Assembly: GCA_024761205.1 (NCBI GenBank)
Contig: JAMASS010000034.1
Span: forward strand, 1 to 48,564
Source: Limisphaerales bacterium
GTDB lineage: Bacteria > Verrucomicrobiota > Verrucomicrobiia > Limisphaerales > AAA164-E04
Length of the DNA: 48,564 nucleotides
Direction: 5' to 3'
Position numbers and translations under genes: made by a program. Below the pieces are notes generated by a model that was not told the origin of the DNA, searched no databases, and saw only the letters and a program-made list of their open reading frames with translations. Below are positions 1 through 48,564 of this stretch, in pieces (positions within the stretch are counted from its first letter, which is position 1; the number at the start of each line of letters is the position of its first letter).

Positions 1-240
1 AAAGCGGCGACGGCTTGCCGGCGGGAGGCATAGTGACGGAGAAAGCTTGGGGCGGTCATGGGTTGCAACGTCCATGCTTCCCCAGCCTCCCTGCCATTGG
101 ACAACCTTTATTGGCGAGAACTCCGGGCTAGAGCACCTGTCGGTCTTTTTTCCTGGCAAACCGCCGAGAGGGCTCTTGAGAAACAGCAGAGCAATTCACG
201 TCGAGAGTATCCGAAAGGAAATTTCTCAGGTGCCGGTAGC
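1..240. other. Left flank of the CRISPR array, no gene recognised
   Basis: No recognisable repeat, gene or terminator is seen here. Short open frames exist on both strands but none resembles a known protein. Because the array appears to be transcribed right to left, this is the trailer (oldest) side. It could contain the end of an unrelated gene lying outside the window. Confidence 0.4.
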
Positions 241-315
241 GTCTTCATTGCCTTTCGGCATTTAGTTCATTCACGACACGGAGCAAGAACTAGCCTATAG
301 GCTAGCAGGCGAACA

Positions 316-511
316 GTCTTCATTGCCTTTCGGCGTTTAGTTCATTCACGACCACCATGAACATCGTAGACGAGTTGTGGTTGAGAAGGATGGAAGTCTT
401 CATTGCCTTTCGGCGTTTAGTTCATTCACGACGGGATTGGAGTAGGGAAACATTGGTCAACTTAATTGAAGACTGTCTTCATTGCCTTTCGGCGTTTAGT
501 TCATTCACGAC
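316..511 (-). repeat. Variant repeats 2-4 at the trailer end of the array
   Basis: The repeats starting at 316, 396 and 475 carry CGGCGTTTAG instead of the CGGCATTTAG found almost everywhere else, including the first repeat at 241. A block of repeats sharing one substitution is typical of the leader-distal end. It supports placing the leader on the right. Confidence 0.85.
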
Positions 512-3500
512 CGGCCGCTCCGGTCGCCTGCCAGGTGAGCCGGGTCTCCTGGGTGTCTTCATTGCCTTTCGGCATTTAGTTCATTCACGACAAAAGGCTC
601 GCAACGAAGCTCGCATTGCGGCGGCTGCGGGTCTTCATTGCCTTTCGGCATTTAGTTCATTCACGACCTTCATCTCTATCGCGAGAAGCTGGCTTTGCTG
701 GGAGTTAGTCTTCATTGCCTTTCGGCATTTAGTTCATTCACGACAATCCCTAGCCATTATGAATACTGCATTGCTAGAGACGCAAGTCTTCATTGCCTTT
801 CGGCATTTAGTTCATTCACGACCAGATCAGGCGTTGAAGACCCCCCGGACCGAGGAACTACCCGTCTTCATTGCCTTTCGGCATTTAGTTCATTCACGAC
901 GGCCGGCTTATGAGTCGGTCGATACCCCGGAACACTTCCGGGTCTTCATTGCCTTTCGGCATTTAGTTCATTCACGACCCTCTATAAGCTAGAGGATGAA
1001 GTTCATTTTGCGCGCTGCGGTCTTCATTGCCTTTCGGCATTTAGTTCATTCACGACCAAGCCAGAAGGCCATATGGCCTGCGCCGAGACCTTGGCCGGTC
1101 TTCATTGCCTTTCGGCATTTAGTTCATTCACGACAGGCTAACTAACCTTTTGGAAATCAGAATTGGAAAGGAGCGCGTCTTCATTGCCTTTCGGCATTTA
1201 GTTCATTCACGACTAATAGCATCAACGCAAGCGAGTTGGTGCTTAAGGAATCGAAGGTCTTCATTGCCTTTCGGCATTTAGTTCATTCACGACTCCCAGC
1301 TATAGTGAATACTGCATTGCTAGAGATGCAAGTCTTCATTGCCTTTCGGCATTTAGTTCATTCACGACCGCGTTCAGTCATCTTATAGCTTCGGATATAG
1401 AAAATCCTAGTCTTCATTGCCTTTCGGCATTTAGTTCATTCACGACGGAATCTCTTCGGCTTGGCTTGGCAAGAAGAGTTTCGTCTTCATTGCCTTTCGG
1501 CATTTAGTTCATTCACGACCCCAGGTTCGAGTTGCGCAATTAGCGGCAGTTTTGGATAGTCTTCATTGCCTTTCGGCATTTAGTTCATTCACGACCCTCT
1601 CCTACTGCGAGCGGATTGACGCCGCTCGCTATGTGGGTCTTCATTGCCTTTCGGCATTTAGTTCATTCACGACGCTCTGCCCGGCCTAGGATATTCGCGG
1701 CGAGATGAAGTCTCGGTCTTCATTGCCTTTCGGCATTTAGTTCATTCACGACCCTGCGGGTCGGACGGCGAACAATCTCGCTGTTCGATGACCGGTCTTC
1801 ATTGCCTTTCGGCATTTAGTTCATTCACGACGCGGAAATGGATGCAATTGAAGCGGAAATTTTAGAGATCGGAGTCTTCATTGCCTTTCGGCATTTAGTT
1901 CATTCACGACCCCGGATTGCAGTATCCGGGCCCTCGGCCATCTTTTGGCCGAGTCTTCATTGCCTTTCGGCATTTAGTTCATTCACGACGCCTGCGCCGA
2001 GACGTTGGCCGCGTTGAATGCGGCCAATGAGTCTTCATTGCCTTTCGGCATTTAGTTCATTCACGACTCGGAGTTGGCAAAAAACCAATTATGGGCAATG
2101 GAGCCTTTGGTCTTCATTGCCTTTCGGCATTTAGTTCATTCACGACGAAGACTTCGGATATTATATCCGATATAAGGCAATGCGTCTTCATTGCCTTTCG
2201 GCATTTAGTTCATTCACGACTCGTACCAGCCTTCCCATAAAGAGTACGAAGCATGCTGGTCGTCTTCATTGCCTTTCGGCATTTAGTTCATTCACGACTC
2301 AATGCTATATTGAAGAGCTAGAGGAAGAGCTAGAAGTCTTCATTGCCTTTCGGCATTTAGTTCATTCACGACTGAGGGTATGGTCGAATGGACCAGCAAG
2401 AGGCTAGAGAGCCTGTCTTCATTGCCTTTCGGCATTTAGTTCATTCACGACCATAGAGAGGATTTTTATAACTATCTAGGATATAATAGTTAGTCTTCAT
2501 TGCCTTTCGGCATTTAGTTCATTCACGACATCTATGGAAGAATCTATAGAGGCTCTAGAAGAAGGTGTCTTCATTGCCTTTCGGCATTTAGTTCATTCAC
2601 GACTCTTAGTAAGAAAATCGAACTTATGAAAGTTCGATTTCTTAGTCTTCATTGCCTTTCGGCATTTAGTTCATTCACGACCAGAACGCAATTAAAGATA
2701 TTGCATTCTATGCTAGCATTAAGTCTTCATTGCCTTTCGGCATTTAGTTCATTCACGACTGCTAGGGCTAGATTCGATGTATTGGGCGTTGAGATTAGCT
2801 AGTCTTCATTGCCTTTCGGCATTTAGTTCATTCACGACGATAAATAATGCATCCCTATCAGAAAAGGAAAGAAAGAGGGTCTTCATTGCCTTTCGGCATT
2901 TAGTTCATTCACGACTCGCGCTCTATGCCATGCTATAGCTAGGGATATAGGGCTTCCGTCTTCATTGCCTTTCGGCATTTAGTTCATTCACGACTGAATG
3001 ACAACATTCACTGTTCTTTGAAAATTGAGTAATGGGTCTTCATTGCCTTTCGGCATTTAGTTCATTCACGACTCACTGAAAGATCTCCGCCGCGTTGAGC
3101 GGCGGTTAGATCGTGCCGTCTTCATTGCCTTTCGGCATTTAGTTCATTCACGACTGCGTTTCTGGGAATCACGGATTTTCTTCCGGCAGCGGGTCTTCAT
3201 TGCCTTTCGGCATTTAGTTCATTCACGACACGTGAACCGGCTTTCAGCATATAAGAAAGCCGGTTGCATAGTCTTCATTGCCTTTCGGCATTTAGTTCAT
3301 TCACGACAACCGAGCTAGAAAAGTTAACGCATAGACTTAACGTCTTCATTGCCTTTCGGCATTTAGTTCATTCACGACTAATTCGATGGGTTCTAAGGGT
3401 TACAGTCTCGAAGATTTGGAGGTCTTCATTGCCTTTCGGCATTTAGTTCATTCACGACTCAAACATCAGATTAAACTATACCGTCCTAAGCACGAGTCTT

Positions 3501-6500
3501 CATTGCCTTTCGGCATTTAGTTCATTCACGACAAAAGCTAGAGCTTTTTAAGACTTGCTTGCTTCTTATCAGGTGTCTTCATTGCCTTTCGGCATTTAGT
3601 TCATTCACGACATCGATATCCGAATCCGTTGGTTCGCCCGGGAATGGCGCTCGTCTTCATTGCCTTTCGGCATTTAGTTCATTCACGACCCCCAACCGAA
3701 TCGGTGGGCTTCCGTTGCGGAAGCCCATGTCTTCATTGCCTTTCGGCATTTAGTTCATTCACGACATGAAAAAACTTGATGAAAAAATTGCGCATGCTGC
3801 AAAGCAGGTCTTCATTGCCTTTCGGCATTTAGTTCATTCACGACCTCCGGAGATGGGCAATCCATCTCCGAAATCATGGGTCGCGTCTTCATTGCCTTTC
3901 GGCATTTAGTTCATTCACGACCCTCACTGGCCCGGAATCGGGTTGCCATCATCGGAAAAACTGAAGTCTTCATTGCCTTTCGGCATTTAGTTCATTCACG
4001 ACTTCAAACAGTCCTAGTGAAAAGGTCGAGAATCCGCGCCTATGGTCTTCATTGCCTTTCGGCATTTAGTTCATTCACGACACGAAAGGTAGGATATGGA
4101 TTTTGTAAAGAAAATCCGAAGTCTTCATTGCCTTTCGGCATTTAGTTCATTCACGACGGGAAGAGGGTGCTCCCCTTGCTGAATCTCCGATGGTCTTCAT
4201 TGCCTTTCGGCATTTAGTTCATTCACGACGAGCAGCAGAAAGAGTTAGAGCTTATTCGGGAAGAGGGTGCTGTCTTCATTGCCTTTCGGCATTTAGTTCA
4301 TTCACGACCTTCTCTCGTCGGGGCGCTAGCGTGGAAACTCTCCGTCTTCATTGCCTTTCGGCATTTAGTTCATTCACGACATGGAAACGCTACCGATGCA
4401 CCTTCGGGTGACGGCGACTCGCCGGTCTTCATTGCCTTTCGGCATTTAGTTCATTCACGACCTGAACGGGTCGTCCATAATAATGGAATACTGGTCATTC
4501 AGTCTTCATTGCCTTTCGGCATTTAGTTCATTCACGACCTATTCCTGATTTCACACACGTTCGCGAGCTGACTAAAGAGGTCTTCATTGCCTTTCGGCAT
4601 TTAGTTCATTCACGACGGCGCGGGGCGCTGTTCAGCTGACCACTGGTGTTGTGGTTTGTCTTCATTGCCTTTCGGCATTTAGTTCATTCACGACATGGAG
4701 TGGACAAGCTCCCCTTCGTCGCGGTAAGCGAGGTCTTCATTGCCTTTCGGCATTTAGTTCATTCACGACCGTCTAAGAGAAGACATAGCGGCCATAAAAG
4801 CATCAGGTCTTCATTGCCTTTCGGCATTTAGTTCATTCACGACGTTCTGGAGACGGAACTAAGCGAACTGACAGGGGTCTTCATTGCCTTTCGGCATTTA
4901 GTTCATTCACGACATGACTGGGAGCTTTATAGCTCCAAGCCGGAAGGCCATATGGGTCTTCATTGCCTTTCGGCATTTAGTTCATTCACGACCCTCTACT
5001 TATTCGGATGATCTTGCGGAGATTTATTGGGATGTCTTCATTGCCTTTCGGCATTTAGTTCATTCACGACGGGTGGATTCTCCTGCCTTCCCAATCTGGG
5101 CGCTGCGCGCGTCTTCATTGCCTTTCGGCATTTAGTTCATTCACGACAGAAATGTGGCACTTGGCACGGTTGTAGCTACTCTATTAGTCTTCATTGCCTT
5201 TCGGCATTTAGTTCATTCACGACGCCAAGATCATGGATCGCGAGATCCATGAAGAGGTCTTCATTGCCTTTCGGCATTTAGTTCATTCACGACCTTTGAC
5301 GGCCGGTTCCAGTATTATGCTCGGTGGACCGGGGTCTTCATTGCCTTTCGGCATTTAGTTCATTCACGACCCCTCGGGGAGGTGTCGGAGGCCGGCGTTT
5401 ATCAGCCGGCCGTCTTCATTGCCTTTCGGCATTTAGTTCATTCACGACAGTCACGGGTAAGAATGGGGTTATTGTTGTCTATGACGAGTCTTCATTGCCT
5501 TTCGGCATTTAGTTCATTCACGACTGAATATATCAAATCATCACCTTATCTTTCAACCCCTAGCGTCTTCATTGCCTTTCGGCATTTAGTTCATTCACGA
5601 CACGACAAAGAATCTCTTCGGCTTGGCTTGGAAAGGCGCAAGCAGTGTCTTCATTGCCTTTCGGCATTTAGTTCATTCACGACGAAGAAGGCAAGATTTG
5701 GAAGGCGCAACAGGATATTGAGTCTTCATTGCCTTTCGGCATTTAGTTCATTCACGACTATCAATAGGCACTCATGCATGCCTTATAGCATAGAAAGTCT
5801 TCATTGCCTTTCGGCATTTAGTTCATTCACGACGCAGTTGCTCGTGCCATTGCTGGCATTTTTGCCAGCGTCTTCATTGCCTTTCGGCATTTAGTTCATT
5901 CACGACAGAAGGCGCGACTCCAGATAAGGTTGCGCTAGCAGCAGAAGTCTTCATTGCCTTTCGGCATTTAGTTCATTCACGACTAGATGCGGATAAAGCA
6001 GCTCTCCTCAGCGGAGGAGTCTTCATTGCCTTTCGGCATTTAGTTCATTCACGACAAGAAGAAGGCAGGTAATCAACCCGTGATATAGCCTTATAGAGGT
6101 CTTCATTGCCTTTCGGCATTTAGTTCATTCACGACCCGCCCGGGACTGGGCAATCGATCTCGATCCCGAGGTCGAAACGTCTTCATTGCCTTTCGGCATT
6201 TAGTTCATTCACGACTTATCGCTCGCCCAAAAAGGCGAGCTGGTATTATGCGCGTCTTCATTGCCTTTCGGCATTTAGTTCATTCACGACCTTTCGCGAT
6301 ATAAGAAAGCCGGTTGCATCTCAAGAAGAGAATGTCTTCATTGCCTTTCGGCATTTAGTTCATTCACGACTCTCATGGACGAAGGAAGCGTCCATTTGAG
6401 GGCTCAGGCGTCTTCATTGCCTTTCGGCATTTAGTTCATTCACGACGCTAAGCCTTCGCCAGAAACTGCTGGAGAACTAATAATGTCTTCATTGCCTTTC

Positions 6501-7470
6501 GGCATTTAGTTCATTCACGACATGCCGTTTTCTGAGGAGGAGGTGTCATCATGAGCCGGCGTCTTCATTGCCTTTCGGCATTTAGTTCATTCACGACCTG
6601 ACTGGAGGACGCTTGTCCTTGCAACTGTTGTAGAGTCTTCATTGCCTTTCGGCATTTAGTTCATTCACGACGTCGCCTTTCCTGGCATCTCCGGTCAATT
6701 CCGGGCGGTCGTCTTCATTGCCTTTCGGCATTTAGTTCATTCACGACGTCGCCTTTCCTGGCATCTCCGGTCAATTCCGGGCGGTCGTCTTCATTGCCTT
6801 TCGGCATTTAGTTCATTCACGACTAGCGAAATGGTAGCCTATAAACACAAAGACTGCGGTTGCGTCTTCATTGCCTTTCGGCATTTAGTTCATTCACGAC
6901 CAGGGCTACCCTCATGGGGCGAGTACTGCATTGCTAGAGATGGTCTTCATTGCCTTTCGGCATTTAGTTCATTCACGACTAGAAGATGGAAGGAAGAAGG
7001 TAGGTAGTTAACTCGTGATAGTCTTCATTGCCTTTCGGCATTTAGTTCATTCACGACTAGCATTTGCATATAAGAGAAGGTTTTCTAATTCCATATAGTC
7101 TTCATTGCCTTTCGGCATTTAGTTCATTCACGACTTGACCTATGAGCTGGCCTCTGATGTCGGCCGCGGGTCTTCATTGCCTTTCGGCATTTAGTTCATT
7201 CACGACTTGCGAGAGAGAGGTAGCGCCCGGCACGTCGCTGACGGTCTTCATTGCCTTTCGGCATTTAGTTCATTCACGACGAGCGACGGTGTTGACCACC
7301 TTCCCCTGGAAGCCGTCCAGGGGGTCTTCATTGCCTTTCGGCATTTAGTTCATTCACGACGCTCCCATGACTCCTACCCTACCTGGGCCGCCATGGGTCT
7401 TCATTGCCTTTCGGCATTTAGTTCATTCACGACAATTTGTAGATCATGTCAAGTCTACTAGAAGCAACAT

Positions 7471-7584
7471 GTCTTCATTGCCTTTCGGCATTTAGTTCAT
7501 TCACAACCGTCCAGTTCTGGATCTCGGGTTCTCTTCCTGAGCGCGGCATCTTCATTGCCTTTCGGCATTTAGTTCATTCACGAC
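7471..7584 (-). repeat. Two adjacent mutated repeats inside the array
   Basis: The repeat at 7471 ends TCACAAC rather than TCACGAC. The next one at 7548 begins ATCTTC rather than GTCTTC, which on the minus strand changes the last base of the repeat and hence of the crRNA 5' tag. A third isolated variant, ending CACGAT, is the repeat at 11100-11136. Confidence 0.8.
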
Positions 7585-10500
7585 GGTTCGGCCGGCACGA
7601 GACCTACCAGATCTTGGAGGCCGGTGTCTTCATTGCCTTTCGGCATTTAGTTCATTCACGACCGGGGGGGGCGCCCTTCTTCCCTGGCCGTAACGGTCGG
7701 TGAGTCTTCATTGCCTTTCGGCATTTAGTTCATTCACGACCACCTGGGACTCCTTCTCAGTTGCTCCCTGGCAAGGCTTGGTCTTCATTGCCTTTCGGCA
7801 TTTAGTTCATTCACGACAAGAACTAATGCGATCCGACCTTTGCCGGGAAGAGCAATTAGGTCTTCATTGCCTTTCGGCATTTAGTTCATTCACGACACCC
7901 CTGCGGGTTGCGTCGCTTCCTTCAGCTCCGCAAAGTCTTCATTGCCTTTCGGCATTTAGTTCATTCACGACGGCCGCCGATTGGAGGACTTCGGTCCTCG
8001 CCACCGTTGGTCTTCATTGCCTTTCGGCATTTAGTTCATTCACGACCGACCTTGATGTCGACCCGGCTATCTGCGGCCGGTTCCGCTGGGGTGTCTTCAT
8101 TGCCTTTCGGCATTTAGTTCATTCACGACCGGCGCAAACTTTTGGAGAACTAAATGCGGAGGGGCAATGAGTCTTCATTGCCTTTCGGCATTTAGTTCAT
8201 TCACGACAAGCCCTCTTCTTCGACCTCGGCAGCCATGTCTGCCTAGGTGTCTTCATTGCCTTTCGGCATTTAGTTCATTCACGACGTTTTCGCGATCTCA
8301 AAGCGTCGACGAGAGGCAGAACTTCGTCTTCATTGCCTTTCGGCATTTAGTTCATTCACGACACCGCGGCCTCGGTCGTCGTGGTCCGGCCGTCCAGTTT
8401 TGGGGTCTTCATTGCCTTTCGGCATTTAGTTCATTCACGACAAGGTGTGTGTGCCACATTGACCCACTGTGACAGGGCGGTCTTCATTGCCTTTCGGCAT
8501 TTAGTTCATTCACGACCGTTCCCTTTATGAAGTTTGATGAGGAGGAGGCGGGTCTTCATTGCCTTTCGGCATTTAGTTCATTCACGACGTGAGGAGACCG
8601 CTTATCTCACCCTCAATGGTGGTCATGTCTTCATTGCCTTTCGGCATTTAGTTCATTCACGACCTCACGACAAGATTGCTTCAAGGGAACGGCAAACACG
8701 CAACTGTCTTCATTGCCTTTCGGCATTTAGTTCATTCACGACTGTTCGGGGCGCCGTGGAGTTGATGTCTGGCGTCGTGTCTTCATTGCCTTTCGGCATT
8801 TAGTTCATTCACGACGGTTTTAGCCTATCTCAAGGCTATAGATAGCGACCTTGATGTCTTCATTGCCTTTCGGCATTTAGTTCATTCACGACAACCAAAG
8901 GCATTCATCGCAATGTATGGCGACAAGCTATATCGCCGTCTTCATTGCCTTTCGGCATTTAGTTCATTCACGACATGATTGTTGGGATTCTAGGGATTTG
9001 GCAATCATTGAATTTAGTCTTCATTGCCTTTCGGCATTTAGTTCATTCACGACCTTGGCTTAGAGAAGCGCAAATCTCTTCGCCAAGAGATTAAGTCTTC
9101 ATTGCCTTTCGGCATTTAGTTCATTCACGACCCCCGCAAGGTAGGGGTGGGGATTGTTCTGTTCGCTCCATAGTCTTCATTGCCTTTCGGCATTTAGTTC
9201 ATTCACGACACCCTGGGCTACCTAGCTATAAAGAATATATTGCGTCAAGGGTCTTCATTGCCTTTCGGCATTTAGTTCATTCACGACACCCTGGGCTACC
9301 TAGCTATAAAGAATATATTGCGTCAAGGGTCTTCATTGCCTTTCGGCATTTAGTTCATTCACGACCATAGCCCAAGCACATCAAACGCGCTTAGAACGCA
9401 AATTTGAGTCTTCATTGCCTTTCGGCATTTAGTTCATTCACGACAAGGGCAACTGGCAATGAGGCTCTCTTGGAGCAATGTTGAGGGTCTTCATTGCCTT
9501 TCGGCATTTAGTTCATTCACGACGCTAACTGTAATCTCATTGTTGCAAATGAAGAGCTTGGTCTTCATTGCCTTTCGGCATTTAGTTCATTCACGACCCA
9601 ATCCACAAGGTAAACGTTAAGACTGCAAAGGTTAGTCTTCATTGCCTTTCGGCATTTAGTTCATTCACGACCTAACTGTAATCTCATTGTTGCAAATGAA
9701 GAGCTTGGTCTTCATTGCCTTTCGGCATTTAGTTCATTCACGACAGCGAAAGGCAAATCCTATATTTGCGATTCATGGGATAGCAGGTCTTCATTGCCTT
9801 TCGGCATTTAGTTCATTCACGACTTGACCTACGAGTTGGCTTCGGATGTCGGTGTCGGGGTCTTCATTGCCTTTCGGCATTTAGTTCATTCACGACTCCC
9901 GCATCTGTGAGGAGACCTGGTATCTGACTCATGGGGTCTTCATTGCCTTTCGGCATTTAGTTCATTCACGACACGACTTCCCGCAAGGCAGGGGGGGGGA
10001 TTGTTCCACTCGCTCGTCTTCATTGCCTTTCGGCATTTAGTTCATTCACGACCAAAGGGATTAGCGAGAAAGCACGTGCTATCGGCGGGCTAGTCTTCAT
10101 TGCCTTTCGGCATTTAGTTCATTCACGACAGAACTTCCTAGGGAAGCATGCATGTTTCCCTTATGAGTCTTCATTGCCTTTCGGCATTTAGTTCATTCAC
10201 GACTTGGTTGGGCGGTCTCCTCATTCGAGGAGTGGTCGGATGGTCTTCATTGCCTTTCGGCATTTAGTTCATTCACGACGGCTACCCGTGGCTAGGCCTC
10301 CTGCTCCTCCTTCCGAGGTGTCTTCATTGCCTTTCGGCATTTAGTTCATTCACGACGACTGAAAGAATCAAATGGCCCCCCTCTGAGGGGGTCGAGTCTT
10401 CATTGCCTTTCGGCATTTAGTTCATTCACGACTCGCTCCTGGAGCGACCGGGCTTTCTTGTCCTGGTCTGACCGTCTTCATTGCCTTTCGGCATTTAGTT

Positions 10501-13500
10501 CATTCACGACCTAACTGCTCAATTCGCGCCTTGTGTCATGCTATAGCCAAGTCTTCATTGCCTTTCGGCATTTAGTTCATTCACGACCCTAAACTAAGAA
10601 AGGCGATTGATGAAAGTTGATTTTAGTCTTCATTGCCTTTCGGCATTTAGTTCATTCACGACTCGCCTTATATGCTTATTCTTCTTCTGGATGCTAGATG
10701 AATACTAGTCTTCATTGCCTTTCGGCATTTAGTTCATTCACGACTCAAGGCCATAGATAGCGGCCTTGATGAAACTAAAGGCATCCGTCTTCATTGCCTT
10801 TCGGCATTTAGTTCATTCACGACTGAACTATTGTCCCAACGAGGTTGCACCCGGCACGTCGCGTCTTCATTGCCTTTCGGCATTTAGTTCATTCACGACC
10901 AGTTCACGGAGTCTCGGGGCAGTTCCGGGCGCCGCGCGTCCGTCTTCATTGCCTTTCGGCATTTAGTTCATTCACGACTTAAGTCCTCCTCCTCTGCGGT
11001 GTCCCCCCTTCCGGGGGGGGTCTTCATTGCCTTTCGGCATTTAGTTCATTCACGACCGCTGTTCGGGGCGCCGTGGAGTTGGCCTCCGGCGTCGTCGTCG
11101 TCTTCATTGCCTTTCGGCATTTAGTTCATTCACGATCCGCGCATAACGGTTCCTTCCCGGCAAGAGTCTTCATTGCCTTTCGGCATTTAGTTCATTCACG
11201 ACCCCCCCTCGGAGGGGGTCAACAGCCCGGAGTTGTTCCGGGCGTCTTCATTGCCTTTCGGCATTTAGTTCATTCACGACTGTCCACGCCGCCCTCGTCC
11301 GTGTCCGCCCCGGCGCCGGGGTCTTCATTGCCTTTCGGCATTTAGTTCATTCACGACAACGGCAAGGGGGTGCCGTTCATGAAGTTTGAGGAGGAGGCCT
11401 GTCTTCATTGCCTTTCGGCATTTAGTTCATTCACGACCCTGGTGAATTTCACCAGGCTTTGTTTCTGGGACTCGTCGTCTTCATTGCCTTTCGGCATTTA
11501 GTTCATTCACGACGCGGTCTCCTCCTTTGAGGAGTGGGAGGATTCCGAGGTCGGGGTCTTCATTGCCTTTCGGCATTTAGTTCATTCACGACCCCAAGAA
11601 GGCGAGCTGGTATTATGCGCCGGAACAAAACCGGGTCTTCATTGCCTTTCGGCATTTAGTTCATTCACGACGATGATCGGGACTCAAGATCATCCGAGGT
11701 CTCCCGATAGTCTTCATTGCCTTTCGGCATTTAGTTCATTCACGACGGAGCGCTCCCAAATTAGGGCCCTCGTTGCGCGAGGGCCGTCTTCATTGCCTTT
11801 CGGCATTTAGTTCATTCACGACATGAAGTTTTTGAATCTCGAATTTACGACGGCGACAGTGCGTCTTCATTGCCTTTCGGCATTTAGTTCATTCACGACC
11901 AGCCCTTACGAGCCTTTCGGTTCGTTGGGGGGGGGCGCGTCTTCATTGCCTTTCGGCATTTAGTTCATTCACGACTGGTCCGGCGCAAACGATGTGTCCG
12001 GAATGTTGGACTGAGTCTTCATTGCCTTTCGGCATTTAGTTCATTCACGACGTACGTTCGGGTCTCGCCGTCCCAGGCACTCGCCTGGTGTCTTCATTGC
12101 CTTTCGGCATTTAGTTCATTCACGACAGGTTTCGACCTCCTCCCCAACTGCTACGATTCCGTGGGTCTTCATTGCCTTTCGGCATTTAGTTCATTCACGA
12201 CTCCAATGCTGCAAGAATATATCGCTGACAACCTATATGTCTTCATTGCCTTTCGGCATTTAGTTCATTCACGACTAGCGCACTAGAAGGCGATTGCGCT
12301 ATTAGGGCTATCGCGCAGTCTTCATTGCCTTTCGGCATTTAGTTCATTCACGACTCGCTCCATATGCCATCTATATGCCAATTTTCATTGGCAAGTCTTC
12401 ATTGCCTTTCGGCATTTAGTTCATTCACGACTCTATGAATGGGCATGTAGCCTGTATCGCCAAAGGCTATAAGGTCTTCATTGCCTTTCGGCATTTAGTT
12501 CATTCACGACCCTGCTGCACATGAAAAACTGCCCACATGATACCTGGCATGTCTTCATTGCCTTTCGGCATTTAGTTCATTCACGACTTCGCGCTTTGAC
12601 ACACGCTATAGCTAGGGATATTGGCATCCGTCTTCATTGCCTTTCGGCATTTAGTTCATTCACGACCGACTGTAGGTCTCTCTGTTAGAGTTAGGTCTGC
12701 ATTGTGTCTTCATTGCCTTTCGGCATTTAGTTCATTCACGACTAGGCGGTGCCGCTCCTTTCTCCCTCAACGTGCTGCTTGTCTTCATTGCCTTTCGGCA
12801 TTTAGTTCATTCACGACGGGAATGCCTAGCTTCTTGGCTTTCTCCAAGAGGTCCATAGTCTTCATTGCCTTTCGGCATTTAGTTCATTCACGACATGAAT
12901 TTCGGAAGCGCTAGACCCACCAGGCATCGCGTCTTCATTGCCTTTCGGCATTTAGTTCATTCACGACCGGCCTATTGCACTCAGCGATTTAAGTCGTTCG
13001 ACTACGCCGTCTTCATTGCCTTTCGGCATTTAGTTCATTCACGACCTACTCAAAATCAGGCAAGAGGTCGACTCACGCCTTGACCGGTCTTCATTGCCTT
13101 TCGGCATTTAGTTCATTCACGACGCGCGTATCGGCGCGCGGGTGTCCGCCCGATGGCGTTTGGGTCTTCATTGCCTTTCGGCATTTAGTTCATTCACGAC
13201 CGTTGGGAGCATGGCGGCGCTGCCCAAACAATGTGTCCGGAATGTCTTCATTGCCTTTCGGCATTTAGTTCATTCACGACCTCGCCACTTGTGGTAGATT
13301 AGTAGAGTCAAGGGCGCGATATGTCTTCATTGCCTTTCGGCATTTAGTTCATTCACGACGCTTTTGCCGGCGCCGACGCCGCCTACCAATGGGCGGGTGT
13401 CTTCATTGCCTTTCGGCATTTAGTTCATTCACGACGAGGAAGGCAAAAATGACTAGCTTTGAAAAAGAAAGGTTGGTCTTCATTGCCTTTCGGCATTTAG

Positions 13501-16500
13501 TTCATTCACGACCGACCTTTTTCGACCTAGGCAGCCATGTCTGCCTAGGTCGGGTCTTCATTGCCTTTCGGCATTTAGTTCATTCACGACACGACGACTT
13601 CGAGAAAAACGTCTTCCGGGCTAAGCAAGCTCGTCTTCATTGCCTTTCGGCATTTAGTTCATTCACGACGACATATCGTTTGGAAAGCCGGGATGAATGG
13701 GAGCGGATGGTCTTCATTGCCTTTCGGCATTTAGTTCATTCACGACCGACAAGGAAGAAGCCAACAGATTGATTCTGTTGGCCGCGTCTTCATTGCCTTT
13801 CGGCATTTAGTTCATTCACGACCTTTCGGTTCGTTGGGGGGGGGCGCATAATGGAGCGCTCCGTCTTCATTGCCTTTCGGCATTTAGTTCATTCACGACC
13901 ATTGGAAGAGAAGGCATTGGCAAAGGCTAAGGGAATCTTAGGTCTTCATTGCCTTTCGGCATTTAGTTCATTCACGACATGGAAGAAGCATTCGCAAGGT
14001 ATAAGAGCTTTTGCGAAGTCTTCATTGCCTTTCGGCATTTAGTTCATTCACGACAAGAACAAACTAAGAAAGGCAATATATGAAGGTTGAATAGTCTTCA
14101 TTGCCTTTCGGCATTTAGTTCATTCACGACCTTTCTATAATTTTCTTGAAGGCTTTAATTTGGCTGATCAGTCTTCATTGCCTTTCGGCATTTAGTTCAT
14201 TCACGACCCCCGCGGGCTTATACACTAGCCTTGCACAACGAGATTGCAAGGGTCTTCATTGCCTTTCGGCATTTAGTTCATTCACGACAAGACTGCGGAT
14301 GCGTTCAGAACGATTGCGTTATCCGCGTCTTCATTGCCTTTCGGCATTTAGTTCATTCACGACTAGCCACATTAAACGCGCTTAGAGCGCAAATTTGGTC
14401 TTCATTGCCTTTCGGCATTTAGTTCATTCACGACTTAGATCGCGCGGGCATTGATGCGCCCGATTCGCTCCCGAAGTCTTCATTGCCTTTCGGCATTTAG
14501 TTCATTCACGACGCCGCCTGCGGAACCGAAGACCGCGACGACGACTTCGAGAAGGTCTTCATTGCCTTTCGGCATTTAGTTCATTCACGACACAAATCAA
14601 ATGTCCGAAGTGCGACGGTTGGATATCCTTTGTCTTCATTGCCTTTCGGCATTTAGTTCATTCACGACCTAGCAGACAAGGTTGAGTCATCTAAGCGGAT
14701 GACTCAACTGGTCTTCATTGCCTTTCGGCATTTAGTTCATTCACGACATTATTCATTTCGGCTCATCAAAAAACTTGCCGCCTAGTCTTCATTGCCTTTC
14801 GGCATTTAGTTCATTCACGACTGCTTTCTGGGAAAGCATCAACGGAACAGAGCTGATGCTTAAAGTCTTCATTGCCTTTCGGCATTTAGTTCATTCACGA
14901 CAGATGCGATGCAGAACTATATCGGCGAAGCCTACGATATAGAGTCTTCATTGCCTTTCGGCATTTAGTTCATTCACGACTCCCTACTATCCCAGCAATC
15001 ATAAAGGCTGTAGCCTTTATGTCTTCATTGCCTTTCGGCATTTAGTTCATTCACGACAAGATAATGAGAGCGAAGGCAATGAAGGCTTATCAGGTCTTCA
15101 TTGCCTTTCGGCATTTAGTTCATTCACGACGACCGGGCGCTTTATGCGTCAAATCGAAGATATGCAATTAGTCTTCATTGCCTTTCGGCATTTAGTTCAT
15201 TCACGACGAGGGTTGCAAATCCTCAAGGAATCTCTGCTGCTTGCCTGTCTTCATTGCCTTTCGGCATTTAGTTCATTCACGACCTCTTCACTTCCCTCTG
15301 CGCGGGGTTCAGGGGTTCACAACCCGTCTTCATTGCCTTTCGGCATTTAGTTCATTCACGACAGGCTTAATCTTCGGCGAAAACTGTTGGAGAACTAAAT
15401 GGTCTTCATTGCCTTTCGGCATTTAGTTCATTCACGACATGACCGGGATTCCCGATCATCGAAAGTCGGCCGCTATTGGGTCTTCATTGCCTTTCGGCAT
15501 TTAGTTCATTCACGACATTCCGAGAAGCGCGGGGAAGCACGGGATCACTGGAAGGGTCTTCATTGCCTTTCGGCATTTAGTTCATTCACGACTCGCCGCA
15601 TTGAGCGGCGATTGGATCGCGCGGGCGTTGTCTTCATTGCCTTTCGGCATTTAGTTCATTCACGACTGGGAGGCTTTCAAGGCCGCTGATGGCGGACTTG
15701 GTGTCTTCATTGCCTTTCGGCATTTAGTTCATTCACGACACGCAACGAAAATCAAATGGCCCCCCTCGGAGGGGGTCGACGTCTTCATTGCCTTTCGGCA
15801 TTTAGTTCATTCACGACGAAAGGCCTCCTCATGAGCTGCTCAAATGAGGTCGCCCCGGGGTCTTCATTGCCTTTCGGCATTTAGTTCATTCACGACTCCT
15901 TTGGTACGACCAGGCTCAACTCGTGGATGCTCCGTCTTCATTGCCTTTCGGCATTTAGTTCATTCACGACATCGATTTCAAGAGCGCCACGCGCTATACA
16001 GTGGCCCACGTCTTCATTGCCTTTCGGCATTTAGTTCATTCACGACGACCAGAGCGCCGGGAACTACAACGGCCGGCCCTCCGTCCGTCTTCATTGCCTT
16101 TCGGCATTTAGTTCATTCACGACAGGACGAGGTGTCTGATGACTAGTCCTCAGTTGTTCGCGTCGGTCTTCATTGCCTTTCGGCATTTAGTTCATTCACG
16201 ACTTCGGTTGAGTTGGCCTCTGGCGTTGTGATCTACGCGCCCCGTGTCTTCATTGCCTTTCGGCATTTAGTTCATTCACGACCGACCGGTCCGGTGCGGG
16301 CGATGACCGTATCGGGGCGGTCGTGTCTTCATTGCCTTTCGGCATTTAGTTCATTCACGACGGACGGCTATTACGCCGTCTTCGTCCGGATCCGGTCCGG
16401 TGGTCTTCATTGCCTTTCGGCATTTAGTTCATTCACGACAATGGAATAAATGCCAGCGAATTGGTTCTTAAGGAGTCCAAGGTCTTCATTGCCTTTCGGC

Positions 16501-19500
16501 ATTTAGTTCATTCACGACTTGGTCTCCCGGGGAACTCGCATTCGTCCGGGTCCGCTTTCAGGTCTTCATTGCCTTTCGGCATTTAGTTCATTCACGACTG
16601 AAAACGAAAATCAAATGGCCCTCTTCTGAGGGCGTCGGTCTTCATTGCCTTTCGGCATTTAGTTCATTCACGACGCCCCCCCTCACGACACAAAGTCTAT
16701 GAAAACGAAAATCAAGTCTTCATTGCCTTTCGGCATTTAGTTCATTCACGACCATTGAAAGAGAAGAAAACAAGATTTGGAAAGCCCAACAGGAGTCTTC
16801 ATTGCCTTTCGGCATTTAGTTCATTCACGACTTGCGGGCCTGGAGGCCTAAACGATTGTGTCATCCGCGCGGTCTTCATTGCCTTTCGGCATTTAGTTCA
16901 TTCACGACCTTATAGCCTCTATGGACGGCCATATAGCCTGCATCGCAAAAGTCTTCATTGCCTTTCGGCATTTAGTTCATTCACGACTGCGAGGAGACCT
17001 GGTACTTGACCCATGGGAGTCTTCGCGTCTTCATTGCCTTTCGGCATTTAGTTCATTCACGACTTGAACGGACAGACCGCGGCTCGGCCGTTGGCCTACG
17101 TGGAGTCTTCATTGCCTTTCGGCATTTAGTTCATTCACGACGATCTGCCCAAACAATGTGTCCTGAATGCTGGGTCCGGGTCTTCATTGCCTTTCGGCAT
17201 TTAGTTCATTCACGACCTACGATTCCGTGGCAGTGGTCGGCCTCTCGGGGCAGTTTCGTCTTCATTGCCTTTCGGCATTTAGTTCATTCACGACGTGACT
17301 GGAGGACGCTCGTCCTCGCCACTATCGTCGAGGAGTCTTCATTGCCTTTCGGCATTTAGTTCATTCACGACGACTACGGCGGTCCGGCGCAAACAATGTG
17401 TCCGGAGTGTTGGGGTCTTCATTGCCTTTCGGCATTTAGTTCATTCACGACCGCCGTCGATAGCGTCCACGGGTCGGCGCACTTCGCGCTGGCGTCTTCA
17501 TTGCCTTTCGGCATTTAGTTCATTCACGACGCCATCTGCGGCCGGTTCCGCTTTCTTCGGGGGGTGGAGTCTTCATTGCCTTTCGGCATTTAGTTCATTC
17601 ACGACGTTTCCCACACGGTCGATTCGCGCATCTGTGAAGAGTCTTCATTGCCTTTCGGCATTTAGTTCATTCACGACCGAGAAACTCAAGCCCCCGCGAT
17701 GCTTTCGCGGCGGCGTTTTGGGTCTTCATTGCCTTTCGGCATTTAGTTCATTCACGACGCTCCCGCGCCACGGGTGCTAGCCGTCCGGCGCTCCTGGGGT
17801 CTTCATTGCCTTTCGGCATTTAGTTCATTCACGACCGTCTCTCGGTTGGACTAACCCTGGCACTCCTTCCCAGTTGGTCTTCATTGCCTTTCGGCATTTA
17901 GTTCATTCACGACGACGATGATGAGTAAGCGTTCTTCTTCTGCGGTGTCCGTCTTCATTGCCTTTCGGCATTTAGTTCATTCACGACGAAACTCAACGCC
18001 GAGGGAGGCGTTTGAGGCGGCATTTGTCTTCATTGCCTTTCGGCATTTAGTTCATTCACGACTGGAAGGCCGGAGTTCCAAACATGCCGTACAGTGAGAG
18101 GCCGGTCTTCATTGCCTTTCGGCATTTAGTTCATTCACGACCCCTGCAGGCAATCGTGGGAGGGTTCGACCTCCTGCCGAATTGGTCTTCATTGCCTTTC
18201 GGCATTTAGTTCATTCACGACGTACCTGATGCCTGGAAATCAATCTATAGCGCAAGCGAGTCTTCATTGCCTTTCGGCATTTAGTTCATTCACGACTCAG
18301 AAAGCAAGTGGAGATCCTTCAAAGAAAGATCTGCGTCTTCATTGCCTTTCGGCATTTAGTTCATTCACGACTTGAGGAAATTCGAGAGAAACTTGAAACT
18401 GCTTTGGAGTCTTCATTGCCTTTCGGCATTTAGTTCATTCACGACAGGCGTCCGATGTCTGATCCGGTGTTCTCTACTCGGGTCTTCATTGCCTTTCGGC
18501 ATTTAGTTCATTCACGACCCAGCTTCATCGTGAACTGGAACAATGGAATGCAGGTCTTCATTGCCTTTCGGCATTTAGTTCATTCACGACGTAATGAAAC
18601 ACACGACATTACTTAGAAAGGAGAGTCTTCATTGCCTTTCGGCATTTAGTTCATTCACGACGATCGGTTTATTCAATTACGTTGTGATCTTACATCACTT
18701 GAGTCTTCATTGCCTTTCGGCATTTAGTTCATTCACGACCAGCTTTGCATTGCAGAGTGTTTGGATCGACTAGACGATGGTCTTCATTGCCTTTCGGCAT
18801 TTAGTTCATTCACGACGAAAACATTTTCAACAAGCGCGAGAGTGTTTTTCAGAAGGGTCTTCATTGCCTTTCGGCATTTAGTTCATTCACGACTGAAACT
18901 ATCCTGAGCATGATATAAAACTGCTTACCCTTTTAGTCTTCATTGCCTTTCGGCATTTAGTTCATTCACGACAAGAAGCGGAATGCCGCATATGATCGCT
19001 GGAAGTCGGCAGTCTTCATTGCCTTTCGGCATTTAGTTCATTCACGACAGACCTTCTTGAACTGTTTAGGACGTGCTATTCCCCCGGGTCTTCATTGCCT
19101 TTCGGCATTTAGTTCATTCACGACCGGCGTTCGTGGTTCGGCAAGGCTGTGACTTATCAAGGCAGTCTTCATTGCCTTTCGGCATTTAGTTCATTCACGA
19201 CGAAGCTCGCATTAAGGAGGCTTCGCTACAGCGCTATAGAGTCTTCATTGCCTTTCGGCATTTAGTTCATTCACGACTTGAACATCTAGCTAACACTTAC
19301 AGCATTGATAGCGAGTCTTCATTGCCTTTCGGCATTTAGTTCATTCACGACGAGCCTTTATGATGAGGCTCATGCTGCCGAAGAACGCGGCGAGTCTTCA
19401 TTGCCTTTCGGCATTTAGTTCATTCACGACCGTTGCTCGCCGGGAGGCAGAGCAGCGCTGGCTGCTCTTGGGGGGTCTTCATTGCCTTTCGGCATTTAGT

Positions 19501-20650
19501 TCATTCACGACCACGTCTCTGACGTGTGACGGGTTATCGTACGAGCTGGGTGTCTTCATTGCCTTTCGGCATTTAGTTCATTCACGACACGGCCTTGCTT
19601 CTCCTCTCTCTCATTCCCAACGAAATCAAGTCTTCATTGCCTTTCGGCATTTAGTTCATTCACGACAGAAAGGAGAAAGTTATGAGCGATAAGACTGATT
19701 ACGTGGTCTTCATTGCCTTTCGGCATTTAGTTCATTCACGACCGCCGTTCAGTTCTGGGTCTCCGGCTCGGTGCCGGAAGTCTTCATTGCCTTTCGGCAT
19801 TTAGTTCATTCACGACGCATGAAACCTACCAGGCTATTGCGCTTGGTTGGTCTGGGTCTTCATTGCCTTTCGGCATTTAGTTCATTCACGACCTACGAGA
19901 GTATTCATGATCGGTTCATTCAGTTGAGATGCGAGTCTTCATTGCCTTTCGGCATTTAGTTCATTCACGACCTTCGGTGAAAATACTCCATTACCCATGT
20001 ATAAGGGTATAACGTCTTCATTGCCTTTCGGCATTTAGTTCATTCACGACCTTGGCCCAGATTCGTGAGTTGTTGGATGAGTTTGAGTCTTCATTGCCTT
20101 TCGGCATTTAGTTCATTCACGACACGGCGGTTCGGCTCGGGCGATGTGCCCTGAGTGCTGGGGTCTTCATTGCCTTTCGGCATTTAGTTCATTCACGACA
20201 TTGGTAGAGTCAAAGGCGCGATGTCTCCCCGCTTGAGGGGGTCTTCATTGCCTTTCGGCATTTAGTTCATTCACGACGGCAATACTTGGAGGCCACCCAT
20301 GGCTAGGCCCCCTGCGTCTTCATTGCCTTTCGGCATTTAGTTCATTCACGACTGAAGTGAATGGTCCGAGTGAAGCATTGAGCTTTTGTCTTCATTGCCT
20401 TTCGGCATTTAGTTCATTCACGACGTACGGGGAGCGTTGGGATACGCTTCGTACTGGAGGTGTCTTCATTGCCTTTCGGCATTTAGTTCATTCACGACCG
20501 TCCCGTTGGGACGCGTTGAACGGGCAAACGGACGCTCGGGTCTTCATTGCCTTTCGGCATTTAGTTCATTCACGACCGCTTCCAGGACTTGGCGGACGCT
20601 CGGGAGGACGAGGGTCTTCATTGCCTTTCGGCATTTAGTTCATTCACGAC

Positions 20651-20857
20651 TGCGGGTATATAAGTCTTTGATGGGCAAGGATGCAAGGCACAATTAGGTA
20701 ATGACGCCGTAAAACCATCGTTCGCAACCGAGTGTCAAGGCTGCGGTTAGCGCTCAAAAACGTCATATGTGTCTTGCTTCCAGCAACTTCCGTCATAGGT
20801 CACGAAGTGGCAATATTCGACGTTGGGATCTCGTTACCTGTTATCCGTCAATGGGGT
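20651..20857 (-). promoter_or_regulatory. CRISPR leader region
   Basis: This 207-nt gene-free stretch separates the last repeat from the end of cas2. It is the expected place for the leader that drives array transcription and marks the integration site for new spacers. Read on the minus strand, the sequence next to the first repeat is AT-rich (CTTATATACC). No further repeat copy or gene is visible. Assignment as leader is inferred from repeat polarity, cas1-cas2 proximity and the decayed repeats at the opposite end. Confidence 0.7.
20709..20738 (-). promoter_or_regulatory. Possible array promoter in the leader
   Basis: On the minus strand a perfect TTGACA lies at 20738-20733, and 18 nt further is TTTTAC at 20714-20709, a poor match to TATAAT. 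It would start a transcript about 50 nt before the first repeat. The -35 element is clear and the -10 element is weak. Confidence 0.3.
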
Positions 20858-21133
20858 TCAAACTAAATAGCAGACGACTTTTTCTGAACAAACCATGGCT
20901 CCGGCGGTCAGTGTTTGTCGGGCGTTTTTCGCATCCAGTTTGTAGGCGACAAGCCGGTCTTCCGCTTCGTCGATTTCGTCAAGCAATCGCCCCCAAAATT
21001 CCTGGAATTGGTCGTCTTTGAGGTGGCATTCGAAAACACTATATTGTACCCGAAAGCCGTAATCCTCGCAGACCCGAGCAACACGAGCCAAGCGTCGGGG
21101 TTTGGTTACGTCATATGCAATCAGGATGAGCAT
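20858..21133 (-). CDS. cas2: CRISPR adaptation endonuclease Cas2
   Basis: This 91-residue protein starts MLILIAYDVTKPRRL, the usual Cas2 beta-strand with the conserved aspartate (D8). It continues into the ferredoxin-like fold, including the YSVFECHL segment. Cas2 forms the structural core of the Cas1-Cas2 integrase that inserts spacers at the leader end. The open frame extends upstream to an ATG at 21235, just after the cas1 stop. The extra 34 residues are unlike any Cas2 N-terminus, so I chose the internal ATG at 21133, although its ribosome site is weak. That choice leaves a 106-nt gap behind cas1. It is the last gene before the leader. Confidence 0.93.
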   Translation of the reverse strand: MLILIAYDVTKPRRLARVARVCEDYGFRVQYSVFECHLKDDQFQEFWGRLLDEIDEAEDRLVAYKLDAKNARQTLTAGAMVCSEKVVCYLV

Positions 21134-21239
21134 TTGTTTTTGGCCCGGTGGCGATTTTTTGTATCCTGTCTTGGGGAAAGCCTCTTCCCACCAAGTGCCC
21201 AAGGGAATGGAGCTGCCGGTGTCAGGATGAGGCATGGTT

Positions 21240-22286
21240 TCAATTCATCCGGAATGGTTTCAAGGTTTCCGGGGTGTCCAGAGCTCCCTTGTATTGCACG
21301 GCCTCGTTTTCTATTTGTTGTCTGAGTGTTGTCCGATGGCCGACGTGTTCGCTTAAAAACTGACGCTCCAAACGACGTTCGTATTGCAGCAGGAATTTCT
21401 TGCGGCCCGCGTCGTTCAAATACACACCGCCTTCCCGGTGTTCGAAATGTTCCTTGGGGTTCAATATGGATCGGCTGAACAGGTCAAGGGTCAGGGATTC
21501 TCCCACAGCCGGCCGAAAGGGTTCGATCAAATCCAGGGCGAGGGACCAGCGCCGGTTTTCGGTAGTGTGCAATGCGCCGAGAGAAGGGTCCAGACCATGG
21601 CTGTGAAGAAACGTCACCGCTTCATGATAGAGTAATGTCGAGGCGAACGAAATGCAGGCGTTGACGGCATTGAGCGGTGGCCGTGTCGAGCGCCGCCCAA
21701 AGATGGCTCCTTCAGGCAAAAATGTTGACCAGGCCCTGAAGTATCGTGCAGTGGACGCTCCTTCCAATCCTCTGACTTCATCGATGGATCGGACGGCTTC
21801 GACTGTCTTGAGATAGCCGCCGAGATCGTCGGCTGTCTCTCGGGCTGTCACATTTTCCATTTCGTCGGAATTCTTGTCACGGTGCTGGCGTCGAGCAGCG
21901 TCCAGGCGTTGAAGCACTCGCCGTTGGTTGTATATTTTGGCAGTCACCCACTGACGGGCTACCTCCAAGGTGAATTCTGAATCAAGAGTCCGACGATACT
22001 GATTGAGGCGAAAGCTTCCCTGGGCCGGGGTTGCCGGCAGGAACCCGCCCAGAAAGCGGTCGTTCCAGCCGAGGACGGATATCGGAATATCTTCCCTGAG
22101 CATCCGGGCCAATGCGCGGGATGTCATCTGGGCGTCCTCGCTGATGATGAGCCGGTCGAGATCGTGAAGGGGGATGGATCGCAGCACTTCCTGTTTGCCG
22201 GTTTCCGGATTCGCCCGGGATACTTCCAGGTGCCGGGATTTCAAGTGCACGCAGGCGTTTTGTTGCAGGATGCAGGCAGTTGCCAT
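21240..22286 (-). CDS. cas1: CRISPR integrase Cas1
   Basis: This 348-residue Cas1 is the metal-dependent integrase that joins protospacer ends to the leader-proximal repeat. The expected catalytic residues are visible: E175 in RGLEGASTARYF, H240 in GALHTT, and E255 in LALDLIEPFRP. The length is normal for a stand-alone Cas1. There is no reverse-transcriptase or Cas6 fusion, so spacer acquisition directly from RNA is not suggested. An AGGAGG-like ribosome site (GGAGGAG) sits about 11 nt before the ATG, inside the 3' end of the upstream CARF gene, whose stop lies 8 nt away. Confidence 0.97.
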   Translation of the reverse strand: MATACILQQNACVHLKSRHLEVSRANPETGKQEVLRSIPLHDLDRLIISEDAQMTSRALARMLREDIPISVLGWNDRFLGGFLPATPAQGSFRLNQYRRTLDSEFTLEVARQWVTAKIYNQRRVLQRLDAARRQHRDKNSDEMENVTARETADDLGGYLKTVEAVRSIDEVRGLEGASTARYFRAWSTFLPEGAIFGRRSTRPPLNAVNACISFASTLLYHEAVTFLHSHGLDPSLGALHTTENRRWSLALDLIEPFRPAVGESLTLDLFSRSILNPKEHFEHREGGVYLNDAGRKKFLLQYERRLERQFLSEHVGHRTTLRQQIENEAVQYKGALDTPETLKPFRMN

Positions 22287-22294
22287 GTATATTG

Positions 22295-23473
22295 TTACTC
22301 CTCCCTGCTGGAACGGATTTCGATCAGCGCCGGTTCGACATCCAGTGAAAATCTCCCCTTTTCAGGAAGACAACCAGCGAGTAGCGCGGCCTCGCCAGCC
22401 AACGCTTGGACCTTCCGACGCAAGGTTGAAACCGCTAGCATCATGTCATGTGACGTAAGCGATTGTCTGAGTTGTTCGAAGTTCCTCCAATTCGGCGGCG
22501 GAGAGAAGGATTCGCCCGCCAGAAGATCCTCCCGGAATTTGTTGACCGAATCCGCCCAATCATCCGCCATGTCCGGTTCTCGTGCTTTGGCGCGTTTTGC
22601 CAAAAAAAGCATCAGCAAGTGCTCAAGGGGTGAAAGCTTCAATCGCTGCCCGTTGACCTCGATTTCCGGGCGTCTCCCTTCGATGATCAAACGGACGTTT
22701 TCGCCGGTCTGATGCCGCAGCCCCAAGCGGCATCGTTCGACTAAATGCGAAAAGCTGCCCGAGTCCGGGCCAAGTTCTCTCCACAGGAGGTTTCGCAGGG
22801 TCACAAAGGGCACCTCGGCCAAATCGATTGCTGCGTCCCGCGGGTTGACAGAGTTACCTGAAGGGTCGACAAGTGGCCCGCCCGGCTGTTCCGGGAAATA
22901 GAAGTCGGCGAGGCGTTCGTACGGTTCGCCGACCAACACGTGGGTCAGCATATCCTGCTCGCGTGCGGATAGCGTCATGCAGGCGTAAAGGAGTGCTCCC
23001 ATCGTTTTTCTTCCCCCGGCGAGGCTGGCCACTAGACGAATGTCGGGATTTGCGGTGACGGATCGAACCTGGGACAGGAGGTAGTTCGCCGCCGTGACGT
23101 TGTCGTCTGGAACCCGTATATCTTCCAGTTCTGTGCTGAGTCCGCTCGCAGGGTCGAGTCCGATAATCGTTCGAATATCTTCGCTTGTGTTCCCAAACCT
23201 GAGTTTGCCCGCTACGTTTGTTCCTTTCGCCGCCAACGCCTCACGCAAAGTTTCCCAGGGCGTCCGCCCATTGAACCGCGCGAGAGGTTTCAGAAGGCAT
23301 CCGATCAATTTCCGCCGTCCGACGGTGGTGGTCACCGTCACCACTCGGTCAGGAACGATAGGTTCCGGGCGGAGGCAAAGCGCCCAGACCGTCTCTGTCA
23401 GAACGGCTGGCGAGGCGCCGATCACTGCCAGAAGCACCGTTTGTTGGGCTGGCAAATCATCAAAAATATCCAT
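22295..23473 (-). CDS. CARF-domain protein, NE0113/Csx14-like, with winged-helix-like C-terminus
   Basis: This 392-residue protein has an N-terminal Rossmann-like CARF domain. VLLAVIGASPAVLTETVWAL (about 13-32) is the first strand and loop, and LVASLAGGRKTMGALLYA (about 147-164) carries the ligand-loop motif GGRKT at 153-157. FYFPEQ follows near 191. This arrangement recalls the NE0113 family, some members of which are annotated as ring nucleases. Residues about 270-385 read EVNGQRLKLSPLEHLLMLFL and later VSTLRRKVQAL, resembling OmpR-type winged-helix domains. It may therefore be a cyclic-oligoadenylate sensor that binds DNA, a ring nuclease, or both. A 155-nt gap (23474-23628) separates it from card1; it is the largest intergenic gap in the operon. 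No enzymatic residues can be assigned with confidence. Confidence 0.72.
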   Translation of the reverse strand: MDIFDDLPAQQTVLLAVIGASPAVLTETVWALCLRPEPIVPDRVVTVTTTVGRRKLIGCLLKPLARFNGRTPWETLREALAAKGTNVAGKLRFGNTSEDIRTIIGLDPASGLSTELEDIRVPDDNVTAANYLLSQVRSVTANPDIRLVASLAGGRKTMGALLYACMTLSAREQDMLTHVLVGEPYERLADFYFPEQPGGPLVDPSGNSVNPRDAAIDLAEVPFVTLRNLLWRELGPDSGSFSHLVERCRLGLRHQTGENVRLIIEGRRPEIEVNGQRLKLSPLEHLLMLFLAKRAKAREPDMADDWADSVNKFREDLLAGESFSPPPNWRNFEQLRQSLTSHDMMLAVSTLRRKVQALAGEAALLAGCLPEKGRFSLDVEPALIEIRSSREE

Positions 23474-23628
23474 CTGTCGTCAGTCTTGTCGGAATCATGA
23501 ACCGCTCCGGCTCGGAAGGAAGCCACGTTATCCGGAGAATTGCCACCCGTCAATATCGGAAACGGAATGCCGCGACCGGCTAACATTATCCTCGGGCCCC
23601 ACCGAATGTCGTTGCGCCCTGGGCTCGG

Positions 23629-24765
23629 TTAATCAGGATGCAACTCAGCCCGGAGTTTTGGCAAAAGATCCTCTTTCAGAATGACTTTTAATCTGCGGCT
23701 TGTGGCAAACTGCCGGGCTTGTGGCGGCAATTGAGCGCGACGAACACATAAGGCTTTTCCCAACAGTCCCGCAATTTCACTGGCCATGAAGAGATCCTCT
23801 TTCAGCGGTTTGAGTTCGCTCTCCCGTAATAGACTGGAGATTTCTCTCATACGCTCTTCTACCTCCTGGGGGATGATGCTGATGTTTGTTTGACGGAAAA
23901 TCGCCGCGCGCAACTTTTCCACACGATCCTCTGCCGAAAGACGATCCTTGCAATCCACCAGCCAAAGCTTGCCCGACCAATTGAAGACCAAGTCCAGCTC
24001 ACCCTCCTCGAGCCTCGTTCCAGGGAGCACCCTCGGAGCCAAACAAACACCACGCTGAACCACAGGGACGTCAAGCTTGAGCAACGCGAAAGCCACGGCG
24101 ACTTCCAGCTTGTCGCCCGCCCGCCGTTCAGCACTCTGCCCATCAACGTGGAGACACTTTGTAAAGTCGTGATCCTTCTTCAACAAATGCTGAAACTCTT
24201 GATCCGGCAGTCTCCTTCCCTTCTCGTTTAACGACAGACGCTGCCCCGGCGCTGCAATATCGGCGCTGGCCAGATGGCACTCCAACAATCGCAATGGATC
24301 GAGCAACTTGGCGAGGTGGGGATCAATCCTCTCCTCGAGCTTTGCCGAAAGCTCCGTGCTTTTCGCTTGGAACTGGAAAATCCGAAAATCGCGCGCCAGA
24401 TAGAAACAGGAGACTTCAGCCCGACGACACCACTCGCTGGCGGCCACGGCCATCAGCTTATCGCCCCCAGTGAGATTCATCTGGCAGTTAGGCTCGTCCA
24501 ATGAAAGCTCCGAGGCGGTGTCGGCTATGGCGTCCACCAATCCTTGAAACGAGTCATGTGGTATCGGACGCAGGGTGATCGCTTGAGAGGGAAGGATCTT
24601 CTCGATTTCAAAAAACCGCTTCAACCGCTCGGCTGGCTGTTTGGATTCCGAATCGTCATCGGTATGGAATAGAACCAGCCGATCGGGCCGGAACTTCAAA
24701 ACGCTGAGAACCTGAGGCCATATCTGCCGGGAAGCAAACGACAAAAGAGTAAGGTTTGCATTCAT
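23629..24765 (-). CDS. card1: CARF-PD-(D/E)XK nuclease, Card1/Can2-like
   Basis: This 378-residue ancillary type III effector is close in length to Card1/Can2. Numbered from M1 at 24765, the N-terminal CARF domain carries NLTGGDKLMA with GGDK at 100-103, the cyclic-tetra-adenylate loop. The C-terminal nuclease fold shows GDKLEVAVAFALL (E221), then GELDLVFNW (D258), then LWLVDCKDRLS (D271-x-K273), the PD-(D/E)XK core. On binding cOA such enzymes nick or degrade DNA and/or RNA to arrest the infected cell. The ATG at 24765 overlaps the NUDIX stop as ATGA. A longer frame from 24816 exists, but the overlap and family N-terminus favour the shorter start. Confidence 0.9.
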   Translation of the reverse strand: MNANLTLLSFASRQIWPQVLSVLKFRPDRLVLFHTDDDSESKQPAERLKRFFEIEKILPSQAITLRPIPHDSFQGLVDAIADTASELSLDEPNCQMNLTGGDKLMAVAASEWCRRAEVSCFYLARDFRIFQFQAKSTELSAKLEERIDPHLAKLLDPLRLLECHLASADIAAPGQRLSLNEKGRRLPDQEFQHLLKKDHDFTKCLHVDGQSAERRAGDKLEVAVAFALLKLDVPVVQRGVCLAPRVLPGTRLEEGELDLVFNWSGKLWLVDCKDRLSAEDRVEKLRAAIFRQTNISIIPQEVEERMREISSLLRESELKPLKEDLFMASEIAGLLGKALCVRRAQLPPQARQFATSRRLKVILKEDLLPKLRAELHPD

Positions 24766-25382
24766 GCCGGGAGAAGTTTCACCGCCAATCGGGACCAAAG
24801 TTCGAAATGTTTCCAAGGCCAGGCTTTACTGCCGATACTTGCCAGATCCAGCCACCGCAAATCAAACAGTTCCGAGCCCGGGACATCATTCAATGAAGTT
24901 GGTTCGTGGATAAAAACCGCGCCGATATGAACTCGGCCCACAGCGGATCGACTCTCGTGTATCAGCCCCAGAAACTTCGTTCGCCCGGTCCGGGCTCCGG
25001 GATATTCCTCGCCCAACTCTCGCCGCAACCCGTTCCACAGTAATGATCGCCATTTTGTGGCGCCGGCTCCATCATGGCCGTCGGCGTCGGCGGGATTGAC
25101 ATGCCCGCCGATACCAAGCGACCAACGTCCATACAGCCTTGTCTCGGTGCCGCACCGGGTATAAACAGCCAACGATTCCTGGGCATTCTTCAGTATGACG
25201 TAAGGAATCCACTGCTTGAATGTCGGATCGTGTTCCGCTTGTGGGCGCGGCATCCACACGGGCGGCAATTCCGAAAGCGACGACAGCAGCTCGACTTCCG
25301 CCAAGGGAACGGCGCCAGCTTCCGGAAGCCAGGAAGCCGGAAGAGTATCCGTCCGAGAGCACAGCACGGTTTCCGGATTCAT
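24762..25382 (-). CDS. NUDIX hydrolase of the predicted phosphoesterase type
   Basis: This 206-residue protein has a central segment RLYGRWSLGIGGHVNP (about 82-97), followed by GLRRELGEEY (118-127), together forming a NUDIX box. The spacing between GGHV (92-95) and RELGEE (121-126) is about ten residues longer than the standard box, due to an insert rich in D and G (99-108). The GIGGH(V/I)NP style resembles the predicted NUDIX phosphoesterases grouped as COG4112. It is coupled by ATGA overlaps to cad1 upstream and card1 downstream, so it is an integral part of the effector cassette. Inference: it could hydrolyse ITP or another nucleotide made by Cad1, or clear a signalling nucleotide. No activity can be proven from sequence. 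Confidence 0.85.
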   Translation of the reverse strand: MNPETVLCSRTDTLPASWLPEAGAVPLAEVELLSSLSELPPVWMPRPQAEHDPTFKQWIPYVILKNAQESLAVYTRCGTETRLYGRWSLGIGGHVNPADADGHDGAGATKWRSLLWNGLRRELGEEYPGARTGRTKFLGLIHESRSAVGRVHIGAVFIHEPTSLNDVPGSELFDLRWLDLASIGSKAWPWKHFELWSRLAVKLLPA

Positions 25383-27328
25383 GGCCGAGGAATCGCGAAG
25401 GACCTACGCTTCAATATCTCCTCGCGGAACACAGGGGAAAGGAATGCGGCATCTAGGGCGTTGCGCTGCAGGCGCAAAACATCCAAACGAGTCAGATCCG
25501 GACAAAGGCGTGAAGCCAGTAACAGATTCTCGCTGAGATCAGCACCGGAAATCCCGATGTTGTCAGTGTTCACCGTTACCCTCACCCCTTTCCGAAGGTA
25601 GCCGCAAAGTGGGTAACGCCCTTTCCGTGATGCCCGTCGAGTCGCGTCGTCCAAAGGGTATTTTTCTCGAATCTGTAAATTGGCGTAGGGACACATTTCG
25701 ACGCCAATACCACGATTGACGACCGAATGCATCGTTTCCTCGCTTTCAAATAGTTTAAGCGCATGCCCCAGTCTGCGAGCGGCGAGATCGAAGACGGCCC
25801 GCCAGATGCCTTCAGCGTCATCATTTTCACCCGCATGGACCGTAAGCGCTAATCCACAACGATGAACGATGGTAAACTCCTCCTGGAAATAGTGCGCCCG
25901 GGTTTTGGGGTCCTCGTATCCCGCCAGATCAACACCCACCACCCGACATGAAGCCTCATCGGTCCAATGCTCGGCTGCCGTCACGGCCAGCGACAGGTGG
26001 CGAGCGATCCCCGAACGGTAGTCCCCACTACTTTGACGGGTGCCGCTAATCAGCAGATTCACGTGACAGAAAGGAGACCGCCCGTTGCTGTTCTCACGCT
26101 GAGATTCCTCATCCATGCATGATTGAAACACGGCCCTGATTTCCGAAAGCACATCCCAAGGCGATCTTCCCCGATCTCGGTCGGCGTAGTTAGCCGGAGA
26201 ACAGCGGATCTCGGCGTAAACGATGTTTTGCTCACAGAGATGGCGATAGAGGGATTGACACTGACGGCGCAGGCAACCCTTATCCCTCAGCAACCGGGAC
26301 CCGCTGTTGTCTCCGAGACCGCGATAACGCTCCAATCCGATCGGAACATTTGGCAACGGCCAACCCTCTGGCATCTGAATATCGCATATGGGCGGAATCC
26401 CTGATGGATCGCAGGCTGCGCTTCTGACCTCGTCAAGCGGTTCTCCCATCGTGGCAAACCCTCCCAGGTGACAATGCAATTCAATTTTGGGAAGCGCTCG
26501 AACCCATTCGCGGTCACTCGTCGATTCAGCGTCGAGGACTCCATTAAGCCAGTTAAGATCAGCACTTGGCCAAGCCGCCAGTTCGGTGAAGGGGAGGCTC
26601 GACAGGCGGTCCCATGCCCTAGCGATACGCCGGGAATGTTTGATAATTTCCTCTTGCCACTTCCGAAAGCCAGTATTCGGAGACCTCAACCACTCGACAG
26701 AGTTTTCGGTTCTAACCGTTAACAAAGGGAACCGTTCCGGCGATGCCTCCCGCAATTGCGGCCAACCGGCCTCGGCACCCAGCCGAATCCAATGAAGACA
26801 TCCTTGTGCCCGAGCGTCAAAAATCTGCTCGATCGTGGAGGGAGGCACAGCCTTGCCCTCAGAGTCTTCGCAACAGTTGTCGGCGAGAACGTGGAACACC
26901 TCCTTCGCGCCAAGGAACACGGCCGCCCTTTGCATGGCGACAGACATGGTCTTGAACCCGCCACTCAAACAGATGTAACGATCTTCAGGTCCGGTGCCCG
27001 ATTTCAATAGCCAACGGTAGAGGACTTCTTCAAAATGATGGTGATCAGCCTCCGTGCTCAAATCTTTGAATCCGGCAACTCGACTGACGGCCAGATTGGT
27101 TTTTGGGTAATGTTGCCGGAAAAAGAGTTGAATCATCGCCACCTCAGGCTGTTCCGTGGTGAGCACGCGAACGGCACCGAATTCCACATCCGGCAACAGA
27201 AACGCCTCCGGCACAATCGCCGGCGCCGTCCCCAGAGAAACGAACAGCGTGGGGGAACCGGAATTCATAATCTGCGGAAAAGTTTCCGCCCTTGTCCTCC
27301 TTGGCGACGCCTTCTGGTTTAGCGCCAT
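25379..27328 (-). CDS. cad1: CARF-adenosine deaminase effector (Cad1-like)
   Basis: This 649-residue fusion has an N-terminal CARF domain: LFVSLGTAPAIVPEAFLL near 28-45 and YICLSGGFKTMSVA, with the GGFKT ligand loop at 123-127. The C-terminal metal-dependent adenosine-deaminase domain follows. LPKIELHCHLGGF supplies H285 and H287. VHAGEND supplies H498 and catalytic E501. RRLGHALKLF supplies H522, and VTVNTDN supplies D589. CARF-deaminases called Cad1 are known to convert ATP to ITP when cyclic oligoadenylate binds. The start at 27328 overlaps the cmr1 stop by 10 nt. An alternative ATG at 27268 would remove 20 residues before the CARF strand. The second Asp of the usual Asp-Asp pair is Asn590 here. 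Confidence 0.93.
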   Translation of the reverse strand: MALNQKASPRRTRAETFPQIMNSGSPTLFVSLGTAPAIVPEAFLLPDVEFGAVRVLTTEQPEVAMIQLFFRQHYPKTNLAVSRVAGFKDLSTEADHHHFEEVLYRWLLKSGTGPEDRYICLSGGFKTMSVAMQRAAVFLGAKEVFHVLADNCCEDSEGKAVPPSTIEQIFDARAQGCLHWIRLGAEAGWPQLREASPERFPLLTVRTENSVEWLRSPNTGFRKWQEEIIKHSRRIARAWDRLSSLPFTELAAWPSADLNWLNGVLDAESTSDREWVRALPKIELHCHLGGFATMGEPLDEVRSAACDPSGIPPICDIQMPEGWPLPNVPIGLERYRGLGDNSGSRLLRDKGCLRRQCQSLYRHLCEQNIVYAEIRCSPANYADRDRGRSPWDVLSEIRAVFQSCMDEESQRENSNGRSPFCHVNLLISGTRQSSGDYRSGIARHLSLAVTAAEHWTDEASCRVVGVDLAGYEDPKTRAHYFQEEFTIVHRCGLALTVHAGENDDAEGIWRAVFDLAARRLGHALKLFESEETMHSVVNRGIGVEMCPYANLQIREKYPLDDATRRASRKGRYPLCGYLRKGVRVTVNTDNIGISGADLSENLLLASRLCPDLTRLDVLRLQRNALDAAFLSPVFREEILKRRSFAIPRP

Positions 27329-28212
27329 CGAGGAGGTCTCCCTCCTGGCGATCCATCGACCGGTGGCGGAATGATGCTGCCCCTCAGCAGAGGGGCTCGG
27401 CGACCCGATTTCTCTCCCAAGACCTTTTCCTTCGGCGCTTCGAAAACCACGATTCTATAGCTGTTGTCGCTTTCACGGACCGGACGCAAATAGACCGCAC
27501 TTGCTTGACGGGGGTTGCTGGATCCGAGGGGAGTCAGATTGCTTCCATTGGGTCCGGCGGAATAGCCTTTTTTTCTTCGCAATCCATTCAACTGTTTTCC
27601 CAACGCATCAAGCAGCAGCTTGGATTCATGTCCCTGATACTCACCTAGTCCAGCCAGAAAGCCACGCTTCTCAATCCGGGCCTTCAGTTCGTTGAATTTT
27701 TCCGTCGAAAACGGAACCTCAGCGCAATGGAAGCAGCCCAGCCCCCGAGTGCTCCGCAACCCGAAGCTGCCCAACATGAGAAAACACTCAAGAGCCAAAT
27801 CGAAAAGATTGCGACTTTCTTTCGACGGCTGCCTCCGCCATATGATTTGAATCTCGAAACCGCTTCCCTCTGGAATAGCACCCTTACCATCGGGTTTCCA
27901 ACGGCAGCCATAGCCGGAAACCTTTGCGAAGTAGAGGAGGTAACCGGTGTTCGTTCGTCCGCCACATTGAATGGGGCGCCATTTTCTATTCGCTGTGAAA
28001 TCCTTCACTCGAATCACCACGGCACTGGCCTTGGCTTCCTTGTGAACTGTACCGAAAATCTCGACTTCTTGGCAATGTGTCCCGCCGAGAGCCCGAAACC
28101 ACCAGCGGAGTTTTCCGCGAATCGCCGGCGCTCGGATTTCCGCGACGGCTTGATCCGCCCCAGCGCAGAAACAGGGCGTTATGAATTCGAGATGGTAGGT
28201 TTCGGGAGTCAT
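27319..28212 (-). CDS. cmr1: Cmr1, RAMP subunit of the type III-B effector
   Basis: This 297-residue RAMP protein opens with HLEFITPCFCAGA and the Cmr1 signature IRAPAIRGKLRWWFRALGG at about 26-44. A second glycine-rich RAMP motif, GSFGLRSTRGLGCF, follows later. Cmr1 sits at the head of the Cmr complex and helps capture the 3' region of target RNA. The ATG overlaps the cmr6 stop as ATGA, and the TAA lies inside the start of cad1. The conventional subunit genes therefore lead directly into the effector cassette. Confidence 0.93.
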   Translation of the reverse strand: MTPETYHLEFITPCFCAGADQAVAEIRAPAIRGKLRWWFRALGGTHCQEVEIFGTVHKEAKASAVVIRVKDFTANRKWRPIQCGGRTNTGYLLYFAKVSGYGCRWKPDGKGAIPEGSGFEIQIIWRRQPSKESRNLFDLALECFLMLGSFGLRSTRGLGCFHCAEVPFSTEKFNELKARIEKRGFLAGLGEYQGHESKLLLDALGKQLNGLRRKKGYSAGPNGSNLTPLGSSNPRQASAVYLRPVRESDNSYRIVVFEAPKEKVLGEKSGRRAPLLRGSIIPPPVDGSPGGRPPRWR

Positions 28213-29546
28213 GGCATTTTCCCTTCCCTGCCCGGATACATCCGTTTGCTCAACTGCCGAATCTCATTCACGATCTGGGCTCGTTTGCCTTTTTTTGCTC
28301 GTTCCTTCAGCACCTCCCATAACTTCCGGCGACTGCCTTCAGAACTCGGATTCTTTCGAAGTGCCCGGACGATCGCCTTTTGTGTCTCGTCTTTCTGCTT
28401 GAGAAAATTATCCAGTAGGCTACGGAACTGTTCGTCAGTCTTTTGCTCCAGTTCGTAGTCTATCCGCTCCTCATCGGTCATGCTGGCGAGGATATTCTTT
28501 TCCTTTCTTCTCTTTTCCTCTTCTTGCTTCTTTTTTTCAGCGGCTTTCTTTGCTTCCTCTATTTTCCGGTCGTGTATCTCCTTGATCTCCTTTTGTTTGT
28601 CTAGCGTTTCACGAACTGTTTCCTGCAATTCGTCCGAACAATCGAACCAGCCATAGCCCGCATTCGTCTTGGCACCTAGGCCAAACAGCGACAGCCCTTT
28701 TCTCAGCCAGGCTCGCGCTTGTTCCGTCAACTGCGTTCCGCCATTTCGCAATGGCATGACATGGAAAGCGAACACATGCCCAGCGGCAACCGCCGGAAAA
28801 ACGACGGGATTCGGATCCTCGTCATCCGTGGCGACATCCTTATTATCCCCTCGATAGTATTTGGAGTGATGGCAGGTGACGATATCGAGTTCCAACTTGC
28901 CAAACTCCGGCGGTTTTGGAAAAGAATCGGGCAATTTCACACTCGCCAAGCCATCCACCAGATGCGCCGGGAGAAAGCTGACCGAACCGGCGAAGGAATC
29001 AGGTAAATGATTGCGGACAATGCCGCTCACCTCACCCCATTTCTCACCGAGAGCATAGGCAAAATCCGATGATTTTTCTTCCCAATCTTGCTGCGTCCAG
29101 CCGAAGACTAAGGCCGCCTCCTTGAGGGTCGTGATAAGAGCTTCATTGATTTTCCCGTCTTCCCGCTGTTCCCGCAATAACTGAATGGCCATGCGCCGGG
29201 CGCAACCCTTGACCGCACTGCCGGGGATGAACGGCAGACCGAAGCGGTCCAGACACAGTCCGGCGTTTTCCATGACTCCGCCAGCCATGTTCACCATCAG
29301 CCGAGACTGGAGCTGCGCGAAAATCGGTTTCTCTCCCAATGCCTCACACCAGTTCCATCGCTTGAGTTTCACGGGTTTCCGATTAAGCAGTCCTTCGAAC
29401 CATTTTCGCCGTTCATCCTTGGCTTGAGGTTTTTCATCCTTGGCTTGGGGACAGGTAAAACGGTCCATGTAGAGCGACCGGGATGCACACTTGGCCGCAC
29501 CCTTGTCAAGCACCTCCCGAGTATCTGACGGCATATAGATAGGCAT
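28209..29546 (-). CDS. cmr6: Cmr6, RAMP subunit with long charged C-terminal extension
   Basis: This 445-residue protein has a RAMP core: FIPGSAVKGCARRMAIQLL (106-124), and the glycine-rich loop FGLGAKTNAGYGWF (288-301). These are typical of Cmr6, a head-end backbone subunit. Usual Cmr6 proteins end soon after that loop. This one continues for about 144 residues, largely K/E/R-rich and probably helical (IEEAKKAAEKKKQEEEKRR near 329-347). An N-terminal tandem repeat PQAKDEK-PQAKDER (33-46) comes from a 21-bp duplication. The gene begins 16 nt after cmr5 and ends in an ATGA overlap with cmr1. Confidence 0.9.
   Translation of the reverse strand: MPIYMPSDTREVLDKGAAKCASRSLYMDRFTCPQAKDEKPQAKDERRKWFEGLLNRKPVKLKRWNWCEALGEKPIFAQLQSRLMVNMAGGVMENAGLCLDRFGLPFIPGSAVKGCARRMAIQLLREQREDGKINEALITTLKEAALVFGWTQQDWEEKSSDFAYALGEKWGEVSGIVRNHLPDSFAGSVSFLPAHLVDGLASVKLPDSFPKPPEFGKLELDIVTCHHSKYYRGDNKDVATDDEDPNPVVFPAVAAGHVFAFHVMPLRNGGTQLTEQARAWLRKGLSLFGLGAKTNAGYGWFDCSDELQETVRETLDKQKEIKEIHDRKIEEAKKAAEKKKQEEEKRRKEKNILASMTDEERIDYELEQKTDEQFRSLLDNFLKQKDETQKAIVRALRKNPSSEGSRRKLWEVLKERAKKGKRAQIVNEIRQLSKRMYPGREGKMP
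29412..29453. repeat. 21-bp tandem duplication inside cmr6
   Basis: TTCATCCTTGGCTTG occurs at 29412 and again 21 bp later at 29433. The two copies differ only near their ends. It is in frame and gives the heptad repeat PQAKDE(K/R) in the protein, probably from slippage in a flexible N-terminal segment. Confidence 0.8.
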
Positions 29547-29562
29547 CGCTCAGCTCCCAAAG

Positions 29563-29919
29563 TTATTGCTCATTGTTTTTGGCAAACCGTCGCAAATAAC
29601 CGATGAACGCCAAAGCTTCCTCGGTAGTGCGCTGCAAATGAACCGAATCGCGGCTGCTGAGATCTTCGGCGAACTCCTTGAGGCCTTGATTTGCCGCCCT
29701 ATTCAGTCCTTGAGTCGCCAGGTATTTTGCTGTTCTCTCCATTGCCTTGGTCATGGCGGGTCGGTTCTTCCCACTGCTGCTCTCGGGATTGCAGAAAGCA
29801 ACCGTCGCAAGCAGCCCGTTAGTCAAAATCATCGCCGGCAGTTTGTTGACGGCGGCTCTGTCTAAATCCTTGGCCGAGTTGATCGCCTCGGCAGCTCGAA
29901 TCTGTTCAAGATTTTTCAC
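29563..29919 (-). CDS. cmr5: Cmr5, small helical subunit
   Basis: This 118-residue alpha-helical protein begins VKNLEQIRAAEAINSA, matching the (M)xxLeQxRA opening of Cmr5. It includes the AxxLPAMILTNGLLATVAF segment that is conserved in the family. Cmr5 forms the minor filament of the complex next to Cmr4. The start is a GTG at 29919 that overlaps the cmr4 stop as GTGA. The ATG of the longer frame at 29964 lies inside cmr4 and adds a basic stretch foreign to the family. Re-starting at the GTG restores the operon's overlap pattern. Confidence 0.9.
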   Translation of the reverse strand: MKNLEQIRAAEAINSAKDLDRAAVNKLPAMILTNGLLATVAFCNPESSSGKNRPAMTKAMERTAKYLATQGLNRAANQGLKEFAEDLSSRDSVHLQRTTEEALAFIGYLRRFAKNNEQ

Positions 29920-30887
29920 TGATTTGTTCTTCCTTTTCCGTTCTTTTGGAATTGCACGGTGCAATAACCCAGTCCGGTGGAGGCGTCCCCGCCGAATTGG
30001 AATACCGATTCGCCTTTCAGCTTCTCTTCAAACTCTTCGAGCGCCTTTTCCGCCGGACGCCGCCTCACAGTGCTCCTCGGAGTCCGCTCGGCGAAGCCGC
30101 GCACCACACTGTAGAAAAGAGTCTCGCTGGGAACGTTCTCCTGATTGAATAGCCCGCCCTTTACGGCAGTGCCGGTTTCGTCGTCAATACGGACATGCTG
30201 GGCCACCTCGCAAGCGGTTCGGGCGAAAAAACTCATCATGCCGTTGCTCAGGATGACGAGCCGGTCTCCCACTTCCTTCCAAACATCATCGGTCAGCAAG
30301 CCCGCAAGTTGTTTTCCTAGGTCGCCAAACCTCAGATCATTCTCCTCCGCTCCCTCATTTTTCCTCGAAAACGTGTAATCCTCGAGAACCAGCTTGTCTT
30401 CCAGAGCGATCTTCGAGTCTTTTCCCGAAATGAAGATGGCTTGCTCATCGGTGGGTTCGATAAGGTTCTTGATCGACTCGGCGGGCAGCACTCCGTCCCG
30501 GGCGGCGCGGCGCAGGATGAGCGGGCTGGTGATCCAGGCAAAACTGCCTTTGGCCGACCGGACGGGAAACGCCAACAGCTTGGCCTCCGCAAACTGGAGG
30601 GCACCCGCAAACGCAAGCTTGTCGTTGCCAGAGCCGAAGAGCCAATCCCTATGCGTCACCTTCGGGTCGTCGCTGTCCTCGGGCACTTCCAACCTATTCC
30701 CTTGGCCGGACAACTCATTAACGGCCCATTGGTCCGCGAAACTGCCTTTGAGACTTGAAGCCGGAATCACTGGATAATTCGTGTGCCGCTCCCGGATAAC
30801 GGGCTGGTCGATCGCTCCCACGCTGGCGCCCGCCCCGACATGCAGAGGCGTTCGAGTGAAAATGTAAAGGATTTTTGTGGCATTCAT
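29916..30887 (-). CDS. cmr4: Cmr4, backbone RAMP and target-RNA nuclease
   Basis: This 323-residue Cas7-type subunit starts MNATKILYIFTRTPLHVGAG and continues with VIPASSLKGSFADQW, both standard Cmr4 features. Several copies line the crRNA and cut bound RNA every six nucleotides. The catalytic Asp usually lies in the early loop, and D24 in SVGAIDQPV is the likely residue. The open frame begins upstream at 30983, inside cmr3. The ATG at 30887, 31 nt after the cmr3 stop region, gives the family's N-terminus and was chosen. It overlaps cmr5 by four bases. Confidence 0.93.
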   Translation of the reverse strand: MNATKILYIFTRTPLHVGAGASVGAIDQPVIRERHTNYPVIPASSLKGSFADQWAVNELSGQGNRLEVPEDSDDPKVTHRDWLFGSGNDKLAFAGALQFAEAKLLAFPVRSAKGSFAWITSPLILRRAARDGVLPAESIKNLIEPTDEQAIFISGKDSKIALEDKLVLEDYTFSRKNEGAEENDLRFGDLGKQLAGLLTDDVWKEVGDRLVILSNGMMSFFARTACEVAQHVRIDDETGTAVKGGLFNQENVPSETLFYSVVRGFAERTPRSTVRRRPAEKALEEFEEKLKGESVFQFGGDASTGLGYCTVQFQKNGKGRTNQ

Positions 30888-30918
30888 AAGCTGACGATAA
30901 ACGAGATTCGTTCTAATT

Positions 30919-32349
30919 TTATTCTCCTGGACGTTCGCTGAGGGACGAACGAAACCTCCATCCGCCGCATACCCCCAAGCCAAATCCCTTTTCCCCCATC
31001 AGGGTGCTTCGCCTATTTTTGATGATGCGGGGATGTGTTTCTTTGCCATGCCAGTTCAACACGGCAGCCAGGTTTTCAGCATCGCTTGGAGTGTCGGCTT
31101 CAAAGTAATAAACTGCTCCGGCAGGCACCGCCAGATGGGAGGACTTGGCTCCGGAACGACGGATTCCCCGCTCCCCCGCCAGAGGCTCGCCGAGAGACCA
31201 GCCGGTTACGACAATCGGCTTCGGAACCAGCGCGGCCACGAGTTTCGCGCCAATCCCCAACACGTTCCCCGCATCGGTGCCATAGCCTTCCCCGCGATTG
31301 TTCAGTTCGCGCCGCCGCCGCCGCTCCTCGGAACTGACCACGCGCAGCAGGACATCGCCTGTCTTTGCATTAATCCAGTTCGGCAGCCAGCCGCCGGAAT
31401 GTTTTTGGCAGACGGCCGGGCTCTGACGACGGCGGTGTCCGTTCGCGGCAATTCGCGGCCAAATAGCCGGACTGAGCAAAACCCATTTAACAAGATGCTT
31501 TCCATTGCCTTGAGGAAAATCCACCCTTTTGCCAATGGGTAGCGGCGTCGGGTGTTTGATGGCGTTCGATGCAACCATGCAGACTCGACGACGTCCACCC
31601 ACGACGATCGCGGGAAGTTCCGACTTAAGCATCTTGTTCAGCAGAGCCGCCTCGCCATTCCGGGCGGCGGCGAGTTGCCCCAAACACCATTTCTCCTGGA
31701 GACGCAAGTATTGGGCGGAGTAGAACTTCTTTTCTTTGGCTGCCTGTGTCGTCGGATCGATTTCGATGCCGACGGAGTGTTCGACGCTGAAAATATCGGA
31801 ATCGTTGACGCCTTCCTGCTTGCTATCGCTGCCCTGCAAGTAATAGTCGAACTTTTCCCGGGGAAGCCAAGCCTTGGCCCGATCATCCTTGGAAGGGGGA
31901 GACAGGCTGGTCACCGCGTGTTTCAATGGCCTCGGCAGAGTGCTTTCTTCCCAATCCTTGCCGGCCGCGGGCAAAAGACAGGGAGAAAGCGTTTTATCCG
32001 TAAGATCCCGCGGACGCGGAAAATACCATACATGGGATTCTCCTTCCCTCTTCACGGGAAATGGTCCGGCCGAGGTCAGTGAACCGAACCTGCAATAGCG
32101 CCGTTCGTCATGAGCGATCCCGTCAGCAATGATCCGGTGTACATGGTCTCCGTGTCCTTTGGTTTCTTCGGTTTCGATATCAGCTTGCGTCACGGGAAAC
32201 GCCCGGTGCAGCGCAGCGTGCAAGGCGGCGTTGGTGACACTCGGCAACGGCCATGCCGCTCCGTGTCCCGCCAACGATCCTTCGATGGGACGACCGTCCC
32301 GGAAAAACAGCACATCCGTCGGGAGGAGAAGGATTTCAAGGACATTCAT
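30919..32349 (-). CDS. cmr3: Cmr3, crRNA 5'-tag binding RAMP subunit
   Basis: This 476-residue Cas5-group protein begins MNVLEILLLPTDVLFFRDGR, including the FRDGRP motif (16-21) characteristic of Cmr3. The end shows the glycine-rich TLMGEKGFGLGVCGGW segment. Cmr3 pairs with Cmr2 to hold the crRNA 5' tag at the foot of the complex. Its length is at the upper end for the family. The start overlaps the cmr2 stop as ATGA. Confidence 0.92.
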   Translation of the reverse strand: MNVLEILLLPTDVLFFRDGRPIEGSLAGHGAAWPLPSVTNAALHAALHRAFPVTQADIETEETKGHGDHVHRIIADGIAHDERRYCRFGSLTSAGPFPVKREGESHVWYFPRPRDLTDKTLSPCLLPAAGKDWEESTLPRPLKHAVTSLSPPSKDDRAKAWLPREKFDYYLQGSDSKQEGVNDSDIFSVEHSVGIEIDPTTQAAKEKKFYSAQYLRLQEKWCLGQLAAARNGEAALLNKMLKSELPAIVVGGRRRVCMVASNAIKHPTPLPIGKRVDFPQGNGKHLVKWVLLSPAIWPRIAANGHRRRQSPAVCQKHSGGWLPNWINAKTGDVLLRVVSSEERRRRRELNNRGEGYGTDAGNVLGIGAKLVAALVPKPIVVTGWSLGEPLAGERGIRRSGAKSSHLAVPAGAVYYFEADTPSDAENLAAVLNWHGKETHPRIIKNRRSTLMGEKGFGLGVCGGWRFRSSLSERPGE

Positions 32350-35234
32350 ACTTGATTGTTGCGATTGGACGCCGGTTTGTCCGCTTCCCGGGTGCGGTGA
32401 GCGAAAGCGACGGTATGACAGAGCCCGATCAAAGAGGACACCATCCTCTGCGGTGTTTCTTTCTTCGCCCTTGCCTCCGCTTCATCGGAAACTGCCTTTA
32501 CATCGGAAACTGCTCTTAGGTAGTTTTCGGTCTCAGACTTCAGTTCCTCAACGATTTTACTGGAGTAGTTCGGCCCTCGCTGTCTATCAGCCGCTAGCTC
32601 GATCTCGCGCAGCAAAATCCTTTGAGCGATTTCCTCCGAAAACGTTTCAGCGTCTTGGGGTAATTTGCAGCTTCCGCTATCAACGGACAAATACGGTTTC
32701 ACAAATTCGATAATCCGATGCGGGAATTTGGCGCTCACGACATTTTGTTCCAAGAGACACAGTATCTTGGCATAGAGACAAAGACCGCCCTTATCCCACC
32801 GGCCTCCCCAATGATTGATCTCCCCGCTTCGCTTCATCAGCGTGACGGCGAAGGCGCTCCGGCCGTAGCCACCATCTTCGATTTTGCGTTTAGCGCGTTT
32901 TTCCGAGGCCTGCGCCTCGCGAACGACATCCTGCAAGGGCGCCTTGAAATGGGCAATCGCAATGCCCGCCGACGCATCAGCCTTGGGGCCTGGAACGATA
33001 AACGGAATCGGCCGACCGTTGTCGTCCTTTAAATCCAGCCGTTCTAAAAACCCTCGGGCCTCCTCGCACTTGCATCGGACCAACTCATTCTTTGCAGCCA
33101 TTTCCTGATATTTGGAAGGGTGCTTTTCTCTCTCTACATTCTGCAGCCTCTTAGCGTGGCGTTGGAGAAAATCGCCGATGTCGGTATCTCCTCGGAAGGC
33201 TTTCCGCAAGGCCTGGGCGCAGGCCAAAGCAGTGTCGGCGGGAACCATTGCCAGAACATCGTCCCCTCCGGCGTAAATCAGCCGTCCATCAAAGACCTCG
33301 ACGATAGGGCGGGCGCAACGCAACGCGAAATTGGCCAGCGCCTCGCTTAATTGAAGATGATAGCTCGGTGAGAGCGGACGTGCGGTTTCGAGAAATTTCG
33401 CGAAAGCGTCGCGTTCAAAATATGCCAAGGCTCCCTGCCGAACCTGTCCATCGCGGTCATTGTAATCGGCCAATTGGTCCTTGAAAGGCGGCATCTTTTC
33501 GCCACTGACCCATTTCCCGATCTCATCGCCGTCAAAGGCGATTACAGCGAAGTATTTCTCGGAAGGCGGGGCATCCTCTGCCGTTTCGTCATCCCCGCAA
33601 TCCTTGAAGGGATCATGCGCCGCGATTCCCCGAGTGTTAGGCATGGGAAGAAAATGGGAAGGATTTGTGTCAATCGACCACGGCGCGTTCCTGAGGTAAG
33701 CATGATGCCACACTCTTTTGACCAAAGTGGACGCCCCAAGCCAATCGTCGTGTTTGAAAAGGCTTTTCCATGGCGCATCCTTCAGGCGCGCTCTTTCACC
33801 CCAGACTCTTCCACCCGCAACCGCTTCTTCGCAGCCCGTCAGGGCGTCTTTGTTGCAGAATGTCCCGACGTCCCAGCCGCCTTCATTGACCGCCGAAAAG
33901 ACTCTGGTTTGGCGCACGGCATCAAGTTGCCAGCCATTCAAGGTAAGAATGACCGACCAGGCCAGACCGATGTTGTTAAGGTTTGTTTTCGTGCCGTCGG
34001 TGTAAAAACGCTGGTCGCGATGTTCTTTCGGCATCTGCTCGGTCGCCATGCGAATGACTTTCTCAACCCTTTTCTCCGCTTCGCTAACGGGCATCTTGTC
34101 GTCAAATCCTTTGGCTAGGCTCATGGCTTCATCCAATGTTTTCGGCCAAGGCGTGCATTGCCAGGAAAGCGAAAGAAACCTTCCAACCTGCTTTTCGTAC
34201 CGATCCTTTCGTTTGACTTGGATAATGCCTTCTTCGTCGTCGGTTAATCCGGCGGCAGAGCAGGCTTTCCAAACGGCATCGGCAATGCACTCCCACTCCG
34301 CTTCAATGGCTCCGCACGTCGTTTCGGCAAGCGCCTTCGCCCGGTCTTCGGGCACGACAGCGAGAAACACGTTAGGCAGGTTCGGCGTCAGCAATTCGCG
34401 GTCTTTCCAGCCGAGGGTTTCCCATACCTTCTTGCTAGCGTCGCCGATGTAGACCCGATTCCAGAGATCGTCTCTCCAATGAAGGTCGAACAGAGGCTGG
34501 TCGCGCAGGCTAGGAAAAACTACCGCATCCGGGCCGACTTCCTCGGACAGTTTCTTCAGACCGGCAGCCATGAGCCAAGAAAGCAGATAGCTGCCGCTCC
34601 AAAGATCCCGCGTGCTGCGAGCGGCGGCGATGAAATCCTGCACTGGGCCGAGTTGGAACTTTAGGAAGACAGGGCATATTTTTTTATCGCTTTGCACGCA
34701 TCCCCCCAATGCGGCCACCATCTGCATATGCGTCCAGATGGTGTGGTCCGGTATCCGCGTGTCCGCCGGCAGGAAAGCGTAACGGTAGTCCTTATCCACC
34801 GTGAACTTCGGCCAGAGGCGCCAATGAGCGAAAAAGCGGGCCCGCCAGTGCTCCCACTCATCGCTCAGTTTAGCCAGCGAACCCTCCGAAAGCCTGGGCT
34901 GAACAGACTGTTCTCCTTCAAAGCCCTGTTCGACCGAAGCGAATTCCTTGTGGAATTTCAGCTGCCGCCCACCGTTCAGCGGGTGCCGGAAAGTGTTGTG
35001 AATCCCATCGAAGACGCAGCGAATCCCCAAAGATTGCGACTTGGGAAAAGGCAGCCGATCCGCCGCCGCCGCCGTGTGATCGGCAGCCTTGTGATACTTT
35101 CCGACCTCGTCATCACTGAATCCCGCTTGGCGGAACGCCGTGTCGGAACGTTCCCCATGAGTCCGAATATCCAGGCACTTGCTCGGCGGATCGTGCAGAT
35201 AATCCGCAAGCTTGCGTTTCCAATCCGTCGTCAT
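32346..35234 (-). CDS. cmr2: Cmr2 / Cas10, HD and cyclase subunit of the type III-B complex
   Basis: This 962-residue Cas10 has an N-terminal HD region: LADYLHDPPSK with H14-D15, and ADHT with D52-H53. The Cmr2 signature QLGPVQDFIAAARSTRDLWS lies at about 194-213. A first palm segment, FAVIAFDGDEIGKWVSG, is near 562-578. The active palm is RLIYAGGDDVLAMVP, with GGDD at 656-659. Retention of GGDD predicts cyclic-oligoadenylate synthesis from ATP on target-RNA binding. This matches the three CARF genes downstream. The HD residues suggest that single-stranded DNA cleavage may also be kept. It is the first gene of the operon. A short 18-bp duplication occurs near the C-terminus. Confidence 0.96.
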   Translation of the reverse strand: MTTDWKRKLADYLHDPPSKCLDIRTHGERSDTAFRQAGFSDDEVGKYHKAADHTAAAADRLPFPKSQSLGIRCVFDGIHNTFRHPLNGGRQLKFHKEFASVEQGFEGEQSVQPRLSEGSLAKLSDEWEHWRARFFAHWRLWPKFTVDKDYRYAFLPADTRIPDHTIWTHMQMVAALGGCVQSDKKICPVFLKFQLGPVQDFIAAARSTRDLWSGSYLLSWLMAAGLKKLSEEVGPDAVVFPSLRDQPLFDLHWRDDLWNRVYIGDASKKVWETLGWKDRELLTPNLPNVFLAVVPEDRAKALAETTCGAIEAEWECIADAVWKACSAAGLTDDEEGIIQVKRKDRYEKQVGRFLSLSWQCTPWPKTLDEAMSLAKGFDDKMPVSEAEKRVEKVIRMATEQMPKEHRDQRFYTDGTKTNLNNIGLAWSVILTLNGWQLDAVRQTRVFSAVNEGGWDVGTFCNKDALTGCEEAVAGGRVWGERARLKDAPWKSLFKHDDWLGASTLVKRVWHHAYLRNAPWSIDTNPSHFLPMPNTRGIAAHDPFKDCGDDETAEDAPPSEKYFAVIAFDGDEIGKWVSGEKMPPFKDQLADYNDRDGQVRQGALAYFERDAFAKFLETARPLSPSYHLQLSEALANFALRCARPIVEVFDGRLIYAGGDDVLAMVPADTALACAQALRKAFRGDTDIGDFLQRHAKRLQNVEREKHPSKYQEMAAKNELVRCKCEEARGFLERLDLKDDNGRPIPFIVPGPKADASAGIAIAHFKAPLQDVVREAQASEKRAKRKIEDGGYGRSAFAVTLMKRSGEINHWGGRWDKGGLCLYAKILCLLEQNVVSAKFPHRIIEFVKPYLSVDSGSCKLPQDAETFSEEIAQRILLREIELAADRQRGPNYSSKIVEELKSETENYLRAVSDVKAVSDEAEARAKKETPQRMVSSLIGLCHTVAFAHRTREADKPASNRNNQV
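32483..32513. repeat. 18-bp near-tandem duplication in the cmr2 3' end
   Basis: CATCGGAAACTGC occurs at 32483-32495 and again 18 bp later at 32501-32513. In the protein this gives AVSDVK-AVSDEA in the C-terminal tail, in frame and probably neutral. Confidence 0.7.
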
Positions 35235-35886
35235 AGGCCAGCCCCCAGTGCGTCTGGCCCGCCGGGTAAGCCGTTCCGCCAGCCGCTAATCAAAGTTTCA
35301 AAGTTTGTTGATTTCAGGTTGTTTGCGGTTCCCATCCGAGGACTTAATTGAGCAACCCGGGTGCTCTCCTGAAACCGAACGGCAGGGACTCCGCTTCGGA
35401 GGTGAGATTGAGGGCATATCACAACGGCGCTAACTGATTTAGGAGAACATTTTGATTTTTTCATGTCGTTGCTCATTCTGCTGTAACGTCTGCTAGCTCT
35501 CGCAAAATCAACTCGTTGAGAAATTAGTTCCTCGCTAAATATCGGTGTTAACCGGAAAAGAATGTCAATGGCCTGTCCTCCCAATCATCGTTTCTTGAGA
35601 ATCGTCCAGACCGCCTATTCTCTCATCTGCCCCAGGCTTGGCAAGAAGAGATTCAAGACAGTTGCCAAGGCGAGGAGGACCGGGCGCTTACGATGCGTCT
35701 GTTGAAATTTGGAACAGCCTCATACAGCACATATCTCTTGGTGATCCAGCTTCATTGTGGGCTTTGGAAGCGTCCGAGACAAGCGAAACGGGGGACCACG
35801 GGGCTTACCCCCGGTCACTCATGGTTCCTCTCAAGGGCTTTGCTTTACGGCGCGGGCGTTTCCCAGAGTTAATGTTCATGAATTTT
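35235..35886. promoter_or_regulatory. Upstream region of the cas operon, plus an unassigned open frame
   Basis: The cas operon promoter should lie here. A TTGACA on the minus strand at 35568-35563 is the only good -35 I see. The sequence about 17 nt downstream is a poor -10, so the promoter is not fixed. A minus-strand frame (35231-35584) ends in an ATGA overlap with cmr2, but its composition looks non-coding. On the plus strand, 35552-35872 is open for about 106 codons without an early start codon. It contains a plausible peptide (HLPQAWQEEIQDSC region) and may be a gene remnant. Confidence 0.3.
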
Positions 35887-36360
35887 TCACCAGTCTCTTC
35901 GCCGGTCAGTGTTATTCGGATTTAAGCTGATGTGCACTTTCTCAGCGTCGATGTCAGCCACCGATATAATCGGCCAGCCATTGCTTTTTTGGAGTTCACC
36001 CTTTCCCTTCGTCCGTTCGTAGGCCAGCGAAATAAAAAGGCCGCCCAAAACGGACAGCCAATCGTCAACAGCTAATTTAGAAATCTTTACACCATATTTC
36101 CATACGCGCTTTCCTAAGGCTCTTCGGAAATTTCCGGAAGTTCCGCTTCACCACCTGCCGCGATCACTTCGGCAAAAGGATCATCGGCTAAGGAAACGCT
36201 GATTAATAACCGGAAACTCGGTTTCTCTCTGGAAAAATCACCGAAAACAGCAACGTTCAGGGATCAAATCAAAGCCAAAAGTAACACGTCGATTTCTGCC
36301 CCAGATGACCCCAACGTTCATTAACGGTTTCTTCCAACCAATGTCGATATCGATAAGCTC
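35887..36360 (-). pseudogene. Frameshifted coding remnant, unidentified
   Basis: Three successive minus-strand frames each read like protein. Near 36350-36250 is ELIDIDIGWKKPLMN followed by GFDLIPE. At about 36260-36114 is VAVFGDFSREKPSFRLLIS, ending in SEEP and a stop. From about 36130 to the stop at 35887 is KRVWKYGVKISKLAVDDW, then SNGWPIISVADIDAEKVHIS. None begins with an ATG and adjacent frames overlap. The simplest reading is one gene broken by at least two frameshifts, or two decayed neighbours. I do not recognise the family. The evidence is by eye only. Confidence 0.35.
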
Positions 36361-36442
36361 CTGTCGGCGATATTAGGATCAACAAGACCGCTAGGGGGGA
36401 AAGCGGGTTCTTGACGCCCGGACCGCCGGGGGGCGGTGTCTG

Positions 36443-37478
36443 ATGTCTTTGGCGTGGCCAGCCAGAGCTTGCCTGAGTCCGCAAAACCGCCGGGAACTGG
36501 CGCACGCGAAGATTTTTGAAGGAAAGGACCCGGATGGATCCAATAGGCATCTACTCGCAAGCCTCCCGGTCCCGTATAGGATTAAGCGGGAATGGCTCGA
36601 TGCCTCGGATGTTAGGGACACAGGGAGCGTGGAAAAATCCCTCACGAGGTTTTTGGGCACTGGCTGGGCCACGGAAATAGAAATCTTTCCCCAGGCATCG
36701 CCAAAGACCCGGGCCTTTGGCGATGCCACCGCTGCCCAAATCACGTGGTTGTATCACCTACAAAGAAGATCTCAAGTGAAATGCTTGTGGCAAAATACTC
36801 GCCGAATTCCGTTGGGAAGGCGATTTTTTTCATTGAGACCCCTAAGCATGTCGGCGGCAAGGCACATCCTGCGAGTCTTGGCCGAATGCTTGATTCGATT
36901 CGTGGTCGTGGAGTCCTGGCGCAGGCCAGGATGGCGGGCGTCTGCTTCTGGCTAAATCCTGCTCCTCTGCTCATCGGCATGACTTAAGATACGGTCGGAT
37001 CGATGATGCCGGGTTTGCCCTCCACCATGAGCTCGAACGCCCCCGCCACGGAGGGCATGCGATGATGTTGGATGCAGAATTTGAAGGCGAACGAATGGCA
37101 ACTGGGGGAAACACCGCGCAAGAAGAGAGAGCGGTGAACAAAGCGGCCGCTGAAATTCTGTATTCCCTCCGCAGCACTCAATAGTTTCATCACGGGAAAG
37201 GGGCCGTTTTTCAAGGAACTTGGCATTGTCCGATTTGCGCGAACCAAGGCGGTTCACCCCGGACCGGTTGCGGGATAATCCCAGCACGCCGCCAAGAGGC
37301 AACCGATGCAATTGAATACATCAAGAGGCGCTTGGCGGGGCCAGAGGCGCGCCAGCGTCTTCGTTTTTCCACCAAAGGGCGGGAGGTTAGTTTGACGATC
37401 TCTGATCGCTTTTTCTGGGATAAAGACCTAGCCCCGGGCCTTGCCCCCTTCAATCCTCTGAGAGTCTCCCCAGCGTGA
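36443..37478 (+). pseudogene. Probable broken gene with several frameshifts, unidentified
   Basis: Protein-like segments follow one another on the plus strand in changing frames. 36443 to about 36745 contains KIFEGKDPDGSNRHLLAS and GTGWATEIEIFPQASPK. 36745-36987 contains KAIFFIETPKHVGGKAHPA. About 36985-37183 contains YGRIDDAGFALHHELERPR and NKAAAEILYSLRSTQ. About 37185-37278 contains FFKELGIVRFARTKAVHPG. About 37272-37478 contains ATDAIEYIKRRLAGPEARQ and ISDRFFWDKDLAPG, then a stop. Together they would form one protein of roughly 340 residues. No family is recognised. The minus-strand frames over the same DNA look less protein-like. Confidence 0.35.
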
Positions 37479-38360
37479 CTGCCGCTGGGCTTTTGTCATC
37501 GGACTCCTTGGGCCTTGGGTTGTCTCCGCCAATAGCGGATGCCGCGATTGCAGCGGCCAATTGATTTGATCCTCGCAAATCTCCTCCGCCTGCTTGACCG
37601 GGCGTGTATATCGCCAGAGAACCTCACCCCAGCAAAACCAGGGAAGAATCCTCCGAATCCAAACTGTTCCACTAACGGCATCTTCTCTGCCTTAGAAAAC
37701 ATCCCTTTCCCTAGTGAGGGCGGCCAGCGCTCCTGACTCTTGCGGGCACCTAACAAAACCGAACCAGGACAAGACTCTCGTGGGAACGAGGCCAGCGCCT
37801 TCCCCCGCAGAGCTGGAATTTTTCTGATGTTCTAGGGAATCTCTGAAGAAACCGATCTGTTGAGGAGATCATGTGCCAACCATTCTCCCGGAGTGCCAAG
37901 CCATGCGGCAAAGACATTCTCGGGCCTTGAGTGCGAGAGCAAGAAGCCCAGGAAGCACCGCGAGCGCTTTCTGGAAAAATGGACAAGCTCATTCCTGGAC
38001 TCGTCTTGAAGCGCACATCGCCCCCGATCCATCCCAGGGAGGGAAAGGCCAACAACCCTAGCCCTTGTCGGTCATGTTGCGCGCGCCTTATATGCAACTA
38101 TTCCACAACCTCAGCACCCCCGAGGCAAGTTGAAGCTGGTCTGGACCTTACTTTTGAGCGTGTGTTCCAAGTCTGCTGCTTGGACGCCCTTCCGTTCCTG
38201 CGAAAAATCTTACCTCCCTTAGATTCTTCCGCATACTGAGGCTGCGCCAGTGGCGAGCGGCTAGCTTGTCGAGAATGCCTTCCTATTCTTCTAGCTTGTC
38301 TTTGGCAGTTCGCACTTCCATCTTCTTGGTTCTAGCACTCAAGTCAAAACAAGTCAGATA
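37479..38360. other. Gene-free or decayed stretch upstream of aroE
   Basis: No confident gene is present. Short frames are open on both strands. The minus-strand one at about 37430-37700 contains YTRPVKQAEEICEDQINW. None has a convincing start, ribosome site or family resemblance. No RNA gene, insertion sequence or terminator was recognised. The aroE promoter should lie within the last 150 nt, but no clear -35/-10 pair is visible. Confidence 0.3.
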
Positions 38361-39218
38361 ATGGGAAAAGTTTGGAATTTTAAGCAGGAATTAACCGGTG
38401 CCTTTGGGAAACCAATTGCGGAGAATCCAACACAGTACATGATCGAAGCCGCTTTTCGGTATCACGGGCTGGAATGGCGGTATCTATCATTGGAGGTCGA
38501 TCCAAGCGGCCTCGAGGATGCCGTGAAAGGGGCGAGGGTGATGGGCTTTCGTGGGTTCAACTGTACGATTCCCCACAAAGTGGCGGTCATTGAGTATCTC
38601 GACGGGCTTGGTGAGTCGGCAGAGCTAATGGAGGCGGTAAACTGTGTGGTTCGACGAGAGGATAAACTCATCGGCGAAAATACGGACGGAAAAGGGTTTG
38701 TTCAGTCTTTGAAAGAACTCAGAGAACCGGTAGGGTCTGACGTGGTGATTCTTGGAGCCGGCGGCGCGGCGAGAGCAATCAGTGTAGAGATGGCTCTGAT
38801 GGGCGCCACCCGAATTACGATCGTCAACCGCAGTCAGGAACGGGGGGAACCGCTCGTCGATTTGCTATCGTCTCGGGTGAAAGTTGCGACGGACTTTGTT
38901 CCCTGGACAGGAGATTTCAAAGTGCCGGAAACCACGAATATTCTCATCAATGCGACTTCCATCGGGCTGTTTCCGGACGTCGATGCGCGGGTGGCGTTAG
39001 ACGAATCCACACTGAGATCGAATCTGGTGGTTGCCGACGTGATTCCGAATCCGCCGAGCACTCGCCTGATCCAAGCCGCACGGGAAGCGGGCTGTCAAGT
39101 GATTGACGGTAAAAGGATGCTGGTGAACCAGGGCGTTCTCGGTTTCAAATATTGGACTGGCGTTGATGCCAACCCCGCGGTGATGCACAAGGCTTTAGGC
39201 GAGGTCTTTGATGAATAG
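38361..39218 (+). CDS. aroE: Shikimate dehydrogenase family protein (AroE-like)
   Basis: This 285-residue protein covers the whole AroE fold. The catalytic lysine is K73 in GFNCTIPHKVAVIEYL. N94 and D109 lie in EAVNCVV and GENTDGKGF. The NADP-binding loop is LGAGGAARA (131-139), followed by the phosphate-binding stretch VNRSQER. The C-terminal VNQGVLGFKYWTG is the usual final helix region. AroE reduces 3-dehydroshikimate to shikimate in aromatic amino acid synthesis. Unusually, the N-terminal substrate motif reads GKPIAENPTQ instead of the common GxPIxHSxSP, so both shikimate-contacting serines are missing. It may be a lineage variant or act on a related substrate. It is not part of an operon here. 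No strong ribosome site precedes the ATG. Confidence 0.92.
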   Translation: MGKVWNFKQELTGAFGKPIAENPTQYMIEAAFRYHGLEWRYLSLEVDPSGLEDAVKGARVMGFRGFNCTIPHKVAVIEYLDGLGESAELMEAVNCVVRREDKLIGENTDGKGFVQSLKELREPVGSDVVILGAGGAARAISVEMALMGATRITIVNRSQERGEPLVDLLSSRVKVATDFVPWTGDFKVPETTNILINATSIGLFPDVDARVALDESTLRSNLVVADVIPNPPSTRLIQAAREAGCQVIDGKRMLVNQGVLGFKYWTGVDANPAVMHKALGEVFDE

Positions 39219-39264
39219 CTATTAGCCGAGTTTCGGTGATGGATGTTGACAGTAGGTTAGTGAA

Positions 39265-39960
39265 ATGAGCAAAGGCGAAACAGATTCATCATCGGTTGGT
39301 TTTACAGTTTGGTCCTTCTGCTAGCTGGTGTCGTAGGGAGTGCTGTTTGGTGTTTTGTACCTGTGGCAGGGAGCGACGAGGATTCGAAACGATCCGATAG
39401 GACGGTGGCCAGCGCAGAACCCCAGTTCGTTCGCGATTTTCTTGAACGAACGATGTGGCCTGGATTCCGAGCGGGCCAGTCCGAGGGACATCCGCTGTGA
39501 GAAGTCTCCAGCGACGGTTTTTGGCTGGACAAAACGAAGTCACAGCGCATCAACACAAAGCTTTTGTGAGGGAGACCGGCTACGTACTGTCGCCGAACGA
39601 AAACCGAATCCAGACGATTTCCCCGGTGCCAATCCCTCGATGTTTAGTCCTCGGTTCAGTGGTTTTTGCCCCATCCTGCGCAGACTGTTTCTGTGAATAA
39701 TCATTATGCCTGTGGACTTACATTCCGAGGGCCAGCTGAAGACATCCCGAAGGACTAGGGTCTGGAATTTCAGACCGGGAGAATTTCCCGGTAGTTCCAT
39801 GTTTGTTGGGAGGACGCAGTGGTTTACGCGAATTGGGCGAGTAAAGCAGAGTGGGAATACGCCGCTCAGGGAGGATTCAATCGGAGAGAATTCACTTGGG
39901 GTAATAAATTGGTGCCCAGCCAGGAGTGGTCTGTCTCTCACAGGATTCTACTGCGTCAAG
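39265..39960 (+). pseudogene. Formylglycine-generating enzyme (SUMF1/FGE) pseudogene
   Basis: Fragments in changing plus-strand frames match the FGE-sulfatase family. They begin with an N-terminal membrane or signal segment, LVLLLAGVVGSAVWCF (about 39306-39353). DGFWLDKT (about 39512) follows, shifting to EVT and then FVRETGYV (about 39560-39583). VAERKPNPDDFPGAN, LGSVVFAP, and VNNHYA follow. The last segment is [19 protein letters not shown], then [15 protein letters not shown] (39819-39938). The usual RLPTE between the last two parts is deleted. At least four frameshifts are needed, and the catalytic cysteine region is absent. FGE normally converts an active-site Cys of sulfatases to formylglycine. 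Confidence 0.75.
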
Positions 39961-40739
39961 GTTGCCCCTTCTCCTGCCAAAATGGCATGATTAATCGCTA
40001 AATTCGATCGATTCGACTTAAGATTCGATCAATCCATTAGCCGAAAGTAATTTTCTAAAAAAATGATTTGCCCACTTGACAGCAGGGAAAATGTGACGTA
40101 GTTAAGAACAGGATTTTTGATAATGGGCAATCTGTTAATGTCAAAGCTTGATCTTTGTTAATGCCCGGAAAATTTTGATGGAAGCGATTACACGCGGAAA
40201 TCAAAAATCCCCATATCCTACTTCTAGTTCTGAAAACTCCCCGGGCCCCTAAGCTGTCCTCAAGGCTAAGGGCCCGGTTTTAAATGAATCGGAATGATAA
40301 ATTATGGGCTTGACCGGTAGCGGGCGATGCTTCACCTCGGGCGCGCGGATGAGGGCGCGCTTGTGAATGTTGACCATATTCCAACTCCGGTCATTGGCGC
40401 TGTAGAACGGGGCGGAAGGGGTTGTCGCTTGCGTTGCCGAGTCCTTGTCCGGTAAGGGCATTCTCCGTTTCCTGCCAGGGGCTGTTGAAAAGCAGGGCAC
40501 CCTTCCCGGGTACTGATAAATACCGCGCCTATCGCCCCGTTCCGGTTTTCGGCGCGCCGTCATCAATCACGCCCTCGCTTATGCGGAAGGGCTCGTCAAC
40601 ACGATTGAAGGCCAAATAAAACGGGCACGGCTCGTTCCGCCACTAGAGTAGCCGTCGGATGCTGTTTTTTCATCGCTGAGACGGTCTGGAAATACAACAA
40701 GGGGATCGCCTCTGCCTGCTTCATACGGAGGTCCCTCGC
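39961..40739. other. Intergenic region between two pseudogenes
   Basis: 40000-40240 is AT-rich and shows no gene. It contains a TTGACA at 40076-40081 without a good -10. Near 40530-40625 a plus-strand frame reads INHALAYAEGLVNTIEGQIK, a possible remnant with no recognised family. The minus-strand frame at 40249-40566 looks like chance. A terminator-like hairpin is listed separately. Confidence 0.35.
40241..40281 (+). terminator. Terminator-like hairpin
   Basis: CCGGGCCC at 40241-40248 pairs perfectly with GGGCCCGG at 40270-40277 across a 21-nt loop that can pair partly. It is followed at once by TTTTAA. It would end plus-strand transcription from the aroE/FGE-remnant side. Confidence 0.45.
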
Positions 40740-42170
40740 GTGAGCCGGATCAATCAGCTTTATTACGGCGATTGCCTGACTGTTATGCAGGATCAATTGG
40801 GGCCGTGCAGCACGGACCTGATTTACCTCGACCCGCCCTTCAACTCGAATAGGGCTTACAACGCTATCTATAAAGACGAGACCGGGCGTCCTTTGCCGGA
40901 ACAGGTCGAGGCCTTTTGCGATCAATGGACGTTGGACGGTGAGCGGATTCACGCCATCGAGCAGTTGCCGGTGCTCATGCGGGAACCCGGCATTGATGAT
41001 GACACCGCAGAGTTTTGGCGGCTTTGGATGAAGTCCCTGCGCCGGACGGACCCGAGGTTGTTGGCTTATCTCTCTTATATGACGGAGCGGCTCCTGCCTA
41101 TGCGCGGCATCCTCAAACCCACCGGGCATTTACCTGCATTGCGACCCGACTGCCAGCCATTATATCAAGGTGATGTTGCACGGCGTGTTCGGGCACAGGA
41201 ATTTCAGGAATGAATCGTGTGGGCGTATCGCACCGGCGGAGCGAGCAAACGGCATTGGCCGCGCAAGCACGATGTGCCACTGTTTTATACAAAGTCCGGT
41301 TTGTATAAGCATCACCTTATTCAAGAACAAATCTTTTACCATAAGCCATTCTTCAGCGAACAGGTTGATGAACAAGGGCGCTATTTTGCAGATGTTTAAA
41401 ATATATGGGACGATATAAAAGCCATTATCAATATATCTAAAGAACGCCTCGGCTATCCTACGCAGAAGCCCTTGCCGTTGCTGGAGAGGATCATCAAGGC
41501 GAGATCGAATGAGGGTGATGTGATGTTCGACCCCTTCTCTGGTTGCGCCACCACCTTGGAGGCGGCGCATAGGTTGAAACGCCGCCGGATCGGAAGCGAC
41601 ATCGCCATCCACGCCATCAAGCGCGTGGCTACGGCTCGACTGCATGATCGGCTCGGATTGAAGGAAGGGGTTGACTTCGTTATTGATAGCGTGCCAAGCA
41701 CGCTTGAAGGCGCCATTGATTTATGGAAGCGTGACCCGTATCACTTCCAGAAATGGGTGGTAGAGGAGGTGGACGGCTTCGTCACGACGAAGCGGGGCAT
41801 TGACGGCGGCATTGACGGACGCATCTACTTCGGGCGGTCAAGGAAGAAGTTGCGCTCGATGGTGTTGGAGGTGAAGGGCGGCGAGAATGTCAATATCAGC
41901 GTGGTGCGCTAGCTGCGAGGTGTCTTGGAACGTGAAGAGGCCGATATGGCCGGCCTGATCCTGATGCGCAATTTGAAGCCGCAGCAGAAAGCCGCCTTCA
42001 GCCGTGAGATGGCAATGGCCGGAGAGATGAAGGACAAACGCTGCCCCCGACTGCAACTGCTGAGTGTGCCGGACATTTTGGCAGGACGCCGCTTCACATT
42101 GCCGGAGGCGCCCGCCGCACGTGGGTCCAAGCAGGGGCAGCTCCCCTTCCCCACCGAAGCCTCTCTATGC
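40740..42170 (+). pseudogene. Site-specific DNA adenine methyltransferase pseudogene
   Basis: A good ribosome site (GGAGGT, seven bases before GTG) starts MSRINQLYYGDCLTVMQ, then LIYLDPPFNSNRAYN, the DPPY-type catalytic motif. Near 41125 the frame shifts so that LHCDPTASHYIKV is read in another frame. It returns at about 41217 to VWAYRTGGASKRHW. An in-frame TAA at 41397-41399 and TAG at 41910-41912 interrupt an otherwise continuous frame. Beyond the TAA come GYPTQKPLPLLERII and the SAM-binding MFDPFSGCATTLEAA. A C-terminal restriction-endonuclease-like segment follows: GIDGRIYF and LEVKGGENVNISVVR. Past the TAG the reading continues with LRGVLEREEADMAGLILM. The full protein would have been about 470-480 residues. 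The lesions make activity unlikely unless stops are read through. Confidence 0.85.
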
Positions 42171-42384
42171 CCAGAATTTATCATTGCGGTAAGTTTTTTT
42201 CACAATCCCTCCGATCCATTCATAGGGGAGCTTGGGTTGATTTTGTGCTTGCGCCGCAGGCGCCACGGCGAACGTCAGCAGCAAGGCTGCCGTTGAGGTT
42301 TCCGGTTGTCAAGGCGGGAAGGACCTTGGCGGTTTGTTTGCCGGCGTTTATCAATGCCAGCAGGATGAAGCGTATCTTGTTCAT
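42165..42384 (-). pseudogene. Small exported protein remnant with one frameshift
   Basis: An ATG at 42384 opens MNKIRFILLALINAGK and runs to a stop at 42220. In a neighbouring frame the same region reads AALLLTFAVAPAAQAQ, a clear signal-peptide core with an Ala-x-Ala cleavage site. It continues with NQPKLPYEWIGGIVKK to a stop at 42165. One frameshift near 42300 would join a start to a short secreted protein. The function is unknown. It overlaps the decayed 3' end of the methyltransferase on the other strand. Confidence 0.35.
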
Positions 42385-42772
42385 TTCTTTGTGTTTCTAA
42401 CTGTTTTGAATGCTTTAACAATGACTCCAGCGCCTTCGCCGGGCCGTTGCTAACAGCATCGACAAGAAACGAGGATGTCTCGTCTGTTCGCCCTTGGCGT
42501 CAAGTGGTTGTAATCCTCGACGCCGTTTGTGCGGGCTATTATATTGAGCGAGCGGCCCGACAAGCGAAACCCGTCAATGTTGTTAGCAGGAGAAGACCCA
42601 ATTGAGGAGCGAGGCGACGTCAACAGGAAAAGTCACTTTTCCGGTATTTTTTCGGGTGGAGATTTTTGGCGACGAGTAGTGGTCAAAAAGCGCCATTCAT
42701 TGGTGTGGATCGGTTCGGCCGAGCAGCGGGGGGTTATTTGCAGAAACTGACGTCGGTGCGGATGGTGGGTGT
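42385..42772. other. Gene-free stretch downstream of the efflux operon
   Basis: No convincing gene is seen. The plus-strand frame at 42529-42750 has no family resemblance and no ribosome site. The only structure is the short inverted repeat with a T-run listed separately. Confidence 0.35.
42626..42652 (+). terminator. Weak terminator-like palindrome with T-run
   Basis: GGAAAAGT at 42626-42633 mirrors ACTTTTCC at 42635-42642 and is followed by GGTATTTTTTC. The usable stem is short and AT-rich. It has the polarity of a plus-strand terminator. Confidence 0.25.
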
Positions 42773-45700
42773 TTAATAGCGGACAGCGCCGGAGGCCGGC
42801 AGGGTCGCTCCCTCCTGACGCAGACGTTCCGACAGCGTTTCCAGACCAAGCTCCTCGGCAATCACCATTAAGGCCGGAATGAACGATAGAACCACCACCG
42901 CAGACACCAACGTCCCGACGCCCAACGCAATCGCCATCGGCACCAAGAAAAGCGCTTGAATGCTCGTCTCGAAAATCATTGGCCCCAAACCCAAGAAGGT
43001 CGTCAGTGCAGTCAATAAAATCGGCCGGAATCGTCTCTGGGCGGACAGAATAATCGCCTCAACCGGATCCTTACCTTGCCGCAGGTATTGGTTGCGTGTC
43101 ACCGCCAACACAAAAGCGCCGTTCACCACCATCCCGCAAAGGGCCAGCATCCCGAAGATGCTGAACACGCTCAGATCAAAACCCATGATTACATGCCCCA
43201 ATACCGCCCCTGATAAACTCCAAGGAATCATCAACAACACAATCACCGCCTGGAGATAGCTGCGCAACAGCGAGGCCATCAGCACATAAATCGCAAACAA
43301 AGAGAGCATCAGTCCCCACGATAAATTGGCCATGGAATCCCGCTGCTCCCGCTGCTCGCCCTCAAAACTGTATTGCATCCCGGGGTGCTTCGCCATGATC
43401 GCCGGCAGTTCGGTCTTCTCGAATTTCGAAAGCACTTTGTTCCCGGTGGTGATTCCGGGCGACACATTGGCCGTCACGTTATGAACTCGTGCCCCATTGA
43501 CCCGCTCGATCCGAGTCGGCGCGGACGTCAGGATCACCTTGGCAGCCTGCGACAATGGGATCTCGCCACCCCCCGGGATGCGAATCAACAAATTTTCCAA
43601 TCCGCTCAATGACCGCCGCTCTGCCTCGGGATATTTCACCATGACACGAACTTCCTCCCGTCCCCGAGGTTGTCGGAGCGCTTCAGCGCCATAAAAGGCA
43701 TGCCGAATCTGTTGTCCCAATTCCCTGGCGGTGATGCCCAAGCTGCGGCCTTCAGGCTTTACCTCAAAATCAAACTGCGGCATCGCGCGTCCGAAACCCT
43801 TCTTTACATCCTTCACCCCCGGGTACCTGCCGATGGCGGCGGCGACTTCCGCCGCCGCCGCCCGTAGCACATCCACTTCCTTATGAGAAATCTGAATATC
43901 GATCTCAGCTGAGCCTCCCGGACCAATCAGATAATCAAAAAAGACAGACTCCACATCCGGAATATCCGGAATGGACTCCCGCCAAAGATTGGCAAATTGC
44001 TCCCCCGTAATCCTGCGCTCACTCTGCGGCACCAGTCTTACTGATACTTCGCCCCCATTAAATCCCCGATACTTCAGCCCGACCGAAATCCCCACCAAGA
44101 TATCCGGCTCCCCGTTCTTTTCCAAAGCCACCCGGGCGGACTCCTCCACTTGGAAGCAGATCTCGCGAATGCGCCCAATGGGGGTGCCCGACGCCACTTC
44201 GATCTCCGCCTGAATAAACGGCGTTTCAATAGAGGGGCGAAAGGCAAAGTTGATGCGCCCACTAAAAGTGTAACCGATCGATAAAAACAACACGCCGACA
44301 AAGATGGCGCAGGTGAAATAACGATTCCGCACCACCATCCGAATGACTGGTCCGTACCACTGGTCGATGGCGTCATCAATTCGGATTCTCAAGGTGGTCT
44401 GCCAAGCATGAAATCGCTGAAACCACCTGGAGCCGGGATGCTTACTTTGATGCGCCAAATGCCCCGGCAAGATCAACAAACATTCTATCAACGAGACCGT
44501 GAACACCGCGATCACCACCGCCGGAAGTACAGAGAAAAAACGTCCCGTTTCACCCGGCACAAAAAGTAAAGGCAAAAAGGCGATGATGTTGGTGGACACC
44601 GCAAACACCACAGGAATCGACATCTCTTTAACACCCTCAATCGCCGCCTCCAACCGGTTCATCCCCAGACACATTTTATGGAAGATATCCTCTCCCACCA
44701 CAACAGCGTCATCCACCACAATGCCCAAGGTCACGATAAAACCAAACAGCGATAGCATGTTAATACTCGCATCCATTGTCGGCAGCAGGAACAACGACCC
44801 CAAGATCGAAACCGGAATGCCCACCGCAGTCCAAAATGCCACCCGCAGTTCCAAAAACAGACCCAAAGCAAGAATCACCAAAAACAAACCCAAAGCACCG
44901 TTTTGCAACAGCATGTCGATGCGCTCCGCATAGCTGTGCGAGCGATCAAACGTTACGGCCATACCCACACTGGGCGGCAAATGAGCTCTTTCCCGTTCAA
45001 TGTACTCACGGACCGTGTTGGCAACGTCTAATGGGGATTGCGTTTCCGAGCTATGCACAGCCAACCAAATGGAGGGTCGCCCATCAAAGTAATTCTCGGC
45101 ATCGGACTCTTCAAAATTGTCGGTAATCACAGCGATATCCTGCAACCGCACCTTAGTCCCATCAGTCTTGCTCAGAATGGCAATCTCACCAAACTCTTTG
45201 GCGAAATCGCGCCGCTCGCTCGTCCGCAACAGAAAATCCCCGCCAGGCGTCTTGATCGACCCCGCCGGCACATCTAAAGCCGAGGCATCGACCGCTCGTG
45301 AAATATCTTCCAGCCGCAGCCCTAACGACCGCAACTTCGCTGGGGAAATTTCAATGCGAATTTCCGGACTTCGGATCCCCCGCAATTCAACGAGAGATAC
45401 CTCCGGCTGCGAAAGCAATCCTTCCTCGATCTGACGCGCAAAGGCCAACAAACCCCGTTCATCCAAATCACCATAAATCGAAACATAGAGCACTCCCCGT
45501 CGGCGGCCGGTGTTCAACGACACAATCGGCGGTTCCGCATCATCGGGAAACAAGTCGATTCGCTGCACCGCGGCTGTGACTTCCTGTAATCCGCGATTTC
45601 GGTCCATCCCCGGCGTCAATTCTGCCGTCACCAAGGCCCGCCCCTCAATTGCCTGCGCCCGCATCTCACGGATAATCTCCATCCCCCGCAATTCCGACTC

Positions 45701-45919
45701 AATCGGCAGGATAATCGACTGTTCCACCTCCTCCGGACTCGCGCCGCGATACTGCATATCGATCCGAACGACATCCAAAGTATAAGTCGGATAGATCTCC
45801 TGACGAATATGACGCGCCACCAAGAACCCGCTCGCCACCACGGCAATCATGAGCAGGTTAGCCGCCACGTGATTCTGGGCAAACCACGCCATCACGCCCA
45901 CCTTCTTGACTTCTTGCAT
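42773..45919 (-). CDS. RND-family inner-membrane efflux transporter
   Basis: This 1048-residue resistance-nodulation-division permease is of AcrB-like length. From M1 at 45919, TM1 is AANLLMIAVVASGFLVA, followed by the large periplasmic porter region. TM2-TM6 include LGLFLVILALGLFLELRV. TM4 carries the proton-relay pair D403-D404 in GIVVDDAVVVGEDIF. The second half repeats the pattern and ends in the VPMAIALGVGTLVSAVVVL helix. It should work with the adaptor encoded just upstream and an outer-membrane channel not present here, exporting small molecules by proton antiport. Its stop-start junction with the adaptor is TAA-G-ATG. The open frame extends 51 bp further upstream into the adaptor gene, but the ATG at 45919 gives the normal N-terminus. 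The substrate cannot be told from sequence. Confidence 0.95.
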   Translation of the reverse strand: MQEVKKVGVMAWFAQNHVAANLLMIAVVASGFLVARHIRQEIYPTYTLDVVRIDMQYRGASPEEVEQSIILPIESELRGMEIIREMRAQAIEGRALVTAELTPGMDRNRGLQEVTAAVQRIDLFPDDAEPPIVSLNTGRRRGVLYVSIYGDLDERGLLAFARQIEEGLLSQPEVSLVELRGIRSPEIRIEISPAKLRSLGLRLEDISRAVDASALDVPAGSIKTPGGDFLLRTSERRDFAKEFGEIAILSKTDGTKVRLQDIAVITDNFEESDAENYFDGRPSIWLAVHSSETQSPLDVANTVREYIERERAHLPPSVGMAVTFDRSHSYAERIDMLLQNGALGLFLVILALGLFLELRVAFWTAVGIPVSILGSLFLLPTMDASINMLSLFGFIVTLGIVVDDAVVVGEDIFHKMCLGMNRLEAAIEGVKEMSIPVVFAVSTNIIAFLPLLFVPGETGRFFSVLPAVVIAVFTVSLIECLLILPGHLAHQSKHPGSRWFQRFHAWQTTLRIRIDDAIDQWYGPVIRMVVRNRYFTCAIFVGVLFLSIGYTFSGRINFAFRPSIETPFIQAEIEVASGTPIGRIREICFQVEESARVALEKNGEPDILVGISVGLKYRGFNGGEVSVRLVPQSERRITGEQFANLWRESIPDIPDVESVFFDYLIGPGGSAEIDIQISHKEVDVLRAAAAEVAAAIGRYPGVKDVKKGFGRAMPQFDFEVKPEGRSLGITARELGQQIRHAFYGAEALRQPRGREEVRVMVKYPEAERRSLSGLENLLIRIPGGGEIPLSQAAKVILTSAPTRIERVNGARVHNVTANVSPGITTGNKVLSKFEKTELPAIMAKHPGMQYSFEGEQREQRDSMANLSWGLMLSLFAIYVLMASLLRSYLQAVIVLLMIPWSLSGAVLGHVIMGFDLSVFSIFGMLALCGMVVNGAFVLAVTRNQYLRQGKDPVEAIILSAQRRFRPILLTALTTFLGLGPMIFETSIQALFLVPMAIALGVGTLVSAVVVLSFIPALMVIAEELGLETLSERLRQEGATLPASGAVRY

Positions 45920-45920
45920 C

Positions 45921-47132
45921 TTACTCACGGCCCAAGTCCCACTCACCCAGTCCGCCTTGGCCTTCGTCAACCGCCACCGGCTGAGGATTCAACTTCATCC
46001 CCGGCAACACCGCTCTGAGAGGACTCACGATCAATGAATCTCCCGGGTTAATGACATTGCTCAGGTAGACCATTTCATCTCGGCGCCACCGAACCTCCAC
46101 ATCCCGAATCTGCAGCTCATCGTTCGCGTCGCTGATCCAGACCTTATCACCCTCACGCAACGCATCCCGTTGCACAGCCAAGACATTATTCAATTTACCC
46201 GCATCAATTTCGACTCTGACGTAACTCCCGATTAAAAGGGGCGACTCCACCGACTGCCCACCAAAACCGAGCGGGTCCTTGACACTCACCAGCACCCTTG
46301 CCATCCGACCATCCCGTTCGATATCACTGAGCAATCGCACCACTTTCCCCTTACGATGCGCCATCCGGTCATCACCGACCTCCAAATAGATATCAGCCCG
46401 AGCGCCCTCCTCTCCCCCCTTGGGCAACTTGATCCAACGCAACTTGTCCGCCGAAAGCGAAACGCGCACCCAAAACTCGTCCGTCCCCGCCAAAGTCACC
46501 GCCGAGAACCCGGGGCCCACACGCTGTCCCGTCTCCACAGCCTCCGCCAACACCACGGCGTTAAAAGGCGCCCGCAAAACATGCCGCCGCAACAATTCCT
46601 CATTCCGCTCCAACACCGCCTGCAACTGTTGCCACTCCGCCAAATGCGTCGCCACCGCCGATTCCAACGCCGCCAATTCCGTGCTCGCAATCACCCGCTC
46701 TTGAGCCAACCGCCCGGCCTCCATGCGCTTTCGTCGCGCCTCCTTCAACAAAGCCTCCGAGCGCGCCACCGCCGCCGCCGCCGCCCGCACATCCAACTGC
46801 ATCAACCGCGAATCAATCTCAAACAAATCCTCCCCCTCAGCCACGAACCCTCCCAGACTCAACTCAGAATGCTGCTTCAGAACAACCCCGCTCACCTGCG
46901 GATACACCACCACCTGCCTCGCAGGAAGAACCGCCCCGTAAGCCGTCACCGAAATGCCGTGCGTCGAAGGCTTCGGAGCCACCGTCTTCACCATCTTCGG
47001 CGGACGCCGCTCCGCCTCCGGCATCGTCTCAGGACCCGTTACCAACAACCCATACCCCGCCACTGCAAGTCCGGCCACCGCAACCGAAGGCAGCCACGGC
47101 GACCTTCCCGAACTCTCCAAGCCGACACTCAT
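45921..47132 (-). CDS. RND periplasmic adaptor (membrane-fusion protein, HlyD/AcrA-like)
   Basis: About 403 residues from an ATG at 47132. An N-terminal membrane anchor, LPSVAVAGLAVAGYGLLV, comes first. Next is the first half of the lipoyl/barrel-sandwich region, AVLPARQVVVYPQVSGVV. A helical hairpin, rich in Ala/Glu/Arg, carries AVARSEALLKEARRKR and later LQAVLERNEELLRRHV. The returning strand is LRAPFNAVVLAEAVETG. Beta-barrel and membrane-proximal domains follow. Such adaptors bridge RND pumps to the outer-membrane channel. It is first in a two-gene operon with the permease one nucleotide behind. The open frame begins at 47222, but the extra 30 residues look unlike a leader, so the later ATG was chosen. 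The start is not certain. Confidence 0.92.
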   Translation of the reverse strand: MSVGLESSGRSPWLPSVAVAGLAVAGYGLLVTGPETMPEAERRPPKMVKTVAPKPSTHGISVTAYGAVLPARQVVVYPQVSGVVLKQHSELSLGGFVAEGEDLFEIDSRLMQLDVRAAAAAVARSEALLKEARRKRMEAGRLAQERVIASTELAALESAVATHLAEWQQLQAVLERNEELLRRHVLRAPFNAVVLAEAVETGQRVGPGFSAVTLAGTDEFWVRVSLSADKLRWIKLPKGGEEGARADIYLEVGDDRMAHRKGKVVRLLSDIERDGRMARVLVSVKDPLGFGGQSVESPLLIGSYVRVEIDAGKLNNVLAVQRDALREGDKVWISDANDELQIRDVEVRWRRDEMVYLSNVINPGDSLIVSPLRAVLPGMKLNPQPVAVDEGQGGLGEWDLGRE

Positions 47133-47644
47133 ACCACACCCCAACACTCCATTGGGAAACCCCGATTCATACGCCAATGCCCCCCATTCGGCAACCGATT
47201 CCCACACACCCCAAAACGCCAAGCCCTGAATGCCACCAAAACCCCGCCAGCCTCCAATAACACCGGAACAATATAGGCAACTGAACCGATGCCGAGCCAG
47301 TTAACGGCAGTTTCCGACCACTTCCCGATGCCGCCAAGCAAGGGCATGTCCTCCCGCCCGCCAGCGAACAAAAAAGTGCGATTTTCCCGTTGACATCCCT
47401 GTTCCCCTTCAATTAGGGTTTTTACTGCTAACGATACAAGGCGATTCCAACGTTGGGTCGCCCGTCCCATACAATAGCCTGAATCAAGGTGTCGGGGGGA
47501 GAATTGCAAGCTCCTCCCGATGCTCAGGCGAAACGGCGGGAGCTTTCCGCACTTAAGCCTGCGTATCGTAATCAACGGCCCGGCAGCTTGCCGCTGGGGA
47601 CTTGACAACGGAAAGAAAACAATTAAATCAAAGAAAGCATTGCC
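47133..47644. promoter_or_regulatory. Divergent intergenic region with inverted repeats
   Basis: This region lies between the efflux operon (leftward) and the exported-protein genes (rightward), so it should hold both promoters. A TTGACA on the plus strand occurs at 47390-47395 and another at 47602-47607; neither has a good -10. An inverted repeat (AAGCTCC at about 47507-47513 with GGAGCTT at about 47539-47545) encloses a 25-nt loop. I could not match it to a known riboswitch. The frame open on the minus strand here (47129-47608) has no family resemblance. Confidence 0.35.
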
Positions 47645-48259
47645 ATGAACTTAATCAGGCAAACTATCAAAGCCCTCTTCGGCTTGAACCTCATCCGGTG
47701 CGCCCGTTTCCGGGCCTTCCTCACCAGCCTTCCGTTTTTCGGAAAATCAACCGTCGTCGGAACGGTCATCGGCGCGCTGCTGCTTATGCCATTTGGCGGC
47801 GTTCCCGTGGCGCAAACGGCAACAATTGAAGTATACTGTGCTGAAACTGGAGCATATTTAACTATCCCGATCCCCGACGAAGTCGCTGATATCCTTGGTG
47901 TTATGTGCTTTGATCTTCAATGCGAAGACATCGACGGTTTCCAAAATGCTGTTAACACCTGGGAAAACTGTGACGGCAGAGCAAGAGGAAGAGCTGGAAA
48001 CGAAATTGGATTCATAAAAATTGGAATGGCGATAGACTTGGGTGCGATCCTAGCAGGTGCACTGGTCGGCCTAGCAACGTGTAAGATAACTGTCCCCGCA
48101 TATCCAGTATGTTCTGCTGGTGTAATGATCTTAACCGCGTTCGCCGTGTTAAAAACAGGATTAAGCACCGCAGAGGCCATACACTCAACTTTCAACGACT
48201 TAGAAGACAAAGTCGCAGCCTGCAAGACAGCTCTGAAGTACGCACTGATGAACCTATGA
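47645..48259 (+). CDS. Hypothetical exported, hydrophobic, cysteine-containing protein
   Basis: This 204-residue protein has no recognised family. A long positively charged N-terminus leads into a hydrophobic core (about 36-52, STVVGTVIGALLLMPFGG). A likely signal-peptidase site follows near VAQTA at 55-59. The mature part has seven cysteines (65, 88, 93, 109, 146, 156, 193). It also has a Gly/Ala-rich hydrophobic stretch at about 129-172 (LGAILAGALVGLATC, then AGVMILTAFAVLKTG) that could insert in a membrane. The acidic C-terminal part looks helical. The stop overlaps the next start as ATGA, so the two genes are coupled. A bacteriocin-like or envelope role is possible but unsupported. The ribosome site is weak (AAAGAAAG). 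Confidence 0.65.
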   Translation: MNLIRQTIKALFGLNLIRCARFRAFLTSLPFFGKSTVVGTVIGALLLMPFGGVPVAQTATIEVYCAETGAYLTIPIPDEVADILGVMCFDLQCEDIDGFQNAVNTWENCDGRARGRAGNEIGFIKIGMAIDLGAILAGALVGLATCKITVPAYPVCSAGVMILTAFAVLKTGLSTAEAIHSTFNDLEDKVAACKTALKYALMNL

Positions 48260-48564
48260 CAATTAAAGAACTGATCAAAAAAATTGACTATTTCTATAAC
48301 AATTTCCCCGGCGGGTTTATTGTAGGAGTAGTGGTAATGGGTTTTGCCTTTCTCATCGGACTGCACTTTATGTATCAAAGAGCAATCGATGATCTGGAGC
48401 CTCGTACTCGCATCACGCATGATCGTATCGTGCGGCCCGGGGAATACAAACGCAAACCAAAGACAAATCCCGCCGTCCAGACAAATCAGACGCCGCATCC
48501 GCAAGAAGCGGCAACGCCGCCGATTGATCCAACGTTGCTGTTCAATAGCCTTGATCCATCCGAA
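48256..48564 (+). CDS. Single-pass membrane protein, partial (runs off the window)
   Basis: Starting at an ATG that overlaps the previous stop, the frame stays open for 103 codons to the window edge. The N-terminus MTIKELIKKIDYFYNN is followed by one strong transmembrane segment, GFIVGVVVMGFAFLIGLHF (about 21-39). A basic linker and a Pro/Thr/Gln-rich tail (NQTPHPQEAATPPIDP) come next. This layout, a short cytoplasmic end, one helix and a flexible region, suggests an anchored periplasmic protein whose domain lies beyond the window. Family not recognised. Confidence 0.65.
   Translation, partial: MTIKELIKKIDYFYNNFPGGFIVGVVVMGFAFLIGLHFMYQRAIDDLEPRTRITHDRIVRPGEYKRKPKTNPAVQTNQTPHPQEAATPPIDPTLLFNSLDPSE

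Follow-up and report, generated by a model that had tools for sequence, protein, structure and literature searches.

Which strand of their targets do the guides of a long type III CRISPR array face, and how would such a preference arise where the adaptation genes carry no reverse transcriptase (RT)? Both questions are raised by the window analysed here, a whole contig of 48,564 bases from a draft genome (4.94 Mb, 95% complete) of what is probably a verrucomicrobium, since the closest relatives of its Cad1 protein are mostly verrucomicrobial. The cas operon, given below in its own order, and the array that adjoins it consist of the following elements:

32346..35234, minus strand: cas10/cmr2 with a GGDD motif, read in frame as YAGGDDVLAMV (PADLOC Cas10, E 1e-86)
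30919..32349, minus strand: cmr3 (PADLOC Cmr3, E 2e-41)
29916..30983, minus strand: RAMP protein gene, cmr4 by position, with the subtype taken from gene order (PF03787, E 3e-20)
29563..29964, minus strand: cmr5 (PF09701, E 1.5e-17)
28209..29546, minus strand: cmr6 (PADLOC Cmr6, E 7e-29)
27319..28212, minus strand: cmr1 (PADLOC Cmr1, E 1e-20)
25379..27328, minus strand: Cad1-like CARF-adenosine deaminase (PF00962 and PF09623; PADLOC CARF_ADA, E 3e-152)
24762..25382, minus strand: small gene, 206 aa
23629..24816, minus strand: CARF-PD(D/E)XK nuclease, Card1-like (PF23400; PADLOC CARF4--CARF_PDDEXK)
22295..23473, minus strand: CARF5-family effector, Cas_NE0113 / Csx1-like (PF09623; PADLOC CARF5, E 3e-63)
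21240..22286, minus strand: cas1, 348 aa, without a reverse-transcriptase domain (PF01867, E 1e-75)
20858..21235, minus strand: cas2 (PF09827, E 5e-21; PADLOC Cas2)
20651..20857, minus strand: putative leader region, assigned by position, 207 nt between cas2 and the array, 52% A+T
241..20650, minus strand: CRISPR array of 266 repeats of 37 nt (minus strand GTCGTGAATGAACTAAATGCCGAAAGGCAATGAAGAC) and 265 spacers, mostly of 36-43 nt, predicted to be read right to left

Judged from its genes, this is an RT-free type III-B locus, in which the Cmr genes are accompanied by cas1, cas2 and three CARF effectors. In particular, PADLOC and Pfam together find Cas10, Cmr1, Cmr3, Cmr5, Cmr6 and a RAMP protein at the Cmr4 position, and the signalling features of such systems are represented by the cyclase GGDD motif in Cas10 and by the three CARF proteins. 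A search of the genome (an assembly 95% complete) for reverse transcriptases (PF00078) gave no match, and none is fused to or adjoins cas1. The 206-aa gene between two of the CARF effectors has no Pfam or PADLOC match; on inspection by eye, a Nudix-box-like stretch (GGH...GLRRELGEEY) can be made out in it. Moreover, the genome yielded no Cas6 of family PF01881, and the crRNAs of the III-B array may be processed by the Cas5-6 fusion of a second, type I-G system described below, or by a Cas6 of another family.

The direction in which the array is read is central to everything that follows, and we take it to be transcribed from right to left, on the minus strand, because of three features. Namely, the operon and cas2 lie on the minus strand at the right end of the array; the repeat, when read on that strand, has the end GGCAATGAAGAC, which is in register with the ATTG(A/G)(A/G)AC-like ends of the type III repeats that stand beside related Cad1 loci; and the three variant repeats (316, 396 and 475) lie near the left, distal end, even though the outermost repeat (241) carries the consensus sequence despite its distal position. 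On this strand, the predicted 5' handle of the crRNA would end ATGAAGAC. The exact sequence of the repeat was absent from 84,980 species genomes scanned, and only 3 of 196 genomes searched, the own genome included, had any match to it. The count of 265 spacers in the first-pass annotation of this DNA was exact, and 263 of them are unique. Two are identical duplications (6672/6748 and 9210/9288) and a further pair is near-identical (9524/9672); such adjacent or nearby copies point to repeat-spacer duplication inside the array.

If spacers were inserted and retained in random orientation, half of the non-identical spacers on the same or homologous targets should lie on the same strand and half on opposite strands. 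What we find instead is that blastn places the III-B spacers of 52 pairs on the same strand and those of a single pair, which includes the palindromic spacer 13513, on opposite strands, and a more sensitive ungapped scan, at a score level at which III-B against shuffled I-G spacers gave zero pairs, yields 67 and 2. With the palindromic pair set aside, the consistency is 67:1. Treating each of 40 families as one unit, the fraction in the minority orientation is 1.1% (95% interval 0.07-4.7%), and about 99% of the testable III-B spacers share one orientation. The single clear exception and its partner are:

14981..15020, minus strand: the spacer in opposite orientation, with the minus frame KGYSLYDCWDSR
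8975..9016, plus strand: spacer encoding DCWDSRDLAIIEF, homologous to the reverse complement of 14981..15020

Here, the reverse complement of the former, which reads KGYSLYDCWDSR, is close to the latter over about 22 positions.

Which of the two strands is the coding one? The plus strand of the spacers is the coding strand of their targets, as can be read from how homologous spacers have diverged. In the 54 non-identical pairs, with 203 mismatches and the best frame chosen on each strand, the mismatches in the plus frame fall 42/28/133 on codon positions 1/2/3, and 118 of the changed codons are synonymous as against 53 nonsynonymous (69% synonymous). On the minus strand, 116 mismatches fall on third positions, with 80 synonymous and 91 nonsynonymous codons (47%), whereas substitutions placed at random are synonymous in 32-34% of codons, whichever strand is read. 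The difference between plus and minus protein scores is 6.5, as compared with 0.1 +- 0.85 for random substitutions. Counted by family, 25 favour plus, 6 favour minus and 8 tie (p = 0.0009). The spacers that illustrate this behavior, together with an apparent gene start, are:

7135..7169, plus strand: spacer encoding LTYELASDVGR, partner of 9824..9859, with differences synonymous on plus
9824..9859, plus strand: spacer encoding LTYELASDVGVG, partner of 7135..7169
11976..12014, plus strand: member of the five-spacer family GG(P/S)A(Q/R)(T/A)MCPECW (members 11976, 13201, 17142, 17372 and 20124), all in one orientation
20278..20315, plus strand: spacer with an apparent gene start, read directly as GGAGG-CCACCC-ATG GCT AGG CCC CCT

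The synonymous third-position divergence in plus frames on which the first-pass annotation had built its case is therefore real and far above chance, and the per-strand synonymous scoring in six frames that it had proposed returns a clear excess of plus families. As for the pairs that it quoted, the first (7135-7169 and 9824-9859) indeed reads LTYELASDVG in both spacers with only synonymous changes, and its aligned core has 4 synonymous and 0 nonsynonymous changes on plus as against 2 and 2 on minus. The second (6598 and 17295) does read DWRTLVLATVV / DWRTLVLATIV on plus, with 4 synonymous changes and 1 nonsynonymous, but fails to discriminate the strands, the minus frame giving 5 and 1. The third (11976 and 17372) has just two differences, synonymous on either strand, and is a tie by itself, while the five-member family to which it belongs favours plus by 15 to 7. 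In other words, the idea that such a pattern reveals the coding strand without knowledge of the phage is borne out over families but seldom by a single pair, one of the three quoted being diagnostic alone.

Spacers without relatives tell the same story. With the family spacers as its training set, a codon model assigns 109 of these 165 to plus and 56 to minus, with a maximum-likelihood plus fraction of 0.80 (0.69-0.90), a value that should be read as a floor and not as an estimate, the model being noisy on 40-nt pieces. In five-fold blocks, 171 spacers are assigned to plus and 92 to minus, with plus as the best estimate in every block. An unsupervised six-frame EM gives weights of 0.91 to plus and 0.001 to minus, and plus wins the best solutions from 30 seeds. 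That said, the same procedure re-orients randomly flipped data only moderately well and puts shuffled data mostly on one strand too, at lower likelihood, and since EM alone behaves in this way, we rely on the held-out codon tests. Counts of stop codons per strand gave no useful signal. Shine-Dalgarno motifs followed by ATG lend weak support, with 19 on plus and 6 on minus as compared with 12.7 +- 3.5 and 6.5 +- 2.4 in shuffles. In the homologue at 10280 of the spacer at 20278, GTG replaces ATG, and spacer 19667 holds another apparent plus-strand gene start (AGAAAGGAGAAAGTTATG). Because plus is the coding strand and the array is read on minus, its guides would be antisense to the transcripts of their targets, a complementarity deduced from spacers and array rather than from the transcripts themselves. 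The earlier claim that the guides are complementary to mRNA, as an RNA-targeting type III system needs, thus holds.

Is this orientation a property of the host, of its invaders or of the III-B system? The genome offers a control of its own, namely a type I-G system on another contig (C67), with Cas7g, Cas5-6g, Cas3g, Cas8g and a Cas4-Cas1 fusion and with an array of 85 repeats and 84 spacers (C67:150519-156631). Its clearest homologous pairs comprise 1 in the same and 5 in opposite orientation, two of the latter five coming from one family that holds both orientations. Compared with the 67:1 of the III-B array, this difference gives p = 2e-6 in Fisher's test, with the pairs partly non-independent and the I-G opposite count small. 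The codon-model plus fraction of the I-G spacers is 0.40-0.52, not different from one half (37 plus to 47 minus). The I-G array of the same genome therefore faces both ways, with no codon-strand preference. What is more, the two arrays share a target:

17452..17493, plus strand: III-B spacer with 27 of 28 nt in common with I-G spacer 29 (C67, about 152651), in opposite orientation

Going by this one spacer, both systems have met a related invader, and this invader has a DNA stage, given that type I-G systems target DNA.

How, then, did the bias arise? The first-pass annotation had left a choice between biased acquisition and later selection, and this disjunction stands. We consider it probable that the antisense bias stems mainly from selection after undirected acquisition, and that the array is a store of III-B spacers against recurrent, related invaders. 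In such a scheme, Cas1-Cas2 without a reverse transcriptase would capture fragments, probably of both strands. The Cmr/Cas10 complex would have to bind RNA before it could cleave it or synthesise the cyclic oligoadenylates by which the CARF effectors are activated, and protection would come only to cells whose new spacer yields an antisense guide, sense-oriented spacers being lost or swept aside. Repeated encounters with related invaders would then be recorded as families of homologous spacers, whose differences reflect the synonymous divergence of the invaders themselves. As in the first-pass annotation, we infer that these invaders were phages, and the scheme presumes an immunity that is active. 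We favour selection because of the lack of a detectable RT, because published type III systems draw their spacers from both strands until selection acts (PMC7515739, PMC5576922), and because hairpin and non-hairpin spacers are biased to the same degree. In particular, the RT-free type III system of Thermus acquires from both strands when unselected, and infection selects antisense spacers (PMC7515739), while in Marinomonas even an RT-Cas1 orients spacers weakly (PMC5576922).

It should still be noted that an array produced by an intrinsic directional mechanism would look no different. Namely, Cas1-Cas2 could take hairpins of the coding strand displaced by transcription and insert them in a fixed orientation before any selection. 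This would agree with a review according to which type III adaptation in S. thermophilus favours single-stranded DNA secondary structures and the coding strand (PMC9048733), and the III-B spacers are indeed rich in hairpins: they fold better than dinucleotide shuffles (mean z -0.69, with 15% below -2), and perfect stems of at least 7 bp occur in 12% of them as compared with 4% of levivirus windows and 0% of T7 windows. Examples of stem-loop spacers are 13513-13553, 2604-2644, 3230-3270 and 1911-1952. If hairpin capture were the source of the bias, however, hairpin spacers should carry more of it, and their plus fraction is 0.86 (0.69-0.98) as against 0.80 (0.69-0.91) for the rest, which is not clearly stronger; fold z and strand score are uncorrelated (r = -0.04), and the bias is similar across array blocks. 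Its independence of hairpin content speaks against hairpin capture as the source, as do the I-G spacers, which are hairpin-rich (z -0.33 +- 0.12) yet unoriented, and the Thermus system, which took spacers from both strands without selection (PMC7515739). For these reasons, we regard fixed-orientation capture as unlikely, and it is likewise unlikely that the RT-free III-B module inserts antisense spacers on its own through single-stranded coding-strand hairpins, such that the array would be functional before selection. Selection, which we hold to be probable, accordingly ranks first and intrinsic orientation second.

Could the folding of the spacers point to invaders of a different kind? RNA-genome phages similar to Leviviricetes would present one genomic sense, highly structured, to which guides antisense to the plus RNA would be directed, and the folding statistics do suggest such targets. 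The spacer mean of -0.69 falls among the values of 13 Leviviricetes genomes (-0.30 to -1.09) and differs from those of T7, phiX174, a Caudoviricetes phage and host genes (host genes, T7 and phiX174 are far off, at -0.05 to -0.11), with M13 intermediate at -0.35. Local RNA structure is, however, unspecific, as hairpin capture predicts it likewise, and the other marks of leviviruses, namely peptide likeness and the absence of a DNA stage, are not seen: plus-frame peptides are no closer than minus-frame ones to 13 levivirus proteomes, blastn against INPHARED (over 1,200 ssRNA phage records) gave nothing, the genome has no detectable RT and a III-B spacer has the 27 of 28 nt in common with a spacer of the DNA-targeting I-G system. 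For the shared invader, RNA phages are already largely refuted, and we rejected them on the I-G match, the lack of an RT and the lack of levivirus-like peptides; as targets in general they are very unlikely. A better fit for the hairpin excess is offered either by the preference for DNA secondary structure that has been reported for RT-free type III adaptation (PMC9048733) or by hairpin-rich DNA invaders, the latter being proposed because the I-G spacers and the 112 spacers of other arrays near Cad1 genes (z -0.32 +- 0.11) are also, more mildly, enriched. In each of the I-G spacer pairs 2/60 and 27/74, one and the same stem-loop recurs on the opposite strand with its loop altered, and from these pairs the hairpins seem to be conserved in the DNA of the invader itself.

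What do the spacers encode? Peptides merged from overlapping spacers read (N)DC(V/S/A)IRA(L/I), GH(I/V)ACIAKG and C(D)SWDSR, and, taken together, these motifs look like the Cys, His and Asp regions of a papain-like cysteine protease. Such a protease is not known from leviviruses, which counts against them as targets. The Cys motif is found in spacers 1911, 2916, 6824, 9132, 9973, 10511, 12276, 12588, 14289 and 16832, the His motif in 12432 and 16909, and the Asp motif in 8975, 9745 and 14981. That some 15 spacers fall on motifs like the catalytic regions of one such protease gene suggests an invader gene that was sampled repeatedly. Profile searches with the merged single peptides gave only weak PHROGs/Pfam matches, not significant, and when two of the merged peptides were compared with 320 genomes of the order, none matched convincingly. 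The best protein matches, Vibrio phage VP4B and Dulem virus 35, are weak, and the latter was rejected, its annotated frame leaving no room upstream for the Cys motif. At the nucleotide level, no protospacers were found in INPHARED, in PLSDB (searched with two of three array pieces) or with IMG/VR patterns.

Finally, it is scarcely credible that the shared orientation is an artefact of spacers duplicated inside the array and then drifting, whose copies necessarily keep one orientation, as might be thought from the two identical duplications and the near-identical pair, since most pairs are offset by up to about 20 nt with different flanking target sequence and must be separate captures, since synonymous divergence needs selection on a protein, which spacers escape, and since the codon bias holds in spacers without relatives too.

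Type III spacers seldom match known viruses, and their strand bias is therefore usually measured on the minority that does. Diverged spacer families, in turn, give the coding strand from the array alone, which makes the bias measurable in any long array without a virus database. A bias near 99% next to a DNA-targeting control makes it more pressing to ask if spacer orientation in RT-free type III systems is set at capture or by selection only, and the unusual wealth of hairpins among the spacers, which also lends itself to testing, offers another hint at how fragments are taken up.

How does this locus compare with known systems? Compared by operon context only, it resembles the Cad1-carrying type III loci (PMC11645235) in having a CARF-adenosine deaminase effector in a type III operon, here with two further CARF effectors and in a probable verrucomicrobium. 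Like Marinomonas mediterranea (PMC5576922), the genome combines III-B with a DNA-targeting type I system (there I-F); there, however, RT-Cas1 is present and new spacers are weakly oriented, while here there is no RT and orientation is near-complete. In Thermus thermophilus infected with phages phiFa and phiKo (Artamonova et al. 2020, PMC7515739), Cas1-Cas2 is likewise RT-free and antisense spacers dominate, but that was a laboratory experiment with one infection, whereas the present array is a long record, built up in nature, of 265 spacers whose targets recur in diverged forms. The closest parallel in kind is the survey of Vink et al. 2021 (PMC8482600), in which type III spacers are oriented so that crRNAs pair with mRNA, with coding-strand targeting of 65% on average and 88% in the III-B system of Moraxella. 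A coding-strand bias is thus already known, and about 99% of testable spacers, found here without protospacers and with the I-G array as control, is extreme. What is new is its near-completeness in one natural array, the control from the same genome and a demonstration that is free of databases.
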